Origin: Clostridiaceae bacterium
Lineage (GTDB): Bacteria > Bacillota > Clostridia > DSM-8532
DNA: 64,000 nucleotides
Assembly (NCBI GenBank): GCA_012521105.1
Contig: JAAYNA010000024.1
Location: forward strand, 1-64,000
Direction of reading: 5' to 3'
Part shown: in pieces, positions 1 to 64,000 of the stretch
Numbering within the stretch: the stretch's first letter is position 1
How the letters are laid out: the number at the start of each line of letters is the position of its first letter
Program-made: the position numbers and the translations under genes
Notes under the pieces: generated by a model
Seen by the model: the letters and a program-made list of their open reading frames with translations, nothing else
Told to the model about the DNA's origin: nothing
Databases searched by the model: none

Positions 1-203
1 AGAGGATAAAGCTTGAAAGTGGAGAATCTTGCAAGATATCCTTTGAAATACTTCCTGAGCAGCTTGCTGTTGTAAATGATGATGGCGAAAGCATTATAGA
101 ACCCGGTGATTTTGAAATATATGTTGGCGGATCACAGCCTGACACAAGAAGTATTAAACTTTTGGGTAAAGCTCCGCTGAAAGGTATTTTAAAAGTTGAG
201 TAG
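1..203 (+). CDS. C-terminal end of a glycoside hydrolase family 3 protein (partial)
   Basis: The window opens inside a gene; the frame from base 3 encodes 66 residues and ends at TAG 201-203. The segment with the pattern R-x-x-L-x-x-G-E-S and then E-P-G-D-F-E-I-Y-V-G-G-S is the classic C-terminal fibronectin type III-like domain of family 3 beta-glucosidases/beta-xylosidases. Only this end domain is visible, so substrate specificity and start cannot be judged. A strong terminator hairpin follows at 229-270. The assignment rests on this short domain signature. Confidence 0.75.
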   Translation, partial: RIKLESGESCKISFEILPEQLAVVNDDGESIIEPGDFEIYVGGSQPDTRSIKLLGKAPLKGILKVE

Positions 204-228
204 TTACCTTGAATAACGATCACCTTGC

Positions 229-270
229 CCCCTTTCTCATTTTAATATAGAATGAGGAAGGGGTTGTTTT
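229..270 (+). terminator. Rho-independent terminator overlapping the araC-type gene's ribosome binding site
   Basis: Bases 229-241 and 251-263 form a 13-bp stem (one G-U pair) with a 9-nt loop, followed by TTGTTTT. It should end transcription of the family 3 hydrolase. The right arm contains GAGGAAGGGG, which is also the only Shine-Dalgarno candidate for the regulator starting at 271, so read-through RNA would carry a sequestered ribosome binding site. Confidence 0.8.
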
Positions 271-1158
271 ATGTATATAGAAAATCTTGTGGAAATGGAT
301 ATGTTTACCGAATCATTTCCCGTAAGGATTATATATAACAGGGATAAAGAGTTTACCTACCCTTCTCATTGGCATAATGCCATTGAAATAGTTGTTGCTG
401 CAAAAAAAAGTTCGAATATTGTTATAAATAATCAGGTATATTTTTTAGACGAAGGTGACATTGTTTTTATTTCGGGTGGGGATATTCATAGCTACCCGGT
501 ATCACCCGGCAGTGAACGAATATTTATTATTTTTGATCTTCATAATATAAATAACAGCAATATTTTTAACGAAGATTTTCCATACATTTCGAAAACAATT
601 CTGATAAAAAAGGATACAAATAAAAACCTTCATTTTCAGGTGTATAAGCTTATAGACAAGATACTTAACGAAGCATCGAATATAGGACCTGGATCCAGGT
701 TTGCGGTACTTGCAGGAATATATGATATTCTGGCCATAATTGTGAAGGAATCTAATGGAGCGGTAGAGCTTAAAAGCACACACAGAAAAGATTTGTTATA
801 CAGAATAGGGCAGGTTGTAGAGTATATGGAGAGTAATTACACGGAACAGATAAATTTAAAGGAAACGGCTGAAAAATTCGGGTTTAGTGAACATTACCTG
901 TCCAGATTATTCAGCAGGGTGCTTGGCATACCTTTCAGCCAGTATTTGAGTAAAATACGCATTAAACATGCTGCCCAAAGAATTATCCTGAATAAAGAGA
1001 GTATATCGGATATTGCTTTTAACTGCGGCTTTAACAGTATTTCAACCTTTAACAGAGTATTCCGTGAAATAAAGGGTTGTACACCGTTACAATACAGGAA
1101 AATGCAATGGAATCATGTTAACAAAGAGAGTGGGGCGGATGAGGCATATGAAATGTAA
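271..1158 (+). CDS. AraC-family transcriptional regulator with cupin sensor domain
   Basis: A 295-residue regulator. Residues about 20-95 look like the AraC-type cupin (WHNAIEIV, then the DEGDIVFISGGDIHSY turn), and residues about 185-285 form the double helix-turn-helix domain (LKETAEKFGFSEHYLSRLF followed by ISDIAFNCGFNSISTFNRVF). Such proteins usually bind a sugar through the cupin and switch a neighbouring operon; the upstream family 3 glycosidase is the likeliest target, by inference. ATG at 271 is preceded by GAGGAAGGGG, which lies in the terminator stem. Its end overlaps the start of the APS kinase gene, so the two are probably co-translated. Confidence 0.9.
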   Translation: MYIENLVEMDMFTESFPVRIIYNRDKEFTYPSHWHNAIEIVVAAKKSSNIVINNQVYFLDEGDIVFISGGDIHSYPVSPGSERIFIIFDLHNINNSNIFNEDFPYISKTILIKKDTNKNLHFQVYKLIDKILNEASNIGPGSRFAVLAGIYDILAIIVKESNGAVELKSTHRKDLLYRIGQVVEYMESNYTEQINLKETAEKFGFSEHYLSRLFSRVLGIPFSQYLSKIRIKHAAQRIILNKESISDIAFNCGFNSISTFNRVFREIKGCTPLQYRKMQWNHVNKESGADEAYEM

Positions 1159-1747
1159 CAATATCACTTTTCATGAAGGGAAAGTTAATAAGTTTGACAG
1201 ATATAAAGTTTTAGGCCAAAAAGGGCTTGTTGTTTGGCTAACCGGTCTTTCAGCCTCCGGGAAATCAACTATTGCAGTTGAGGCTGAGAAAGTACTGAAC
1301 AGTATGGGAAAAGCAGTATACCGCCTTGACGGAGATAATATAAGGTTTGGACTTAATAGTGACCTGGGTTTTTCCGAACGGGACAGGTTCGAGAATATCC
1401 GGAGAATATCCGAAGTATGTGCATTATTTCAAGATGCCGGTCTTATTGTTATTGCTTCATTTATTTCACCCCTGGCCAGAATGAGGCAAATGGCCAGAGA
1501 AAAATGCGGGGAAAGTTTTATTGAGGTTTATGTAAAGGCGGATGTGGAAACCTGTATAAAAAGGGATCCGAAGGGGTTATACCAGAAGGCGCTTAACGGT
1601 GAAATACAGAATTTTACCGGAATTTCTGCGCCGTACGAGGAACCCGGGAATCCGGAGCTTGTTTTAGATACACAATGTAACCCGTTGGATGTGTGTGTAC
1701 AGCAATTGGTTGGTAAGATTCTTGAAATGTCAGCCTTTGAAAAGTAA
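1139..1747 (+). CDS. cysC: Adenylyl-sulfate (APS) kinase
   Basis: CysC phosphorylates adenylyl-sulfate to PAPS with ATP in the cytoplasm. The 202-residue product has the P-loop GLSASGKST (residues 36-44), the LDGDNIRFGLN substrate segment, the IASFISP loop carrying the serine that is phosphorylated in characterised enzymes, and the C-terminal segment with FTGISAPYEEP, all typical. The frame is open from 1115, but ATG 1139 or ATG 1148 (behind GGGGCGG/GAGG) are better starts; both overlap the end of the AraC gene. No ATP sulfurylase or PAPS reductase is nearby, so it may serve sulfation rather than assimilation; that is inference. Confidence 0.9.
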   Translation: MRHMKCNNITFHEGKVNKFDRYKVLGQKGLVVWLTGLSASGKSTIAVEAEKVLNSMGKAVYRLDGDNIRFGLNSDLGFSERDRFENIRRISEVCALFQDAGLIVIASFISPLARMRQMAREKCGESFIEVYVKADVETCIKRDPKGLYQKALNGEIQNFTGISAPYEEPGNPELVLDTQCNPLDVCVQQLVGKILEMSAFEK

Positions 1748-1756
1748 AGAGAATAT

Positions 1757-1784
1757 CAAAAAGCCTGCTTAAACAATTCAGGCT
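1757..1784 (-). terminator. Terminator of the lipid kinase gene
   Basis: On the minus strand AGCCTG and CAGGCT (1779-1784 with 1762-1767) pair around an 11-nt loop and are followed by TTTTTGATATT. It lies just past the stop of the leftward lipid kinase gene. In the plus direction the hairpin has no T-run, so it would end cysC transcription poorly. Confidence 0.6.
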
Positions 1785-1812
1785 AACAGCATATCTTATA
1801 AGCAGCATTTTA

Positions 1813-2706
1813 TCAGGACAGATCGGGTTTAATGAAATTTACTCCTTTTTCTATCACTTCAATATTCACTTCTTTTAGCCTGAAAAGCTCACCGTCAGCG
1901 TTTACATGGACAGGTGAAGTACATACCATTCTAACCGAATGACAGCGTTTTACCGAAACTCCCTTCATTTTCGTATGCGCTCCTTTAATGAACCTTGGGA
2001 AAAAAAGGAGTATTTTAAGTCTTGTCCTGCCTTCTATCAAACAGATATCCAGAAGTCCGTCATCGGGCAAAGCTGATGGTACGGGCATCATGCCTCCCCC
2101 ATAATACTTCCCGTTGGCAAATGCAGATAGCAGTACACTAGGCATATGTACTATTTCGTCATCAATATAAAAAGTTGCCTGAAAGTTTTTAAGCCTGATA
2201 AGGGACATAAGAATTCCTCCGATGTAGGCGACTTTTCCCTTTATAAGAGGCAGGCGTTTAAGGTACTGTGTATTTGCAACTACATCGGCATCAAAACCGG
2301 CAGAAGCTATATTTAGAAAATACATATCGTTCATTTTACATAAATCCACCGGAACGGGCCTGGCTTTTATAATATTAGAAAGTATCACCCTGGAATCCGA
2401 TTTGGAACAAAAGCTTTTCAAAAAATCATTTCCTGTTCCCGCAGGCACATTTCCAAGAGAAGCGTCGCTGCCGGCAACTCCCTGCAAAACTTCATTTAAT
2501 GTACCATCCCCGCCAACTGCGTAAATTCTTAAATTTCTGTTTGATTTTATATATTCCCGTGCTATTTCTGTTGCATGTTTCGGTGCCTTTGTTATTTCCA
2601 TATGATAGGAAAGTGAATGCCTTTCCACTAAATCCTTTATATCCGGAATGATATTCAGTGCTTTGCCTTTACCGGCAACCGGGTTTACAATAAACAAATG
2701 CTCCAT
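1813..2706 (-). CDS. Diacylglycerol/lipid kinase (YegS/BmrU family)
   Basis: A 297-residue protein of the diacylglycerol kinase catalytic family, which phosphorylates lipids at the inner membrane face. Visible signatures are the N-terminal IVNPVAGKGKA nucleotide-binding segment (residues 6-16), the invariant GGDGTLNEVLQG (about 65-76) and PAGTGNDF (about 89-96). Length matches the family. It is a single leftward gene convergent with cysC, with its own terminator at 1757-1784. The exact lipid (diacylglycerol, sphingosine-like base or undecaprenol) cannot be told from sequence. Confidence 0.9.
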   Translation of the reverse strand: MEHLFIVNPVAGKGKALNIIPDIKDLVERHSLSYHMEITKAPKHATEIAREYIKSNRNLRIYAVGGDGTLNEVLQGVAGSDASLGNVPAGTGNDFLKSFCSKSDSRVILSNIIKARPVPVDLCKMNDMYFLNIASAGFDADVVANTQYLKRLPLIKGKVAYIGGILMSLIRLKNFQATFYIDDEIVHMPSVLLSAFANGKYYGGGMMPVPSALPDDGLLDICLIEGRTRLKILLFFPRFIKGAHTKMKGVSVKRCHSVRMVCTSPVHVNADGELFRLKEVNIEVIEKGVNFIKPDLS

Positions 2707-2804
2707 GATGAAATACCTTTGCTCTTAATAATTTACTGAAAATACACAAACCAATTTCAGCAATAAGTATTATTATACAAGTAAAAATAACATTCCTCAA
2801 CAAT

Positions 2805-3677
2805 TTATAACCCTATTCTATTCTCCCGAGCGTAATAAAACAGATATTGCTGTGCAATTCCCGACAATTCTCCAAAGTAATCCCGGGAAAAAGCACGTAT
2901 TGTATTTACATCTGTTTCCTTATTAAAATAAAGCGTTTCAATGACACGTTTAACCCACCTGTCTATCGGAAAGGCATTCCTGTCAAGACCGCTGTATAGA
3001 AGGATGCAGTCTGCAACCTTTTCGCCTATGCCCGTAAAAGAAAGCAGCAGCTCTCTTGTCTTTTCTGCGGGAAGCTTTTTCATTTCGTCAAGAAGAAAGG
3101 GTGAGTTTGACAGCCTTTCTGCAGCAGACAATATATATCTGCACCGGTATCCTCCCCGGCATATATTCAAATCCTGCAGGGTTGAGCGAGCAATGGCATA
3201 AGGCGCGGGAAAGGCATATTTATCACTTTCCCCGGGAATTTTCTCCCCGTAATGCTCACTTAATGTTTCTATTATCCTCTTAATTCTGGGTATTCCGTTA
3301 TTCTGAGATATAATAAAGGACAAAATCACTTCCCACAAATCCTGGCGCAGAAGGCGTATTCCATAGCCAAAAGATACTGCTTTTTTAAGGTGTTCATCTT
3401 TTTTTGAAAGAATTTCCTTTATAGTGCTGTAGTCAGTATCAAGGTCAAAATAATGTACCCATTTCCCGATAAATTCCTTTTCGGTCATATCGAAAAAAAT
3501 GCATATTTCACCGTCCCATTTAAGCCTTACCAGACGGCCAAGGGCGACACCCGTCCAGATTTGTTCTCCATCATAATTCCATCGGAAGCACTGGCCGCAT
3601 AAAAAGGTATGGAAAGGATTAAAGTCGTTTATTTGAACATGTAGGTTATTGTTTGCTGTAGATAAAATACGATACAT
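2805..3677 (-). CDS. ogg: 8-oxoguanine DNA glycosylase (OGG1/AlkA-type, HhH-GPD)
   Basis: A bifunctional base-excision repair glycosylase/AP lyase of about 290 residues. The N-terminal domain contains TFLCGQCFRWNYDGEQIWTG, typical of OGG_N. The helix-hairpin-helix segment LSFTGIGEKVADCILLYSG carries the catalytic lysine of the OGG1 family (the K in GEKVAD), and the following FPIDRWVKR supplies the conserved aspartate. No iron-sulfur cysteine cluster is present, consistent with OGG1 rather than MutY/Nth. The frame is open from 3749, but homology begins at ATG 3677, preceded on the minus strand by GGGG at good spacing. Confidence 0.9.
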   Translation of the reverse strand: MYRILSTANNNLHVQINDFNPFHTFLCGQCFRWNYDGEQIWTGVALGRLVRLKWDGEICIFFDMTEKEFIGKWVHYFDLDTDYSTIKEILSKKDEHLKKAVSFGYGIRLLRQDLWEVILSFIISQNNGIPRIKRIIETLSEHYGEKIPGESDKYAFPAPYAIARSTLQDLNICRGGYRCRYILSAAERLSNSPFLLDEMKKLPAEKTRELLLSFTGIGEKVADCILLYSGLDRNAFPIDRWVKRVIETLYFNKETDVNTIRAFSRDYFGELSGIAQQYLFYYARENRIGL

Positions 3678-3881
3678 CTGATTACCCCATATCTGTAAAC
3701 TGTTCTTTTTACGAGTATAACACCTGCACCGGTTTAACACAATAAACATTGTTAACAGGATACCTTTTTTTCTGTACTAATGGTAAAATGAAGCATATAG
3801 GTAATTTAACCAGTTTGCTGTAAAAGGTTTTTGTCTTAAGCTGCACAGGTTTCAAAATACTTTGTGAAAGGCGGTATTGTT

Positions 3882-4658
3882 TTGAAGGAACGTATCTATA
3901 CCATACCCGTTAGTGAAGCATTCGAAGAGGATACTGAATGCCCTATGTGCATCCTTGAAAGAAGAATAGAGAATGATGCAATAAATTATACACTAGGGCC
4001 GTCGATGATGGAACCCGACAGGCGCATCGAAACCAATAAAAAAGGTTTTTGCAACCACCATTTTACAAAGCTGTACAATACACAGGAAAATCGGTTGCCG
4101 TTAGGTCTTATAATAGACACGCACCTGATGGAACAGAACGGTATTTTGCGCAGTATGTATGAAAAAGCCCTGCCCGGCCTTAAAAAAGAGGCAGAAACGG
4201 GTGCAATAGAGAAGCTGACAAAGGGGTTTAAAAGCAAAGATCAGTCTGCTGTTTTTGTTCAATCCATGCTGAATAAGCTGAACGAGCTTGAAAAAAGCTG
4301 TACCATCTGCGAAAAAATTAATTTTAACATGGATAAGTTCACCGATGTTATTTTATACCTTTTCTTTAAAGAACCCGAGTTCAAAAAACGTTTTGCTTCC
4401 AAGAAAGGTTTTTGCCTACCCCATTTGAAAATGCTTTTAGATGGTTCAATGAAATATTTAAACAGAAAACAGCGCAGTGAATTTGTAATGACATTGATGT
4501 CTATGGAATTAATTCATCTGGATAGAATAAAAGAGGAGGTCAACTGGTTTACGAAAAAATTTGATTACAGAAACCAGGATGCACCATGGAAAAATTCGCG
4601 GGATGCCATTCCCAGAAGCATTGAAAAAATATGCGGACCCTGTGAGTTAAACAGATAG
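3882..4658 (+). CDS. DUF6062 family protein, cysteine-pair containing
   Basis: A 258-residue soluble protein resembling the uncharacterised clostridial family DUF6062. Three conserved cysteine pairs stand out: CPMC near the N-terminus, CTICEK in the middle and CGPC at the C-terminus, plus two GFCxxH motifs (KGFCNHHF and KGFCLPHL), which together suggest metal or redox binding. Function is unknown. The frame opens with GTG at 3864, but AAAGGCGG at 3867-3874 sits 7 nt before TTG 3882, making TTG the likelier start. mazG begins 14 nt after its stop, suggesting co-transcription. Confidence 0.7.
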   Translation: MKERIYTIPVSEAFEEDTECPMCILERRIENDAINYTLGPSMMEPDRRIETNKKGFCNHHFTKLYNTQENRLPLGLIIDTHLMEQNGILRSMYEKALPGLKKEAETGAIEKLTKGFKSKDQSAVFVQSMLNKLNELEKSCTICEKINFNMDKFTDVILYLFFKEPEFKKRFASKKGFCLPHLKMLLDGSMKYLNRKQRSEFVMTLMSMELIHLDRIKEEVNWFTKKFDYRNQDAPWKNSRDAIPRSIEKICGPCELNR

Positions 4659-4672
4659 TAGTATGGAGTGAT

Positions 4673-5485
4673 ATGATGCATAAGGAACGATATAGCTTTG
4701 AAGATCTGCTTGAAATTATGAAAACCCTTAGAAGCCCAAATGGTTGTCCGTGGGACAGGGAACAGGATCACGAATCCTTAAAAAAATATTTTATTGAAGA
4801 AACCTATGAAGTTCTTGAAGCGATAGACCTGGAAAGTTCTGAAAAACTCTGTGAAGAGCTTGGAGACGTATTGTTACAGGTTGTGTTTCATGCAACAATA
4901 GCTGAAGAGAATGGTAGATTTACCATTTACGATGTTATTGACGGTGTCAGTAGAAAGATGGTTCACAGGCACAGGCATGTGTTTGGCAAAGAACAGGCCG
5001 AAACCAGTGATGATGTTTTGGAATTATGGGATGAAATCAAGAAACAGGAAAAGGGCGCAAAATCTCAAACCGATATTCTTAAAGATGTCCCGTCCATACT
5101 TCCGGCATTAATGAGAAGCTATAAAGTGCAGGAGAAGGCTGCAAAGGTTGGTTTTGACTGGGATAATGCAGAGGATGCCTGGAAAAAGGTATATGAAGAG
5201 ATGGAAGAACTTCATGAGGTATACAGTAGCGGTGATATGGTAAAAACCGAGGAAGAACTTGGTGATCTTTTATTTGCAATAGTAAATGTTGCAAGGTTTT
5301 TAAAGATTCAGCCCGAACTTGCCTTAACAAAAACAATAAATAAGTTCATTAAGAGGTTTGAATATATTGAAACAAAAAGTTCTGAGAACGGAAAACAGCT
5401 TACAGACATGACACTTGAGGAAATGGACGCCTTATGGGACAAGGCAAAAGAATTATATAAAAGAGGGGAAAACAATGAGGATTGA
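4673..5485 (+). CDS. mazG: Nucleoside triphosphate pyrophosphohydrolase MazG
   Basis: MazG hydrolyses (d)NTPs to NMPs and pyrophosphate in house-cleaning. The 270-residue length fits a two-domain MazG. Domain 1 has LRSPNGCPWDREQDHESL, EETYEVLEAI and EELGDVLLQVVFHA; domain 2 repeats the metal-binding pattern in EEMEELHEVY and EEELGDLLFAIVNVAR. Unlike Bacillus YabN, no tetrapyrrole-methylase domain is fused at the N-terminus. ATG codons at 4673 and 4676 follow TGGAG. The 3' end overlaps rqcP by 11 nt, the standard Gram-positive order. Confidence 0.95.
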   Translation: MMHKERYSFEDLLEIMKTLRSPNGCPWDREQDHESLKKYFIEETYEVLEAIDLESSEKLCEELGDVLLQVVFHATIAEENGRFTIYDVIDGVSRKMVHRHRHVFGKEQAETSDDVLELWDEIKKQEKGAKSQTDILKDVPSILPALMRSYKVQEKAAKVGFDWDNAEDAWKKVYEEMEELHEVYSSGDMVKTEEELGDLLFAIVNVARFLKIQPELALTKTINKFIKRFEYIETKSSENGKQLTDMTLEEMDALWDKAKELYKRGENNED

Positions 5486-5714
5486 TAAGTTCCTGAAAGT
5501 ATGCCGTATTATAAAAAGAAGAACCCTGGCACAGGAAGCCTGCGAAAAGCAAAAGGTGAGCATTAACGGTAAAATTGCAAAGCCGGGTTCCACTGTTAAG
5601 GAAGGAGATATAGTAGAGATACGTTTTGGCGAGAATGTAACCCGTTTTCGTGTGAAAAAGGTTACAGAACACGTCCGAAAGGAAGAAGCTTCCGAAATGA
5701 TAGAAATACTTTAA
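5475..5714 (+). CDS. rqcP: S4-domain RNA-binding protein RqcP (YabO)
   Basis: A 79-residue S4 RNA-binding protein of the ribosome quality control pathway; homologues bind the 50S subunit with RqcH and support alanine tailing of stalled peptides. The sequence MRIDKFLKVCRIIKRR and the loop VSINGKIAKPGSTVKEGD are characteristic. ATG 5475 is preceded by AGAGGGG and overlaps the mazG end; a longer frame from 5415 lies within mazG and is not credible. A strong terminator follows at 5719-5744. Confidence 0.93.
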   Translation: MRIDKFLKVCRIIKRRTLAQEACEKQKVSINGKIAKPGSTVKEGDIVEIRFGENVTRFRVKKVTEHVRKEEASEMIEIL

Positions 5715-5718
5715 CAAT

Positions 5719-5744
5719 AAAAGCCCGGTTTTACCCGGGCTTTT
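5719..5744. terminator. Bidirectional terminator between rqcP and the DUF975 gene
   Basis: AAAAGCCCGG (5719-5728) pairs perfectly with CCGGGCTTTT (5735-5744) around a 6-nt loop. The A-run and T-run on either side let it work for both the rightward mazG-rqcP operon and the convergent leftward gene. Confidence 0.9.
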
Positions 5745-5753
5745 ATCCAAACA

Positions 5754-6404
5754 TTAATTATTAAAGTTATTATAATTATCATAATTTCCTGAGAAACCAC
5801 TTTGTACTGAATATACAAGGTCTTCGTAAAAGGCAACACGGGTGGTATAATAATATGGTATCGACCAGAGAAAACCTATGTAAAAGCCCGGGAAGATCGA
5901 CAGAATGAACCATCCGATAAAGCTTAAATCCTGTATGAAAAGAGTTAATTTATTGCCATACATCATTGCGCTGCTTCTTCGAATGGCTTCGGATGCTGAA
6001 ATTTCCGGATTATCAAATAGTATCAGCATTGCCTGTGAATATTTATAGGATGCCACAATACCCGGTATTATAAAAAGAAGTGACCACAGGAAAACGTATA
6101 ATGTTGAAAGCCAGTACACTGCAAGAGTCTTACCAAACATATTAAATCCCGTAAACAGGTTTTCAATTCGTGAATCATGGTCTCTATAAAACCTAAGGAA
6201 AAATACACACAATCCAAATTCCAGTGGAGGCAAAAGAAGAATTGCTCCAACTATGGGTATTAGCCCACATCCTAATGATAACAGGATGAATATGATCAAG
6301 GCCAGAATGGCAGCCCCCCATCTTCCCGACAAGGATGCCCTCGCTCTGAATTTTAATTCAGGCCGTGTAACAGTTGGATGAAAACGGCCAGCTGTAAAGT
6401 CCAT
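5754..6404 (-). CDS. DUF975 family multi-pass membrane protein
   Basis: A 216-residue integral membrane protein. The early SLSGRWGAAILALIIF, then PPLEFGLCVFFLRF, the GFNMFGKTLAVYWLSTLY helix, FIIPGIVASYKYS and the ASEAIRRSSAMMYGNK loop are the hallmarks of DUF975, a Firmicutes family of unknown function with about five helices. Start ATG 6404 follows GGGGG on the minus strand. It interrupts the usual rqcP-yabP adjacency and is convergent to rqcP. The name says nothing about function. Confidence 0.85.
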   Translation of the reverse strand: MDFTAGRFHPTVTRPELKFRARASLSGRWGAAILALIIFILLSLGCGLIPIVGAILLLPPLEFGLCVFFLRFYRDHDSRIENLFTGFNMFGKTLAVYWLSTLYVFLWSLLFIIPGIVASYKYSQAMLILFDNPEISASEAIRRSSAMMYGNKLTLFIQDLSFIGWFILSIFPGFYIGFLWSIPYYYTTRVAFYEDLVYSVQSGFSGNYDNYNNFNN

Positions 6405-6643
6405 AGAAAAACCCCCTTAATTTTGTAAAAAATAAACCTAACCTATCTATAATATAATAAACTATAATCTGTTCAATTGTAAGCTTGAAATTTTATTTTA
6501 TGATAATAGCTAAAGTCATATCGAATCTTGCATATTACCTGTTTTAACTTCATAGAATTTCAATGCATGGACTACCGCAGGCACAGAAATATTATGTAAA
6601 CCTTCGTTGTGCCTGCCTGAATATATGAGTGGTGGTGGAAAGC

Positions 6644-6934
6644 ATGGGCGAAGAAAAAAAGTCATCCGAACGGGATCATCAGAATATTATTCTCCGGGAC
6701 AGAAGAAAATTATTGATTACTGGTGTACATAATGTTGAGAGTTTTAACGAGGAAAGTATTGTAGTGGATACTCAGCTGGGTCTTGTGATCGTACGTGGGT
6801 TTGATATGCATATCAATAAGCTGGATGTTGAAAGTGCAGCTTTAGATGTTGAAGGTGAGATAGGACTTATTGAGTATCTGGATAACACAGTTACGCAACG
6901 CAAAGGTGGATTTTTTTCAGGCCTTTTTAAGTAG
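6644..6934 (+). CDS. yabP: Sporulation protein YabP
   Basis: A 96-residue YabP-family protein, made in the mother cell under sporulation control in Bacillus and needed for normal spore cortex assembly. Typical features are HQNIILRDRRKLLITGVHNVESFNEE and the central GLVIVRGFDMHINKLD segment with a VEGEI ending. The start is taken at ATG 6644, preceded by GGTGGAAAG; the frame is open from 6629. yabQ follows 12 nt later, so the two form an operon. It marks the organism as an endospore former. Confidence 0.93.
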   Translation: MGEEKKSSERDHQNIILRDRRKLLITGVHNVESFNEESIVVDTQLGLVIVRGFDMHINKLDVESAALDVEGEIGLIEYLDNTVTQRKGGFFSGLFK

Positions 6935-6946
6935 GTATGGTAATGT

Positions 6947-7411
6947 ATGTTAGAGGAAATCAATGTTTTTTTAAGCGCTTTATGCGCCGGTATAACAGCG
7001 GGATTTATTTATGATCTGTTAAGGATGAAAAGAAGAGCAATAAAAACACGTACATTTTTTATCGGTGTTGAAGATGTTTTATTCTGGGTAATCGCTGCAT
7101 TACTTACTTTTATAACCGCATATATCAGTAACCAGGGTGAAATCAGGCTTTATTTTTTTCTGGCTATGGTGCTGGGAATAGGTATATACTTCTGGCTTTT
7201 TTCCCGTTGGATTACCCAAATAATCACATTCATAATTAAAGTCATTGTATGGCCCTTTGTAAAAATATTTAACTTCTTAAAACCTCCCGTGAAATGGTTA
7301 ATTGCCCTGGTTGAAAAAGGCACGCAAAAAACCGGTAGAAGGCTCAATAATTATCGTTTAAAAGCAGGCCGCAGGTTCAGGTCTATCCGCAATATAATGC
7401 GGAAAGTTTAA
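6947..7411 (+). CDS. yabQ: Spore cortex biosynthesis protein YabQ
   Basis: A 154-residue membrane protein matching YabQ, which localises to the outer forespore membrane and is needed for cortex formation. It has an N-terminal helix (VFLSALCAGITAGFIYDLLR), two further helices (VLFWVIAALLTFITAYIS; YFFLAMVLGIGIYFWLF) and a basic C-terminal tail rich in arginine and lysine. It sits directly behind yabP. In most relatives divIC follows at once; here a leftward transporter gene and a repeat-containing gap intervene. Confidence 0.92.
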   Translation: MLEEINVFLSALCAGITAGFIYDLLRMKRRAIKTRTFFIGVEDVLFWVIAALLTFITAYISNQGEIRLYFFLAMVLGIGIYFWLFSRWITQIITFIIKVIVWPFVKIFNFLKPPVKWLIALVEKGTQKTGRRLNNYRLKAGRRFRSIRNIMRKV

Positions 7412-7418
7412 AGCATTG

Positions 7419-8384
7419 TTATACAGGAAACATTTGTGTGGCAAAATATATAACCCCGGTCAGCGTTATTGACGATAAAATTGTGGATACCATTACCACC
7501 TGTGATGCGAAATCGGGATGGTTTTTAAATTCCACACTAATCAATGCAGTATTGACAGCTGTCGGCAGCCCGGCAGAAATAATTAAAACCTGTGCCATAA
7601 TTCCGTCAATACCAAAAAGCAAAACAAGCACCAGTGCTATTATTGGTCCGCAAATCAGCCTTGAAAATACCGAAAGGTAAACATTTGGATCCTTAAGTTG
7701 AAGCTTCGTATGGGATAATTGAATTCCTAAAGTCAACAGCGCAACGGAAATAAGACCATTTCTCGCATAGTTAAACGCCGGCCACAGAGGAAACTGTGTA
7801 AGATCATATGGCACCAACTTAAACAGGAAAGCTGCAATTACAAAATACAGGGAAGGCATTCTTAAAGCTTTTTTTAACGCAGCACCAACTCCTCCTGAAG
7901 AAGCTCTGCTTGCATTAAATGCACCGAGATTGTTTACAGATACATTCTGAACAATCATTACAATTACCTGTACTGTAAGAGCAAAGTCAAGATATGGGGT
8001 TTCACCGTTTATAATAAAAGGTTTGCTTGAATAAACAAGAGTTATTAAAGGAATTCCGAAGTTACCTGAATTGTAAAACATTATAGAGTTCACAAAGGCA
8101 TTGGTGAGTCCTGTATCAAAGCGTCGTATTTTTCCGATTACAGAACCGAAAATCCAGTTGATGGCAAGAATAAGAATCACTATTGCAAGGGCTTTTAACA
8201 TATCTAAAGGTATTTTTGTTGTGTAAATATTAACAAATACAAAGGCAGGTACGAAGAAGTATAAGTTTATTTTAGAAAGGGTTGACACATCAAGGTGAAA
8301 TTTTCTGTCAATTAAAATGCCCATGCATATTAACGCAAATATTGGAATGAGGTTATTGGTTAAAATAAATAAAAAAACACGCAT
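7419..8384 (-). CDS. AEC-family transporter (auxin efflux carrier / malate permease type)
   Basis: A 321-residue carrier with about ten hydrophobic helices, typical of the AEC family that exports or exchanges small organic anions or amino acids in bacteria. It opens with FILTNNLIPIFALICMGILIDRKF and shows NSIMFYNSGNFGIPL, the conserved NxGxxGxP signature of helix 4, and a C-terminal SAGLPTAVNTALIS segment. Minus-strand SD GGAG precedes ATG 8384. Its stop lies 8 nt from yabQ's stop (convergent). Substrate cannot be inferred. It appears inserted between yabQ and divIC. Confidence 0.9.
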   Translation of the reverse strand: MRVFLFILTNNLIPIFALICMGILIDRKFHLDVSTLSKINLYFFVPAFVFVNIYTTKIPLDMLKALAIVILILAINWIFGSVIGKIRRFDTGLTNAFVNSIMFYNSGNFGIPLITLVYSSKPFIINGETPYLDFALTVQVIVMIVQNVSVNNLGAFNASRASSGGVGAALKKALRMPSLYFVIAAFLFKLVPYDLTQFPLWPAFNYARNGLISVALLTLGIQLSHTKLQLKDPNVYLSVFSRLICGPIIALVLVLLFGIDGIMAQVLIISAGLPTAVNTALISVEFKNHPDFASQVVMVSTILSSITLTGVIYFATQMFPV

Positions 8385-8595
8385 ATTTTTCTCCGTCTTT
8401 CTAATAGCTTAGCTACAAATTATTAATGAGGCATAGATATTATCTGCCTCAATATCTTTTGCTGATTAATAGCCCTGCTTTCAAACCACTGACAAACCTG
8501 AAAAGGATTATGTCCAACACAAGACATTCATTATTATAATTGTAATTTACATAACATGCAAGAAGTAATCAAGGAAGCTTGCAAAAATGCTTGCA

Positions 8596-8793
8596 CGCGG
8601 GCCCTGCTTCGGGTGTTTTGTTTTCTTGAGCAACAAAGCACCTACCTGTACCCACGCTCCTTCGTATAAAAATGATTCTGCGTGGAGGTCTTTATATCCC
8701 GGGTGGCCCAGCTCCACGCTCCCGGCTTACAGCAATGCAGCATGGCTTCGAAGATGTTGCTCTGCGCCTCCAAAAACACCCGAATCACCCGCG
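8596..8793 (+). repeat. Dispersed palindromic repeat, copy A (about 198 bp)
   Basis: Outer inverted ends are CGCGGG...CGGGTGTTTTG (8596-8620) and CAAAAACACCCG...CCCGCG (8771-8793). The core includes ATATCCCGGGTGGCCCAGCT. Aligned by eye with copy D (55521-55709) it agrees at most positions, and with the inverted copy C (9482-9606) over its right two thirds. Internal hairpins include GGTGTTTTG/CAAAGCACC, CCACG/CGTGG and GCAGCAT/ATGTTGC. No transposase reading frame is present. Confidence 0.8.
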
Positions 8794-8936
8794 TATTTGA
8801 GGCTTGTTTTTTCTCGTTTCCTGTTGCAGAGCTTTGATCCTCATTCGGCTAAAAGTTGACTTGAATTGCACAATATCTACCAGGTAAGAAGAAGAGGGAC
8901 AATTCCTTTGCTTCCTGACTCAATTATGCTTGTATA

Positions 8937-8964
8937 TTGAACTTTTGCTGTTTTATGGTACAAT
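8937..8964 (+). promoter_or_regulatory. Sigma-A-like promoter of divIC
   Basis: TTGAAC (8937-8942) and TACAAT (8959-8964) are separated by 16 bases and lie about 70 bases before the divIC start, just outside repeat copy A. Based only on consensus match. Confidence 0.5.
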
Positions 8965-9030
8965 ATAATTAAGCCATATTGTCACTAGTTAGAAACTATA
9001 TTCTTTTTTACAAAAGATAGGGTTGATTAT

Positions 9031-9312
9031 ATGCAAAAGAAAAAGAAGCTGAATGTGCTTTTATTGATTGTAATGTCGGGTCTTCTTGTTTATTTTGCAA
9101 TTACCTTTTCAAAACAGCAGGAAGAAATCAATATGATTGAAAATGAAATGAAGGTTTTGAAGAATAAAATTGCAAAAGAAAAAGAGATCCAGGAAGAGCT
9201 CCTTGAACAGCAAAGTATTATTGAAACAGATGAGTTTATAGAAAAAATAGCAAGAGAAAAGCTGGGTATGGTAAAAGAAGGAGAAAGAATTTACGTTGAC
9301 ATGGATCAATAA
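9031..9312 (+). CDS. divIC: Septum formation initiator DivIC (FtsB-like)
   Basis: A 93-residue bitopic division protein: a basic cytoplasmic N-terminus (MQKKKKLN), one transmembrane helix (VLLLIVMSGLLVYFAITF, residues 9-26), then a coiled coil (EEINMIENEMKVLKNKIAKE) and the conserved FIEKIAREKLGMVKEGE end of the DivIC/FtsB family. It works with FtsL and DivIB at the septum. Size and architecture are standard. It is normally joined to yabP-yabQ; here it is alone and bracketed by inverted copies A and C of the dispersed repeat. Confidence 0.92.
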   Translation: MQKKKKLNVLLLIVMSGLLVYFAITFSKQQEEINMIENEMKVLKNKIAKEKEIQEELLEQQSIIETDEFIEKIAREKLGMVKEGERIYVDMDQ

Positions 9313-9481
9313 ATGAAACCTTATCTTTTGACATGGCTTTTTTAAATCCAGTTCTCAGATTTAAGTTTCCCCAGTTTATTCCAGTTGTTTTTTTTAAAAT
9401 CACCAGGTTTTGCTTTACAGGTATAGTATAATGGCGTGGAAGAAGGGGAAAGTTCTTTTGCTTCCTTTCAAGAGTTCAAAG

Positions 9482-9606
9482 AGCGGGTGATTCGGATGCC
9501 TTTGCCGGCGAGAAGCAATATACTTCGAAGCCATGCTGTATATCAGGGTTGAGAACCGTGAAGCTGAGCCACCCGGGATATGGAGACCACAACGCAGAAT
9601 TTTTTG
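9482..9606 (-). repeat. Dispersed palindromic repeat, copy C (left part degraded)
   Basis: Read on the minus strand it matches copies A and D from ATTCTGCG through TCTCCATATCCCGGGTGGC, CAGCATGGCTTCGAAG and the end ATCCGAATCACCCGCTC. The first third of the element is not recognisable. It lies inverted relative to copy A, with divIC between the two. Confidence 0.75.
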
Positions 9607-9639
9607 CATAGCCAGGAGCCGGTGTTACTAAGCCAATGG

Positions 9640-9668
9640 TTGTGTAGTTTTGGTAAATCCATTATAAT
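9640..9668 (+). promoter_or_regulatory. Probable promoter of epsC-cysS
   Basis: TTGTGT (9640-9645) and TATAAT (9663-9668) with a 17-base spacer, about 100 bases before the epsC start. Consensus match only. Confidence 0.45.
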
Positions 9669-9769
9669 TGAAAACAGGAGAAATGTTTAATTAGCAGTGT
9701 GAATTAATGGGTATTATAAATTACAGGGTCACTGTTGTATTAAAAGGATGATATCCGGAGGAGATGAAA

Positions 9770-10693
9770 ATGGAACTTAATGAATGGCTCAATCGTAAAC
9801 TACCCGATATAGCAGATAATTTAGAACAGATAAACAGGAATCATTTTATTAATGAGCAAACCATCGGGTTTGCCGGGAAAGAGCAGGTATACCAGGTTTT
9901 AAGAAGGCTTCGTTCAGCACTTTTCCCTGGTGTTTACGAGAAATACCCGATAGATGAGTCTAGCATAAACATAATTATCGGAAACAATATACGAAGGGCG
10001 GCTTTAGAATTAAAAAGCCTTATCGAGAGGTGCCTTATTAATGAATGCGGCATAAAGGATGTTCAGCAGGGAACCTGTACCAAATGCGTAGAAAAAGCCA
10101 ATGATATAACAATAAACCTTTTGGAGCAACTTCCAAAAATCAGGGAACTGCTTCATAAGGACATAGAGGCAGCATATGAAGGAGATCCTGCAGCTAAAAG
10201 CAGGGAGGAGATTCTTTTAAGTTATCCGTCCATTGAAGCATTAAGTGTGCACAGGATTGCCCATGAGCTTTACAAACATGACGTACCGATAATACCAAGG
10301 ATTATGTCGGAATATGCCCATACAAGAACAGGAATTGATATACATCCCGGTGCCTCCATTGGCGAATATTTTTTCATAGACCATGGCACAGGCGTTGTTA
10401 TAGGAGAAACATGTGTTATAGGAAACCATGTTAAAATTTATCAGGGTGTAACACTCGGTGCGAAAAGCTTTCCCGTTGATGAAAAGGGAAAGCTGGTAAA
10501 AGGCATTAAGCGGCATCCAAATATTGAAGATAACGTTGTTATTTATGCAGGTGCCACAATACTGGGTGGTGACACTGTGATAGGTCACGATTCGGTCATT
10601 GGCGGTAATGTCTGGCTGACACGTTCGGTGCCTCCCTATAGTAAGGTACATAACGCTCAACCATCACCAATTATTAAGAATGGTAAATTATAA
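9770..10693 (+). CDS. epsC: Serine O-acetyltransferase (EpsC type)
   Basis: Transfers acetyl from acetyl-CoA to L-serine, the first step of cysteine synthesis. The 307-residue length and long helical N-terminus fit the EpsC branch rather than short CysE. The C-terminal left-handed beta-helix contains [19 protein letters not shown] (acetyltransferase signature with the catalytic His/Asp), [19 protein letters not shown] and [12 protein letters not shown] hexapeptide repeats. GGAGG ends 8 nt before ATG 9770, so this start is preferred to ATG 9764. cysS follows 91 nt later, a common clostridial pairing. Confidence 0.93.
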
Positions 10694-10784
10694 ACATCAG
10701 TGTTTATAAAGAATGAAAGCAGTATTGTGTATGAGAAGTTAAATTGAACATTCGTATTTTGCAAGACAAAAAGGAGAGATTCTT

Positions 10785-12179
10785 ATGAAACTGTATAATA
10801 CATTAACAAAAAGAAAAGAGGAATTCATTCCTATAAAACCCGGAGAAGTAACAATGTATAGCTGTGGCCCCACAGTCTATAATTATTTTCATATAGGAAA
10901 CGCGCGTCCTTTCGTTGTATTTGATGTGTTAAGACGTTTCCTTGAATACCGCGGATATAAAGTAAAGTTTGTGCAAAATTTTACTGATATAGACGACAAA
11001 ATGATAAGACGTGCAAACGAGGAAGGGAAAACAGTTTCTGAAATAGCAGACAGGTATATTAAAGAATATTATACCGATGCCCGTGGCCTGGGGATCAAAG
11101 ATCCGACAGTTGCTCCAAGGGCAACTGAAAATATCGGTGCAATCATTGATATGATAAAAAACCTTGTTGACAAGGGTTATGCTTACGAAATAGACGGGGA
11201 TGTTTATTTTAATACATCCAGGTTTGAGGATTATGGCAAACTGTCGGGGCATAATCTGGAGGATCTTGAAGCAGGTGCACGAATTGGTGTTGACGAAAGA
11301 AAAGAGAATGCAATGGATTTTGTGTTGTGGAAAGCTCATAAACCGGGGGAGCCTGCCTGGGATAGCCCTTGGGGTAAGGGCAGACCCGGATGGCATATCG
11401 AGTGCTCTGCCATGGCTAATCGTTTCTTGGGCGAAACAATAGATATACACAGCGGCGGCCAGGACCTGATTTTCCCGCATCATGAGAATGAGATAGCACA
11501 AAGTGAAGCATGCAACGGCAAAGTGTTTGCAAGATACTGGCTGCATAATGGCTTTATTAATATAAATAATGAAAAAATGTCAAAATCAAAGGGTAATTTC
11601 TTTACTGTAAGGGATATTGCGAAGCATTTTGACTATGAGGTAATCCGTTTCTTTTTACTTTCGGCCCATTACAGAAGTCCGATAAATTTTAGTGATGCTA
11701 TGCTCGAACAGGCCCAGAGTGCTTTGAACAGAATATATGAATGCCGTGATAACCTTAACTTCTTCCTTTCAAATACTGAAAAGGATACATTTGAGGAAGA
11801 TGTTTACCAAAGTTTTGATGTTTACCGCGACAGATTTATAGAAGCAATGGAAGATGACTTGAATACCGCCGATGGTTTAGCTGCAATTTTTGAGCTGGTA
11901 AGGGAAATAAACACCAGGATTACTGCAGATTCCGGCGTTGGTAAAAAGACAATCTCCAGGGCTCTCGATTTGCTTAATGAACTTACCGGAGTTCTGGGAA
12001 TTATGAGAAAAGAACAGGATGTAGCTTTAGACGATAATATTAAGGCTTTGATTGAAGAACGTCAGAAAGCCAGAGCTGAAAGAAATTTCAAACGTGCGGA
12101 TGAAATACGCGATCAGCTTAAAGAAATGGGCATAGAACTGCAGGATACTCCACAGGGAGTGAAAATTGTTAAGAAATAA
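10785..12179 (+). CDS. cysS: Cysteinyl-tRNA synthetase
   Basis: Class I synthetase that charges tRNA-Cys; 464 residues, the normal length. HIGNARP (HIGH motif, about residues 37-43) and KMSKSKGN (KMSKS, about 265-272) are present. The zinc ligands are visible in [19 protein letters not shown] and [19 protein letters not shown] 10785 follows AAAGGAGAG. It ends at a hairpin (12196-12222) shared with the convergent MCP gene. Confidence 0.97.
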
Positions 12180-12195
12180 AGGTTTTATAAATTAA

Positions 12196-12222
12196 AAGGT
12201 GCTGTCCTACAGGCAGCACCTT
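12196..12222. terminator. Terminator between cysS and the MCP gene
   Basis: AAGGTGCTG (12196-12204) pairs with CAGCACCTT (12214-12222). The minus strand has TTTTAATTT after the stem, so it ends the MCP transcript better than cysS; the plus-strand tail TTAAATTATATT is weaker. Confidence 0.7.
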
Positions 12223-12241
12223 AAATTATATTACCTCTTTA

Positions 12242-13501
12242 TCAGCGGATTTTATACCTCTTTAACCTTTCGTCAAGCTCGAGGACAAGCTCCTCAAGGC
12301 TCTTTGATGCTTCATTAAGTTCGTCAAAGGCTTTCATTTGGGAATCGGTTGTAGCTGACATTTCCTCACTGGCTGCTGCTGTTTCCTGGGATACAGATGA
12401 AATATGTTCTATAGAGCGAATAACTTCGTCCTTATCTTCCTGCATTTTATTCACAGATTCATTAACGCTTCTGAACTTGTCCACGATAGCATAAATAGCA
12501 TTGGCAATATCACTGAAGGCCTGTTTTGTTTGTTCAACCGATAAGTTTTGTTCTTCGGATGTTTTTCTTAAATCTTCTATAACCTCAATGGCTATTTTAG
12601 AGTCTTCGCTAATACTTTCAACCAGATTTGCAATTTCAAGGTTTGACTGTCTGCTTTGATCGGCCAGTTTTCTTACTTCATCGGCAACAACTGCAAAACC
12701 AAGCCCGGCTTCACCGGCTCTTGCAGCTTCAATTGCTGCATTTAAGGCAAGAAGGTTTGTCTGCTCTGTAATATTTTCTATTGATTCGGTAAAAGAAGTA
12801 ATTTGCTGGACTGTATTCATAAACTTTTCAACAACTGAGAAAATCTTTTCTGAAGCCTCAAAATTCTTTTCGGATTTTTCTCTGAGGGATTGAACGGCTT
12901 TAACGCCGGCTGTATTAACTTGCGTGATTTTATCGGTTTCCACTATTACTTCGTTTGAACTGTTATATACAGAGTTTATTTGATCTGTCAGTTTTTCTAC
13001 TGCCAAAACACCTTTCTGGGCTTCTTCGGCCTGACTTGATGCACCTTTTGCTATTTCACTGCTGGTTTGAGCAATTAATTGCACAGCTTCGGCTGCATTT
13101 TTTGAGACAGTATTAACTGTATAGGATGAGCCTCTGATAGTAAGTGCTAATTGAAAAAAGCCATCAATAAGGTTTCTGATATCGCTAAGCACCGTGTTTA
13201 CCGTTGAAGCGACCGGACCAAGAATTCCATATTCTTTTGGGGTTATCATAACAGAAAAATCGCCTTCTTTAATTTTCTGCATTTCATCGGCAAACCTGTT
13301 TGCAAGTTTTCGTACTTCAAGCTCAAGAATATTTTTAATTAAAATGGCTTCAACAAAGGCGAAAATGCCCAATATAACGAAAATTGAAGGGTTACCAGTT
13401 CTAATGCTTAATGCAATACCGATAGCCAGTCCTACTACTGTAGAAACTATTATTGCTATCCAATTCAAACTCATTTTTTTGTTTTCACCGTTACTTGCCA
13501 T
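12242..13501 (-). CDS. Methyl-accepting chemotaxis protein without an extracellular sensor domain
   Basis: A 419-residue chemoreceptor. Two closely spaced membrane helices near the N-terminus ([18 protein letters not shown] and [15 protein letters not shown]) leave almost no outside domain, followed by a HAMP-like linker ([20 protein letters not shown]) and a long coiled-coil signalling domain. The hairpin tip [20 protein letters not shown] and [15 protein letters not shown] bind CheA/CheW in this family. Signal must come through the membrane, the cytoplasmic part or a partner. No che genes are nearby. Confidence 0.92.
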
Positions 13502-13625
13502 ATGTATCCTCCTACAGTTAACATTCTTTATAATATTGTCGGCAAAAGTTATTAATTAAATTACCAGGAAACAATTATGACTGCAGAAAAATATTTAAAC
13601 ATAAGGCACAACGTATAAATAAAAG

Positions 13626-14888
13626 TCAGGATCTTTCTATTTCTTCTATCGGTATATCCCTTGTATGAGTGGTGTGTTCCCAGTCTTTTTTACTTGAGTC
13701 TTTAATTCCTGTAATTGTTACAGGAAGCCATGTTAAGCAATAAACCGGATAGACAAGAAAACCTATAAGAATTCTGACATCCCATTTTTTATCAAAGAGA
13801 ACAATCAACGGGCCGAAGGATATCTGAATTAAAACAATCAACGACCAAATATCGGCTGGAAAGGAATATCCGATTATGTAGAAGGGCATTGATGGAAATG
13901 CCAGCTTCAACCATGAAATTATTACTGCCAGACCGAAGCAAATAAAGTGGACAGGTTGGATAAGATATATACTTCCATCCAAAGCCATCAGATTTCCTTC
14001 CACAAAGGACTTTTTTAAAAGCTTTGGCAGATATCTTTTTGCACAATCGGTATGCCCCTGCATCCAACGCTTACGCTGTTTCCATGATTGTATAAAGGTT
14101 AGTGGTTTTTCATCATAAACAACGGCATTTTTGCAAAAGGCAACCTTTTTATTATTTAAGATAAGCTTCATTGTAAATTCCAGATCTTCAGTAAGGCAGG
14201 TGGCTCCCCACCCTAATTCTTTAAGAACAGAGGTGCGTATGCAAAATCCGGTACCACATAAACCGCAGGACAAGCCCAGATTATACCTGGTTAGCTGAAA
14301 TATCCTGTTAGACAGCCAGAAAGCTATTGAATAAGACAGAGAAATCCAGGAATCAAACGGGTTTTTACTGTCAATATAACCCTGAATAACCTCGTGTCCG
14401 TCATTAAGCATTTTATTTATTTCATTAAGAAATGTACCCGATACTACATTATCTGCATCAAAAACACATATGGCATCATATTGCTCCTTCAGAGCAAATA
14501 TTCTTGCAAAAGCCCATTCCAGTGCATACCCTTTGCCTTTTTCAGTGTCATTATACCGCACAAGTACCTGTGTTCCTGCTTTACCGGCTTCATATTCGGT
14601 ATTGTCGGTGCAGTTATCGCAAATAACGAAAATATCAAACAGCTCTTTAGGGTACTGCTGTTTATTGAGGCTTCCAACCATACTTCTGATAACCCTTTCT
14701 TCGTTATGTGCAGGGATAACTACTGCAAATCTGTGGTAGCGTAAAACTTTATTTTTATTTGTATTTTGCCCTGGAAAGGGTATCCACCCGGAAATCATAA
14801 TAATTAAATAATATACGCTTAATATAAACACTATTAACTGAACAATATATGAAAAAGAGAACAAAAATAAATGGACAAAAATTTCCAT
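13626..14888 (-). CDS. Membrane glycosyltransferase family 2
   Basis: A 420-residue processive-type GT2 enzyme. An N-terminal helix (IVQLIVFILSVYYLIIMISG) precedes the GT-A domain with VVIPAHNEERVI, CDNCTDNT, the metal-binding DADN (in AICVFDADNV), LTEDLEF and the acceptor/processivity motif QRKRWMQG; three or four helices follow. These features match cellulose synthase/poly-N-acetylglucosamine-type synthases that make and export exopolysaccharide. ATG 14888 follows GGAGGAACAT on the minus strand. No partner genes are adjacent, so the polymer is unknown. Confidence 0.88.
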   Translation of the reverse strand: MEIFVHLFLFSFSYIVQLIVFILSVYYLIIMISGWIPFPGQNTNKNKVLRYHRFAVVIPAHNEERVIRSMVGSLNKQQYPKELFDIFVICDNCTDNTEYEAGKAGTQVLVRYNDTEKGKGYALEWAFARIFALKEQYDAICVFDADNVVSGTFLNEINKMLNDGHEVIQGYIDSKNPFDSWISLSYSIAFWLSNRIFQLTRYNLGLSCGLCGTGFCIRTSVLKELGWGATCLTEDLEFTMKLILNNKKVAFCKNAVVYDEKPLTFIQSWKQRKRWMQGHTDCAKRYLPKLLKKSFVEGNLMALDGSIYLIQPVHFICFGLAVIISWLKLAFPSMPFYIIGYSFPADIWSLIVLIQISFGPLIVLFDKKWDVRILIGFLVYPVYCLTWLPVTITGIKDSSKKDWEHTTHTRDIPIEEIERS

Positions 14889-14949
14889 ATGTTCCTCCGC
14901 CAATCCTTCATATGTCTATAGACTTATTTTCTACATCAGGTGTAAAATT

Positions 14950-14969
14950 ATGATTGGTAAAACAATCAT
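14950..14969 (-). repeat. Inverted repeat in the leader of the GT2 gene
   Basis: ATGATTG and CAATCAT separated by six bases, about 60-80 bases upstream of the GT2 start. It could be an operator or an RNA hairpin; there is no direct evidence for either. Confidence 0.35.
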
Positions 14970-15083
14970 TTTTATTCAGGACAAACATCGTGATTCATTA
15001 AGTAATACGGGTTGATATTATAATGCCGAAAGGAAACCCATGCACCTTATCAGATTTTGAAAATGACTTGGGTGATAAGCTGT

Positions 15084-15114
15084 AAAATAAAAAGGGTAAC
15101 CGTAAAAGTTACCC
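15084..15114 (-). terminator. Terminator of the GH95 gene
   Basis: On the minus strand GGGTAAC and GTTACCC (15108-15114 with 15094-15100) form a 7-bp stem with a 7-nt loop, followed by TTTTTATTTT. It lies 30 bases after the stop of the leftward GH95 gene. Confidence 0.85.
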
Positions 15115-15143
15115 TGACTGACTTCCTCACACAATGCTTTCAT

Positions 15144-17468
15144 TTATATAGATTTATCTTCGAGATTACCGTCAAACTCGTAGGTTTTTCCGGCTTCAGC
15201 ATTAAATCTGATTCTAAGCTCGCCATACCGGAGGCAGCAGAGTGAATTTACCTTTGCGTAGATCCGAACGTGCTCAAGCAGGCTTTCCTTCCATTCAAGA
15301 TCCACAACAAAACCGCCTCTGGCACAAAGACCCTTTACCCGGCCGGATTTCCACACATCGGGAAGTGCCGGAAGAAGTTCTATTTCCGAACGGTGGCTTT
15401 GAATAAGCATCTCGGCCACACATGCGGTATACCCGGTGTTGCCGTCAAGTTCATATACATCTGCAAAGGATGGGGCACCACGTGTTGGCGGATGCTTTAC
15501 CATAAGGTTATTGTCAGTTAATTCTTTTTGCATGGTGTGAATATGATCAATGGCCTTTTGTGCATCTTTCAGCCTGGCAGAGTAAAGCATGAGCATGCAA
15601 CGTGCCCATCCGGTATCTTCCCAATTCTCGGGAGGATTCATTCTTTCTTTAATTGTTATTCTTGCTGCATCTGCCAACTCGGGAGTTTTGTCGACATCAA
15701 TCTGACTAAAGGGATACAATGCCAGAAGATGGCTGGTATGCCTGTGCTGAGGATCCATAGCCTCATAGTCATGATTCCATTCTTTCAATTCACCCTTCTT
15801 TCCTGTTTTAAACGGGGGCAGAGCGTCCATAGAATCTTTCACCCGCAGGCACAGCTCATCTGAAACACCCAGAACCTCTGCTGCTTTCAGAAATATATCA
15901 AACAATTCACGTATAATGACTATTTCATAAAAGGGCCCTAAAGAGGAGCTGTAAGCTTTATCCCCAATACAAAAATGGTTTTCGGGAGATATCGATGGTC
16001 CCGAAGTAAGGCCACCTGTGGTAGGATCGGTGAAAAGGTAGTCAATAAAGAACAAAACAGCCTCCCTGAAAACAGGAAAAGCATGGTTTTTCAGAAACTC
16101 AACAGACCCGGTAAAAAGATAATGCTCCCACATATGGGTAGCAACCCAGGCACCACCGGTAGGGCACGGGCTTAAATTGATATGCCAGTAAGGATCGGTA
16201 AATCCCCATGCATTCGATACCAATTCTGCTACCCACCCGTTAAGGCCATAAAACATTTTTGCTGTTTCACGGCCCGATGGAACTAATCTTTCTTCAATCC
16301 ATTTAAACAATGGGATATGGCATTCCGAAAGGTTTGTAACCTCAGCAGGCCAATAATTCATTTGTGTGTTTATGTCCAGATGCATATCACAGGTCCACCC
16401 AATACGGCATGCCACCGAGTCGTTCCACACCCCCTGCAGGTGAGCAGGCAGAGGCGAGTTACTGCGGGAACTGGAGATTAGAAGATATCTGCCATATTGA
16501 AACATCAATGCCGACAGAAAGGGGCTTACATAACCATTTCTGATTTTATCCAGAAGAACGTCGGTTGGAATATTTTCTTTTTCTGCAAGATACAGCTCAA
16601 CGCGGTTAAACAGGGATTTAAAGTCTTCTGTATGCTCCTTAAGCAGGTCTTCATAGGAATATGCCGAGGCATTATCAATTCTTTCCCTGCATTTTTCAAA
16701 AGCATCGGTTTGCTCAAACTGGGTTTCCACGGCCAGATACAATATAACTTTTTTTGCATTTTCAATCAAAATGTCTTTGCTGCCACATTTTATTGTACCG
16801 CCGGAAGATACAGCACGTAAGCGCCCGTAAAATTCTACTCCTGTTTTTCCGTCACTGTGTTTTTCTTCAAAGGCATTACCTGAAAGAATGAGGTCTTTTG
16901 TTTCATCTACATAGGCTGTAAACGGGTTATCTCCACCATCAATGGAAACAGACAAATTCAGATTCTCTTTGTCGGATTCCATTTTTATCACCATTATCTG
17001 GTGGGGGTTTGAAATAAAAGCGGTATATGAATAACCTGTGTCATTTATTCTGTATGAAACATTGGAAACTGCGGTATTAAGGCTCAGGCTTCGCTGATAA
17101 TCGGATACATCATCAAAGGAGTGTCCAATTTTAAGTTTAAGATGGCCCAGTGGCAGATTCGTGCCATAATTATTTCGTTTTCCAACAAATTTCTTCAGGT
17201 AATTGTGAGCAAGCTCGTAATCATTGTTAAGAAGAGCTTTCCGGGCTTTGTAAAAATACTTTGAGGGCTCTTCCTCGCAGAGGGTATGACCTTCTTCCCC
17301 CGAAAAGCATGTTATTTCCGATAAGTCAATTGTTTCGGTGCCGGTATTCCCATAAATCATTGCACCAACACGGCCATTGCCCAACGGAAGGGCTTCCTTC
17401 CAACAGGAGGCAGGCTGTTTGTACCAAAGTTTGAGAGTTTGATGTTCAGTGTTTGTTTTTTTGTCCAT
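15144..17468 (-). CDS. Glycoside hydrolase family 95 (alpha-L-fucosidase / alpha-L-galactosidase)
   Basis: A 774-residue cytoplasmic-looking GH95 enzyme. The N-terminus WYKQPASCWKEALPLGNGRV is the family hallmark; the catalytic (alpha/alpha)6 barrel shows INTQMNYWPAEVTNLSECH and GPSISPEN, which hold the active-site asparagines and the general-acid glutamate in characterised members. No signal peptide is visible. GH95 enzymes are inverting 1,2-alpha-L-fucosidases, and some act on L-galactose of rhamnogalacturonan II. ATG 17468 follows GGAGGTAATT; the frame is open from 17483. It lies 11 nt after the AraC fragment, with which it was probably co-transcribed. Confidence 0.92.
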   Translation of the reverse strand: MDKKTNTEHQTLKLWYKQPASCWKEALPLGNGRVGAMIYGNTGTETIDLSEITCFSGEEGHTLCEEEPSKYFYKARKALLNNDYELAHNYLKKFVGKRNNYGTNLPLGHLKLKIGHSFDDVSDYQRSLSLNTAVSNVSYRINDTGYSYTAFISNPHQIMVIKMESDKENLNLSVSIDGGDNPFTAYVDETKDLILSGNAFEEKHSDGKTGVEFYGRLRAVSSGGTIKCGSKDILIENAKKVILYLAVETQFEQTDAFEKCRERIDNASAYSYEDLLKEHTEDFKSLFNRVELYLAEKENIPTDVLLDKIRNGYVSPFLSALMFQYGRYLLISSSRSNSPLPAHLQGVWNDSVACRIGWTCDMHLDINTQMNYWPAEVTNLSECHIPLFKWIEERLVPSGRETAKMFYGLNGWVAELVSNAWGFTDPYWHINLSPCPTGGAWVATHMWEHYLFTGSVEFLKNHAFPVFREAVLFFIDYLFTDPTTGGLTSGPSISPENHFCIGDKAYSSSLGPFYEIVIIRELFDIFLKAAEVLGVSDELCLRVKDSMDALPPFKTGKKGELKEWNHDYEAMDPQHRHTSHLLALYPFSQIDVDKTPELADAARITIKERMNPPENWEDTGWARCMLMLYSARLKDAQKAIDHIHTMQKELTDNNLMVKHPPTRGAPSFADVYELDGNTGYTACVAEMLIQSHRSEIELLPALPDVWKSGRVKGLCARGGFVVDLEWKESLLEHVRIYAKVNSLCCLRYGELRIRFNAEAGKTYEFDGNLEDKSI

Positions 17469-17479
17469 AATTACCTCCG

Positions 17480-17851
17480 TCAACCATTTTCTCTGAATTC
17501 AAAGGGAATCATTCCAACATATTTTTTAAATATCCTGCTGAAATAACCCTGTTCGGAATATCCCACCACTTCTCCAACCTGTTTTATAGTTAAGCCGGGA
17601 TTTGACAGCAGTAAGTTTTTTGCTTTTGAAATCCTTAAGGATATTATATATTTTAATGGTGTAATGTTAAACTGCTGGGCAAATATTTTGGTTAAGTACC
17701 CGGGACTGTAATTGATATTCCTTGCTATAAGGTCCATATTGATGTCTTCGGTGTAATGGTTTGCAATATACTCTCCCTGAGTGAATCATAATAATACTTA
17801 CAGGCTGAGTTTTCCTGGGAGTTTTCTGTTTCAAAAGGGTATATAAGCGCG
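17480..17851 (-). pseudogene. Truncated and frameshifted AraC-family regulator
   Basis: The C-terminal double helix-turn-helix is intact (MDLIARNINYSPGYLTKIF then IKQVGEVVGYSEQGYFSRIF, ending FEFREN). Upstream codons continue the homology (YIANHYTEDIN) to a stop at 17786-17788, and a different frame carries the preceding part (CKYYYDSLRE), so an extra AG near 17771-17776 has broken the frame. Homology ends near 17851, where the opposite strand becomes permease sequence. The whole sensor domain, normally 150 or more residues, is missing. It cannot encode a normal regulator. Confidence 0.85.
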
Positions 17852-18121
17852 TATATTACCCTTCCCATGTTGACCGGGGCCATAACAATAAATTTAGTAT
17901 TTGGAATAACATACGGGCTTAAGGTCTTTGATATTATTTACGTTTTAACGAACGGCGGTCCCGGGCATGCCACAGAAGTCATAACCACTTATTCCTATAC
18001 TTTATTTGCAAATGGTAAATATGGTATGGCAACGGCATTGAATACCATATTGTTTATCATTACTGCTGTAATTGGCATCATAGTAGTTAAATATATGAGT
18101 AAAATGGAGGTACAGCAATAA
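17852..18121 (+). pseudogene. C-terminal fragment of a MalF-type sugar ABC permease
   Basis: About 90 residues remain, starting inside the EAA loop (YITLPML) and running through NLVFGITYGLKVFDIIYVLT, NGGPGHATEV and a last membrane helix. These are the conserved C-terminal parts of MalF-type permeases, which are normally about 290-310 residues. The first 200 or so residues, all earlier helices and the EAA signature itself are gone, and only AraC-derived sequence lies upstream. The MalG-type partner gene follows immediately. The associated binding-protein gene is also absent. Confidence 0.85.
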
Positions 18122-18123
18122 TA

Positions 18124-18942
18124 ATGAAAAAGCGCATGATAAACGTACTGAAACAGCTTGTATGTATAACACTAAACATTATTGTAATTGTCCCTTTTTA
18201 TATGGTTTTTATAAATTCATTTAAAACTAAAAACCAAGCAGCGAGAATGAACCTTTCGTTGCCAAAGGAATGGTTATCTTCAAATTACCTGGTTGTTATA
18301 AAGGAAGGAAACCTGATACAGGGCTTTGCCAACAGCTTTCTGTATGCTTTTGTGTCTGCATCAGTTGGAGTAATTGTCTGTGCCATGGCAGCCTTTGTTA
18401 TAAACAGGCGAAAGACAAAGTTTAACAAAAGGGTATATTATTTTATAATATGCGGGTTCTTTTTTCCGGTTAACTTTGTTACTCTGCTAAAGATATTTAA
18501 TATCATCGGAATTGCCAATACCAGGATTGGACTGATAATTGCGTTCACAAGCAGTATGATTCCGTTCTGCATTTTTACCATCAGTAATTTTATAAGCACG
18601 ATTCCTGTTGAAATAGATGAAGCTGCTGTAATTGACGGAGCAAATGCACTTTTACTGTCTTTCAGAATCATTCTGCCTTTACTTATGCCTGTGCTTATTA
18701 CTACATTTCTTCTTCAGTTCATGGGGGTATGGAGCGATTTCATGACTCCGCTGTATCTGTCCAGCACAAGCAAGATGTGGCCTATGAATCTGGCAGTGTA
18801 CAATTTCTTTGGGAAAATGAACAGTAACTGGCAATATGTTTTTGCCGATATAGTCTTAACGTGCTTGCCTGTAATTATTATTTATTTCATCGGGCAAAAG
18901 TATATTATTTCGGGTTTAACCTCAGGTTCGGTTAAACAGTAG
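18124..18942 (+). CDS. Carbohydrate ABC transporter permease (MalG type)
   Basis: A 272-residue inner-membrane permease with about six helices. The EAA loop EIDEAAVIDGANALLLSFRIILPLL (contains the conserved G at the expected place) and the C-terminal QKYIISGLTSGSVK are typical of MalG-type subunits, which pair with a MalF-type partner and a shared ATPase. It looks intact, but its partner is truncated (17852-18121), so this transporter is probably non-functional unless another permease substitutes. SD GGAGG overlaps the partner's end. A strong terminator follows. Confidence 0.9.
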   Translation: MKKRMINVLKQLVCITLNIIVIVPFYMVFINSFKTKNQAARMNLSLPKEWLSSNYLVVIKEGNLIQGFANSFLYAFVSASVGVIVCAMAAFVINRRKTKFNKRVYYFIICGFFFPVNFVTLLKIFNIIGIANTRIGLIIAFTSSMIPFCIFTISNFISTIPVEIDEAAVIDGANALLLSFRIILPLLMPVLITTFLLQFMGVWSDFMTPLYLSSTSKMWPMNLAVYNFFGKMNSNWQYVFADIVLTCLPVIIIYFIGQKYIISGLTSGSVKQ

Positions 18943-18956
18943 CTCCAAGACACGAG

Positions 18957-19010
18957 CAAAAGTATCATAGAGGTTTTGTACAATATCTCTATGATACTTT
19001 TGTGTTTTTT
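18957..19010 (+). terminator. Strong terminator after the MalG-type gene
   Basis: A perfect 16-bp stem (18957-18972 with 18987-19002) and 14-nt loop, followed by TGTTTTTT. It separates the rightward permease remnant from the convergent URO-D-family gene. Confidence 0.92.
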
Positions 19011-19029
19011 ATTTACTGCAGCAAAGCTG

Positions 19030-20064
19030 TTACTGCCTGGTCGCTTCTTCAAACAGCACCTGTATGTTCGCAGGGGGAATATCAGGCAATATGGCTTCAT
19101 GGCTTGGTGAAATGATGAGGCCTGTAGGAAAAAGTTCTCTTGCCTTTTGCACCTGTTTGCGAATCTCTTCGGCAGTTCCTTTAACTAAAAGCTCCTGGGT
19201 ATCAATTGCACCACAAAATGCGCCCATATCGCCAAATTTCTTTTTTATATTCTCCAGGTTCATTCCTTCTGCCAGAGCTTGTACCGGGTGAATGGCATCA
19301 ACTCCGGCCTCAAAGAGATCGGGAATAATTTCGGCAATTGAGCCACAGGAATGGTAAATTACTTTCAGCCCATAACTGTGGGCCTGCTCGGTCAGCATTT
19401 TTGCTCCGGGAATTACAAACCTTCGAACCAAATTGGGAGATATCATAAGGCCTCTCTGGCTTCCGATATCGTTTCCAATGATAACTGCATGAAGCTTTCC
19501 TTTAGTGGCTTCAAAAAATATCTCGTTGGCCTTAAGATAAAACTTAAGTATTCTATCATTAACAGCTTCCACCATTTCGGGATTTATAAGCATATTTATC
19601 AGTGCTTTATCCATTCCGAAGGCTGCACAGGTGTCCTGAAAATGGGCTGACCAGATCATGCCCAGTATGGCCTTGTCTTTGGGTGCCTGCTCAGCTAGTC
19701 TTTTGCATTGCTCAACATCGATATACCTGGCCGGATCAGGCCAGTCAAACTTATTAACGTCGTCAGGATCCTCGGAGTGACAAAAAAAACCGGGTGCTGT
19801 CAGAGTTCTGTCCACAGCATCTACATTTCCATCCTGATACCAGTCAAAAGCTGCATAAATTGCCGATGCATTGGGCGATTCATATGGAATGTCGATTGTA
19901 TAAATATCATCGCCAATGGCAAGCTTTAATTCGTGAAGGCCGGCAGCGCCAAAATGCTCCAGAAGGGCAGGTACAGAATGGGGATGTGGTACACCCAGCC
20001 AGCATGCAGGGCGATCTACGGGTTTTCTTTCTATAGTTCTTAGAAATCTCTCTATACTGTTCAC
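19030..20064 (-). CDS. Uroporphyrinogen decarboxylase (URO-D) superfamily protein, possible methyltransferase
   Basis: A 344-residue TIM-barrel protein of the URO-D/MtaA/CmuA superfamily. Instead of true HemE features it shows VIYHSCGSI and GAFCGAID, the His/Cys zinc-site pattern of corrinoid-dependent methyltransferases. GTG 20064 follows TGGAGGT. It ends the leftward kinase-esterase-GH29 transcript, and such proteins recur in clostridial glycosidase clusters with unknown function. A role in removing O-methyl groups from methylated sugars is possible, but no corrinoid protein is encoded here, so this is inference. Confidence 0.82.
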   Translation of the reverse strand: MNSIERFLRTIERKPVDRPACWLGVPHPHSVPALLEHFGAAGLHELKLAIGDDIYTIDIPYESPNASAIYAAFDWYQDGNVDAVDRTLTAPGFFCHSEDPDDVNKFDWPDPARYIDVEQCKRLAEQAPKDKAILGMIWSAHFQDTCAAFGMDKALINMLINPEMVEAVNDRILKFYLKANEIFFEATKGKLHAVIIGNDIGSQRGLMISPNLVRRFVIPGAKMLTEQAHSYGLKVIYHSCGSIAEIIPDLFEAGVDAIHPVQALAEGMNLENIKKKFGDMGAFCGAIDTQELLVKGTAEEIRKQVQKARELFPTGLIISPSHEAILPDIPPANIQVLFEEATRQ

Positions 20065-20141
20065 TTTTCTACCTCCATTTTTCAGCTCTGTTTTCTGACT
20101 ATAAAGATTAAAGCAGAGTTTTGTTGTAAGTTCTATAAGGC

Positions 20142-21581
20142 TTATACGTGCAGCTTTAAAGCGTGGGCATAGTCACAGGGAGGCTTTTCGGGCAGTTCAA
20201 CCTCCAGGTAACTGTCTGTTTGGCGGAACATAACAGGTGCATCCGAACCAAGCAGTTCAATATGTTTGACATCAGGGTTTTCATCAGAACGCTTAAATGT
20301 GCGGATTCTAAGTACCCGGTCCTGAGGCCATCCCAATGCAATTGCAAAGATTGCATCGCCTTTTTGCGTGAACCTGAAGTCCCGGGCAGTAAATGTTTTA
20401 AGTTTTATATCCGAAGCAATTCCGTCGTTTTCCAGCTGTTTATTAATGCGATTTACATCATAATTCGAATCATCGACATCAGTAGGGCCCTCAACTGCTA
20501 TTTTGTACGGTCTGGTGGCATAAATGGCCTCGCCGCAAACATTCAGCCAGTTTCCAACTTCCATAAGGATTTGTTTGGCTTCAGGATGGAAGGAACCGTC
20601 TGCATAAGGACCTACATTCAGAAGAAGGTTTCCGTTCTTTGCAACCACATCACACAGCTGATGAACAATTTCAACGGCAGGTTTGTACTTTGGATTTTGA
20701 ACCATGCACCAGGTAATATTGTCTTCAAGCCGGTTGTCTGTTTGCCACGGGAATGACTTCGCGGTAGAAAAACGGCCGCATTCTATATCAAGAACACCGA
20801 TATTATCGGGAAAGTCCTCCTGTTTGTAAGTAATAATCCCCTCGGAATTATTACTTATATTATAATAATAATCCACAACCTCATACTTATAGCGCTCGCC
20901 TATTATATTGGCACGGCTGTCAAAATACAAAACATCTGGACTGTATTTATCAATTACTTCTATTACCTTATTTCGCCACATTGTGTTAAATTCGTCGTCG
21001 GGAAGGCGATAGGGAATGTACCGGTTGGTTTCCAACGGCAATGCTTTGCCATAAAATTTTTCATTTTCGGGAACATAAACATCAGCCTCATTATCTGTAG
21101 ACATAAACCAACCCCATAGCCATTGATGATGAAAAGTAGACAATATCTTAATGCCTCTTTCGCGGAATGCTTTTACGCATTCACCGGTGATATCCCGTTT
21201 TGGGCCATAATTCACACAATTAACGGGGTTTACCTGACTGTTCCACATGGAAAAATTATCGGCATGCTCGGTTACAGGCCCGGCATACTTCGCACCCGAA
21301 CGGACAACCAGTTCGGCCCATTCGTCGGGATCAAACTTTTCACAGCGAAACATGCTGTAAAAGTCCTTATAACCAAATTTGTCCAAAGGTCCATAGGTCT
21401 TAATGTGGTACAGGTTTTGTGATGAACCTTTGGCGTACATATTTCTGGAATACCACTCATTTTCATATGCCGGAACGCTGTAAGGACCTAAATGAAAAAA
21501 CAGGCCAAATTTTGCATCCCGGAACCAGGCCGGTGCTTCTCTGTTAACATCAGCCCAGCATAATGAACTGTTATTTTTCAT
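20142..21581 (-). CDS. Glycoside hydrolase family 29 alpha-L-fucosidase
   Basis: A 479-residue retaining fucosidase. The N-terminal DAKFGLFFHLGPYSVPAY and EWYSRNMY, then KYAGPVTEHADNFSMW and the nucleophile segment PDVLYFDSR (the Asp after YF) match GH29; a beta-sandwich C-terminal domain follows. The nucleophile is present although the usual WFDG reads YFDS. No signal peptide, so it acts in the cytoplasm on imported oligosaccharides. AGGAGGTATTCATA precedes ATG 21581, which overlaps the end of the upstream esterase gene by 11 nt, so the two are translationally coupled. Confidence 0.93.
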   Translation of the reverse strand: MKNNSSLCWADVNREAPAWFRDAKFGLFFHLGPYSVPAYENEWYSRNMYAKGSSQNLYHIKTYGPLDKFGYKDFYSMFRCEKFDPDEWAELVVRSGAKYAGPVTEHADNFSMWNSQVNPVNCVNYGPKRDITGECVKAFRERGIKILSTFHHQWLWGWFMSTDNEADVYVPENEKFYGKALPLETNRYIPYRLPDDEFNTMWRNKVIEVIDKYSPDVLYFDSRANIIGERYKYEVVDYYYNISNNSEGIITYKQEDFPDNIGVLDIECGRFSTAKSFPWQTDNRLEDNITWCMVQNPKYKPAVEIVHQLCDVVAKNGNLLLNVGPYADGSFHPEAKQILMEVGNWLNVCGEAIYATRPYKIAVEGPTDVDDSNYDVNRINKQLENDGIASDIKLKTFTARDFRFTQKGDAIFAIALGWPQDRVLRIRTFKRSDENPDVKHIELLGSDAPVMFRQTDSYLEVELPEKPPCDYAHALKLHV

Positions 21582-22992
21582 TATGAATACCTCCTGACAA
21601 TTGTTTTAACGGAATCTGATAGAACGAAACGATTGGTAAACAGGTAACCTCGTCAAAAGCAGGGTACATGGTGGGATTTGCTTCCCATCCAAAGGATATG
21701 GTTGCATCCTTAAGGGGTGTCCGTTCGAGAGTAAGATGCAGTACATTTGGCTTTTCACTATCTAACGAGAAGGCTGTTATTGCAACATCCCCTGAACTGT
21801 CCCTGACTGTGAACCCGCAATAACGAGGTTCATTACTGAATAAAGCAAATCCCCGTTCTACATTTTGAAAGATCAAAGAAAGCCTTTGATTGTTGCAAAT
21901 GACTGAAGCAAGCTCGGGTGCACGGTATTCAGGCATATCATACAGTATATTTGCACAGAGTTTAGCCATTCTCTCACCCAGTTTTATATTTGCGTGGGCA
22001 CTGTTATGTATCCCGTCAGACAACGAGCAGTCCAATGTTGGAAGCATATAAACACCTGGAATCCGGTGGGATGCCAGACGCTGGGCTTCTCTGACAATAC
22101 CCCAGCATTCGTCATGTAAACCGCTAATCTGCCTGTTTAGCTGGAATGTGAAGAAGGGAATATCATAGCCTAATGCTTTTCTTGTTGAATTTACCACATG
22201 GCAGAAATTATTATAATAACTTGAAGCAGCTTCGGGTGTTGTGTCCGAGCAACCCTGATACCAAAGAATACCTGCTGCTTTTCGGCCACACTCTTTTATT
22301 CTGTTAATCATATTCCTGAAAAGATCACCATTCTGCTCACTATGCCATCTGCTAATTGGTGAACCCCCAAGAGCTGTGGGGATCAGGCCTACGGGATAGT
22401 TAGATAACTTAGTAAAATACTTGCCAAAGGATAAGTAGGGGGATACTCCCGAAACGCCCATTTCTGCATTTACCTCATCTGCAGCAAAGGTGGATTCATT
22501 AATAGGGTGGCAGGCCAGATCCCATTTTTTGCGGTTACGGTACAGATGTACACCCGGCATTGGAGGATCGAACGCCCAGTCCCTGCCATAACCTGATGAG
22601 TTGGATTGTCCTGCAATTACAAAAATATCACCCACTCCTATATGTACACGTACGTCGCCTCTGAAAGTCCACCTGAGATCGGGATTTATGCTTTTTGTAT
22701 AAAGTCCGGTTTCAATGCGATATAGCCCTCCTGCTGGTACCTGTATTTCAGCATTCCAGGTTCCGTGACAGGGGTTGTCACCATGTGATATATTTGCTTC
22801 GGTCCAGGGAATAATCTGACTGTTATCGTCCTGATGCACTACCCGGATTAATGGAACCGCACTTTTTACTCCAATTTCAACGGCTGCTTTTGGGACCTGC
22901 CAGGTACCGGAAAAGGAAAGGTTGGCATATCCGTTGGTATGTTGTACAATCTGCCAGTCTGTAACACCATCTGTTATAAAAACACCGTGCAT
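21571..22992 (-). CDS. Sialate O-acetylesterase-like carbohydrate esterase (SASA domain)
   Basis: A 473-residue SGNH-type esterase. VIAGQSNSSGYGR holds the GQSN nucleophile serine, GLIPTALGGSPISRW and ILWYQGCSDT are conserved blocks, and LSDGIHNSAHANIKLGERM carries the catalytic Asp/His. The family removes O-acetyl groups from sialic acid or, in many bacteria, from plant polysaccharides; the latter fits here because no sialic-acid genes are present. No signal peptide. AGGTGATAT precedes ATG 22992. It lies between the binding lipoprotein and GH29 genes on the same strand. Confidence 0.88.
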   Translation of the reverse strand: MHGVFITDGVTDWQIVQHTNGYANLSFSGTWQVPKAAVEIGVKSAVPLIRVVHQDDNSQIIPWTEANISHGDNPCHGTWNAEIQVPAGGLYRIETGLYTKSINPDLRWTFRGDVRVHIGVGDIFVIAGQSNSSGYGRDWAFDPPMPGVHLYRNRKKWDLACHPINESTFAADEVNAEMGVSGVSPYLSFGKYFTKLSNYPVGLIPTALGGSPISRWHSEQNGDLFRNMINRIKECGRKAAGILWYQGCSDTTPEAASSYYNNFCHVVNSTRKALGYDIPFFTFQLNRQISGLHDECWGIVREAQRLASHRIPGVYMLPTLDCSLSDGIHNSAHANIKLGERMAKLCANILYDMPEYRAPELASVICNNQRLSLIFQNVERGFALFSNEPRYCGFTVRDSSGDVAITAFSLDSEKPNVLHLTLERTPLKDATISFGWEANPTMYPAFDEVTCLPIVSFYQIPLKQLSGGIHNEK

Positions 22993-22999
22993 ATAGATA

Positions 23000-24634
23000 T
23001 CACCTCGAGTATTTGTTTTTTAAGTATGCTTCATTATGCCTTTGTATGTAATCGGCAATACCTTCCTGGTAATAACGTTCTAACTGACTTTCCCACATTT
23101 GAATTGGATCACCCTTGCCTATGATTATTCGTGTCAGATCATCCAAAACAGCCTGAGTACTGAACATATCGCTGGGTTCTTTCGGCATCAGCAGACAGTC
23201 AAAATTACGTTCTACCGGTATTGTATTTTCCTCGTTCCACAACAGCGACTGGTATGAAATATCAGTAGCATATTTTCCATAGCGGAGATAATTTATTTCA
23301 TTGGGTTCAAAATCAGTCCGGTCCCCTCCCCAGGATGCCAGCGAAGGGAACAGTGTCAATGAAGGATATTTATTTTCCAAAGTTTTTACCAAGCTTCCCT
23401 CAGAAATATCCTCCAGCAAACAATGATATTTCCCGTCCTGTATGATGTAATCAACACCTTCCAGTCCATAACGTATCAAAGCATATCCTTCTTCGGAAAG
23501 CAGATAATCAAATAAATATAGAATCCGTTCCATCTTATTATCATCCACATTTGACGAGATTAATGTCTCAGACCAGAAAACATTGCTCACATTCCGGTAC
23601 CGTTTTCCATCGGGAGCCGGGAAAATTTCCAGTAAACCCACACATTCTTCAAAGGGTTTGTCCTGATGCAATCTCCACACCGATTCCAATTCCATAATGG
23701 CTGACGGTGATACTTTATATTCCAGTGCACCAAGTTTTCCACGAGCGAAGTCATCAACTGCGTCAGTTGCTTTTTTGGTATAAAAATCGGGATCCAGACC
23801 ACCGGTTTCATATAACCTTCTATAGGCTTGGACAACAAGCTTAAAGTCTTCGGTCAGATAAGACGGAATAAAACCCTGTTCGGTTTTGATCCAGGAATAA
23901 ATATTACACTGGGGGGCAATTCCAAGAATCAGCCATTTACCTAACGCTGCCCGGTTGTTCACATTATATCCGATGGTATCGTGAAGCCCGTTTCTATCGG
24001 GATCTTTGTTGGCAAAGGCACCGACCAGTTCAATGAACTCTTCCAGGTTTTCGGGAGCATCCATTCCCAGCGTTTCCATCCAGTCCTTGCGCACAACCAT
24101 ACCCACATCTGAAAAAGAAAGTAACGGATCCTTAAAGGCAATTCTGGGAATTACATAGAAGTTGCCGTCTGCAGCCCGGATATAGTCCATGTTCCCGAAA
24201 ATCTCCCGAAGGCGCGGAAACTTGGAAAGATCATTCGGAAGAGCACGAATATCGTGGTTTTCAATTAAAGTCAACAGGCGGGCTGAATCATTTGCAGAAG
24301 TAGAGGAGATGGTTACTGTTGCAAAGATATCGGGCAGGCTTTTGGTTGAGCTCATGATCTGGTATCTTTCCTTATAATTCTCCCAGCTGACCGACACCGG
24401 GTGGATGGTAATATTAAAAGTATTTTCAATTTCTTTAAGGATTGCATCCCTGTCCTTGTTATTGCTCATGTCGTGAATGTTCCAAAAACCAATACTTATA
24501 TCCATATGCTCGCTAAAGGTAACGTTTTTCATTGAGTCGGGTATTGGTAATGTGGATCTGTGATTGACTGAGCAGGATGTAAATATGCACAGTATCATGA
24601 GCACAGTTATTATAGAGTATACAAAACGCTTCAA
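23000..24634 (-). CDS. Extracellular solute-binding lipoprotein linked to a two-component system
   Basis: A 544-residue binding protein of the large LplA type. The N-terminus is a lipoprotein signal (KRFVYSIITVLMILCIFTSC, lipidated Cys21). The body has the open-close fold segments expected, e.g. DIFATVTIS and VVRKDWMETLGMDAPENLEEF. TTG 24634 is chosen because GGAGG lies 8 nt before it; the frame is open from 24655. It follows the response regulator gene directly and has no permease on its strand, so it may feed the divergent LplB/YtcP permeases or present ligand to the kinase. The second role is inference. Confidence 0.87.
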   Translation of the reverse strand: MKRFVYSIITVLMILCIFTSCSVNHRSTLPIPDSMKNVTFSEHMDISIGFWNIHDMSNNKDRDAILKEIENTFNITIHPVSVSWENYKERYQIMSSTKSLPDIFATVTISSTSANDSARLLTLIENHDIRALPNDLSKFPRLREIFGNMDYIRAADGNFYVIPRIAFKDPLLSFSDVGMVVRKDWMETLGMDAPENLEEFIELVGAFANKDPDRNGLHDTIGYNVNNRAALGKWLILGIAPQCNIYSWIKTEQGFIPSYLTEDFKLVVQAYRRLYETGGLDPDFYTKKATDAVDDFARGKLGALEYKVSPSAIMELESVWRLHQDKPFEECVGLLEIFPAPDGKRYRNVSNVFWSETLISSNVDDNKMERILYLFDYLLSEEGYALIRYGLEGVDYIIQDGKYHCLLEDISEGSLVKTLENKYPSLTLFPSLASWGGDRTDFEPNEINYLRYGKYATDISYQSLLWNEENTIPVERNFDCLLMPKEPSDMFSTQAVLDDLTRIIIGKGDPIQMWESQLERYYQEGIADYIQRHNEAYLKNKYSR

Positions 24635-24659
24635 CTCAGCCACCTCCCTAATCAATCAA

Positions 24660-25441
24660 TTACTCGCTCAGCTCGGGATATTTTTCAGGTGTATTCCGGT
24701 ATTCTGAGGGCGTTATGCCTGTTACCTTCTTGAATACTTTGGCAAAATAGAAATAATCCCTGTAGCCAACACTGGTGGCAATAGCAGAGATTGTCATATC
24801 TGTATTCCTAAGCAGATGAATAGCCTGCTTTATCCGCAGTCTGGTAATATATGAACTGAAAGTTTCACCCACCTCCTGATGAAACAGCTGGCTGGCATAG
24901 TTGGAATTAATAGAACAGAGCTCGGCTAGGTTCTGTATTGAGATGTCATCACAGTAGTGGGTTTTTATATAATCCAGCATAATCCTGACCACTTTGTTGT
25001 TTACTTTGATGATCCCAGGAGACGGAAATTCATCTGTTTTGTCTTTTGGTTCTTCTTTTATGGTCCTGTTCTGTAGTATGTTATAAGCTTTTTTCATGAC
25101 GTCCATAAGCTCGCTTTTAGAGAAAGGTTTCAAACAGTAACCGATGGCGTTATGGTACATTGCCTTTTGGCGTAGGCAAATTCAGCGTAACCGCTAATCA
25201 CAATAAACAGAGTATCCAGTTTCTTTGTATTGGCAGCATTTAATATATCCAGTCCGCTCATGCCCGGAATACGGATATCAACAAATGCCAGTTCGGGCTT
25301 CAGCTCCTCAATCATTTCCATGCCACTGATACCATCATAAGCTTCACCAATTATATTAAAATATTGCTGATCCCGAATGGTGGATACGAGGCTGCGCACC
25401 ACCCATTTTTCATCATCAATGATTATTGCACGGTAAGTCAT
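24660..25441 (-). pseudogene. YesN-type response regulator split by a one-base frameshift
   Basis: The receiver domain (ATG 25441; IIIDDEKW, phospho-acceptor Asp55 in VDIRIPGMSG) runs to YAEFAYAK, where the frame is lost in AAAAGG near 25163-25167. The next frame resumes exactly as expected with AMYHNAIGYCLKPFSKSEL and continues to an AraC-type helix-turn-helix (ISIQNLAELCSINSNYASQLF; ISAIATSVGYRDYFYFAKVF). One missing A in the run restores a full protein of about 260 residues. Start overlaps the kinase stop (ATGA). It is either a real inactivation or a homopolymer sequencing error. Confidence 0.88.
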
Positions 25442-27255
25442 TCCAACCTCCTTTTTTCAGAAAACGGAATTTTGATTTGAATGTTCGTACCTACATTTTC
25501 TTCCGAGTCTATATGAAGTCCATGTGATTCACCAAAATACAGGGCTATCCTTCTATTTACATTGCAAAGCCCAATACTCTCCTTCTTTGTTTCAGGAAGC
25601 AGCTCTCTCTCTTTCTGATGTTCGGTGATCAAGTGATCTGCCTTTCTTTTTAAATTTCTGCGTATGGATTCGAGCATCTCTGCAGGCATGCCCACTCCGG
25701 TGTCGTATATCCATATTACAAGAGCATTTTCATCTTTATTGATACGGCTGCCAATCTGGAGCTTGCCTTTTTTCAGGCTTTTCTCCAGGCCATGTACAAT
25801 TGCGTTTTCCACAAGGGGCTGGATAATCATTTTTGGTATCAGAGCAGATAAGGTTTCTTTGGCACAATCAAACTCTACTGTAAAACGATCTTCAAATCTG
25901 CTTGTTTGTATCAGTAAATAGCTTTTCACCACTTCAAGTTCCTGCTCCAATGTAACAATATCATCTCCACAGATACTGTAGCGGAAAATTTGGGACAGGG
26001 ATTGTGTAATATCTATAACTCCCTGCATCTGATTTTCTGCAGCCATACCGCATATGACAGAAAAGGTATTATACAGAAAGTGAGGATTAATCTGGCTACG
26101 CAAAAAAGCAATTTCTGTTTTTTTCTGAATCATTTCCATTTCATATAATTTAGTATAATTCATAAATATGTTTGTATTCAATCGGTTTATTTCATCAAGC
26201 ATTTCATTGAAGGCAGTGGTGGTGGAAATAACTTCACTGCTGAAAGTTTTGCCTGGATCCAGTGTAATCCGTTCATTCAGCCCGCTTCTTTTACCGCTGC
26301 GTATTTTTTTCATAACCCCATTTAACTGCAACAGTGATTCAGAAATGGATTTATAGATTGTCAGCAGCAATAGCGAGATGACAATGAAAGCAACAATTAT
26401 TAAAAGGATCTGCCCCGAAAAAGAAATGAACATACTGTTGTCATAAGTACTTCTGTTGTAATAAGTATAAATACTGCCACCCATTGAGCTGACCTTTCCC
26501 TGCCTTACCCTGTATGTACTGTTGTCTTTGCGTACAGTAAATACATTTGCTGTTTCTTCCTTACTTAATACTAGCCTGTAAATTTCCTCATCTCCAATTA
26601 CAAGCTGGTTTGTTTCGTCGGCAAACAATAATTCGTTGCTAACTATATTATCGGTAAAAATCGCCCGACCGAATAATTGGGCAGGATTAATGGTGGCAAA
26701 TACAACACCGATTTTCCTGCTGCCTGCTGAAAGATTATATATTGGCATTGCTGCAATAATACAGGTGTACTTTCTGTTTGCAATGTAGTATTCGGTTTTG
26801 CCAAAATAATATACACTGTCAATATCGGGCGGAATCATTTCATACAGATGGTTGTATGTGGCTATGTCGCCTGATATATTGGCACGGTTTTTTGTTTCAC
26901 CAAACAATGCAATATCGATAATACTGTCGTTCAAATTTTTTGTATTATTCAGTAAATTAATTACATGCTGGTATAATGTAAATTTATTGATGGGATCGGT
27001 CTCCAGTAAATAGTTTTGCACCAGCTGATTATAAGCAACACTGGAGCAAATATGTTCAATTTCTTCGAACCCTGTTTCGCACGATAAAAGCAACTGGTTA
27101 AAATATAATTCCTGGTTGCTTTCAACAGTATTTGTCATTTGCCTGTAAAATGTAAAAGTACTGTATAAAGATATAAATAATATATAAATACCAAGAGTGG
27201 CTATTAGAAGAATAATCTGCTTGTTCAGCGGTAAAGCTTTAAACTTCTGTATCAT
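25438..27255 (-). CDS. YesM-type sensor histidine kinase
   Basis: A 605-residue membrane kinase: N-terminal helix (IILLIATLGIYILFISLY), a long extracellular sensor region (about residues 35-270), a second helix (QILLIIVAFIVISLLLL), a HAMP linker, then the His_kinase domain with HFLYNTFSVICG (H box), PLVENAIVHGLEKS (N box) and WIYDTGVGMP (G box). Such kinases usually pair with an AraC-type response regulator and control sugar uptake operons. AGGGAG precedes ATG 27255. It is divergent from the importer genes starting at 27560, its probable target. Confidence 0.93.
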   Translation of the reverse strand: MIQKFKALPLNKQIILLIATLGIYILFISLYSTFTFYRQMTNTVESNQELYFNQLLLSCETGFEEIEHICSSVAYNQLVQNYLLETDPINKFTLYQHVINLLNNTKNLNDSIIDIALFGETKNRANISGDIATYNHLYEMIPPDIDSVYYFGKTEYYIANRKYTCIIAAMPIYNLSAGSRKIGVVFATINPAQLFGRAIFTDNIVSNELLFADETNQLVIGDEEIYRLVLSKEETANVFTVRKDNSTYRVRQGKVSSMGGSIYTYYNRSTYDNSMFISFSGQILLIIVAFIVISLLLLTIYKSISESLLQLNGVMKKIRSGKRSGLNERITLDPGKTFSSEVISTTTAFNEMLDEINRLNTNIFMNYTKLYEMEMIQKKTEIAFLRSQINPHFLYNTFSVICGMAAENQMQGVIDITQSLSQIFRYSICGDDIVTLEQELEVVKSYLLIQTSRFEDRFTVEFDCAKETLSALIPKMIIQPLVENAIVHGLEKSLKKGKLQIGSRINKDENALVIWIYDTGVGMPAEMLESIRRNLKRKADHLITEHQKERELLPETKKESIGLCNVNRRIALYFGESHGLHIDSEENVGTNIQIKIPFSEKRRLE

Positions 27256-27559
27256 TATGTTTTCACTCCCTGAACAACATTTTACTACGAATCCCCGACC
27301 AGGGATATGGAATATTCTTTATTATGTATATAAAAAAGACAGATTATTGCCTGCTTCCCGATAAAAGCTGAGAATTTCATATATGGATTCAGAAATCATT
27401 GCATATGAAAACTCGTATTACTGAAATATAATAAACGTAGGATGTTTAAATTAATGACTCAAAATCACATGTTCACCCTTGTCAGAAGGACCCGAAATGT
27501 TTGCAGGCTCATTGGAATGTCCTTGTGCAGTCAAATAAGAAGGGAGATATCGAGATATA
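27256..27559. promoter_or_regulatory. Divergent regulatory region between the kinase and importer operons
   Basis: About 300 bases hold the promoters of both blocks. For the rightward operon, TATAAT lies at 27427-27432 with only a poor -35 (TATGAA at 27404-27409), suggesting activator dependence. Directly downstream, TAAAC-GTAGGAT-GTTTA (27432-27448) is an inverted repeat and includes ACGTAGGATGTT, the reverse complement of half of the palindrome at 44371-44390. A frame at 27442-27633 is not credible. Confidence 0.5.
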
Positions 27560-28528
27560 ATGGAAAGATTACAAAACACATCCCGGAAAACATTAAAAGA
27601 TTTTATACCTCAACAGGTTTTAAAATTCTCTAAACTGTTATGGAGACAAAAATCCCTTGTTTTTCTGGCCTTACCGCCGGTAATCATGGTATTTCTGTTT
27701 AGATACCTGCCTATGTATGGAATTCTGATAGCTTTTAAGGATTATAAACCTCTTAGAGGGGTTTGGGGCAGTCCATGGGAAACACCATTGTTTGAGAATT
27801 TTATTCGTTTTTTCAATTATGTCGACTTTAAACGATTAATTTTCAATACTGTAAAGGTTGGGATTGTTTCGTTGTTTTTTACATATCCTGCTCCAATTAT
27901 CTTTGCTCTTTTATTGAACGAATTACGATTTAAGAAGTTTAAACGGGTTGTTCAGACCATATCCTATCTTCCTCACTTTATTTCGGTGGTGGTTATTGTA
28001 GGAATGCTGAATAACTTCGGCTCATTAGGGGGGCTTTTTAATCAAATCCGTGGCATATTTGGTTTGGAAGCTGTAAACATGAATTCAGGGGACAAGTACT
28101 TTCTGTTAATGTACGTTGGCTCGGCTGTATGGCAGGGAGTAGGGTGGGGCGCTATTATATACCTTGCTGCTCTGGCAAATGTTGACCCAACACTGTACGA
28201 TGTTGCGAATATTGACGGTGCAAACCGCTGGCACAAGATATGGAATATCAACTTGCCTTCAATTTTGCCTACAACAACGGTTATCCTGATTCTGAATGCA
28301 GGAAACATCCTTTCCCAGGACTATACTAAGATCCTTCTTATGCAGAATGATACAAACCGATCGCTTATTGACGTTATATCAACTTTTGTCTACCGTGTGG
28401 GGATAGCCCAGGGTGAATTTGAATATGCGACTGCTGTAAACCTGTTTGTGTCGGTAATTAACTTTTTCCTGGTATTTATCACAAACAAGATAGTACAGAG
28501 ACTCAACCCGGAAAACAGCCTGTGGTAG
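27560..28528 (+). CDS. Sugar ABC transporter permease (LplB type)
   Basis: A 322-residue inner-membrane permease of the polysaccharide/oligosaccharide importer group typical of Firmicutes. Hallmarks are PPVIMVFLFRYLPMYGILIAFKDY near the N-terminus, SYLPHFISVVVIVGML, and the EAA loop DVANIDGANRWHKIWNINLPSI. It pairs with the next gene; the ATPase (MsmX-type) is not in the window and is usually encoded elsewhere. The best SD (AAGGGAG) is about 13 bases before ATG 27560, somewhat far. First gene of the 27.6-44.3 kb block. Confidence 0.93.
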   Translation: MERLQNTSRKTLKDFIPQQVLKFSKLLWRQKSLVFLALPPVIMVFLFRYLPMYGILIAFKDYKPLRGVWGSPWETPLFENFIRFFNYVDFKRLIFNTVKVGIVSLFFTYPAPIIFALLLNELRFKKFKRVVQTISYLPHFISVVVIVGMLNNFGSLGGLFNQIRGIFGLEAVNMNSGDKYFLLMYVGSAVWQGVGWGAIIYLAALANVDPTLYDVANIDGANRWHKIWNINLPSILPTTTVILILNAGNILSQDYTKILLMQNDTNRSLIDVISTFVYRVGIAQGEFEYATAVNLFVSVINFFLVFITNKIVQRLNPENSLW

Positions 28529-28543
28529 AAAGGAGTGCAAAAA

Positions 28544-29455
28544 GTGAGTTCAGTTGCAAAAAGAAAGGCAAAAAATGAAATACATATTGGAAGTCATGTC
28601 TTTGACGTAATGTTAGTTATTTTTATGATTCTTTTTTCTGTCGTGATGATTTATCCATTGGTCAATGTAATTGCGATTTCTCTAAGCAGTTCAGCAATGA
28701 TAAGCTCGGGGAAGGTAACCTGGTTTCCAAAAGAGATTACATTTACCGGCTACGAAATAGTTTTTGGACAAAGTACCATCTGGATTGCTTACCTGAACAC
28801 GGTAAAATATGCTGTAACCTATGCTGTGGTTAGTCTTTTTATGACCTCATTACTGGCATATACTTTGCTAATCCCGGAATTTGTACTCAGAAAGCCGCTT
28901 ACGATATATCTTTTGATTACAATGTTTTTCAGTGGCGGTACCGTCCCTACCTATCTGGTGGTAAGAAACCTGGGTCTTATGAATACGATGTGGGCGCTGG
29001 TTCTGCCAGGGGCTGTTTCAGCCTATAACGTGTTTGTTTACCGGGCCTTTTTCAGGGGGCTTTCGATAGAGATCCGCGAGGCAGCCAAAATAGATGGTGC
29101 CGGTGATGCCACTATTTTATTCCGCATATATATGCCTCTGTCAAAAGCACTTTACGCCACCTTCGGTTTGTTTGCCATCGTTGGTATGTGGAACAGTTAT
29201 TTTAGCGCTTTATTGTATATTAAGGACGAAGCCAAGCAACCAATTCAGAATGTTTTAAGGTCTATACTTTTTAGCTCGGGTGCGATGGGAGGAACCTTTG
29301 ATGGTGTAAACCAGCTGGTTCAAAGCGGAAAGTTAAACCCAAAAAATGTACAATACGCAACTATATTTGCTACGGTGGCGCCTGTTGTGATGATTTATCC
29401 CTTTTTACAGAAATACTTTGCCCAGGGGGTACAGGTGGGTTCTGTAAAAGGGTAG
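28544..29455 (+). CDS. Carbohydrate ABC transporter permease (YtcP/LplC type)
   Basis: A 303-residue partner permease: an N-terminal helix (FDVMLVIFMILFSVVMIYPL), the NVIAISLSSSAMISSG segment, EAA loop EIREAAKIDGAGDATILFRI and the C-terminal QKYFAQGVQVGSVKG. GTG 28544 is preferred because AAGGAG (28530-28535) is 8 nt upstream, while GTG 28535 overlaps that site. It begins 15 nt after the LplB-type stop. With the 29561 lipoprotein it forms a complete uptake unit apart from the ATPase. Confidence 0.93.
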   Translation: MSSVAKRKAKNEIHIGSHVFDVMLVIFMILFSVVMIYPLVNVIAISLSSSAMISSGKVTWFPKEITFTGYEIVFGQSTIWIAYLNTVKYAVTYAVVSLFMTSLLAYTLLIPEFVLRKPLTIYLLITMFFSGGTVPTYLVVRNLGLMNTMWALVLPGAVSAYNVFVYRAFFRGLSIEIREAAKIDGAGDATILFRIYMPLSKALYATFGLFAIVGMWNSYFSALLYIKDEAKQPIQNVLRSILFSSGAMGGTFDGVNQLVQSGKLNPKNVQYATIFATVAPVVMIYPFLQKYFAQGVQVGSVKG

Positions 29456-29560
29456 ATGTATTAATATGTTTGAATAAGACTAAGACAGGGTGGAATGTAC
29501 TGCCCTGTTTTAGGGCGAAGTCCAAATAAACTGAAAAACAAGTATGAAAGGAGAGCCAAC

Positions 29561-31285
29561 ATGAAAACAAAAAGAAACTTTGCTGTTTTGTGTTTGGTAT
29601 TGGTAATGGTAGTTTCATTATTTGCAGGTTGCGGCAAACAACAGCAACCACCAGCCAGCACTCAGACACCGGACACAACACAAGCACCTCAAAAGTCCGC
29701 AGGAGGACTTAAATTCCCTGAACTACCTAACAATACTTTAAAGCTTACAGTTAACATTCCAAACTTTGGAACCAGTCCGACCGATACACTGGTTCACAAG
29801 GAATGGGAAAAAAGAATGGAGGAATATTTAGGTGTAAAACTGGATATTACCTGGAATATTACTCCCTGGGCTGACTACAGAAGCAATGAAAAAATATTGC
29901 TGGAATCGGCTGATATACCTGATGTTGCAACCTATTCACAGGGTGCATATGTAAACCAGTACGGAGAAGACGGCATTGTACTTGACATTTTAAAGTACAG
30001 GGATTACATGGACTATTATCCTCTTTTTGCAAAAGAAACTTTTGGCGGAGAAGCATTTGCTTATAATCCCGACGGAACGGCTTACTATTTCATGGATGGT
30101 TTTGTGAATCCCGAAAATATTACGGGGGCTCAATCCTTTACATCCTTTGCCTACCGTTTTGACATACTGAAACAGCATAATCTGAAACCTGCAACAACCA
30201 TTGATGAGTTTACAAAGCTGTGTGCTGATATTAAGGCATTGATTGACGCAGGAAAAATTGATGCAAAATATGTTATGTCGAACCAGGATAAAAACTATGC
30301 CTTTTATCGTGGCTTCGTAGGTATATTCCATACCTGGGATACACTGTACTGGAACGGTCAGAAATGGTCCTTCGGGCCTATTGAAGACAATTTCAGAACC
30401 ATGCTGAAATATCTTAACCAGCTATATAGTGCAGGGTATATAGATCCCGAATTCTCTACCGATGATGGGGCGATGTGTACCGAAAAGGCAGTGAACAGTA
30501 ATCATGTTATCGTGCCAACGCTGTGGTCGGGTATGGCCAGAGTGTGGAACACACAGACCACCATTGAAGGTATGGAATGGGGCCTTGCATTCCTTCCGGA
30601 GCATTCTGATTACGGAACACCCTGGAAATGGGGTTCAAGGCAGGAAGGAAGATCGCTGCAGACTCAAATGGGAATTATTATAAGCGCAAGAACCAAATAT
30701 CCTGAGTATGTAGTAAGAATGATTGATTATCAGTACAGCGATGATATGATTGAAATGATGAACTGGGGTATTGAAGGAGTAACCTATACAAAGACTGCTG
30801 ATGGAGACCATATTTTCTCCGATGAAATACTCAATGCCGAAGATCCGGTACAAAAAGCGGCAGATTATGGAATCATGTCTTCTTCCGCCTGCCGTACAGG
30901 TATTCCGTTTACACCACTGACATTTGAAGCAATGACTGAACAGATTCCGGGTGAACCATGGTGGAATCCTGTTGACGGATATTATGAAGGTAAGTACTGG
31001 ATTGAATCTGGACGCCTGGGCGGACCTGAGTCCGTATCCCCATATGACCGCCCGCCTGTGCTTCGCCTTTCGGCAGATGAGTCAACAAGGAGAGCAGAAC
31101 TGCAAACCAACTGTGATTCCTATGCCAGACAGGAAGCTTTGAAATTTATTACGGGTGTATTGGACATCAATGATGACGCTGTATGGGAAGCATATATAAA
31201 AGGAGTTAAGAGCCAGGTATCGGATTTTGATGGTACCTTAAGCATGTTGCTTGAAAAATCTGATTTAAGTTCACTCAGCAGATAA
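29561..31285 (+). CDS. Extracellular solute-binding lipoprotein (LplA type)
   Basis: A 574-residue lipoprotein with a signal peptide ending in SLFAGC (Cys24 lipidated) and a Gln/Pro/Thr-rich tether (QQQPPASTQTPDTTQAPQK). The mature part has the binding-protein segments WEKRMEEYLGVKLDITW and DIPDVATYSQG. It delivers oligosaccharide to the two permeases just upstream. AAAGGAG is well placed before ATG 29561; the frame is open from 29495. An intercistronic hairpin (31321-31349) follows and may keep this message more abundant than the enzyme genes. Confidence 0.93.
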   Translation: MKTKRNFAVLCLVLVMVVSLFAGCGKQQQPPASTQTPDTTQAPQKSAGGLKFPELPNNTLKLTVNIPNFGTSPTDTLVHKEWEKRMEEYLGVKLDITWNITPWADYRSNEKILLESADIPDVATYSQGAYVNQYGEDGIVLDILKYRDYMDYYPLFAKETFGGEAFAYNPDGTAYYFMDGFVNPENITGAQSFTSFAYRFDILKQHNLKPATTIDEFTKLCADIKALIDAGKIDAKYVMSNQDKNYAFYRGFVGIFHTWDTLYWNGQKWSFGPIEDNFRTMLKYLNQLYSAGYIDPEFSTDDGAMCTEKAVNSNHVIVPTLWSGMARVWNTQTTIEGMEWGLAFLPEHSDYGTPWKWGSRQEGRSLQTQMGIIISARTKYPEYVVRMIDYQYSDDMIEMMNWGIEGVTYTKTADGDHIFSDEILNAEDPVQKAADYGIMSSSACRTGIPFTPLTFEAMTEQIPGEPWWNPVDGYYEGKYWIESGRLGGPESVSPYDRPPVLRLSADESTRRAELQTNCDSYARQEALKFITGVLDINDDAVWEAYIKGVKSQVSDFDGTLSMLLEKSDLSSLSR

Positions 31286-31320
31286 AAATAATATTTGAGA
31301 TAAACATAACATTTCACCTG

Positions 31321-31349
31321 TCAGGGGCGTCCCATTTGGTCGCCCCTGA
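31321..31349 (+). terminator. Intercistronic hairpin after the binding-protein gene
   Basis: TCAGGGGCG (31321-31329) pairs with CGCCCCTGA (31341-31349) with an 11-nt loop. The tail is TAAATAAATG, not a T-run, so partial termination or 3'-end protection is likelier than full termination. Confidence 0.6.
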
Positions 31350-31426
31350 TAAATAAATGTATGAAACAAAAGAAAAATCATAAGGAAAATATCTTCACCA
31401 AAAGAGAATCACTGGAGACATGTAAC

Positions 31427-34027
31427 ATGAAAATAATTCGTTTGAAAACCAATCACAGAAGTGAACCATTGGGAATTGATGAAATACCCATATTCAGCTG
31501 GAATATTGAAACCCGAAAAAATAACTGGTATCAAAGAGCCTACCGTATACTGGTATCCGAAAGTATGGAAGATTTAAAGCAGGGTAACGGTACCATGTGG
31601 GACAGTGGTGTAGTTCAATCCGACGTAATGGCCAATATAAGGTATACCGGCAAAAGGTTTAAATCCGGAACCCGGTATTATTGGAAGGTTTTCGTATGGG
31701 ATAATGACAATGATTTTACCGAAAGTGCCCCGGCCTCTTTTGAAACAGGTCTGCTTTCTCAGGATGACTGGCATGGACAATGGATTGGTGAAACCCGGGA
31801 TCACAGCTATCACATATATAGAAAAACCTTTACTGTAAATAAGGAAGTTAAAAACGCCAGGCTGTATGTCTGTGGTCTTGGACATTATGAATTCTATCTC
31901 AATGGTTCAAAGATAGGAGACGCTGTACTGGAGCCGGGCTGGACAAATTACAACGAAACATGTCTGTATTCATGTTACGATATTACCAGATACCTGGCCG
32001 GCGGTGAAAATGCGGCAGGAATTATTCTTGGTGACGGAATGTTTAATGTTCCGGGAGGAAGGTATGTTTATTATGCCCGCTCCTTTGGCAAAATAAAATT
32101 CCTTGTACAGATGAATATTGAATATACCGATGGAACAACACAGCAGGTGGTATCCGACGAAAGCTGGAGGATGGCGGTAAGTCCTGTTAAATTTTCTTGT
32201 ATTTATGGCGGGGAGGACTATGATGCAAGGCTTGAACAGCCTGGATTCAGTGAACCCGATTTTATTGAGACACCTGAGTGGAAGTCTGTTGTTTTGGTTG
32301 AACCACCCAGGGGACGCCTTGTTGCTCAAAGCACACAGCCAATAAAAGTGATGGAAGAATACCGGCCTGTAGATGTGAAAGAAGTAGAACCGGGTAAATA
32401 TCTGTATGATCTGGGTAGAAATTTTTCGGGATGGGTGAGGATTCAACTTAGAGATAATGCCGGTACTCCAGGAAATGTGATTACAATGATACCCGGTGAA
32501 ATTTTGACAAAGGACGGTCTGCCCGATCAAAGGATAACGGGCAGAGGTTATTACTGGCAGTATATTACAAATAGCAAACTCAAACAAAGCTATGCACCAA
32601 AGTTTACATATTACGGTTTTCGTTATGTTCTTGTAACAGGTGCGGTACCTTGTGAATTTGCATCTGAAAATGAAACTAAACCTGTCGTTGAGAGTATGGT
32701 GGGTGAATTTATTTATCCCGATGTTGAAAAAAATGGTGAATTTACATGCTCTAATCCATTATTTAACCAGATTCATCATATCATTGTACAGGCCATTAAA
32801 AGTAATATGAAAAGTATATTCACCGACTGCCCTCACAGGGAAAAGCTGGGGTGGCTGGAGCAGACCCACCTGATAGGCCCGGCAGTTTTATATAATTTTG
32901 ATGTCCACACACTTTATAAAAAGATTCAGAAAGATATGGCCCAGTCCCAATACGAAAAAGGTCTGGTACCAAGTACCTGCCCCGAATATGTTGTTTTTGG
33001 GTACCATGAGGGTTTTGTTGATTCTCCTGAGTGGGGAAGTGCATGTATAATTAATCCCTGGTATATATACAAAAGAACAGGCGATACTTCGTTATTTACA
33101 GAACATTATGACATGATGAAACGATATCTGGACTATCTGACAAGCCGCACCCACCACCATGTACTTCATCACGGGTTGGGTGACTGGCTGGATATCGGGC
33201 CTGTTCCACCCTATTCACAGAATACACCCGTGCCCGTTATAGCTACAGCAATATATTACTATGATCTGAAAATTATGGCCGAAGTGGCCAAATTATTGGG
33301 AAAAGCTGGGGATGAAGCTGCGTATCGCAGACTTATGGAACAGGTCTATAAAGAATACAATCTTCAGTTCTTTGATGACCAGACATACAGGTATGCAACG
33401 GGGAGTCAGGCAGCTCAGGCAATCAGTCTTGTTACCGGTCTTGTAGATGAAAAGAACGGTGAAAAGGTATTGGAGCATTTAGTAAAGGACATTACTGCCC
33501 GCGGGTTTTCAACAACCGCAGGAGATATCGGGCATCCCTTTGTCGTAGCAGCACTTATGATGAACGGACGCTCGGATATTGTCAATAAAATGACAAATAT
33601 AACCGACAAGCCGGGTTATGGCTACCAGGTGATGCATGGAGCCACAACTCTGGCCGAGAACTGGGACGGACCAAACAAAGAAAACCCCCAGGGCTCTCAG
33701 AATCATTTCATGCTTGGAAGCATAGAGGAGTGGTTTTATGCCGGTCTGGCAGGGTTAATGAGTATACGTACAGAAAACCCCTTCGACAGAATCCAGATTA
33801 GGCCACATTTTGCAAAAGGCTGCGATGAGGTAAAGGCATGGACGAGGCATATTTATGGAATTGTACGAATTCACTGGAAGAGAACCAAAAACGATATAAC
33901 AGTGGAACTGGACATTCCACCCAATGTTACAGCTGAATTTATTTCGGAAACCGATAGCAGCAGGCGGGTATTTGGTTCGGGCCACCACAGCTTTCAATTA
34001 AAGGCCGATGCTGGCACTCATGATTAA
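31427..34027 (+). CDS. Glycoside hydrolase family 78 alpha-L-rhamnosidase
   Basis: An 866-residue cytoplasmic enzyme. The N-terminal part contains the Bac_rhamnosid_N jelly roll (RLYVCGLGHYEFYLNGSKIG, DGMFNVPGGRY), and the catalytic (alpha/alpha)6 domain shows TDCPHREKLGWLEQTH, LGDWLDIGP and a late NHFMLGSIEEWFYAGLAG segment, all GH78-like. It should release L-rhamnose with inversion. No signal peptide. The frame opens at 31361, but ATG 31427 has CTGGAGA upstream and starts where family homology starts. It heads the enzyme genes of the importer operon. Confidence 0.92.
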   Translation: MKIIRLKTNHRSEPLGIDEIPIFSWNIETRKNNWYQRAYRILVSESMEDLKQGNGTMWDSGVVQSDVMANIRYTGKRFKSGTRYYWKVFVWDNDNDFTESAPASFETGLLSQDDWHGQWIGETRDHSYHIYRKTFTVNKEVKNARLYVCGLGHYEFYLNGSKIGDAVLEPGWTNYNETCLYSCYDITRYLAGGENAAGIILGDGMFNVPGGRYVYYARSFGKIKFLVQMNIEYTDGTTQQVVSDESWRMAVSPVKFSCIYGGEDYDARLEQPGFSEPDFIETPEWKSVVLVEPPRGRLVAQSTQPIKVMEEYRPVDVKEVEPGKYLYDLGRNFSGWVRIQLRDNAGTPGNVITMIPGEILTKDGLPDQRITGRGYYWQYITNSKLKQSYAPKFTYYGFRYVLVTGAVPCEFASENETKPVVESMVGEFIYPDVEKNGEFTCSNPLFNQIHHIIVQAIKSNMKSIFTDCPHREKLGWLEQTHLIGPAVLYNFDVHTLYKKIQKDMAQSQYEKGLVPSTCPEYVVFGYHEGFVDSPEWGSACIINPWYIYKRTGDTSLFTEHYDMMKRYLDYLTSRTHHHVLHHGLGDWLDIGPVPPYSQNTPVPVIATAIYYYDLKIMAEVAKLLGKAGDEAAYRRLMEQVYKEYNLQFFDDQTYRYATGSQAAQAISLVTGLVDEKNGEKVLEHLVKDITARGFSTTAGDIGHPFVVAALMMNGRSDIVNKMTNITDKPGYGYQVMHGATTLAENWDGPNKENPQGSQNHFMLGSIEEWFYAGLAGLMSIRTENPFDRIQIRPHFAKGCDEVKAWTRHIYGIVRIHWKRTKNDITVELDIPPNVTAEFISETDSSRRVFGSGHHSFQLKADAGTHD

Positions 34028-34051
34028 CAGATTATTTTATCGGGAGGAAAT

Positions 34052-35074
34052 ATGATATCAATAAATGACGAGAGAATAAAGAAATATCTTACCCCATGCA
34101 AATACCCTGAGCCGGTACTGGTTGGCTCTGGAGTTCCCGGTGCCTTTGATGAAAAATCTGTGGACATTCCGTTTGTCTTTGCCCACAATAACCGATATTA
34201 TATGCTGTATACCGGCTTCGACGGAAAGAGTTATCAGTCTGCACTGGCGGTAAGTAATGACCTGCTCAACTGGGAACATAAAGGTATTATTCTTAAAAGA
34301 CTGGAAAACAGCAAAAGGTGGGACCGGATTGGAGCTGCCGCTACGTGGATGATTAAGGAAAGCGATAATCTTTATGATACTCCCAGGTTAAAAAAGATTG
34401 ACGGGAAATATTGGCTTGTGTATCATTCCTATCCCGGTACTGGTTATGAGGAAGGGCCGGCCGAAATAGGCCTTGCCTGGACCGATGACGAAGAACTGCT
34501 TCACTGGAACCGCCTTGAACAGCCTGTGCTTTCCTGGAAGGACGGGCAGGAATGGGAGCGGGGCGGTTTGTATAAAGCTTGTATTATCAGGCACAATGAT
34601 ACCTGGTACATGTTTTACAATGCAAAAAACACAGAGAGACGATGGATTGAACAGACAGGAGTGGCCATCTCAGAAAACCTTTTAAACTGGAAAAGATATG
34701 ACAAAAATCCTGTTCTTAAAGTTACACCCGGAAGGTGGGACGGAAGATTTGTTTCTGATCCGTATGTCGTAAAGGATGGCGACCTTTGGCTGAATTTCTA
34801 TTTTGGCTATGATAACGGGCATGCCCAGGAAGGCCTGGCCTTATCAAAAAATCTTCTGGACTGGCAGAAGGTAGATGAACCCATCCTGAGGCACGGGAAA
34901 CCCGGTGAACTGGATGAGGGCCATGCCCATAAAGCATCGATCTTCTACCATAATGGAACATTGTATCATTTTTATTGTGCAACAAGACCATACAGAGAAG
35001 GTGATCCGACAAAGGTGTTTAATGAATTCCGCACCATTGTCGTTGCTGCGGGAAAAGAACTGCCAACAGCTTAG
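34052..35074 (+). CDS. Five-bladed beta-propeller glycoside hydrolase (GH43/GH130-like)
   Basis: A 340-residue protein with repeated blade motifs (NRYYMLYTGFDG, KYWLVYHSYPG, TWYMFYNAKNT, DLWLNFYFGYDNG, TLYHFYCATRPY) and acidic residues between blades, typical of the GH43/GH32/GH130 propeller group. The exact family and substrate cannot be settled by eye; an arabinofuranosidase, beta-xylosidase or glycoside phosphorylase is possible. No signal peptide. GGGAGG precedes ATG 34052. It follows GH78 by 24 nt in the same operon. Confidence 0.75.
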   Translation: MISINDERIKKYLTPCKYPEPVLVGSGVPGAFDEKSVDIPFVFAHNNRYYMLYTGFDGKSYQSALAVSNDLLNWEHKGIILKRLENSKRWDRIGAAATWMIKESDNLYDTPRLKKIDGKYWLVYHSYPGTGYEEGPAEIGLAWTDDEELLHWNRLEQPVLSWKDGQEWERGGLYKACIIRHNDTWYMFYNAKNTERRWIEQTGVAISENLLNWKRYDKNPVLKVTPGRWDGRFVSDPYVVKDGDLWLNFYFGYDNGHAQEGLALSKNLLDWQKVDEPILRHGKPGELDEGHAHKASIFYHNGTLYHFYCATRPYREGDPTKVFNEFRTIVVAAGKELPTA

Positions 35075-35160
35075 AAGCTGATTTATGCAGGTTAAACAAT
35101 GCAAAATAAAAAGAACAGGAGGAGCGGGGTTGTAACGCTGACAGTCCCGGAAAAAAGTAT

Positions 35161-37770
35161 ATGAAAAAGCTGAAGGAAGTATTGAACAATAAGTCGAAAA
35201 ACTATATACTCCCATTTTTCTGGATGCATGGTGAACCCCATGATATTCTCCGGGAAGAATTAGACAGAATTGAAGAATGCGGGATACGGGAAGTTTGTAT
35301 TGAATCAAGGCCTCACCCTGACTTTTGCGGACCGCACTGGTGGAAAGATATAGACTTTATTATTTCAGAGGCCAGGAAAAGGGGAATGAGGGTATGGATT
35401 CTGGATGACGATAAATTCCCCACAGGCCACGCCAATGGAGCCTATGAAAAAAAATATCCCGAGCTTTCCAAAATATATCTTGCCGAACGTCATATGGATG
35501 TTATCGGACCCGTCAAAAATGGTGTAGTATTGATACAGCCTTTTCTTGGCAAGGACGGAAAACTTATTTCTGTGCTGGCATGTCCCAAGACCGATACCGA
35601 AACCTTGGATATTTCAGCCGACGGTATTATAGATTTGACCGAAAATGTATATAACGGTTTTGTATATTTTGATCTGCCGAAGGGAAGATATCGTCTTTTT
35701 GTACTGTTCACAACCAGGAAAGGAGGCGGCAGGGAAAATTATATTAATCTCATTGATCGCGACTCGGTGCGGGTTTTGATAGACGAGGTTTATGAAAAGC
35801 ATTATGAGCGGTATAAGGATGAATTTGGAAAGACGCTGGCAGGTTTTTTCTCTGACGAGCCTGAGCTGGGGAATACCCCCGGCTATGATTTCCATGAAAC
35901 CCTTGGGAAACCCGATGTCCGGCTGCCCTGGAGCAATGCTCTTGAAACAGCTCTTAAAGAGCTTTGGGGTGAGGATTTTGCAAAAAACCTCCCTGCGCTG
36001 TGGTATGGAATGGGAGAGAAAACCATACCCGTCAGATCACAGTACATGGACCAGGTAACACGCCTGGTGCGGGAATGTTTTTCAGAGCAGCTGGGGAAAT
36101 GGTGTGAAGAACATAATGTTGAGTACATAGGCCACATAATAGAAGACGACAATGCCCATACCAGACTTGGATGCAGTATCGGCCATTATTTCAGGGAACA
36201 GAAGGGACAGCACAGGTCGGGTGTTGATCTGGTTCATTTCCAGATCCTTCCGGGATTTAATGAAAAGGTACACCGGTGGCTTTCGTGGGAAACAGATGGC
36301 GAGTTTTTTCATTACGGTCTGGCAAAGCTGGGCAGCTCCAGCGCACATATTGATCCTAAAAAGCAGGGAAGAGCAATTTGCGAGATTTTTGGCAATTTCG
36401 GCTGGGCCGAAGGAGTAAGATTGATGAAATGGCTCACCGACCATATGCTTGTTCGTGGGATCAATCATTTTGTGCCCCATGCCTTCTCACCCAAATTTCC
36501 CGACAGGGACTGCCCACCGCATTTTTATGCAAGGGGGAATAATCCCGGCTATCGCTTTTTTGCACATTTAATGCGATATATGAACAGGGTTTGCCATCTT
36601 TTGAACGACGGAATACATTTGACAGACGCAGCTGTATTGTATCATGCCGAAGCTGAATGGACCGGTGAAGAAACTATGCTGTTCCAGAAACCTGTCAGAA
36701 AGCTTCTTGAAGCACAACTGGACTGCGATGTTATTCCTGCCGATGTTTTTGAAGAAGACTATGTACATGTGGAAAATAGCAGACTTTTTATTCACAGGCA
36801 GCAGTATGGCTCATTAATTATTCCGGGATGCAGGTGCATTCCGGCTAATGTGGCAGACTTTGTAATAAAGGCAGCGAAAGCAGGGCTACCCGTTTATATA
36901 ACCGGAATTACGCCTGAAAAAGATACGCTGAACAGACCTTTACCCGAAGATTTTAAGAAATCTTACACAGCTTTACCGTTGGAGGATTTATCCGAAACCA
37001 TCCGGAAAAATCAGAAAACCCAAATCAGCTGCAGTACAGTGAATAAAGATCTTCGTTTCCTTTGCTATAAACATGATGATGGAATATTGTACTTTTTCTT
37101 TAATGAAAGTGTTGATAATATGGTTGATACCGAGATAACCATTCACAATGGCTCATATTCACAGATTACTGAGTATGATGCCCTTAATAACCGGGTACAT
37201 CATTACCGTCTGGAACAAAACCGTTTCAGGCTGGTTCTGGAACCCAGCCAATCAACTGTTTTTATTCTCGGTAATAGTTTTAAAGGACGGGTAGAAAGCC
37301 GGCCGGTTCGCACAGGATTTACCGTAATAGATTGTGACTGGACGGTATCTGCCAGTTCTACCAAAGATTATCCTGATTTCAAAAAGATACTGGAGATTCC
37401 GAAAGGTGAGGAAATGCCAAATCTGAACGGCCCGGGTTATTTTCCCGAGTTCTCAGGTTTCTACCGCTATGAAGGTTCCTTCGAAGTGAATGTTGGAGAA
37501 GATGCACAAGTGATGATAAAATTCCCAAGAATCAATGACTGTGCCCTTGTTTTTGTAAATGGCAAAGAGGCAGGTATGGTTATTGGAAGTCCAAACCGGC
37601 TGGATATCACCGGGCTTGTGAAGCCGGGTGTTAATGAGCTTGTAGTAGATGTCAGCAATACATTGGTCTGGCAGCTTAAGGATGGTGCATCAACACAGAT
37701 GCAAATTGAACCAACGGGTATAACCGAAAAACCTTTGCTGGAAGTTTACCACATCAAATCTGACCGATAA
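35161..37770 (+). CDS. GH106-like glycoside hydrolase (rhamnosidase-related TIM barrel with jelly-roll domain)
   Basis: An 869-residue cytoplasmic protein. The N-terminal half looks like the GH106-related TIM barrel: LPFFWMHGEP, the alternating ECGIREVCIESRPH, WWKDIDFIISEARKRGMRVW and LDDDKFPTG, then GFFSDEPELG with candidate catalytic acids. The C-terminal part has a galactose-binding jelly roll (LVFVNGKEAGMVIGSPNRLD). GH106 enzymes are alpha-L-rhamnosidases, several acting on rhamnogalacturonan II, but this lineage is distant. ATG 35161 has only a weak GGAAAA site; the good AGGAGG at 35117 instead precedes TTG-TAA. Confidence 0.7.
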   Translation: MKKLKEVLNNKSKNYILPFFWMHGEPHDILREELDRIEECGIREVCIESRPHPDFCGPHWWKDIDFIISEARKRGMRVWILDDDKFPTGHANGAYEKKYPELSKIYLAERHMDVIGPVKNGVVLIQPFLGKDGKLISVLACPKTDTETLDISADGIIDLTENVYNGFVYFDLPKGRYRLFVLFTTRKGGGRENYINLIDRDSVRVLIDEVYEKHYERYKDEFGKTLAGFFSDEPELGNTPGYDFHETLGKPDVRLPWSNALETALKELWGEDFAKNLPALWYGMGEKTIPVRSQYMDQVTRLVRECFSEQLGKWCEEHNVEYIGHIIEDDNAHTRLGCSIGHYFREQKGQHRSGVDLVHFQILPGFNEKVHRWLSWETDGEFFHYGLAKLGSSSAHIDPKKQGRAICEIFGNFGWAEGVRLMKWLTDHMLVRGINHFVPHAFSPKFPDRDCPPHFYARGNNPGYRFFAHLMRYMNRVCHLLNDGIHLTDAAVLYHAEAEWTGEETMLFQKPVRKLLEAQLDCDVIPADVFEEDYVHVENSRLFIHRQQYGSLIIPGCRCIPANVADFVIKAAKAGLPVYITGITPEKDTLNRPLPEDFKKSYTALPLEDLSETIRKNQKTQISCSTVNKDLRFLCYKHDDGILYFFFNESVDNMVDTEITIHNGSYSQITEYDALNNRVHHYRLEQNRFRLVLEPSQSTVFILGNSFKGRVESRPVRTGFTVIDCDWTVSASSTKDYPDFKKILEIPKGEEMPNLNGPGYFPEFSGFYRYEGSFEVNVGEDAQVMIKFPRINDCALVFVNGKEAGMVIGSPNRLDITGLVKPGVNELVVDVSNTLVWQLKDGASTQMQIEPTGITEKPLLEVYHIKSDR

Positions 37771-37818
37771 CCGGGGTACGGTATACATGTACCTGATACA
37801 AACATAAGGGGTGATATA

Positions 37819-40800
37819 TTGGAAAGGTTTAAAAACATTAGCTTGAGGCTACCACCACTGCCCGATTTTGTTGAAAATATCAACAATCCCGTTATTGAGA
37901 TTAATCCTGATTGGAGGATTAATGATTTTTCAGATAAAAGAAGTGAAAAGTTAGTTTCGGAAATCACAAAAGACGAGCCCTTCCTGCTGGATGAAGAGGG
38001 TCTAAGATATCAGACGTATATTTCAATTCCCGAGGAATTTCAAAACAAAACCATTCTGCTCAGGTTTAACAGAACAGGGTGTATTGCCACCGTCCGGGTG
38101 GATGGAAAATTCATCCGCAATCATTATGGCGGCCACACACAATGGGACTGCGACATAACCGATGTGGCTCAGAATAAGGCGGGTGTAGAGGTTCAACTGA
38201 ATTTACAGGACCGACCGGGAGAATTAAGCCCCTATGCGAAAGCCGGGGTGTTCGGAAGTATTAAGCTTATTGCACTGCCCCGATCCTACATACAGAGTCT
38301 TTATACTGAGCCGGTAAGAGACAGTGATGGGAACTATTCTCTTAATTTATATTATGGGACGGTAATTGGAGAAAAAGAAGGGGAGTACACTCTGAAGGCT
38401 TATATTTCAGATCAGAATTCTGTGGATATTGCCACCGCCGATTTGGATATTAATAATACCCGGCAGAAAATTTTCTGTGGAAAGGTACAGGAATGGGACA
38501 GTGAACACCCGAACCTGTACAGATTGAAGCTCAGGCTTATGAACGGGGAAAAGATCCTAGAAGAAACCGTTCAGAACGTGGGTTTTCGAAGTATTGAGAA
38601 GAATTCAGGACAGATTCTTTGGAACGGGCGTCCGTTAAAGCTCAGAGGTATTAATTACCGTGAACCTCTTTGCGATGAACCATACACAGATATAAAGCGG
38701 GATCTTATGCTTTTCAAGCAAGCCAATATTAACTATATCCGCGGGCTTTTCTATCCATTCAGCGACGAATTCCTTTCACTGTGCGATGAAATGGGTTTTT
38801 ATGTAGAAAACATGGCCCCGGCCTGGGAGGTGGACAGCCAGACCAGATCCACACAAAATGCACCCGAATACAGGGATGTGTATTTGAATCAGTTGTCGGA
38901 AATGCTTCAGACAGGCCTTTCACATGTAAGCGTTACAATCTGGTCACTGGGTAGTGACAGTACATGGGGAAGTAATTTCAGGGAAGGATACAGGATGATT
39001 AAAGCCATTGACGGTACAAGGCCTGTAAATTTCCATTTCCCGATGTCAATACCCGAAGAGGAGCCTCAAATGGATGTGTGGTCGGTTGCTCATGCAGACT
39101 ATCGCCTTCCCCTTGATAAACACTACGATACTATGGTTATCTTTCATACCCATGGCAGTGACAATCCAATAGGATATGCCACCGGAAGTGCCACAGGCTA
39201 CCAGATACCGGTGCTTCATACGGTATTTGCCCACCTTCCATGCCATAACCGGGATCAAATTGAAAGAGATCCGGGAATCCATGAATTCTGGGGAGAAAGT
39301 ATCAAAAGATTCTGGGATATAATGTGGAAAACCAGAGGAACACTGGGTGGGGCGGTAATGGCTGCTGTGGATGAAGACGGCACTTTTTCGCCCAGGCTGA
39401 GAGATCATCATTGGGGAATTTTAAACGCGAAGCATGAACCAAAACCTGAATATTACCACATTAAAATGGCCTATGCTCCGGTGAAGGTATCAAATATTGA
39501 GATAAAGGAAGATAAACTGCGGTTTACCGTTGAAAATAGGTTCAACCACACCAACCTGAATGAAGTTACTGCCAAATATGTCCGGGACGGTAAAGAAAAA
39601 GTTTTTCAGCTGGAACTTGCCCCCGGTGAAGTTAAAACAGTGGAGTTAAGCCTGGATCCAAAGGGTGAAGGTAACAGAACTGATATTTGTTTTGACTACC
39701 GTAATATCCGTGTTTACGAAACTGCGGTGTTTTCGCAGAAAAGGGAACTGAAGGCAAGAGCTGAAGATGTAAAACCTGAATCTTTCAAAATCACCGAAGA
39801 TGACAGAACCATATTTATTGAAAACAATATCTGCTCCTTTTTATTCTGCAAAAAGACCGCGTTAATGACAGAAGGAAGACTGGACGGGAAACTGGTTCTG
39901 TGTGGCGGGCCATATCTTCAGGCAACCCGTTTGAAACTGGAACAATGGGTGGGAACCTGGATATCCTGCACAATGAGCGAGAAAGGGGCAAGGGTGGTAC
40001 TGGAAGGCAGGTATGGAAAGGTATGCTCGGTAAGATTTGTACTGGATATAGGAATTAACGGGGAGATTGATACCCTGTGTACAATTCTTTCACTGTCAAA
40101 GCACATGCCTCATACTGTGAAGGCAATTATCGGTGTTGACCCCGGCGGACTGGATGAGCTGGGAATACATTATATTGTTCCCGGAAGCTTCAGCCGGCTT
40201 GAATGGAGACGTGAAGGCCTGTGGCCTGTTTACCCGGATGATCATATAGGTCGTCCTGAAGGTCTGGCATTAGCTGAAAATCCTGATGATTTCCGCAGCA
40301 TGAAACATCATATATATGGGGCCATATTAACAGACCCTGAGAACAGGACGGGTATCAAAGTTGTGTCCGACAAAACCCACTCCATACGCCTTGAAGCACA
40401 GCCCGATCCCGATTGTATAATTGATGACCGTGACGAAAGAATTCAGTACCATGGAACCTGGTACAGTATGGATGACTATTGCGGCAATTACTGTGATACC
40501 GAAACACTGAGCCGGACAAAAGGCGATTACCTGGAGTTTGGATTTAAAGGAACAGGCATAAAAGTGTACGGACCTTTGGATGTTCTGCACGGAAAATGCA
40601 ATATTTCCATTGACGGCAATATTGTGGCAGAAAACATCAGCCAATACTTAAGTCCTGTTGATTTTCCGGGAGCCAGTCGGGGCTATGAAAAACGGTACAG
40701 GGTTCTGCTCTTTGAAATTACCGGTCTTGAATATAAAGAACACGTAATGCGTATTACCGTTACCGGTGAACATGAAGCCGGTGCTCAGGGGAGCTATGTT

Positions 40801-40992
40801 TCAATAGACTATTTTGTCGTTGAAAAACCTGATACCGATGGGCAGCTGAAACTGATTATAAATAACGATTATAACTATACCCGTTTGGTTCGCGGCAATT
40901 TTATGAGGCCAAAGGTGGAATTCAAAGTATCGGATCAGTTCGGAAACCGCATCAGGTTGATAAAACTGAAAGAGGACGGTGAAGATTTATGA
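37819..40992 (+). CDS. GH2-family protein lacking both catalytic glutamates (probable pseudoenzyme)
   Basis: A 1057-residue protein with GH2 order: sugar-binding domain (GCIATVRVDGKFIRNHYGGH), Ig-like domain, TIM barrel and extra C-terminal beta domains. It is paralogous to the next gene along most of its length, for example FWGESIKRFWD and IINNDYNYTRL. The acid/base Asn-Glu reads Ser-Asp380 (IWSLGSDS), the nucleophile position is Val469 (LHTVFAH), and the RxSHYP histidine segment reads RGLFYPF. Canonical hydrolysis is therefore unlikely; glycan binding, complex formation or changed chemistry are options. TTG 37819 follows GGGGTGAT. The stop overlaps the next start (ATGA). Confidence 0.85.
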   Translation: MERFKNISLRLPPLPDFVENINNPVIEINPDWRINDFSDKRSEKLVSEITKDEPFLLDEEGLRYQTYISIPEEFQNKTILLRFNRTGCIATVRVDGKFIRNHYGGHTQWDCDITDVAQNKAGVEVQLNLQDRPGELSPYAKAGVFGSIKLIALPRSYIQSLYTEPVRDSDGNYSLNLYYGTVIGEKEGEYTLKAYISDQNSVDIATADLDINNTRQKIFCGKVQEWDSEHPNLYRLKLRLMNGEKILEETVQNVGFRSIEKNSGQILWNGRPLKLRGINYREPLCDEPYTDIKRDLMLFKQANINYIRGLFYPFSDEFLSLCDEMGFYVENMAPAWEVDSQTRSTQNAPEYRDVYLNQLSEMLQTGLSHVSVTIWSLGSDSTWGSNFREGYRMIKAIDGTRPVNFHFPMSIPEEEPQMDVWSVAHADYRLPLDKHYDTMVIFHTHGSDNPIGYATGSATGYQIPVLHTVFAHLPCHNRDQIERDPGIHEFWGESIKRFWDIMWKTRGTLGGAVMAAVDEDGTFSPRLRDHHWGILNAKHEPKPEYYHIKMAYAPVKVSNIEIKEDKLRFTVENRFNHTNLNEVTAKYVRDGKEKVFQLELAPGEVKTVELSLDPKGEGNRTDICFDYRNIRVYETAVFSQKRELKARAEDVKPESFKITEDDRTIFIENNICSFLFCKKTALMTEGRLDGKLVLCGGPYLQATRLKLEQWVGTWISCTMSEKGARVVLEGRYGKVCSVRFVLDIGINGEIDTLCTILSLSKHMPHTVKAIIGVDPGGLDELGIHYIVPGSFSRLEWRREGLWPVYPDDHIGRPEGLALAENPDDFRSMKHHIYGAILTDPENRTGIKVVSDKTHSIRLEAQPDPDCIIDDRDERIQYHGTWYSMDDYCGNYCDTETLSRTKGDYLEFGFKGTGIKVYGPLDVLHGKCNISIDGNIVAENISQYLSPVDFPGASRGYEKRYRVLLFEITGLEYKEHVMRITVTGEHEAGAQGSYVSIDYFVVEKPDTDGQLKLIINNDYNYTRLVRGNFMRPKVEFKVSDQFGNRIRLIKLKEDGEDL

Positions 40993-43900
40993 ATTTGAAA
41001 TATAAAGAACCCGAAATACCCAAATTGGTTCCAAAACCCTCATATGTAAAGGGGGTTGTAAATCCTGTGATATCGCTGGATGGTACGTGGAAGATCATTC
41101 ATACCGATGATTTTGCAAAAGCCCGTACCGACGAAAACTGGATGGACTGGGCCGACATAACCGTCCCGTCGGATATGAGGGTACACCGAAACAGAATAGA
41201 AGACTGGACAGGCTTATTTGTATATAAAAAGATGGTGACCGTGCCCGATGAAATGGCGGATATGGACCTGATACTGAGGTTTGAAGGTGTTAACGGATTT
41301 GCAAAGGTTTATATAGATGACAAGTTTGTTATGGAGCATAAAAACGGGTTTCTTACATGGAATCTCAATATAACCAGGTTTGTAAACCGAAAGAGGCAAT
41401 TTGTTATTACTGTTGAGGTGGATAACATTTCAGATAAAGTCTGCTATCACAACCGGGGAGGAATAATCCGCAGTTCAATGATTTATGCCCTGCCGAAAAG
41501 TCATTTTACAATGCTGCATACCACAACAACCATGCAGGGCAGCCGTGATTTATGGAATTTAAAGATCCATTTTGATATATCGGTTCACCACCGGGATGTC
41601 GGTTATAAGTTTGAACTGGTCGATACCGACGGCAGAATAATTATGGACAATATACCCGTTGTACAGCTTCCGGGAGGCTCAACAGACGGTTTGGCAGAAG
41701 CAGTTGTACAAAACCCCCTGTTATGGGATGCCGAACATCCCTGGTTATACTATGTCAGGGCATCTGTATACAACCGGGGAGAGTTTGTGCAGCAGGTTAT
41801 GCATCGGTTTGGATTCAGACAGATTACCCGGGTGGGGAACCAGCTGTTTGTAAATGGAGACGAAGTTAAGCTTCGGGGTTCGTGCCGGCATGAAGTTACG
41901 CCGCTGAACGGCCGTGCAGTTGCCAGGGAGGATATAGAGCAGGACATTGCACTGTTTAAGGAAGCTAACTGCAACTATATCCGCACTTCCCACTATCCGC
42001 CCAGTGAATACTTTCTGGAATTGTGTGATGAAAAGGGAATTTATGTTGAAAACGAACTGGATACGGCTTTCATAGCAAGAACTTTAGACTATACCCAGCG
42101 GGACCCCGAACATACAGAAAGATATCTGTCGCTGTTTGCCGAACTTCTGGCAAGGGACTACAGTCATCCCTGTGTACTGATCTGGTCATTGTGCAACGAA
42201 TCCTTCGGAGGATACAATTTTGATTTATTGAACCGTTTTGCAAAAAGGATGGATCCGACCCGTCCAACGAAGTTCAGCTATCCGATGACCATGAGACAGG
42301 AACATGAACCTGTTGACATATGGAGTATTCACTATTCAAATCTTGAGGAGGATTTATCAAAGAAATGTGATAATGTCAGCGTGGGTTATACGCCCGGAAA
42401 GGATGTTCCGGTAATTCATGACGAATATGCCCACATTCCCTGCTATAACAGGACTGAACACAGACGGGATCCAAATATACGGAATTTCTGGGGAGAGAGC
42501 ATCAAACGCTTCTGGGACAAGATATGGAATACCAAGGGAGCATTAGGGGGTGCCATTTGGGCAGGAATTGACGAAACCAATCTGTTCTTAGGGGGGGATG
42601 TTTCTCTTGAATGGGGAATCATAGACATCTGGAGGAGGAGAAAGCCAGAACACTATTTAACAAGAAAGGCCTATTCACCTGTGGTATTACGTCCTGAAAC
42701 ATTACAGATAAAGGATGGCGAACTGTCTTTCGAGGTTGAAAACCGCTTTTGCCACACCAATCTTTCTGAAGTCACCATGGTTTGGAGCTGGGGAAGCCAA
42801 AACGGGAAAACATTATGCCCCGATGTAAAACCAAGAGGTTTCGGACGGGTATGTATTACAAAATACGGGGATGCAGAATTGAACCAGCCAATCAATATTT
42901 ATTTTGTAGATCCCTTTGGACTGCAGGTGGACGAGTACAGAATTGTGCCCGAAGATTATCTGAACACTGGGGAAAAGTCGGATAGTAAACTTTGGCATGC
43001 ATCAGACAATAATCAGTCAGTAATAAGATATGACGAAGAGGGTAACGAGTTTACTCTGACAGCAGGCTTTTTTGCTCTGACCTTTGATAAAAAAACAGGG
43101 TTACTTAAGAATGGTTCGGTAGATGGTGAAACAGTTCTTATAGGGGGCCCGTTCCTGAACACACCTTACCTGAAGCTTGGACAATGGATAATGTCGGACT
43201 TTGACATACGATTAAAAGAGCCTTTAAAATGCGAAATAAAAATTAGCGGAAGTTACGGGACTCAGATGGATGTGACCTTTTTAATCACAATTTTTGCCGA
43301 TGGTACTGTACATACCCGTTACACAATAGATGAGCTTAAAGTGCCGCTGCCAAAACAGGTGAAACTTCGTGTGGGAGTTGACTGCGGAGGCCTGGACGAA
43401 ATAGGTGTATATTTTATAGCCAGTCCGGTCATGGATACATTCCAATGGAGAAGAAAAGGCCAATGGACAGTTTATCCCGACGATCATATCGGCCGTTGCG
43501 AGGGTATTGCGAAGAGGAGAAGCGTCGGAAGTGAATTTGGCAAAAAGCCTGAAATACCCTGGTGTGAAGAGATGAAAAGCTATATCCTGAATGGGAAATA
43601 TGATGTGGATTACAGGGGAACCAACGACTTCAGAAGCCTTAAGGCCAATATTCTTTCTGCATCGCTGTACAGAGCCGGAGGCAAGGGTGAAATTGAGGCA
43701 GTATCCGGGGGCAGCCATTCTGTTAGGCTGGAGATACAGGAGCCTGAAAACAGAATTATACCAAATGATGATCCCCGTATTATCTATAAAGGCAACTGGT
43801 ACAGGATTGATGATTACACCGGCAGCCTGAACGGTACAGAGATGTGGACAAAGGAAGCGGGAGCATATGCAGAGTTTACCTTTGAAGGCACCGGAATTGT

Positions 43901-44312
43901 CTGGTATGGACCGGTTGACACTATTTATGGCACTGCCCGTGTATATATTGACGGGGAGCTTATGGACGGAGCTGTCAATCAGAAGGTGAACGGGGTTGAT
44001 TTCCCGGGTTCAGCACCGGGTTATGACAAGAAATACAATTACCCGGTTTATTCAATTACCGGTCTTGAAAACAAAGCCCATACCATACGTATAGAGACTA
44101 CAGGAGAGAAAAGCGGAGGAGTAAAGGATTCCTACATTGTTCTGGACCATTTCAGGGTTATTTGTGAAGAAAATGAGGAACCTGTCGGCTTCATTATCAA
44201 CAACGACTACAATTATCCTCATATTGCATGGGGTAACTACTGTAAGCCCGCAATAATGATAGATACAGGCTATAGTAACAGTGTTGTTATGAGGCTGAAA
44301 AAAAGAGTATAA
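40989..44312 (+). CDS. Glycoside hydrolase family 2 enzyme (intact catalytic site)
   Basis: An 1107-residue GH2 enzyme. After the sugar-binding and Ig-like domains the barrel shows KLRGSCRHEVTP, YIRTSHYPPSEYFLELCDE, the acid/base IWSLCNES (Glu404) and nucleophile VIHDEYAH (Glu479), so retaining hydrolysis is expected. Beta-galactosidase, beta-glucuronidase or arabinopyranosidase are all possible; specificity is not readable. Long C-terminal beta domains end in IINNDYNYPH, shared with the upstream paralogue. No signal peptide. The 4-nt overlap with that paralogue suggests coupled, roughly equal synthesis. Last gene of the importer block. Confidence 0.9.
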   Translation: MNLKYKEPEIPKLVPKPSYVKGVVNPVISLDGTWKIIHTDDFAKARTDENWMDWADITVPSDMRVHRNRIEDWTGLFVYKKMVTVPDEMADMDLILRFEGVNGFAKVYIDDKFVMEHKNGFLTWNLNITRFVNRKRQFVITVEVDNISDKVCYHNRGGIIRSSMIYALPKSHFTMLHTTTTMQGSRDLWNLKIHFDISVHHRDVGYKFELVDTDGRIIMDNIPVVQLPGGSTDGLAEAVVQNPLLWDAEHPWLYYVRASVYNRGEFVQQVMHRFGFRQITRVGNQLFVNGDEVKLRGSCRHEVTPLNGRAVAREDIEQDIALFKEANCNYIRTSHYPPSEYFLELCDEKGIYVENELDTAFIARTLDYTQRDPEHTERYLSLFAELLARDYSHPCVLIWSLCNESFGGYNFDLLNRFAKRMDPTRPTKFSYPMTMRQEHEPVDIWSIHYSNLEEDLSKKCDNVSVGYTPGKDVPVIHDEYAHIPCYNRTEHRRDPNIRNFWGESIKRFWDKIWNTKGALGGAIWAGIDETNLFLGGDVSLEWGIIDIWRRRKPEHYLTRKAYSPVVLRPETLQIKDGELSFEVENRFCHTNLSEVTMVWSWGSQNGKTLCPDVKPRGFGRVCITKYGDAELNQPINIYFVDPFGLQVDEYRIVPEDYLNTGEKSDSKLWHASDNNQSVIRYDEEGNEFTLTAGFFALTFDKKTGLLKNGSVDGETVLIGGPFLNTPYLKLGQWIMSDFDIRLKEPLKCEIKISGSYGTQMDVTFLITIFADGTVHTRYTIDELKVPLPKQVKLRVGVDCGGLDEIGVYFIASPVMDTFQWRRKGQWTVYPDDHIGRCEGIAKRRSVGSEFGKKPEIPWCEEMKSYILNGKYDVDYRGTNDFRSLKANILSASLYRAGGKGEIEAVSGGSHSVRLEIQEPENRIIPNDDPRIIYKGNWYRIDDYTGSLNGTEMWTKEAGAYAEFTFEGTGIVWYGPVDTIYGTARVYIDGELMDGAVNQKVNGVDFPGSAPGYDKKYNYPVYSITGLENKAHTIRIETTGEKSGGVKDSYIVLDHFRVICEENEEPVGFIINNDYNYPHIAWGNYCKPAIMIDTGYSNSVVMRLKKRV

Positions 44313-44330
44313 CCTGTTAATGGGTTTTTA

Positions 44331-44359
44331 TTGACCTTATTTACATGTATTGCTATAAT
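44331..44359 (+). promoter_or_regulatory. Sigma-A promoter of the sugar-catabolism operon
   Basis: TTGACC (44331-44336), a 17-base spacer and a perfect TATAAT (44354-44359). It lies about 50 bases before the racemase-like gene and just upstream of the palindromic operator at 44371-44390, so it starts a transcript separate from the GH2 block. Confidence 0.8.
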
Positions 44360-44370
44360 AAAATTACTCG

Positions 44371-44390
44371 AACATCCTACGTAGTATGTT
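44371..44390 (+). promoter_or_regulatory. Palindromic operator, probably for the GntR regulator at 47818
   Basis: AACATCCTACGTAGTATGTT is palindromic at 18 of 20 positions (only positions 6 and 15 break the symmetry). It starts 11 bases after the -10 box, the right place for a repressor to block initiation or early elongation. The operon encodes a FadR-type GntR protein, the natural candidate binder. Twelve bases recur as ACGTAGGATGTT at 27435-27446. Confidence 0.7.
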
Positions 44391-44409
44391 ATAGTGAAGG
44401 TGATTTACA

Positions 44410-45081
44410 ATGAAAGTTGCAACTGTCTATACAAGTACCACCCCGGAATTAATACAAATGGTGGATGACTATCTTGAAAAACATTTTCAGGGCGAGGACC
44501 TGACAATAATGAAATATCAGGATCCCAGCATTTTAAAGGAAGCCATTGATAACGGATATGTAACAAAGGGTTGTGCCAGACGCCTTTTGGATCTTTACGA
44601 AAAAGCATGTGATGACGGGGCACAGATTCTTTTCAATATCTGCTCATCGGTCGGTGATGTGGCAAAACTGGCAAAGCCTTTATATGAAATGACGGGCGTT
44701 AAATTTGTTCGAATTGATGAAGATATGGCAATGGCTGCTGTTGAGGCAGGCAGCCGGATTGGGGTTTTAGCCACCCTTCCCACCACTTTGGAACCTACAA
44801 AGCGCCTGGTTCAGGATTGCGCCGACAGAATAGGGAAGAAAATCGAGATCATAGACGCCCTTGCAGAAGGTGCCTTTGGCCTTGACCAGGAGCAGTTCAA
44901 GAAAAAGCTGATTCAGACAGGTCAAAAAGTTAAGGATTGGATAGATGTGCTTATTCTTGCCCAGGGTTCAATGGCTTATGCCGAGGAAGCAGTATCACAG
45001 GCGCTGGGGCTTCGGGTTTTCTCCAGTATAAGGTACGGTACTGCTGCAGTGAAAAAAGCTGCTGACAGTATAGAAAAATAA
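44410..45081 (+). CDS. Aspartate/glutamate racemase superfamily protein with one catalytic cysteine
   Basis: A 223-residue protein of the Asp/Glu/hydantoin racemase fold. The first catalytic cysteine is present (LFNICSSVGD, Cys78), but at the second site, where racemases have a Cys, it reads ILAQGSMAYAEE. Two-base racemisation is therefore unlikely; decarboxylase, isomerase or lyase chemistry using one cysteine is possible. AAGGTGAT precedes ATG 44410. It is the first gene of a sugar operon without amino-acid genes, so its substrate is probably a sugar-derived acid, by inference. Confidence 0.8.
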   Translation: MKVATVYTSTTPELIQMVDDYLEKHFQGEDLTIMKYQDPSILKEAIDNGYVTKGCARRLLDLYEKACDDGAQILFNICSSVGDVAKLAKPLYEMTGVKFVRIDEDMAMAAVEAGSRIGVLATLPTTLEPTKRLVQDCADRIGKKIEIIDALAEGAFGLDQEQFKKKLIQTGQKVKDWIDVLILAQGSMAYAEEAVSQALGLRVFSSIRYGTAAVKKAADSIEK

Positions 45082-45105
45082 CGAGAGAAAGTTTTGGTGG
45101 TTTAT

Positions 45106-45981
45106 ATGAAACTTATAAACAGTATCTGCACGAATCTCTTTTTCCCGGATTCACGTAAGGATATCCACTCCTTTCATGACATGGCCCAGTTTCTGTCTGA
45201 TAAAGGAATTGAAACAATTGAGTTTTACCACGACGGACAGCAGCGGGGGAAGGTTGGAAAGGTCCTGGCAGATACCGGGTTAAAGGGAGTGTATATTGCA
45301 GTAATACCATCGAAAGAGAAAAAGCTGTACCTGTGCGATGAGGATGAACAGGCAAGACGCGAGGCTGTTAATCTTTTTAAATATTGTATTGACGAAGCAC
45401 AGGATAACGGCATCGGTGAGGTTATGCTCAATTCAGGCAGGCTGGGGAACAGCATAGACCAAGGCCTTTTAAATCTTACCCAATCGGTTGAGGAGCTTTT
45501 TAACCATATTGACAGGAAAAACTACAAAATAAAGCTCCTGCTGGAACCATGTGACAGTAAGATTGATGCTTTTCATCTTATCGGTCCTTACAGCCGTACT
45601 CTTGAATTTGTTAAAAATTTGCGGGAAAAAGGATTACCACTGGAATTAACAATGGACACAGCCCATACCGTTGAAGAAGGCGAGGATTTTTTAGAAGCAT
45701 TAACTGCGGTTAAGGAATACTGCAACCAGATTCATTTTGCCAACTGTTATTTAAAAAATCCGGCCGATGAACTATATGGCGATAAGCACCTGGGCTTTGA
45801 GTATCCTGATACAGAATGGACGGTACCTGCCCTGGAAGAACTTTTCACAGAACTTGAAAAACTGTACGCCAACGATGAACCATTAAGAATCGGTCTTGAG
45901 GTATTATGCCGGACCGATGATCCTTATGATTACTTTGAAGATACGTGGAGCAGCCTGCCTTTTCTGCATAAAGAAGAATAA
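45106..45981 (+). CDS. Sugar (phosphate) isomerase/epimerase, AP-endonuclease-2 TIM barrel
   Basis: A 291-residue TIM barrel of the xylose isomerase-like/AP endonuclease 2 superfamily. Metal-binding positions are visible as IKLLLEPCD, ELTMDTAHT, QIHFANCYLK and LRIGLEVLCR, the usual Glu-Asp-His-Glu arrangement around a divalent metal. Such proteins interconvert aldoses/ketoses or epimerise keto-sugars. ATG 45106 follows GGTGG. It sits between the racemase-fold gene and the transketolase halves and probably prepares or recycles a ketose. Exact substrate unknown. Confidence 0.82.
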   Translation: MKLINSICTNLFFPDSRKDIHSFHDMAQFLSDKGIETIEFYHDGQQRGKVGKVLADTGLKGVYIAVIPSKEKKLYLCDEDEQARREAVNLFKYCIDEAQDNGIGEVMLNSGRLGNSIDQGLLNLTQSVEELFNHIDRKNYKIKLLLEPCDSKIDAFHLIGPYSRTLEFVKNLREKGLPLELTMDTAHTVEEGEDFLEALTAVKEYCNQIHFANCYLKNPADELYGDKHLGFEYPDTEWTVPALEELFTELEKLYANDEPLRIGLEVLCRTDDPYDYFEDTWSSLPFLHKEE

Positions 45982-46050
45982 AACCTGGCAAACAGCCAAA
46001 AAGAGACTAATGAAAACAAAAAGGAATCGGATTATGTTTGGGGGATAGAA

Positions 46051-46869
46051 ATGACTACAAAAGAATTAAAACAAATGGCCAACAGGCTTCGTATGGATGT
46101 GGTTGAAACAATCCACCATGTTGAGGATGGACATCCCGGACCCTGTATGTCCATTGCCGAAATAATCACTGTACTTTATTTCAGCGAAATGAATATCCGC
46201 CCCGAAGAGCCCCGATGGCCACTACGTGACAGATGTATTCTTTCAAAGGGTCACGCCTGCCCCATTCAATATGCCGCAATGGCCCGAAAAGGGTATTTTG
46301 ACATGGATGAGTTGAAAAAACTGCGTAAACTGGATGGAATACTGCAGGGGCATCCCGACATGAATAAAACTCCCGGGATTGACTCTGTTTCGGGTTCGCT
46401 GGGCAATGGTGTGGGTATCGGCCTGGGCATTGCTTTGGGATGCAGAATGCAGGGCATTGATAATTTTGTTTATGTAATTATTGGTGACGGAGAACAGCAG
46501 GAAGGCGTTGTATGGGAAGCTGCAATGGCTGCAGCCAAACACAAGGTGGGAAACCTTATTGTGCTTGCCGATTGTAACAATAACCAGTCGGGGGGTAAGG
46601 TCACAGAGCTGAGTTCCCTTTATCCGGCGTCTGAAAAATGGAGTTCCTTTCAATGGCATGTTCAGGAAATTGACGGCCATGACGTTGAAGCAATAAAAAA
46701 TGCCATCGCAAATGCCAAAGCCGTTACAGACAGGCCTTCATATATTGAATGCAGAACCATAAAAGGCAAGAACATTCCCTATATGGAAAACAATAATGCA
46801 TGGCATAAGAGAGTTCCAACAAAGGAAGAGGTTGAAATTGCAAGAAAATATCTGGGAGGTGCGGTATGA
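46051..46869 (+). CDS. Transketolase, N-terminal (thiamine-binding) subunit
   Basis: A 272-residue protein equal to the pyrophosphate-binding half of transketolase. Seen are KGHACPIQYAAMARKGY, GSLGNGVGIGLGIALG and the thiamine-diphosphate motif GDGEQQEGVVWEAAMAAAKH ending in LADCNNNQ. Split transketolases are common in Firmicutes and Archaea and work as heterotetramers with the C-terminal subunit. It overlaps the next gene by 4 nt, giving balanced synthesis. A transketolase inside a glycosidase locus suggests a dedicated substrate rather than general pentose-phosphate duty. Confidence 0.93.
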   Translation: MTTKELKQMANRLRMDVVETIHHVEDGHPGPCMSIAEIITVLYFSEMNIRPEEPRWPLRDRCILSKGHACPIQYAAMARKGYFDMDELKKLRKLDGILQGHPDMNKTPGIDSVSGSLGNGVGIGLGIALGCRMQGIDNFVYVIIGDGEQQEGVVWEAAMAAAKHKVGNLIVLADCNNNQSGGKVTELSSLYPASEKWSSFQWHVQEIDGHDVEAIKNAIANAKAVTDRPSYIECRTIKGKNIPYMENNNAWHKRVPTKEEVEIARKYLGGAV

Positions 46870-47804
46870 AAACAAAAAGTACACGTGAAGCAGCAATGCG
46901 TGCCATAATAGAATTGGCCGGACAGGATGAACGTATTGTAATCGTATCTCCTGATTCACTTCTGGCATCCAGAGCCGTACCTTTTCTGGAAAGATTCCCC
47001 GACAGATTAATAGAGGTTGGAATTGCAGAGCAAAATGCCGTTCTGGTAGCAGCCGGGCTTGCAACTACCGGAATGAAGCCTGTTGTCATCTCTTATGCAG
47101 GGTTTCTGACCATGAGGGCATGCGAGCAAATCCGTACCTTTGTTGCCTACCCGGGCTTAAATGTAAAATTTATCGGTTTAAACGGGGGTATGCTGGGTGG
47201 CGAAAGAGAGGGAGTTACCCATCAGTTTTATGAAGATGTTGGAATTTTGCGTTCAATGCCAGGTGTAAGTGTTATTACTCCGGCAGATGCAGGGCAGGCA
47301 TATAAAGCCACAAAAGCAATGTTTATGCGGGAGGAACCCTGTTACATGCGTTTGGGAAGTGGCCGTGAACCCGAAGTTTTTCCCGACGATACGCCCTTTG
47401 AGTTCGGGAAAATCCGGGTTGTTAAGCATTACGGTGACGATGTGGCCATTTTCGCGTCGGGCTTTATTATGAACAGGGCTATTGAGGCTTTGGAGCTTTT
47501 GAAGGCTGAGGGTATTAATGGTCTTATTGCAGATGTCTCCACTGTAAAGCCCATTGACAGCGAAACTGTTACTGAAATACTGAAGAGAACAAACTGTGCA
47601 GTTGCCGTTGAAGATCACAATATTTACGGTGGTATGTCTTCGGCTGTCAGCGAAATATCTTCACTTTACCATCCCTGCCGCGTAATACGTCTTGGTCTTA
47701 ACGATATATACCCGCGCAGTGGTCATGCTGATGAACTGCTGGATGCTTACGGTTTGTCGGTACAGTCAATAGTAGATGGAGCAAAGAAGGCAATGAGCAA
47801 GTAA
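46866..47804 (+). CDS. Transketolase, C-terminal (pyrimidine-binding) subunit
   Basis: The 312-residue second half of transketolase. It has the PYR domain with VGIAEQNAVLVAAGLA (the glutamate that activates thiamine diphosphate), FIGLNGGMLGGEREGVTHQ, a GVSVITPADAGQAYKATK segment and the C-terminal transketolase domain (VAVEDHNIYGGMSSAV). ATGA overlap with the N-terminal subunit. Similar split pairs act on apulose-4-phosphate (AptAB) and sulfofructose (SqwGH) in characterised pathways; specificity here is unknown. Confidence 0.93.
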   Translation: MKTKSTREAAMRAIIELAGQDERIVIVSPDSLLASRAVPFLERFPDRLIEVGIAEQNAVLVAAGLATTGMKPVVISYAGFLTMRACEQIRTFVAYPGLNVKFIGLNGGMLGGEREGVTHQFYEDVGILRSMPGVSVITPADAGQAYKATKAMFMREEPCYMRLGSGREPEVFPDDTPFEFGKIRVVKHYGDDVAIFASGFIMNRAIEALELLKAEGINGLIADVSTVKPIDSETVTEILKRTNCAVAVEDHNIYGGMSSAVSEISSLYHPCRVIRLGLNDIYPRSGHADELLDAYGLSVQSIVDGAKKAMSK

Positions 47805-47817
47805 GCAGGTGATTATT

Positions 47818-48549
47818 ATGAGAAAGGCAAATATTAAAAAAGATGAGAGACTATTGGACCCCATGGATAATAAATCTGTTGTGGATCGGATTATTGCAAG
47901 AATCACAAACGCAATAATCAATGGTGAACTGCTTCCCGGACAGAAAATACCAACAGAAAGCGAACTGTGCGAATCAATGCATGTAGGGCGTAATTCTGTG
48001 CGTGAGGCAATAAAGGTTTTGGTGGCCATGGGCGTGCTTATTATAAAACGGGCCGAAGGCACCTTTGTTGCTGAGGGGTTTTCAGACAGAATGCTGGATC
48101 CGATGGTGTATGGCTTAATACTTGAAGGCGGAAACACCAAATATCTGATTGAATTCAGAAGAATGCTCGAGGTAGGAGTGTTGAACCTTGCCATACAAAA
48201 CGCAACAGAAGAAGACATTGAAAAACTTAAACAGTCTTTTGACAGATTCTGCAATACGGTACGTAATAATTCATCAATTGAGGAAATCCTGGATGCCGAT
48301 ATTGAATTCCATCGTACACTGGAAAAGTCGGTGCACAATCCGCTGGTGGAAAAGATCTGCAATGTGGTGGAGAGATTGTCAAGAGAAACGCGGGCAAGGG
48401 CCACAGAACAGTTTATTACAAAAGAGGAACTGGACAGAATTTGCGAATTGCATGAGCGTATCATTAATGTTTTGATAAACAGGGATGAAGCTGCGGTATT
48501 GGGTGTTATTGATGACCATTATCAGTACTGGAAAGATGAAATTAAATAA
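47818..48549 (+). CDS. GntR-family (FadR subfamily, FCD domain) transcriptional regulator
   Basis: A 243-residue regulator with an N-terminal winged helix (PTESELCESMHVGRNSVREA, then KRAEGTFVAEGF) and an all-helical FCD ligand domain (EFRRMLEVGVLNLA, DIEFHRTLEKSVHNPL, HERIINVLINRDEAAV), whose Asp and His residues usually bind a metal with a carboxylated or sugar-acid ligand. It likely represses its own operon through the palindrome at 44371-44390. ATG 47818 follows AGGTG; the frame is open from 47809. It lies mid-operon, between transketolase and transaldolase. Confidence 0.92.
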   Translation: MRKANIKKDERLLDPMDNKSVVDRIIARITNAIINGELLPGQKIPTESELCESMHVGRNSVREAIKVLVAMGVLIIKRAEGTFVAEGFSDRMLDPMVYGLILEGGNTKYLIEFRRMLEVGVLNLAIQNATEEDIEKLKQSFDRFCNTVRNNSSIEEILDADIEFHRTLEKSVHNPLVEKICNVVERLSRETRARATEQFITKEELDRICELHERIINVLINRDEAAVLGVIDDHYQYWKDEIK

Positions 48550-48596
48550 AATCTAAATTGAAATAATAAATTGAAAACTTAACAGGAGGGGAAGCA

Positions 48597-49649
48597 ATGG
48601 GATATTTTAAACGGGTGGCTGAACTGACACCAACACGTTTATGGATAAACAATGTAACGGCAGAACAGGCCAGGAGAGGAATAAAAGCCGGTGCTGTCGG
48701 TTGCACGCAGAATCCATCCTATGTGTCAAAAATGCTCCAGTTTGACGGGTCCTTATGCCAGCGTTTGTTTGACAAGTGGATTGAAATTGAAGATGATGAC
48801 AATGAAGTATTAATACAGGTCCAGGCAGAGCTGGTAGGGCTTATTGCCAAAGAATTTCTGCCCCTTTATGAAGAGTCCTGCGGTAAGCTGGGCTATGTAA
48901 CAATTCAGGGTGACCCCTTCAATGAAACAACCGAATCTATTATGCGTCAGGCAGAGATAGCAAGACAATACGGTCCCAATATTATGATCAAAATACCGGT
49001 TGTGCCCGAAGGTATTAAAGCAATCTCTGCTCTTGCCGGCGAAGGCATACCTTTGTGCTTAACTGAAGTTTTTGCACTGCGACAGGCCATAGACATTTGC
49101 GAAGCGCTGCTGGATGCAACAGAAGGGAAAGTAAAGCCTGTTGCATACCTTGCACATATTGCAGGCATTTATGATGAGTACCTGGGTAATTATGTGAAGG
49201 AAAACAATATCGATATTCTGCCCGATGTTTTATGGCATGCCGGGATTGCATCAGCAAAAAAGGTATACGCAGTGGTGAAGGAAAGAAGATACCCGGTTGA
49301 GTTTTTGGGTGGCGGTGCCAGAGGAACACATCATTTTACCGAAATGGTTGGTGCTGAAGCATCTGTCACAATTAACTGGGCTGGAATGGGCGAAACACTG
49401 GATGCTTCCGATACCCTTGTTATACAACGCTTTTTTATGCCAACGCCTCATACAGTTATTGATCAGTTGCTTGATAAATTGCCCGATTTCAGAAAGGGTT
49501 ATTTTGAAAATGGCATAACACCGGATGAGTTTGAATCTTTTGGTCCGGTTGCATTATTCAGAAACACTTTTGAAAAGGGATGGAAGGAAGCACGGGATGC
49601 CATTTCCAAAAGACGTGCAGAATTAAAAAATGGAGGTAAGTCATGTTAA
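48597..49649 (+). CDS. Transaldolase-family protein
   Basis: A 350-residue class I aldolase-fold protein. The Schiff-base lysine is Lys132 in NIMIKIPVVPEGIKAI; the N-terminal LTPTRLWINNV and GCTQNPSYVSKM and the later GGGARGTHHFTEMVG are transaldolase-like. It is longer than small fructose-6-phosphate aldolases and diverges from canonical TalB, so it may split or transfer the dihydroxyacetone unit of an unusual ketose. ACAGGAGG precedes ATG 48597. It overlaps GH127 by 7 nt. Confidence 0.85.
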   Translation: MGYFKRVAELTPTRLWINNVTAEQARRGIKAGAVGCTQNPSYVSKMLQFDGSLCQRLFDKWIEIEDDDNEVLIQVQAELVGLIAKEFLPLYEESCGKLGYVTIQGDPFNETTESIMRQAEIARQYGPNIMIKIPVVPEGIKAISALAGEGIPLCLTEVFALRQAIDICEALLDATEGKVKPVAYLAHIAGIYDEYLGNYVKENNIDILPDVLWHAGIASAKKVYAVVKERRYPVEFLGGGARGTHHFTEMVGAEASVTINWAGMGETLDASDTLVIQRFFMPTPHTVIDQLLDKLPDFRKGYFENGITPDEFESFGPVALFRNTFEKGWKEARDAISKRRAELKNGGKSC

Positions 49650-51604
49650 CAAACACCGAACATTCACGTTATGCAAAAACTTACTCGCTACCGTGGAATG
49701 CGGTTAACTGGACCGGTGGCATATGGGCTGACGTATTCAAAACCTGTGCCGAAAATACAATTCCGCATATTAGGAAAATGTTTGAAAGCAAAGATATCAG
49801 TCATGTTGTAGAAAACTTCAGAATAGCAGCGCGGGAAAAAGAAGGCAGATTCAACGGAACTCCTTTTGGTGACGGTGATTTTTACAAGTGGATGGAGGGA
49901 GCTATCTATGTAGCCTGTAAAAATAACGATGAAAAATTATTAAAGGTGATTGATGAATATGTTGATTTAATCAGCCGCGCCCAGCTTGATGACGGGTATA
50001 TCTCTACGAAACAGATAATTGGGGAGATGAACAACGAAGATGTATCCCGCCTTGGTGATATTAATGACTTTGAAGTATATAATTTTGGTCATTTATTCAC
50101 CACTGCCTGCATCTACAAACGCCTTACCGGAAAAGACAATTTGATGAATGTTGCTGTTAAAGCTGCCAACTATTTAGAGAAAACATATCAGGAAGCAGCA
50201 AGGACAGGTGAGGTGAAAACTGCAGTTTGTCCTTCCCATTACATGGGCTTGATTGAAATGTACCGTACAACAGGCGAAAATCGTTTTCTTGACCTTGCAC
50301 AGCTGTCAATTACCCTCAGGGATTCGGTGAAAAATGGTACCGATGATAATCAGGACAGAATACCGCTTAAAGAGCACGAAAAAATAGTAGGACATGCAGT
50401 GCGTTCAAACTACCTGTATGCCGGTGTGGCAGATTTATACGCTGAAACGGGTGACAGTGATTACCTTGATATGCTCAACAAGGTATGGAAAAACCTCGTG
50501 GAACAAAAAATATATGTGACCGGAGGCTGCGGTGCATTGTATAACGGAGTCTCGCCTTATGGTAATTTCTGGATAGATCAGAAGGTACATCAGGCTTATG
50601 GTCATGAGTATCAACTTCCCAATATTACAGCCTATAATGAAACCTGCGCGTCAGTGGGCAGTGTATTATGGGCATACAGAATGTTTACAATTCAGCCCGA
50701 AGCACACTACTTTGACATAATTGAAAAAACAATGCTGAACGTGAACCTTGCTGCTATCAGCATTGACGGACAAAAGTTTTTCTATGAAAACATGCAAAGA
50801 AGGGCCAAAAAACTTCCCTTTGAACTGTGCTGGCCATTAGAGAGAAAAGAGTATATATCAAGCTTCTGCTGCCCTCCAAATCTGGCCAGGCTTTTATCCG
50901 AAACATCGGAATACGCATATTCCTTATCCGAGGATACTGTGTGGCTGGGAATGTATGGAGAGAATGAAGCCCAAATTGAGCTGAAAAATGGTGCTTCCTT
51001 TACACTGGTTCAGAAAACTCAATACCCCTACTGTGGAAAAATACATTTTTCATTTAAGGATGCAAACAGCAAAGCCTTTAAACTCAATATTCGCATACCC
51101 GACTGGGTTGAAAGCGGGAGTATATCTGTTAACGGTAATGTTGTAAAGGAAATTTCGGTTCAGGACGCTTCTACATATTATACAGTGGAAATTGAAGATC
51201 CTTCAAAATCCGATATAACAGTTTATTTCGACATGCCTGTCAGGTTTACTGTTGCCCATCCTCTTGTTGAATCCAATACCAACCAGGTAGCCGTTGAAAG
51301 AGGGCCTATAGTATATTGCATTGAGTCACAGGACACAGAACTTGAGACCCTTGATGATTTAATGCTGAAGATAGACGGGGAATTTACACCTGTGGAATAC
51401 GAAATTATGGGCAGAAAAATGATCGCCCTCGAAGGGGAAGCCTGGCGAATTAAAAGAGATTCATACAATCCTGAAAAATTATATCAGCCGATGAAGTTTA
51501 AAGGGCTGGATCAGGTATCCATCCGTCTTATTCCGTACCATGCCTGGGATAACAGAGGGTTTGGTGAGATGAAAATATGGCTGCCTGTTGCAATTGGACA
51601 GTGA
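49643..51604 (+). CDS. Glycoside hydrolase family 127 (beta-L-arabinofuranosidase type)
   Basis: A 653-residue cytoplasmic GH127 (DUF1680) enzyme. The zinc/cysteine active site is complete: ETC (Glu333, Cys335 in YNETCASVG) and CC (Cys409, Cys410 in SFCCPPNLAR), where one cysteine acts as nucleophile in characterised members. The N-terminal FWDVF-like WADVF and the central AQLDDGYIS are also typical. Members release beta-L-arabinofuranose or aceric acid from plant glycans. TGGAGG precedes ATG 49643. Last gene of the operon; a strong terminator follows. Confidence 0.93.
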   Translation: MLTNTEHSRYAKTYSLPWNAVNWTGGIWADVFKTCAENTIPHIRKMFESKDISHVVENFRIAAREKEGRFNGTPFGDGDFYKWMEGAIYVACKNNDEKLLKVIDEYVDLISRAQLDDGYISTKQIIGEMNNEDVSRLGDINDFEVYNFGHLFTTACIYKRLTGKDNLMNVAVKAANYLEKTYQEAARTGEVKTAVCPSHYMGLIEMYRTTGENRFLDLAQLSITLRDSVKNGTDDNQDRIPLKEHEKIVGHAVRSNYLYAGVADLYAETGDSDYLDMLNKVWKNLVEQKIYVTGGCGALYNGVSPYGNFWIDQKVHQAYGHEYQLPNITAYNETCASVGSVLWAYRMFTIQPEAHYFDIIEKTMLNVNLAAISIDGQKFFYENMQRRAKKLPFELCWPLERKEYISSFCCPPNLARLLSETSEYAYSLSEDTVWLGMYGENEAQIELKNGASFTLVQKTQYPYCGKIHFSFKDANSKAFKLNIRIPDWVESGSISVNGNVVKEISVQDASTYYTVEIEDPSKSDITVYFDMPVRFTVAHPLVESNTNQVAVERGPIVYCIESQDTELETLDDLMLKIDGEFTPVEYEIMGRKMIALEGEAWRIKRDSYNPEKLYQPMKFKGLDQVSIRLIPYHAWDNRGFGEMKIWLPVAIGQ

Positions 51605-51643
51605 TATGTATAAGGCATTTCAAACTAAATAAATTAATTTTTG

Positions 51644-51679
51644 AAAGGTCAGGTGAATCAGGTCCACCTGACCTTTTTC
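51644..51679 (+). terminator. Terminator of the sugar-catabolism operon
   Basis: AAAGGTCAGGTG (51644-51655) pairs perfectly with CACCTGACCTTT (51665-51676), with a 9-nt loop and a TTTTT tail. It lies 40 bases after the GH127 stop. Confidence 0.92.
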
Positions 51680-51710
51680 AGATAATAGAGTTAATTTATC
51701 TATGCTGCAC

Positions 51711-51802
51711 TCGGCTAAAAGTTTCGGTCATTACACGGCAGCCTGAGCATTATCTCCGATTTGATAAACTTCACGTTCTCAACTTACAACAATGCAGCAC
51801 TA
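51711..51802 (+). repeat. Dispersed repeat, degenerate fragment B
   Basis: AACTTCACGTTCTCAACTTA with the following CAACAATGCAGCAC (51769-51802) matches the middle of copy A (8710-8742), and CTCGGCTAAAAGTT (51711-51724) resembles bases just right of copy A (8844-8858). The order is changed and the ends are missing, so it is a remnant at best. Confidence 0.4.
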
Positions 51803-51932
51803 TTACTTTTCCTGCAGTAACTTTACGTTAACTTTACAGCATGTATTGCGATTTTGCGGGAAATATTCAATTTCATTCATTGATTGGGAATGATATAATT
51901 TTGTCGGTACTAATTTTCTGTCGGAGGATATT

Positions 51933-53888
51933 ATGGGGAAATCGTATATCAATAATGCCGTTATAGGAAATGGCAGTATGCTTGGCTGTATTTCGGAAAC
52001 AGGCGAGCTTATAAGGCTGTACTGGCCTGAAATAGATTTTCCTCAGCATATTGAAAAAATGCTTGTCGGCTTTTTTGATAAAAGCATTCCAAACAGTACA
52101 ATGTGGTTTAGCGAAGGCAACCATGAAGTATTTCAAACATATATTGAAGACACGAATATATTACAGACTGTGGTTAACATAAGCAGATTATCGATACAGA
52201 TTGTCCAGACAGACTTTTGTGTTCCAAATCAGGATGTACTGATTCGCCGGTATAATATTAAAAATACCGGCAACGATAGCTTACACCTGGGTATGGGGCT
52301 TGCCTCCCACGTCATTTCTCATACCTTTGATATGGGCAATACTTTGTTTGATTTCGAGCTGGATGCCCTTATCCATTACAGACATGATAACTGCTGGGCT
52401 ATTGCATCGGATATTGAGGTGAAGGAATTTCAGATAGGGAATAACCCGTTCCGTGCAGTATGGGAAGGAAGGCTTAATGGTATCGACAGCATAGGTATGT
52501 CTCCTGATGGCGCAATATTGTGGGATTTTGGCGATGTTTCTCCGGGAGAAGAGAAGTGTATAACCCTTTATTTGGTTTTTTCGGAGAATATGAATCTGTT
52601 AAAAAGTTTAATACGAAATGTAAAAAACATTAAATTTGATCAACTTTTTAGCATTACAAAAGAATACTGGACGAAGTTTTTAAAAAACTGTGTCATTGTT
52701 AACAGTGGTAATGACAGAGTAGATAAAATTTACCGCAGATCCCTTCTTCTGTTTAAACTGATGTCGGATAAGAACACCGGAGCAATTTTAGCATCCCCCG
52801 AAATAGACGAAGGTTTTACCCAGTGTGGAAGGTATGCTTATTGCTGGGGAAGGGATGCAGCATTTATTACAACAGCCCTCAATGAAGCCGGACTATATAA
52901 AGACTCTGAAAGGTTCTATGACTGGGCAGTAAGGGTGCAGGACAGTGAAGGTTTCTGGCACCAGCGCTATCATGTTAATGGAAACCTTGCCCCCTCGTGG
53001 GGAATACAGATAGACGAAACAGGTTCAATTCTGTATGGTATGTGGAAGCATTTTCTGTACGTAAAAAATGTAAATTTTTTAGAGAAAGTATGGCCTTCTG
53101 TTTTAAAAGCAACTGCTTTTCTTGAAAAATTTATTGACAGTGATACCGGACTGCCTCTCCCAAGCTTTGATTTGTGGGAAGAGAGGATGGGTGAGCATAC
53201 CTATTCCACAGCAGCGGTTATTGCAGGTTTTTATGCAGCAGCAAATATAGCAGAATTTTTGGGAATTTCCAAAGATACGGTTGATCTTTGGCTAAGAATT
53301 GCAGAGAAAACAAAAGAGGCCCTTGAAAGAAACCTTACAGATAAAGAAGCCGGTGTTTTTCTGAGAAGCGTGCGCACAAAGCTTAATCCCTGGGGGAAGG
53401 AGCCTTCTTCCAATACCGTGGTTATTAATGTAAATCCGAAAGGATACATGAGGGAAGTTTCTGCAGTGGATGACAGAATTGATATAAGCCTTCTTGGATC
53501 CTCGGTTCCCTTTGATATTTACAGGCCCGATCATCCCCTTGTTCGCAATACCGCCGGGAAAATAGAAAAAACCCTTTACTGTGAAAAGGCCGGAGGGATC
53601 TATCGTTATTATGACGATAATTATGCAGGCGGAAACCCATGGATTGTTTCAACTCTCTGGCTTGCACTGTACCACATAAAAACAGGCAATATTGCAAAAG
53701 CAAGGGAGTACTTCCACTGGAGTGTAAAATGCGCAACAGGCTTGGATTTTCTGCCCGAACAGGTTGATAAAAATGATGGGAAACCATGTTGGGTCATACC
53801 TCTAACCTGGTCCCACGCAATGTTTGTGCTGGTATTGAAAGGGCTGATTAAAAATGGAGGTATAGGGCAGCCCGATGCCTTAGCATAA
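51933..53888 (+). CDS. Glycoside hydrolase family 15 (glucoamylase-like)
   Basis: A 651-residue GH15-type protein. The N-terminal beta domain (NAVIGNGSMLGCISETGELI, YWPEIDFPQH) leads to an (alpha/alpha)6 catalytic domain with CWGRDAAFITTALNEAG, SWGIQIDETGS and LPSFDLWEERMGEHTYS; the Glu pair in WEER includes the expected general acid. Members release glucose or other alpha-linked sugars from the non-reducing end. No signal peptide, so it probably handles internal maltodextrin, glycogen or trehalose. GGAGGATATT precedes ATG 51933. It is a separate transcript from the GntR operon. Confidence 0.9.
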   Translation: MGKSYINNAVIGNGSMLGCISETGELIRLYWPEIDFPQHIEKMLVGFFDKSIPNSTMWFSEGNHEVFQTYIEDTNILQTVVNISRLSIQIVQTDFCVPNQDVLIRRYNIKNTGNDSLHLGMGLASHVISHTFDMGNTLFDFELDALIHYRHDNCWAIASDIEVKEFQIGNNPFRAVWEGRLNGIDSIGMSPDGAILWDFGDVSPGEEKCITLYLVFSENMNLLKSLIRNVKNIKFDQLFSITKEYWTKFLKNCVIVNSGNDRVDKIYRRSLLLFKLMSDKNTGAILASPEIDEGFTQCGRYAYCWGRDAAFITTALNEAGLYKDSERFYDWAVRVQDSEGFWHQRYHVNGNLAPSWGIQIDETGSILYGMWKHFLYVKNVNFLEKVWPSVLKATAFLEKFIDSDTGLPLPSFDLWEERMGEHTYSTAAVIAGFYAAANIAEFLGISKDTVDLWLRIAEKTKEALERNLTDKEAGVFLRSVRTKLNPWGKEPSSNTVVINVNPKGYMREVSAVDDRIDISLLGSSVPFDIYRPDHPLVRNTAGKIEKTLYCEKAGGIYRYYDDNYAGGNPWIVSTLWLALYHIKTGNIAKAREYFHWSVKCATGLDFLPEQVDKNDGKPCWVIPLTWSHAMFVLVLKGLIKNGGIGQPDALA

Positions 53889-53937
53889 TCAATACGCCGG
53901 CAGTGTAAAAAATAAAATTAAAGGTGGTTATGTATTC

Positions 53938-55287
53938 GTGAAGTCAAAAACTAAATTTGTTTGTTCGGAGTGTGGATATGAAACCCGTAAGTGGCTGGGG
54001 AAATGCCCTGCCTGTATGCAATGGAATACATTCACAGAAGAAGCGGCAAAAGTAACCCCGGGTGGTATATCCACAGCCCCACTGCCTAAGGCCATACCTC
54101 TTACCGAAGTATCGAAGGAATCGGAAGAAAGGGTTAAAACAGGGATGCAGGAGTTAGACAGGGTGCTGGGTGGTGGAATAGTTGACGGTTCCCTTGTGCT
54201 GGTCGGAGGAGATCCGGGTATTGGAAAATCCACGCTGCTGCTGCAAATATGCGGCATATTGTCGCAGAACATAAGGATATTATATGTTTCAGGGGAAGAA
54301 TCGGTAAAGCAAATAAAATTAAGAGCCGAGAGGCTTTCTATCAATAATGAGAATATTCTAATGGTTTCTGAAACCAATTTTGAGAATATAAACAGGTTAA
54401 TAGAAGAAATTAAGCCCCAGGTGGTTATACTCGACTCGATCCAGACCGTTTACAGTGAAGAACTTACTTCGGCACCGGGAAGTGTAAGCCAGGTGCGGGA
54501 AGTTACCGGCCAACTGATGAGGATTGCAAAAGGTCAGGGCATAACAGTTTTTATTGTGGGACATGTTACAAAAGAAGGTGCAATTGCCGGACCCAGGGTT
54601 TTGGAGCATATGGTTGACACTGTTTTATACTTTGAAGGGGAAAGGCATCAAAACTATAGAATTCTTAGGGCCGTTAAAAACCGTTTTGGCTCAACAAACG
54701 AAATAGGTTTGTTTGAGATGACACAGCAGGGTTTAAAAGAAGTAAACAACCCTTCGGGATTACTTCTTGACAGTCGTGCAAAGGATCAATCGGGGTCGGT
54801 AATTGTTGCAAGCCTTGAAGGGACAAGGCCAATGCTGCTTGAAATACAGGCGCTGGTAACTCCAACCAGTTTCGGAATTGCAAGACGCATGGCTACAGGG
54901 ATAGATTATAACAGGCTGACAATGCTGTTGGCTGTTCTGGAAAAAAAGATAGGAATGCAGTTGTTTAATCACGATGCCTATGTGAATGTTGTGGGAGGGA
55001 TACGTATTGATGAACCGGCCTGTGACCTGGGTGTAATAGCTAGCGTTGCAGGGAGCTTCAAGAACATGCCCGTAGATCCCGACATTGTTGTTATAGGTGA
55101 AGTGGGACTTACCGGAGAGGTAAGGCAGGTGAATCAGGTGGATAAAAGAATTATGGAAGCAAAGCGGTTGGGGTTTAAAAAGTGTCTGGTGCCATCGGGT
55201 AACAAAAGCAGTTCTGTGACCAATATAGATGGAATCGAGCTGTTGTTTGCCGGTACCGTTGAAGAGGCACTGGGCTTTTTGTTTTAA
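53938..55287 (+). CDS. radA: DNA repair/recombination protein RadA (Sms)
   Basis: A 449-residue branch-migration ATPase. N-terminal C4 zinc finger (CSECGYETRKWLGKCPAC), RecA-like core with Walker A GGDPGIGKST (about residues 86-95) and Walker B VVILDSIQT, the RadA-specific KNRFGS motif (about 243-248), and the Lon-protease-like C-terminal domain (HDAYVNVVGGIRIDEPACDL). The start is GTG 53938, behind AAGGTGG. In many Firmicutes disA follows; here a repeat copy and two leftward genes do. Confidence 0.96.
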   Translation: MKSKTKFVCSECGYETRKWLGKCPACMQWNTFTEEAAKVTPGGISTAPLPKAIPLTEVSKESEERVKTGMQELDRVLGGGIVDGSLVLVGGDPGIGKSTLLLQICGILSQNIRILYVSGEESVKQIKLRAERLSINNENILMVSETNFENINRLIEEIKPQVVILDSIQTVYSEELTSAPGSVSQVREVTGQLMRIAKGQGITVFIVGHVTKEGAIAGPRVLEHMVDTVLYFEGERHQNYRILRAVKNRFGSTNEIGLFEMTQQGLKEVNNPSGLLLDSRAKDQSGSVIVASLEGTRPMLLEIQALVTPTSFGIARRMATGIDYNRLTMLLAVLEKKIGMQLFNHDAYVNVVGGIRIDEPACDLGVIASVAGSFKNMPVDPDIVVIGEVGLTGEVRQVNQVDKRIMEAKRLGFKKCLVPSGNKSSSVTNIDGIELLFAGTVEEALGFLF

Positions 55288-55762
55288 TGTCCATTATATT
55301 AATGCAAAGCAGTTTATGCTGCCTTTCTTATTGTCGTGGCTTTGTGGATATAGTGAAATGCCTCGGACGCTTGCTGTAGGGGAGTCCTGCGGTCTCCCGC
55401 TTGTGGCTTGAATTAGTTTAATAACGAAACCCGTAGCATCCTATTTCCTGCATCGTGCTTCGGTTTGTCGGAACATGCAGTTTGGCTCGGGCAAGCAGAA
55501 ACTCGTAAAAATGCACTGCCCGCGGGTCCTGCTTCGGGTGCTTTGCCTCCTTTTGCAGCAAAGCACCTACCGGGACTTACGCTCCTCAGTATAAAAATGA
55601 TCCTACGTGGGGGTCTCCATATCCCGGGTGGCCCAGCTTCACGCTCCCAATGCAGCAGGACTGCGAAGTGTGTTGCTCTGCGTTGGCAAAATCGCCCGAA
55701 TCTCCGCGGTTTTACTACTAATATTATTCTGTGAAGCTGTCCAAAATTTTGTAGAGACAGGC
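55288..55762. other. Non-coding, repeat-bearing gap after radA
   Basis: No gene is supported in these 475 bases. A weak hairpin (55306-55326: AAAGCAG with CTGCCTTT, then CTTATT) may end radA transcription. GGGGAG/CTCCC near 55380-55398 forms a small stem. The main content is dispersed repeat copy D. The frames at 55465-55734 and 55607-55798 arise from the repeat. Confidence 0.6.
55521..55709 (+). repeat. Dispersed palindromic repeat, copy D (about 189 bp)
   Basis: Ends are CGCGGG...CGGGTGCTTTG (55521-55545) and CAAAATCGCCCG...CCGCGG (55687-55709), inverted relative to each other. It aligns with copy A through CTGCTTCGGGTG, CAAAGCACCTACC, TATAAAAATGATCCTACGTGG, ATATCCCGGGTGGC and TTGCTCTGCG. 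Internal stems GGTGCTTTG/CAAAGCACC, TTACG/CGTGG and GCAGCA/TGTTGC are kept despite base changes. Confidence 0.8.
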
Positions 55763-56536
55763 TTAGTATTCAGAAAACATTGGTTCGTATTTAACTGATT
55801 CGATTATTTCAGTGGCTTTCGAGACCTGCTCTTCACTGCCTGAAACAGCGATATAGCAGCTTCCTTCAGCTCCGCAAACGCCTCCTGCCGCTACAAGGTG
55901 CGCCGATGCTCCGGTCATTATATTGATGGCATCCAGTTCGGTAACTATCTTCCCGGTAACAGGCATCAGCCTTGGTCCGGTTGTATTTGGTGAATTCATA
56001 ATGGCTGCCAGTTCATCAATATCCTGATATACTCTCTTTTCAAGACCTACAGGTATATATAACCCGGCCCGCTTACCTATAACGGCGGTTATTGCTGCCT
56101 GAATGGTGCCTCCTTTTGGATGACCGATAAGCACACCTGCTTTTTTGTTAGCCAGATCAACAGCGTTTGCTCCCTTTAGGATTATGTCGCCTTTATCTAA
56201 ATCATCCAGAACGTCAAAGATGGTTTTTCCCTTTTTATAAACACCCTTTTCAATAATAACATCACCGGGAAATTCAACCTTTTGGTCATGGTTCTTATAA
56301 CCCGGCGGTAATGTGATACCGCGATAAAAACCCTTTGTTGTAAAGCTCTCAGAGCTGTCTGTAAAACTTAACAGTTCATTGGCAATATAGCCGTTTGTTG
56401 TGCCTGCAACTATAACAACAGTCCGTTCTTTTAAAGCTTCTTTTATTTCAGGAATGTAAACAAAGGATTTTGCAATCAGCTTTTTACCCGCAGCAGGAGT
56501 AAGTAAAAACTGTTTTGTAATAGAGTTTTTATGCAT
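55763..56536 (-). CDS. Conserved protein of unknown function (257 aa)
   Basis: I do not recognise a named family. The protein is soluble, without signal or membrane helices, and rich in glycine turns: VVIVAGTTNGYIANEL, KGANAVDL, GVLIGHPKGGTIQAA, GKRAGLYIPVGLEKRV and the striking VAAGGVCGAEGSCYIAVSGS near the C-terminus. The first and third could be nucleotide- or cofactor-binding loops, but that is a guess. AAGGATGATTGT precedes ATG 56536. It follows the 56552-56959 gene by 15 nt on the same strand, so the two are probably one operon. Confidence 0.75.
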   Translation of the reverse strand: MHKNSITKQFLLTPAAGKKLIAKSFVYIPEIKEALKERTVVIVAGTTNGYIANELLSFTDSSESFTTKGFYRGITLPPGYKNHDQKVEFPGDVIIEKGVYKKGKTIFDVLDDLDKGDIILKGANAVDLANKKAGVLIGHPKGGTIQAAITAVIGKRAGLYIPVGLEKRVYQDIDELAAIMNSPNTTGPRLMPVTGKIVTELDAINIMTGASAHLVAAGGVCGAEGSCYIAVSGSEEQVSKATEIIESVKYEPMFSEY

Positions 56537-56551
56537 ACAATCATCCTTACG

Positions 56552-56959
56552 TTATCTTAAACTGTATTTTCCCAAAAGTTTTAACCTTTTTAATTCTTTA
56601 ATTATAATGTCGTATAAATTTAAATCCAGAGTATTGCATATTGCAGCAAGATAAAAAAGATTGCGGCCAATATCTTTTTCCAGCAAATCGCGACAATTAT
56701 CGCATAATGAACCTTCCAGATGGGTTTGCATATGAGATTGCATTTCTTCGAGAGTGTCCGTTAGTTTGGGTATTTCCTGTTTTTTACCGCTTATACGAAT
56801 ACAACCGCATTGAGTTACAGCTTTTGCCAGTGTTCTGGATACTCTTGCACATGAGTCGGTCATCTTTGTAGTAGAATCGAGTATACTTTTATTGCGAATA
56901 AGAAGGTCCTGACATGAATATTGAAATTCATCAAGTAGAGTATTTTTCAGGCTTGTCAC
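56552..56959 (-). CDS. Small cytoplasmic protein resembling the N-terminal region of clostridial DUF1573-type proteins
   Basis: A 135-residue, mainly helical protein. LLDEFQYSCQDLLIRNKSIL, VTQCGCIRI, THLEGSLCDNCRDLLEKDIGRNLFYLAAICNTLDLNLYDII are strongly conserved in a clostridial group often labelled DUF1573. The four cysteines (CGC and CDNC) could bind a metal; the ending resembles MazG-like helical bundles. Start is GTG 56959, with AGAGG too close to be ideal. Function unknown. It is divergent from carD, with about 430 non-coding bases between them. Confidence 0.65.
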   Translation of the reverse strand: MTSLKNTLLDEFQYSCQDLLIRNKSILDSTTKMTDSCARVSRTLAKAVTQCGCIRISGKKQEIPKLTDTLEEMQSHMQTHLEGSLCDNCRDLLEKDIGRNLFYLAAICNTLDLNLYDIIIKELKRLKLLGKYSLR

Positions 56960-57386
56960 CCTCTATGCACCTCATTTCCCTGCAACACAGTAATAGTTGT
57001 ACATGGCCTATATAAACATTATAAATTTTTTCCATCAGATTTGTCAAACAAAAAAGGCAGAACCGGGATAGCCTTTCATCGCAATATACCACAAAAAACA
57101 CTGTAATTCTTCAAATTTATAGCAAGATTTAAACCTTAAAAGAACAGCCTTGAGACTTCGGAATTTTGACAATTAAACAAGCTTGTAGTATACTAAAAAT
57201 TGACACTCTAAAAGGGACAAGTGTTTAAATGAGGGCATTGCTTACACAATCACACTTTGAATAGTTCTCCTGACTGTATTACACATTTTGCTGTTTTACG
57301 CATCCGGCGTTATTCTTTCCGGGAAATGTGTACACGAGATAAAAATATAGGGTATGGATGCTGAAGAAGGAGTGTAAACATGTATC
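56960..57386. other. Long carD leader/intergenic region
   Basis: No protein gene is supported. It contains a strong promoter at 57167-57194, leaving an untranslated carD leader of about 185 bases. Within the leader are a possible 11-codon frame (ATG 57230) and a four-codon frame overlapping the carD start (57380-57394). No known riboswitch was recognised. Confidence 0.55.
57167..57194 (+). promoter_or_regulatory. Sigma-A promoter of carD
   Basis: Perfect TTGACA (57167-57172), 16-base spacer, TATACT (57189-57194). It is among the best consensus matches in the window and predicts a long 5' leader for carD. Confidence 0.7.
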
Positions 57387-57866
57387 ATGTATGAAGTTGG
57401 CGACAAAATAGTGTACCCGATGTATGGAGCCGGAGTAATTGAATCCATTGAAGAGAAAGAAATTCTTGGCGAAAAGAAAAAGTATTATGTTATGAAAATG
57501 CCCTTTGGTGAAATGAGACTGATGGTTCCAATTAACAAAGCAGGAAGCATTGGAATCAGAGCAGTTGTTGACAAATCTGTTGCAGACAGGGTTCTCAATT
57601 CTCTTGAAGATAGAAATATTGAACAGACTTCAAACTGGAACAAACGGTATCGCGAAAATATGACCAAGATTAAAAGCGGAAATGTATTTGATGTGGCTGA
57701 AGTTGTAAAAGATTTAATTATTCGTGACAGGCAGAAGGGTTTGTCTACAGTCGAGAAAAAAATGCTTAACAGTGCGAAGAGAATACTGATTAGCGAACTG
57801 GTTTTCGCCGAGAATATGGAACCTGACGAGGTAGAAGACCTTATCAATTACAGAATAAAGCTTTAA
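57387..57866 (+). CDS. carD: CarD/CdnL-family transcription factor
   Basis: A 159-residue RNA polymerase-binding regulator that stabilises open promoter complexes. N-terminal Tudor-like domain (YEVGDKIVYPMYGAGVIE, KKKYYVMKMPFGEMRLMVPI) and C-terminal helical DNA-binding domain (RDRQKGLSTVEKKMLNSAKR). ATG 57387 is set by homology; its AAGGAG is 14 nt away, whereas ATG 57380 (frame MYHV, then stop) is at the ideal 7 nt. The bases ATGTATC and ATGTATG are tandem here, suggesting a 7-base duplication. Followed by the PIN-TRAM gene, as in most Clostridia. Confidence 0.93.
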   Translation: MYEVGDKIVYPMYGAGVIESIEEKEILGEKKKYYVMKMPFGEMRLMVPINKAGSIGIRAVVDKSVADRVLNSLEDRNIEQTSNWNKRYRENMTKIKSGNVFDVAEVVKDLIIRDRQKGLSTVEKKMLNSAKRILISELVFAENMEPDEVEDLINYRIKL

Positions 57867-57909
57867 GCTGATAATAGAGGCTAATCATACATTTGACAGG
57901 GATATTTAT

Positions 57910-58989
57910 ATGGATATGATGTCAGGAGTAGGTCTAATGTTAGAGAAAGCTCTTAAGTACACTTTTGCCATAGTTGGAGGCATAACTGGTTATACAGTTA
58001 CACGGTTTGTGTTTGTGAGGGCTGGGTTAAATCTGAATTCATTCGTTGGCATAGGCATTATTGCAATTGCTTCGGTAACGTTTGGTGCTCTTATGTTAAT
58101 AATAGGGAGCAAAACAGTCAGTTTTGCGGTAATATCGGTTGAAAAGGTTGAAAAACTTCTATTATCCCTTACACTATACGAACTGATGATTTGTGCCGGC
58201 GGGCTTATAGCCGGACTCATTGTTGCAAATCTTCTTTCTGTTGCTTTTATGAGAATTCAGATTATAGGAATACCCTTAACAATAATCACCAATATTCTGT
58301 TTGGCAGCCTGGGTGTTTTTCTTGCCTTGTCCAAAAGAAACGAAAACATACTGGAAGATAAAAAAAGACAGGGATTTATAAGAAAAATACTTGATACAAG
58401 TGCTATAATAGATGGCAGGATTTTAGATATTTGCCGTACAGGGTTTATTGAGGGTGAAATTATTATTCCGGATTTTGTACTTGAAGAGTTAAGACATCTT
58501 GCCGATTCTCAGGAAGACCTGATCAGAACAAAGGGGCGCCGCGGGCTTGACGTCTTAAACAGCCTGAAAAATGATTCACAGATCCCGGTAAAAATTAATA
58601 AGACAAAATATGATTCTTCTATCGAGGTAGATGAACGTTTAATGCAGTTTGCCAAGGATGAAAAGGCATGTATTATTACCAATGACTATAATCTGAATAA
58701 GGTTGCATCTATAGCGGGGATCTCAATATTAAACATAAATGATCTGTCCAATGCGCTGAAACCTCTTGCAGTGTCAGGTGAGGAGATGACAGTAAAAATT
58801 GTTAAAGAAGGGAAGGAAAACGGGCAGGGTGTCGGATACCTGGACGACGGTACCATGGTTGTTGTTGAAGGAGCATGTGAATACAAAGGCTGTGAGGTTG
58901 ATGTAATAGTTACCAGCGTTCTTCAGACATCGGCCGGAAGAATGATATTTGCAAAATTTAAAACAACCAGTTTGTCAGTGGTTAAATAA
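57910..58989 (+). CDS. yacL: PIN/TRAM domain membrane protein (YacL family)
   Basis: A 359-residue protein: about four N-terminal membrane helices (FAIVGGITGYTVTRFVF, FVGIGIIAIASVTFGALML, LMICAGGLIAGLIVANLL, IPLTIITNILFGSLGVFLA), a PIN nuclease-like domain beginning ILDTSAIIDGRILD with later acidic residues (DFVLEELRHLADSQED, IITNDYNLNKVA), and a C-terminal TRAM domain (GQGVGYLDDGTMVVVEGA). It is thought to act on RNA at the membrane; the true substrate is unknown. It lies between carD and ispD, the conserved Firmicutes order. Confidence 0.93.
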   Translation: MDMMSGVGLMLEKALKYTFAIVGGITGYTVTRFVFVRAGLNLNSFVGIGIIAIASVTFGALMLIIGSKTVSFAVISVEKVEKLLLSLTLYELMICAGGLIAGLIVANLLSVAFMRIQIIGIPLTIITNILFGSLGVFLALSKRNENILEDKKRQGFIRKILDTSAIIDGRILDICRTGFIEGEIIIPDFVLEELRHLADSQEDLIRTKGRRGLDVLNSLKNDSQIPVKINKTKYDSSIEVDERLMQFAKDEKACIITNDYNLNKVASIAGISILNINDLSNALKPLAVSGEEMTVKIVKEGKENGQGVGYLDDGTMVVVEGACEYKGCEVDVIVTSVLQTSAGRMIFAKFKTTSLSVVK

Positions 58990-59009
58990 GAAAAAGAAAA
59001 GGTAATTTT

Positions 59010-59726
59010 ATGAGTATTAAATATAATAAGGTTTCGGCTATAATTGTAGCTGCAGGAACAGGAAGCAGGATGAAAAGCAGGATTAACAAGCAATACCTGC
59101 TGCTAAACGGTAAACCCGTTTTGGCTCATACAATTGAAGCCTTTGAAAAATCAAACTGTATATCTGAAATAATCGTTGTTATTAATAAAAATGATAACGA
59201 TTTTTTTATGGATTTAATTTTAAAGCCCTATAATTATAAAAAAATAACTGCCATTGCCGAAGGCGGAAAAGACAGGCAGGAGTCGGTGTTTAACGGTCTT
59301 TGCCGTGTCAGCCCTGAATCGGATATAATAGTAGTACACGATGGCGCAAGGCCTTTTGTGACAACCGATATAATAAAAACATCGGTTGATGTTGCAGCAA
59401 AAGACGGAGCGGCCTGCGTGGGCGTACCCGTTAAGGACACAATAAAGAAGGTAAACAGAGAACTTAAGGTGGAACACACACCCGACCGCTCAGCGCTGTG
59501 GGCCATACAAACCCCTCAGACTTTCCGCAGGAGTATACTGATGGAAGCACATAATAGTGCAGCCAACAGCGGGTTTCGAGGCACAGATGATTCGGTCCTT
59601 GCAGAAAGGCTGGGGTACGGGGTGCGTATGGTTATGGGCAGTTACACTAATATAAAAATAACAACTGCTGAGGATCTTGTCTTTGCAGAAAACATATTAA
59701 AGAACTTCCTCCAAAGCAGTGATTAA
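59010..59726 (+). CDS. ispD: 2-C-methyl-D-erythritol 4-phosphate cytidylyltransferase
   Basis: IspD joins CTP and methylerythritol phosphate in the non-mevalonate isoprenoid pathway. The 238-residue protein has AIIVAAGTGSRMKSRINKQY (CTP loop), VHDGARPFV, GVPVKDTIKKV and WAIQTPQTFR. AAAAGG precedes ATG 59010. ispF, usually next, is missing; instead the leftward hisC overlaps the last 30 bases tail to tail. Confidence 0.96.
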   Translation: MSIKYNKVSAIIVAAGTGSRMKSRINKQYLLLNGKPVLAHTIEAFEKSNCISEIIVVINKNDNDFFMDLILKPYNYKKITAIAEGGKDRQESVFNGLCRVSPESDIIVVHDGARPFVTTDIIKTSVDVAAKDGAACVGVPVKDTIKKVNRELKVEHTPDRSALWAIQTPQTFRRSILMEAHNSAANSGFRGTDDSVLAERLGYGVRMVMGSYTNIKITTAEDLVFAENILKNFLQSSD

Positions 59727-60770
59727 CCTGTTGTTTTGTTCCTGTGTTCCAACGGTTATTCTGACCCAATTTCCCATGAATGGACGGATTATAACACCCT
59801 TATGCAAAAGTTTGTTAAATAATTCTGTGGAAGCAAGGCGGGTTTCCACCCAAACAAAATTGGTATAGGATTTAACATAACGAAGGTTTAACCTGTCAAA
59901 GGCACTATATAAAAAGTTAAGGCCTTTCTTTGTTTCATTTACGGTATTATTCACAAAATCCTGATCATCAAGGGCTGCAACTGCTGCCATCTGTGCCAGG
60001 GTGTTAACATTAAAGGGCGGACGTATACGATTAAGGTAGGAAACAATCTCACTTGATGCCATTCCATAGCCTACCCGAAGAGATGCGAGACCATAAGCCT
60101 TTGAAAATGTACGCAGTATTATTAAATTCGGATATTTTTCAAGCAGCGGCACCGTTTCAGGATAATTTTCTCCAGTTGCATACTCATAATAAGCTTCATC
60201 AAGCACTATTACTATATTTTTGGGTACCGAACTCAAGAAGTCATTTAGCTGCTGCGCTGTAATTATTGTACCTGTGGGATTGTTAGGATTACATATCCAG
60301 ATAATTTTTGTTTTATCTGAAATAGCATTTTTCATAGCATCGAGATCGTGGGTATAATCTTTTAACGGAATTGCTACAGGTTTTGCCCCCGACATCTTTA
60401 CAGCTGTATAATACCAGGTAAACGAAGGGTCAGCATATATTGATTCATCGCCCGGATTTAAAAATATTTGAGCTATAAATGTTATGATTTCATTTGAACC
60501 GGCTCCAAAAACAAACTGTTCCGGTTTAAGACCAAATTTTTCTGCAAGTTTTTCACGAAGAACGGTAGCATTTCCATCAGGGTATAAGGGGATATCTGAA
60601 AGGGCATCTTTTAACACTTTCTCAACATTTCCGGAACAGCCGAAGGGATTTTCATTTGATGCAAGCTTAATAACTTCGATAAGCCCAAGTTCCCTTTGAA
60701 CATCACTTATCGGTTTTCCCGGAACATATGGTGAAATACCTTCTAAAGCATCTCTATAGGGCAAAGACAT
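59697..60770 (-). CDS. hisC: Histidinol-phosphate aminotransferase
   Basis: A 357-residue PLP enzyme of the HisC branch: start SPYVPGKPISDVQRELG, KLASNENPFGCS, WICNPNNPTGT, the PLP-binding lysine in RTFSKAYGLASLRVGYG and the late IIRPFMGNWVRITVGTQEQN. It transaminates imidazole acetol-phosphate in histidine synthesis; related enzymes may use aromatic keto acids. ATG 60770 has AAAGG at good spacing; the frame is open from 60779. No other his gene is nearby. It overlaps ispD by 30 nt convergently, with no terminator between them. Confidence 0.92.
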   Translation of the reverse strand: MSLPYRDALEGISPYVPGKPISDVQRELGLIEVIKLASNENPFGCSGNVEKVLKDALSDIPLYPDGNATVLREKLAEKFGLKPEQFVFGAGSNEIITFIAQIFLNPGDESIYADPSFTWYYTAVKMSGAKPVAIPLKDYTHDLDAMKNAISDKTKIIWICNPNNPTGTIITAQQLNDFLSSVPKNIVIVLDEAYYEYATGENYPETVPLLEKYPNLIILRTFSKAYGLASLRVGYGMASSEIVSYLNRIRPPFNVNTLAQMAAVAALDDQDFVNNTVNETKKGLNFLYSAFDRLNLRYVKSYTNFVWVETRLASTELFNKLLHKGVIIRPFMGNWVRITVGTQEQNNRLITALEEVL

Positions 60771-61287
60771 GAATATCATCCTTTCTTAATTTTTTTAGTT
60801 TTTTCCTCCGGGTAAGGTCACAAAGTGATCTTCTCCATGAAAGGTTATATATAATTTTATTAGAAAAAACAGGAACAGGCAAGGGATAGGATTGTGACAA
60901 CTTAATTGGTATATCGCAGGATTCATATAATACCAACATATACTAATGGAAACCATATAAAGGATCATGGTATAATAATCAGTATTAAAAACATTCATAA
61001 AAGGAAAAGTTATAGTTTATAAATAAAAAATTTCTATTTCTATATTAACAAATTGTGAAGTTTGGTATAATACAATATAGGGTTTAACGTAAAAGTATTG
61101 ATTTTGGTCTTTTAATAGAATATTATACATATTGTCATTCCAAACCCGAACAGTTTGAAAACCTTAAAATGGGGTATATTTTATTCCCTGTTATGGCAAG
61201 TACAGTTTAATTATTATAAATCTAATAATTTTTTATATTTAAGCAATTCTGCCTGACTTGCACAGGCTAAAATAAGGGGGAATTGGT
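60771..61287. other. AT-rich divergent intergenic region between hisC and the EF-G-like gene
   Basis: About 515 bases without a credible gene. A TATAAT lies at 61066-61071 with a weak TTAACA at 61045-61050 (15-base spacer), a possible promoter for the EF-G-like gene, giving a leader of about 210 bases. No repeat copy or known riboswitch was recognised. Confidence 0.5.
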
Positions 61288-63363
61288 ATGAAAGAATATA
61301 GCGTAGACAAAATACGCAATGTTTGCCTGCTTGGCCATGGAGGGGTGGGCAAGACAACACTGGCCGAGTCGATGCTTTTTAATGCCAAGGCAATCGACAG
61401 GTTTGGCAGTGTTGTCAATGGAAATACTGTCATGGACTATGATCCGGAGGAAATTAAACGTCAGATAACCACCAATACATCATTGGCACCTTTGGAGTGG
61501 CAGGGACATAAGGTTAATATTATTGACACTCCCGGTTATTTCGATTTTATCGGTGAAATGAAACAGGGATTACGCGTAGCCGATGGTGTTATTATTCTGG
61601 CAAGTGCTAAGGATGGCGTACAGGTTGGAACCGAAAAAGCATGGGATGAAGCATCGGCATTGGCTCTTCCTAAGTTAATCTTTATCAGTAAAATTGATGA
61701 AGAGCATTCAGACTATTACAAAGTTTTTGAACAGTTGCAGGATAAATTCGGGAAAAGCATTATTGCCTTTGAATTGCCCATTATGGAAAATGGGGCTTTA
61801 GCAGGAATTGTTAACGTTGCAACTATGAAAGCAGTTCGCTTTAAAGGTAATGATTTAGTTGAATCAGATATACCTGCTGATATGTCAGATATCGTTGAAA
61901 AATATCGTGAAGGTGTTTTAGAGGCTGTTGCCGAGACCGATGAAGAACTTCTTGATAAATATTTTTCAGGAGAAGCCTTTACACAGGATGAAATATTAAA
62001 GGGCTTGCAAACAGGTATTAAGTCCGGTGATATTGCACCGGTATTCTGCGGTTCAGCCGTTAATCATGCCGGAGTAAAATTACTACTGGATGCAGTAGTT
62101 AAGTATATACCTGCCTTCTGTGAAAAAGGAAAGATAACAGCTAAAAAACCCAATAGCGATGATACTATAGAGCTTAATGCTAATACTGACGAAACATTAT
62201 CGGTATTAGTGTTCAAAACAATAGTGGACCCGTTTGTTGGTAAGATTTCATATGTAAAGGTAATGTCGGGGGTTCTTAATTCAGACTCTACTGTATACAA
62301 CGTTAAGAAAGACAAAAACGAAAAGATTGCTCAGCTGTTTTTACTTAAGGGTAAACAGCAGATTAATACCGACAGGCTGGTTACAGGCGATATTGGAGCT
62401 GTTGCAAAGCTTACGGTTACAGAAACAAATGATACTCTTTGCACAAAAGAAAAGCCTGTGATATTACCTGAAATTGAATTTCCTCAGCCCATGCTGTCTA
62501 TGGCTGTTATGCCTAAAGCCAAGGGAGATGAGGAAAAGATCGGTGCCGGCCTGGCTCGTCTGATGGAAGAGGATCCAACCTTCAAAGTTGAACTGAATTC
62601 CGAGACCAAACAAACCATTATATCGGGTATAGGAGATCAGCACCTGGATTTAATTTTAAGCAAGCTTAAATCCAAGTTTAAAGCTGAGGTTGAATTGACT
62701 AAACCCAAGATTGCTTATCGCGAAACCATTAAGAAAAAAGTTAAGGTACAGGGTAAGCACAAGAAGCAGTCTGGCGGACACGGCCAGTTTGGAGACGTAT
62801 GGATTGAGTTTGAACCCGGTCCAACAGAGGATCTGGTATTTGAAGAAAAGATATTTGGTGGGGCTGTTCCAAAACAGTACTTCCCGGCAGTAGAAAAAGG
62901 ACTTAGAGAAAGCATACAAAAAGGTGTGCTGGCCGGTTACCCTGTAGTCAATCTTAAGGCAACGCTGGTCGATGGTAAGTATCACCCTGTTGACTCCTCG
63001 GAAATGGCGTTTAAGATTGCAGCAAGCCTTGCATACAAAGAAGGACTGCCCCAGGCAAATCCTGTGCTGCTTGAACCCATTTCACATGTTGAAGTTTTAG
63101 TTCCTGACAGCTATATGGGAGATATAATCGGTGATTTAAATAAACGCAGAGGCCGTATTCTTGGTATGAATCCATGCCAGGGCGGTATGCAGCAGGTCGT
63201 AGCTGAGGTACCCGAGGCAGAAATGTTCGGTTATGCCACCGACCTAAGATCTCTTACACAGGACAGGGGCTCATTTACAATCAGGTTTGAAAGATATGAA
63301 GAGGCACCTGCCAACGTAGCTGAAAAGGTTATAGAAGAAGCTAAAAGAGAAGCTGAAGAGTAA
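61288..63363 (+). CDS. Elongation factor G-like GTPase (EF-G2 type)
   Basis: A 691-residue translational GTPase of the EF-G-like branch. The P-loop reads GHGGVGKTT instead of AHIDAGKTT, the G3 motif is DTPGYFDF, and the usual NKxD is SKID (FISKIDEEHSD), all features of the accessory EF-G2-type group rather than canonical FusA. Domains II-V follow (domain IV around GKHKKQSGGHGQFGDVW, domain V ending in DRGSFTIRFERYEE). Its cellular role is not established. GGGGG precedes ATG 61288. A strong hairpin ends it. Confidence 0.88.
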   Translation: MKEYSVDKIRNVCLLGHGGVGKTTLAESMLFNAKAIDRFGSVVNGNTVMDYDPEEIKRQITTNTSLAPLEWQGHKVNIIDTPGYFDFIGEMKQGLRVADGVIILASAKDGVQVGTEKAWDEASALALPKLIFISKIDEEHSDYYKVFEQLQDKFGKSIIAFELPIMENGALAGIVNVATMKAVRFKGNDLVESDIPADMSDIVEKYREGVLEAVAETDEELLDKYFSGEAFTQDEILKGLQTGIKSGDIAPVFCGSAVNHAGVKLLLDAVVKYIPAFCEKGKITAKKPNSDDTIELNANTDETLSVLVFKTIVDPFVGKISYVKVMSGVLNSDSTVYNVKKDKNEKIAQLFLLKGKQQINTDRLVTGDIGAVAKLTVTETNDTLCTKEKPVILPEIEFPQPMLSMAVMPKAKGDEEKIGAGLARLMEEDPTFKVELNSETKQTIISGIGDQHLDLILSKLKSKFKAEVELTKPKIAYRETIKKKVKVQGKHKKQSGGHGQFGDVWIEFEPGPTEDLVFEEKIFGGAVPKQYFPAVEKGLRESIQKGVLAGYPVVNLKATLVDGKYHPVDSSEMAFKIAASLAYKEGLPQANPVLLEPISHVEVLVPDSYMGDIIGDLNKRRGRILGMNPCQGGMQQVVAEVPEAEMFGYATDLRSLTQDRGSFTIRFERYEEAPANVAEKVIEEAKREAEE

Positions 63364-63372
63364 TAAAAATTT

Positions 63373-63408
63373 AAAGGCTGTAACAGAACTAATGTTACAG
63401 CCTTTTTC
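63373..63408. terminator. Bidirectional terminator after the EF-G-like gene
   Basis: AAAGGCTGTAAC (63373-63384) pairs perfectly with GTTACAGCCTTT (63394-63405), 9-nt loop, with TTTTT on the plus strand and TTTAAATTTTT on the minus strand. It can serve the EF-G-like gene and the convergent ligase gene. Confidence 0.92.
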
Positions 63409-63490
63409 CGATCATAATAAACTTTTGCTTATTGCGGGATATGGTGTAGCTGAACAGCTACCCACCTCTCCGCATTTGGCAGGGTTACTG

Positions 63491-64000
63491 TTATACAGGG
63501 AAATCATCTGTTACCCGGGGCAGATGATGGGAATAACGTTTGATTTTTCGGGTGGTGGTTTTTTCAAATTCGCTGTCACGGATACTGATGAAACGAATAT
63601 GCTTATATAACGGGTTCTTTCGATTAACACTCTTAATTACTTCTCTAATCAGTGTTCTTATCTCTTCGGTGTCAATGCCCAGATTCACATTTTTCAATTT
63701 CTCACGTATAGCATCAAGGTTTGGGAAGATCTGTGCCTTTACCTGAGTTTCGCCGGATTTCTCATCCAGCTCGCCATAAACAATACATTCTCCGACAAAG
63801 GGACTGTTTTTGATATGGTTTTCAAGTTCTTCGGGGAAAATGTTTTTTCCGTTCTTAGTGACAATAACATTCTTCAATCGGCCTGTGATATAGAGGAATC
63901 CACGCCTGTCGATTCTTCCCAGGTCGCCGGTATGGAACCATCCGTCAACAAGCACGCGGCGGGTTTCATTAATATTATTGAAATAACCCTTCATAACATT
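63491..64000 (-). CDS. AMP-binding acyl-CoA synthetase/ligase, C-terminal part (cut by window edge)
   Basis: The last 169 or so residues of an adenylate-forming enzyme; the frame is open to the window end, so the start lies outside. VMKGYF (end of the substrate region), DGWFHTGDLGRIDRRGFLYI and the TGRLKNVIVTKNGKNIFPEE hinge with the A8-type core are typical, as is the lysine near the C-terminus (TTRKIKR) that contributes to adenylation. The pattern fits long-chain fatty acyl-CoA ligases. Substrate cannot be read from this end. Confidence 0.88.
   Translation of the reverse strand, partial: NVMKGYFNNINETRRVLVDGWFHTGDLGRIDRRGFLYITGRLKNVIVTKNGKNIFPEELENHIKNSPFVGECIVYGELDEKSGETQVKAQIFPNLDAIREKLKNVNLGIDTEEIRTLIREVIKSVNRKNPLYKHIRFISIRDSEFEKTTTRKIKRYSHHLPRVTDDFPV

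Follow-up and report, generated by a model that had tools for sequence, protein, structure and literature searches.

A tandem pair of GH2 paralogues in seven genomes of three bacterial families, with an upstream member lacking the catalytic nucleophile

Pseudo-glycosidases of families other than GH2, such as klotho and the chitolectins, act as ligand-binding sensors, chaperones or inhibitors. Among the GH2 hydrolases, typified by LacZ and comprising 23 subfamilies, the nucleophile has been reported as an invariant glutamate across the reviewed subfamilies, while the NE motif with the acid/base residue becomes SD in GH2_16 and SE in GH2_14, two subfamilies of which members have been assayed, and in GH2_21 the acid/base has probably been replaced by another Glu (PMC12243196). 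Two adjacent GH2-type genes are also seen in the LacL/LacM beta-galactosidase, which is a single protein divided between two genes (PMC5145203), the first ending after the barrel and the second encoding only the C-terminal sandwich. The plant isoamylases ISA1 and ISA2 of the GH13 family are a paralogue pair, conserved over distant species, in which one member has replaced catalytic residues; here a complex has been proven, and both stability and activity depend on the inactive paralogue (PMC3787081). Leaf-beetle GH28 pseudoenzymes (PMC6549527) and heparanase 2 of the GH79 family (PMC12406646) are likewise glycosidase homologues without activity, but these are eukaryotic, unlike the bacterial pair described below. 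A search of the open-access literature found no GH2 pseudoenzyme, no GH2 pair with one dead member and no pseudoenzymes in polysaccharide utilisation loci. Likewise, we know of no earlier inactive-plus-active GH2 pair, nor of an overlapping gene pair with an active paralogue for the GH28 pseudoenzymes or heparanase 2.

A pair of complete GH2 paralogues and its relatives

The window, a stretch of 64,000 nucleotides from a Clostridiaceae bacterium, contains two adjacent GH2 genes with the following features:

37819..40992, forward strand: P0001, the upstream GH2 paralogue without the nucleophile, 1057 aa, TTG start (ORF, Pfam, pairwise alignment)
38956..38958, forward strand: Asp380 codon of P0001, the acid/base position, D/E in 7/7 members of its clade
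39133..39186, forward strand: conserved insert M439-G456 (MxIxHxxGxxNxIGYxxG) of P0001, before the nucleophile strand and not in the intact partners
39223..39225, forward strand: Val469 codon of P0001, the nucleophile position, V/I/I/I/I/A/I among the seven members
40989..40992, forward strand: ATGA stop/start overlap of P0001 and P0002
40989..44312, forward strand: P0002, the intact GH2, 1107 aa, with Glu404 as acid/base and Glu479 as nucleophile (ORF, Pfam, alignment)
42198..42200, forward strand: Glu404 codon of P0002 (acid/base)
42423..42425, forward strand: Glu479 codon of P0002 (nucleophile)

The TTG start of P0001 is preceded by AAGGGG, and P0002 starts with ATG and runs for 1107 codons. 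An earlier note on this DNA had described a common domain order with long matching segments and an open upstream frame joined to the next gene by an ATGA overlap. This description holds: FWGESIKRFWD and NNDYNY occur in both proteins, which are 36% identical end to end in a pairwise alignment, and the upstream frame is open over 1057 codons up to the overlap at 40989-40992. The barrel domain PF02836 was recovered by Pfam in both (82.9 bits in P0001 and 135.3 bits in P0002, against a cut-off of 21), and the beta-sandwich domain PF00703 was found above its cut-off in P0001 (40.1 bits). Both genes are complete paralogues, each with its own barrel and alignable to the other over the full length, which rules out a split gene with the LacL/LacM layout, although the two might likewise make one enzyme. 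AlphaFold2 models built from four sequences (those of the window and of L025, introduced below) reached a mean pLDDT of 46.7 for P0001 and 50.7 for P0002 and did not resolve the barrel.

The same pair, with the dead gene first and the intact gene second, is present in seven genomes across three families, namely that of the window and six others. A scan with one genome per species recovered the arrangement on a Lachnospiraceae contig (locus L025); four further pairs come from the family of that genome (loci L053, L054, L055 and L056 of genomes G498, G795, G655 and G665, respectively), and the seventh from a genome of the same order and another family (G991, locus L071). The pair is present in each of the three genomes searched from the genus of G498. 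The upstream proteins of the six other genomes are 37-47% identical to P0001. Across some 1,690 genome searches, a figure that includes repeats, a member of one clade was never seen unaccompanied by a member of the other, the genome samples being draws from larger groups in which members may be missed. The partner in L025 stops at the contig end after 240 aa, and a contig end of the same genome encodes 341 aa from the C-terminus of a close relative. Some of the pair members derive from metagenome assemblies; however, sequencing error is an unlikely cause, because the seven frames are open in separate genomes. Recurrence of the same state in all seven is more than chance. Scans of IMG/VR with the dead-clade alignment and with an alignment of intact relatives returned no relative. 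In plasmid and phage collections, only distant GH2s with at most 29% identity to P0001 were among the matches listed, and the three plasmid GH2 loci examined among these were all intact.

Catalytic residues lost, kept and gained

Residue columns were defined by an alignment of 23 proteins, comprising the seven upstream proteins and 16 intact GH2s. Glu404 (in CNES) and Glu479 (in HDEYAH) of P0002 align with the catalytic residues of solved beta-galactosidases, and this protein has, along with the barrel, the GH2 nucleophile, NE motif, Arg, His, Tyr and Trp (E479, N403-E404, R332, H335, Y449 and W524). The letters given in the earlier note for these two columns in P0001, Asp380 (GSDS) and Val469 (HTVFAH), are correct. 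Its claim of a dead paralogue, however, stands only for the nucleophile. This column, in loop 7, is Glu in 16/16 intact GH2s and V, I, I, I, I, A and I in the seven upstream proteins, whereas the acid/base column of the latter reads D, E, E, E, D, D and D, a carboxylate in every case. A dead acid/base is unsupported because the S-D motif of the window's P0001 and the S-E motifs of its counterparts in L025, L053 and L054 match those known from GH2_16 and GH2_14. Similarly, the replacement of RTSHYPP by RGLFYPF and of CRHE by NYRE is confirmed, except that the Glu of CRHE is kept as Glu282.

Across the seven upstream proteins, the Asn of NE, just ahead of the acid/base column, gives way to S/S/S/S/H/A/G, the His of RTSHYP in the pocket to F/Y/K and the loop-8 Trp to M/L. 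Judged from these columns, P0001 has really lost its nucleophile, two pocket residues (His and Trp) and the Asn ahead of the acid/base residue. The Arg assisting the nucleophile (R308 of P0001) is present in 7/7. More generally, the pocket columns of P0002 (T/S/H 333-335, E356, N403, H448, E479 and W524) are gone in all seven upstream proteins, whereas fold residues such as N269, G277, N305, D323, E330, W375, G384, D484, W491, G507, D518 and E544 are retained in all of them; hence, the loss is centred on the catalytic pocket. All seven upstream proteins share a further 31 invariant residues that the partners lack, 25 of them within the barrel; these include R281, N347, N404, P412, H443, N449, Y453, D479 and H539. 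The upstream clade is like the GH2 hydrolases in domain order, barrel, nucleophile-site Arg and many fold residues and, in the window, L025, L053 and L054, in an S-D or S-E motif as known from GH2_16 or GH2_14, but differs in lacking the nucleophile Glu, in the replaced His, Trp and Asn, and in its extra conserved insert. As the nucleophile has been reported to be invariant across the GH2 subfamilies, this clade lies outside the described range of GH2.

Gene junction, descent and selection

The junction of the two genes is conserved, with the 4-nt ATGA joint seen in five loci (the window, L025, L053, L055 and L056). In L054 the junction is ATGAATAA, an 8-nt overlap, and in L071 the two genes lie 1 nt apart with no overlap. 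Most loci have, within the 3' end of the first gene, a purine-rich, GGAGG-like stretch resembling a ribosome-binding site. This anatomy suggests that translation of the pair is coupled.

In a maximum-likelihood tree, the seven dead proteins form one group and the six intact partners another, each with support of 100/100, and the branches of ten further intact GH2s attach between the two groups. If the tree is rooted on these ten, the dead and intact clades are sisters that stem from one tandem duplication. Two neighbouring GH2s from the wider group to which these proteins belong also occur in genome G113 (L028) and in Phocaeicola massiliensis OY726023 (L029), but these pairs have the acid/base and nucleophile in both copies and are separate duplications on the tree. 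Therefore, tandem GH2 pairs arise repeatedly in the wider group without loss of catalysis.

The dead genes are under purifying selection: comparisons among those of L025, L053 and L054 gave dN/dS values (NG86) of 0.128, 0.131 and 0.162, and the intact partners of L053 and L054 gave 0.089, figures that are rough because dS exceeds 1 for these pairs, yet far from 1, deeper pairs being saturated at silent sites. The earlier note had taken the upstream frame to be maintained, as against a recent decay betrayed by relatives with both glutamates restored or by a dN/dS near 1. The nucleophile is missing throughout the clade, dN/dS lies at 0.13-0.16 and the frames are open in seven genomes; the duplication is old and not a case of recent decay, and recent pseudogenisation is ruled out for the clade as a whole by these values together with the seven open frames. 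The dead gene has the higher rate of evolution, about 1.7 times that of its partner (dN of 0.192 versus 0.112 between L053 and L054). The N-terminal domain (domain 1) is gone in the upstream proteins of L055 and L056, where the gene upstream leaves no room for it, and segment 558-650 is mostly missing in five members. Divergence of the dead and intact proteins runs in parallel (mirror-tree correlation, r = 0.97), which we do not count as evidence of binding because co-inheritance gives the same correlation.

Locus context and possible roles of the upstream paralogue

Several neighbours of the pair in the window encode further carbohydrate-related proteins and a racemase-like protein:

31361..34027, forward strand: GH78-type alpha-L-rhamnosidase, with a homologue beside the pair in L025, L055 and L071
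34052..35074, forward strand: GH137-like protein, matching the N-terminal part of the model for rhamnogalacturonan II (RG-II) beta-glucuronidase/beta-L-arabinofuranosidase
35161..37770, forward strand: distant GH106-like alpha-L-rhamnosidase, directly upstream of the pair
44410..45081, forward strand: Asp/Glu/hydantoin racemase-like protein, with a homologue near the pair in L053, L054 and L056
49643..51604, forward strand: GH127 protein with the aceric acid hydrolase as nearest model, and a homologue near the pair in L053, L054, L056 and L071

Distant GH106-like proteins and GH42 enzymes are also found around the pairs. The GH137-like proteins match the RG-II GlucurArabfur model with up to 313 bits, in L071, and the GH127 proteins score 792.7 bits (window) and 723.8 bits (L056) against the aceric acid hydrolase model, both below its cut-off of 950. 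To our knowledge, aceric acid is found only in RG-II; with this hydrolase as the nearest model of the GH127 protein, the gene content of the window locus resembles that of RG-II side-chain loci. Inspection by eye found no signal peptide in P0001 or P0002, so both GH2s should be cytoplasmic and act on imported oligosaccharides, and a cell-surface glycan-binding role for P0001 is unlikely.

We favour, with a probability of roughly 0.5, the explanation that P0001 no longer hydrolyses and has been remodelled into a subunit of the intact GH2, P0002. On this view, the pair would go back to a single ancient tandem duplication. By the time the locus came to be distributed over three or more bacterial families, the first copy would already have been stripped of its nucleophile Glu and of most of the -1 subsite, and its barrel pocket would then have been rebuilt around the new invariant residues with retention of the fold. 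Overlapping translation would keep the production of P0001 matched to that of the intact copy, to which it most likely binds as a non-catalytic subunit. The constant gene order, the purifying selection, the replaced pocket in a retained fold, the gene junction and the strict pairing speak for this reading. Of the roles raised in the earlier note, a glycan-binding or regulatory subunit of the active enzyme or a new mechanism, that of subunit or regulator is accordingly the likeliest. In this capacity it may stabilise P0002, complete its active site or present RG-II-like pectin side-chain oligosaccharides taken up by the cell. ISA1 and ISA2 offer a precedent for a pair that functions as suggested here, but whereas they belong to another family and form a proven complex, for P0001 and P0002 we infer one.

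The main rival, which draws on the retention of the carboxylate and the Arg and on the appearance of a new set of conserved residues, is that P0001 is still an enzyme whose chemistry has been relocated to a new or external nucleophile, for example Asp479 of loop 7, His443 or Tyr453 of the insert, water (in an inverting mode) or phosphate. In its favour, column 380 is acidic in 7/7 while the nucleophile column never is, R308 is universal in the clade, and R281, N404, H443, N449, Y453, D479 and H539 are newly invariant; moreover, an S-D or S-E motif does not preclude activity, and in GH2_21 another Glu has probably taken the place of the acid/base (PMC12243196). However, we regard this as possible but on the whole unlikely, with the nucleophile being invariant in the reviewed GH2 subfamilies (PMC12243196) and domain 1 missing in two of the seven members, a loss more in keeping with a subunit than with an exo-enzyme working alone. 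A bolder version, in which a GH2-derived family without the GH2 nucleophile follows another catalytic route through the acid/base carboxylate, H443/N449/Y453 and Asp479, in complex with a classical GH2 and on RG-II side chains, appears quite doubtful. The rebuilt, conserved pocket would also befit a protein that works independently of its partner as ligand-binding sensor, chaperone or inhibitor, in the manner of a pseudo-glycosidase lectin, but the strict pairing and gene overlap with an intact paralogue, and a domain search that found no added signalling or DNA-binding domain, make such a role improbable. That P0001 is merely a decaying duplicate without function is hardly credible: its faster evolution (dN of 0.19 versus 0.11 between L053 and L054) and the domains lost in some members point that way, against which stand the dN/dS of 0.13-0.16, the seven genomes with open frames and the new invariant residues.

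Two observations run counter to the subunit reading, namely that overlap and co-occurrence are also expected for two enzymes of one pathway, and that the acid/base carboxylate, kept in 7/7, is unneeded by a purely structural subunit.

The conserved twin in seven genomes suggests a repurposed partner rather than a decaying gene. Current annotation would probably label the proteins of the upstream clade beta-galactosidases. If P0001 is catalytic, it would be an example of a retaining glycosidase changing its mechanism. If instead it is a subunit, this would be the first inactive-plus-active GH2 pair known to us, and the intact enzyme should be assayed together with its partner, as a pair.

Intact GH2 proteins at other loci

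Two tandem, overlapping GH2 genes of the same wider group as the GH2 pair of the window are seen in genome G113 (locus L028, 7977-15222). Each of their products retains both catalytic glutamates, and the maximum-likelihood tree places the duplication behind them as a separate event. Adjoining GH2s, both intact and of 998 and 1143 aa, are also present in Phocaeicola massiliensis OY726023 (L029, 7764-14207), a sequence labelled as a plasmid, with a gene upstream of them that, judged by eye, resembles the enolase superfamily. Additionally, two Lachnospiraceae genomes from the family of G405 code for giant GH2s of 1843 aa (L058, 537-6068) and 1765 aa (L059, 3597-8894), which combine intact catalytic residues with long additional parts.

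Glycosidase neighbours of the pair

The window also encodes a GH127 protein (49643-51604), the closest model of which is aceric acid hydrolase; in four further genomes (L053, L054, L056 and L071) a homologue of this protein likewise lies near the GH2 pair. Distant GH106-like proteins adjoin the pair in L053 (2146-5295) and L071 (6276-9500), where they are long (about 1050-1075 aa), whereas a shorter one occupies that place in the window.

A split transketolase

Two overlapping genes (window 46051-47804) together constitute one split transketolase, the first specifying the N-terminal half and the second the pyrimidine-binding and C-terminal half, with a xylose-isomerase-like TIM barrel gene upstream. 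We conjecture that this enzyme may take part in breaking down an unusual branched sugar, for example apiose.

Follow-up and report, generated by a model that had tools for sequence, protein, structure and literature searches.

Rhamnogalacturonan II (RG-II), a pectin, is the most complex plant polysaccharide, and the enzymes that dismantle it are known. Its side chain B carries aceric acid (3-C-carboxy-5-deoxy-L-xylose), an acidic branched sugar, and a D-apiose pathway with the transketolase AptAB was reportedly described by Carter and colleagues in 2018. The AptAB genes of E. coli have also been documented (PMC13001218), and a bifurcated sulfo-TK/sulfo-TAL pathway for sulfoquinovose has been described in Faecalicatena (PMC11659671). 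The GH127 family is polyspecific; the majority of its characterised members are beta-L-arabinofuranosidases, and BT1003 is the characterised aceric acid hydrolase (PMC5698469, PMC10850190). Our literature search found no paper describing aceric acid catabolism and none describing a transaldolase in inositol catabolism.

Here we analysed a stretch of 64,000 nucleotides (the window) from a plant-fibre-degrading Clostridia bacterium, in which a single promoter with its operator and a single terminator bracket all genes of an operon at 44410-51604. In our favoured reading, to which we give a probability of roughly 0.48, this operon would be a catabolic module under GntR control and dedicated to aceric acid, the most likely substrate. 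The features are as follows:

27560..44312, + strand: upstream cluster with an ABC sugar importer, GH78, GH137-like, GH106-like and two GH2 genes
34052..35074, + strand: GH137-like beta-propeller enzyme of this RG-II glycosidase cluster (best solved matches 5mt2/5mui)
44331..44359, + strand: extended -10 promoter-like site, TTGACC-17-TATAAT with TG before the -10 (consensus match)
44371..44390, + strand: operator AACATCCTACGTAGTATGTT (18-bp core count, comparison with G024 and G397)
44410..45081, + strand: Asp/Glu-racemase-fold protein, PF01177, one catalytic Cys (Pfam, alignment)
45106..45981, + strand: xylose-isomerase-like TIM barrel, PF01261 (Pfam; 65% orthologue in G397)
46051..46869, + strand: transketolase N-terminal (ThDP-binding) subunit (Pfam, tree)
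46866..47804, + strand: transketolase C-terminal subunit (Pfam, tree)
47818..48549, + strand: GntR/FCD regulator within the operon (Pfam; 64% orthologue in G397)
48597..49649, + strand: divergent transaldolase-family protein, PF00923 (Pfam, alignment)
49643..51604, + strand: BT1003-type (aceric acid hydrolase) GH127 without an apparent signal peptide (profile and structure-sequence match)
about 51646..51678, + strand: intrinsic terminator, stem AGGTCAGGTG/CACCTGACCT then TTTTT (sequence)

All the operon genes were located within the interval given in the original prediction, whose single operon with operator and terminator is borne out by the gene calls, the promoter, the operator and the stem with its T-run. 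The promoter-like site matches the consensus at 11/12 positions, the GH127 and transaldolase genes overlap by 7 bp, and the terminator after GH127 has a 10-bp stem and a T-run, of which the scan listed a weaker form. For the TIM barrel, ATG 45106 is a more likely start than TTG 45094, and for the GntR/FCD gene, which was missing from the earlier gene list, ATG 47818 is the more likely call. The 18-bp operator core ACATCCTACGTAGTATGT at 44372-44389 has a chance expectation of 0.00 in the window and occurs in perfect form once per genome in both the host (G000) and the same-genus genome G024, each time upstream of the racemase-fold gene. In G397, a genome from another family, the half-site AACATCCTACGT follows a TATAAT -10 upstream of the corresponding operon. 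Judged from these sequence comparisons, the operator is probably the site for the operon's own GntR protein. Near matches in G000 and G024 were no commoner than a backwards control, and therefore no wider regulon is claimed. The unique operator and the operon's own regulator support a dedicated rather than a housekeeping function.

In a search of solved structures by sequence, the operon GH127 was nearest to 5mqo, presumably the BT1003 structure (44% identity, 571 bits, against 330 bits for the next GH127), and the two share a QKVHQAYG insert and an LPFxLxWP-ERxEYIS stretch. Both are absent from the GH127 paralogues of the host genome and of G465 (two ordinary GH127s), and the Cys/Glu catalytic motifs are present in the operon enzyme. 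On the NCBIfam aceric-acid-hydrolase model NF049879 it scores 792.7 bits, below the curated cut-off of 950, and the host's other GH127s score about 490 and 400 bits (sums of pieces). By these sequence criteria the operon GH127 is of the aceric acid hydrolase type. Moreover, the upstream GH137-like enzyme scores 148 bits on NF049877, its best solved matches being what we take to be the BT0996 N-domain, and the window also encodes GH95, GH29 and an acetylesterase beside the GH137-like, GH78, GH106-like and GH2 enzymes. As predicted, no sugar kinase is encoded in the operon or among the genes examined in the surrounding glycosidase cluster.

Comparison with relatives shows that in G024 the operon is kept from the racemase-fold gene through GH127 without most of the upstream glycosidases, the cluster at 17.5-44.3 kb (including 27560..44312) being absent at the corresponding place. 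All the catabolic genes and GntR have orthologues in G397, with no GH127 found there by the aceric-acid-hydrolase model search, and the G397 locus carries the TRAP transporter DctP/Q/M with a binding protein nearest to SiaP, so that the substrate is probably an acid. A rival reading takes GH127 for an ordinary beta-L-arabinofuranosidase, with the module serving a neutral sugar, for example L-arabinose or one that is methylated or deoxy. This reading draws on the specificity of most characterised GH127s and on the fact that GH137 also frees L-arabinose from RG-II, but the BT1003-type insert and scores of the operon enzyme and the acid implied by the TRAP importer make it distinctly improbable. 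As to kinases, relatives gave a mixed answer to whether one is ever linked: none was found in the window, G024 or G397, whereas the distant lineage f141 has a DUF1537 kinase downstream of its homologous module, at a distance of some 6-7 kb. That f141 module neighbours GH137-like, GH140-like, AptAB-like and pectate-lyase genes (an RG-II island), with no TIM barrel adjacent to its racemase-fold, transketolase and transaldolase genes and no BT1003-type GH127 among the matches seen.

The split transketolase keeps its ThDP-binding and C-terminal subunits together with the conserved His and Arg, which we take to be phosphate-binding residues, and two further split transketolases are encoded elsewhere in the host genome. 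The phylogenetic check against AptAB and sulfoquinovose-type (SqwGH) enzymes placed the window pair in its own clade, apart from both and from housekeeping transketolases, with the sulfoquinovose-type clades represented by the stand-ins L044/L045/L053, picked by gene context. An AptAB-like route for apiose would suit a split transketolase found among RG-II genes, AptAB itself acting on a branched ketose. AptAB of E. coli SE15, however, groups with the transketolase of host locus L063 and with f141's second transketolase (support 100/99) and not with the window pair, and L063 holds GH140-like, isomerase and FGGY-kinase genes. Given that the host keeps an apiose-type locus elsewhere, with a transketolase that falls beside AptAB as that of the window does not, apiose is excluded for the operon, and we regard such a route as very improbable. 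The originally predicted frame of a dedicated, kinase-free transketolase/transaldolase route thus retains its dedicated operon and its lack of a kinase but loses apiose as an example substrate. The sulfoquinovose pathway was rejected separately: both transketolase and transaldolase fall outside the sulfofructose-cleaving clades, and no GH31 or GH188 sulfoquinovosidase was found among the cluster proteins scanned. GH31 of the YihQ type is present in the reference loci L044 and L053.

The transaldolase-family protein scores 92.8 bits on PF00923 (cut-off 27) and retains the Schiff-base Lys132 in alignment with known transaldolases, but TalB Asp17, Glu96 and Arg181 are replaced by Asn18, Gln104 and Ile191. 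Ile191 does not vary in alignment A1, and Asn18 is found throughout the transaldolase clade. Since Arg181 of TalB is presumably a phosphate-binding residue and Asp17 presumably an active-site residue, their loss suggests a possible aldolase activity towards an unphosphorylated, branched keto acid. The protein is highly divergent. That it is the only PF00923 member in the host genome could mean that the operon merely supplements the pentose phosphate pathway; cellulolytic clostridia are mostly without an annotated transaldolase (PMC7029132). We consider this highly improbable given the operon's own operator and regulator, the lost phosphate-binding and acid/base residues, and the lack of any transaldolase homologue found in the same-genus genomes G025 and G026. 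Homologues at 43-57% lie beside cupins, a TTT transporter and a tartronate-semialdehyde-reductase-like gene, varied contexts which indicate that this clade of enzymes is not tied to a single sugar.

The description of the racemase-fold protein as a one-cysteine enzyme proved right in the catalytic sense, as Cys78 is invariant across the family alignment and the second catalytic position reads Q-x-S (Gln185-x-Ser187) throughout. Its relatives adjoin threonate/3-oxo-tetronate kinase-like, PdxA2 and glyoxylate-reductase-like genes, several with a split transketolase, and we propose that it is a keto-acid tautomerase/epimerase or decarboxylase. In the TIM barrel, inspection by eye finds an E-D-H-E pattern of the metal-binding type. 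The solved-structure search by sequence returned no relative for either protein, scans of viral contigs with transaldolase and racemase-fold profiles gave no matches, and AlphaFold2 models from two-sequence alignments reached pLDDT 44.5 (transaldolase) and 59.6 (racemase-fold protein) and were discarded as unusable.

The operon could also be read with the same kinase-free logic for another acid, either a ketose derived from a uronate or the C4 acid that remains once pyruvate has been removed from Dha/Kdo of RG-II chains C and D, with transaldolase and transketolase releasing acid semialdehydes of three or two carbons. Only the TRAP/TTT linkage fixes the acid character, the racemase-fold relatives cluster with C4-acid-sugar genes, a tartronate-semialdehyde-reductase-like gene adjoins the G113 transaldolase, a cupin adjoins that of f141 and G815, and G397 is without UxaC. 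Against this, neither the operon nor the G024 and G397 clusters contain a pyruvate-releasing lyase, UxaC is present in the host, and GH127 with the chain-B enzymes indicates aceric acid; we therefore judge another acid unlikely, though worth weighing. The hexuronate route itself was rejected, the host encoding a separate UxaC for hexuronates elsewhere in its genome.

Two findings now favour aceric acid, one of the originally suggested examples: the type of the GH127 and the TRAP-linked homologue. The points against it are the GH127 score below cut-off, the polyspecific family, the context of the f141 module and the unspecific transaldolase clade. From the operon unit, operator, GH127 type, clades and active-site residues, which the sequence shows, we infer a substrate, products and reaction order. 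Specifically, RG-II fragments would be imported and trimmed intracellularly by the upstream glycosidases, GH127 would liberate aceric acid, the TIM barrel would isomerise this aldose to the ketose, and C-C cleavage would follow without a kinase, so that catabolism would proceed without prior phosphorylation. In the favoured order, the transaldolase-fold enzyme would cut the branched ketose to acetaldehyde and a four-carbon 3-oxo acid, the racemase-fold protein would shift or invert the carbonyl/hydroxyl of the latter, and transketolase would move a C2 unit from it to glyceraldehyde-3-phosphate, so that xylulose-5-phosphate and glyoxylate result. Alternatively, decarboxylation of the branched ketose by the racemase-fold protein might come first, yielding a 5-deoxypentulose for transketolase or transaldolase to split. 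That the operon represents a first aceric acid pathway in exactly the former configuration (transaldolase-fold aldolase, one-cysteine tautomerase, and transketolase on the C4 3-oxo acid leaving glyoxylate) is doubtful at this level of detail. If the aceric acid reading is true, the operon would represent the first degradation route known for this sugar, closing one of the last RG-II gaps.

Set against known systems, the operon GH127 resembles BT1003 in its nearest solved structure, insert and catalytic motifs, but is only 44% identical, stands under the NCBIfam cut-off and is co-transcribed with catabolic genes. Cofactor-independent Asp/Glu racemase has two catalytic cysteines, whereas the operon protein has Cys78 only. 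Tetronate (threonate/erythronate) catabolism (DUF1537/PdxA2/OtnI) has loci holding relatives of the racemase-fold protein, yet DUF1537 kinase, PdxA2 and, as predicted, class II aldolase are all absent from the window operon. The D-apiose pathway shares a split transketolase on a C-branched ketose of RG-II, but includes a sugar kinase, found in neither the operon nor the scanned cluster proteins, and its transketolase belongs to another clade; the host also has an apiose-type locus of its own. On the level of architecture, the sulfo-TK/sulfo-TAL pathway is alike (isomerase, split transketolase and transaldolase clustered together without a kinase), and it shares an acidic sugar and C2 or C3 units expected to reach glyceraldehyde-3-phosphate. 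In contrast to it, the operon transketolase and transaldolase form separate, well-supported clades (relative to the stand-ins L044/L045/L053), the isomerase is a TIM barrel and not of the SftI/SqvD type, and a racemase-fold protein and GH127 are added without a GH31 sulfoquinovosidase. If the operon indeed frees and degrades aceric acid, kinase-free transketolase/transaldolase cleavage, so far observed for sulfoquinovose, would be a wider strategy for acidic sugars.

The genes at 44410-51604 form a self-contained unit rather than a chance run, since the operon is bounded by a strong extended promoter, a palindromic operator and a terminator with a 10-bp stem, its perfect operator core occurs once in the genome (and once in G024, a DTU070 genome of the same genus), and its own regulator is encoded within it:

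44410-45081, racemase-fold protein, first gene
about 45106-45981, xylose-isomerase-like TIM barrel
46051-46869, transketolase N
46866-47804, transketolase C
about 47818-48549, GntR/FCD regulator
48597-49649, transaldolase-family protein
49643-51604, GH127, overlapping the transaldolase gene by 7 bp

We read this unit as a dedicated, kinase-free acid-sugar operon (probability about 0.8). Examination of G397, from another family, reveals racemase-fold, TIM, transketolase, GntR and transaldolase orthologues at 64-78% identity, with the operator present as a half-site behind the promoter and a TRAP transporter joined in place of GH127. The substrate is probably an acid, because the nearest relative of this TRAP binding protein is the sialic-acid-binding SiaP, and TRAP systems import organic acids. 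G024 keeps the operon intact, including GH127, and lacks the upstream 17.5-44.3 kb cluster; this ~27-kb transporter/glycosidase block (17480-44312), flanked here by GH95 and the operon and missing from the matching position in G024, is a variable carbohydrate island.

The identity of that acid was approached through GH127, whose best solved relative is 5mqo (44% identity, 571 bits; next GH127, 330 bits), labelled in the PDB only as 'beta-L-arabinofuranosidase' and which we take to be the BT1003 structure. Two papers identify BT1003 as the aceric acid hydrolase (PMC5698469, PMC10850190). The window GH127 and 5mqo have in common an insert and a further stretch, both missing from ordinary GH127s in this genome and in another, and an aceric-acid-hydrolase model scored the window protein far above the genome's other GH127s, yet under its cut-off. 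The other window enzymes (GH137-like, GH78, GH106-like, two GH2, GH95, GH29 and an acetylesterase) match the requirements of side chain B of rhamnogalacturonan II (RG-II), whose acid is aceric acid; UxaC for hexuronates is encoded elsewhere in the genome.

A more distant lineage, f141, retains racemase-fold, transketolase and transaldolase genes in an RG-II island that includes a GH137-like gene, but no TIM barrel adjoins them there and a DUF1537 kinase is encoded close by. The wider transaldolase clade also occurs in other acid-sugar-like settings. Aceric acid therefore stands at roughly even odds, less firmly than the operon's general role. A URO-D-family protein in the window (19030-20064, minus strand) is 56-59% identical to that of the f141 islands, where a sequence motif marks a corrinoid (B12-binding) protein on the same contig (URO-D/corrinoid coordinates: L088 5288-6358, L089 2340-3374, L090 2120-3205; L122 9480-10115); the two possibly remove O-methyl groups from methyl sugars of RG-II.

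The transaldolase-family gene is the genome's only PF00923 member, with no homologue found in two of four genus members searched, and its clade is distinct from transaldolases of inositol operons and sulfoquinovose loci. The Schiff-base lysine (Lys132) is retained, as is the second arginine (here Arg242), and three TalB positions are altered clade-wide (Asp17 to Asn18, Glu96 to Gln104, Arg181 to Ile191). Given the roles we assume for these TalB residues, such as phosphate binding by Arg181, their replacement points to a substrate that carries no phosphate, and possibly to aldolase chemistry in place of transfer. Inositol operons containing a transaldolase-family gene were seen in five Clostridia loci (L047, L048, L050, L051, L052) with neither iolC kinase nor iolJ aldolase seen nearby; iolD, iolE and an MmsA/iolA-type dehydrogenase score above cut-off in L048. 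In these operons 5-dehydro-2-deoxygluconate may be split without a kinase into fructose-6-phosphate and malonate semialdehyde.

Among the catalytic cysteines of the racemase-fold family, Cys78 alone is retained, a pattern expected of a one-base enzyme (tautomerase, epimerase or decarboxylase) and not of a two-base racemase. Relatives adjoin threonate/3-oxo-tetronate kinase-like, PdxA2 and tartronate-semialdehyde reductase genes, and in locus L099 a glyoxylate-reductase-like gene, split transketolase and acid transporter, which suggests that the racemase-fold/transketolase pair handles C4 keto acids such as 3-oxo-tetronate. Other relatives (L092 9945-10604, L096 2-664) adjoin genes that resemble GAPDH, PGK and LarA when read by eye.

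The TIM barrel would isomerise aceric acid to a 3-C-carboxy-2-ketose, the transaldolase-fold enzyme would perform retro-aldol cleavage between C3 and C4 to acetaldehyde and 2,4-dihydroxy-3-oxobutanoate (3-oxo-tetronate), and the racemase-fold/transketolase pair would act on this C4 keto acid, the transketolase yielding xylulose-5-phosphate and glyoxylate. The phosphate-contacting His and Arg residues retained by the transketolase are consistent with glyceraldehyde-3-phosphate as acceptor. Alternatively, the branched ketose might be decarboxylated before transketolase or transaldolase cleaves a 5-deoxypentulose; the order of reactions is held more tentatively than aceric acid itself.

Two further split transketolases, at C62 (near galactose-utilisation-type genes, named by reading sequence) and C132, together with the window pair's own clade and the divergent sole PF00923 gene, uphold the view that the operon is not housekeeping. 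The original prediction of a kinase-free dedicated route held for dedication, given the separate clades and the operon's own operator and regulator; its kinase-free part agrees with the window, G024 and G397, where no kinase is linked, and is qualified by the DUF1537 kinase near the homologous f141 module. At C132, an apiose-type locus (L063, G000:C132:30000-49999; 1419-17179) carries GH140-like, AptAB-like transketolase and SftI-like isomerase genes and a kinase scoring above the glycerol kinase cut-off, whose substrate, once cleavage has taken place, may be dihydroxyacetone and not apulose. Apiose, offered earlier as an example substrate, was not borne out for the operon: in a tree to which AptAB of E. 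coli SE15 was added (PMC13001218 supplied the locus tags), AptAB, the C132 copy and a second transketolase of f141 genomes form one group (support 100/99). Since the C132 copy lies with those GH140-like (named by eye from sequence), SftI-like isomerase and FGGY kinase genes, apiose has its own place in this genome. The window pair and its G024, G397 and f141 orthologues form a 100/100 clade, separate also from the copies in sulfoquinovose-type loci.
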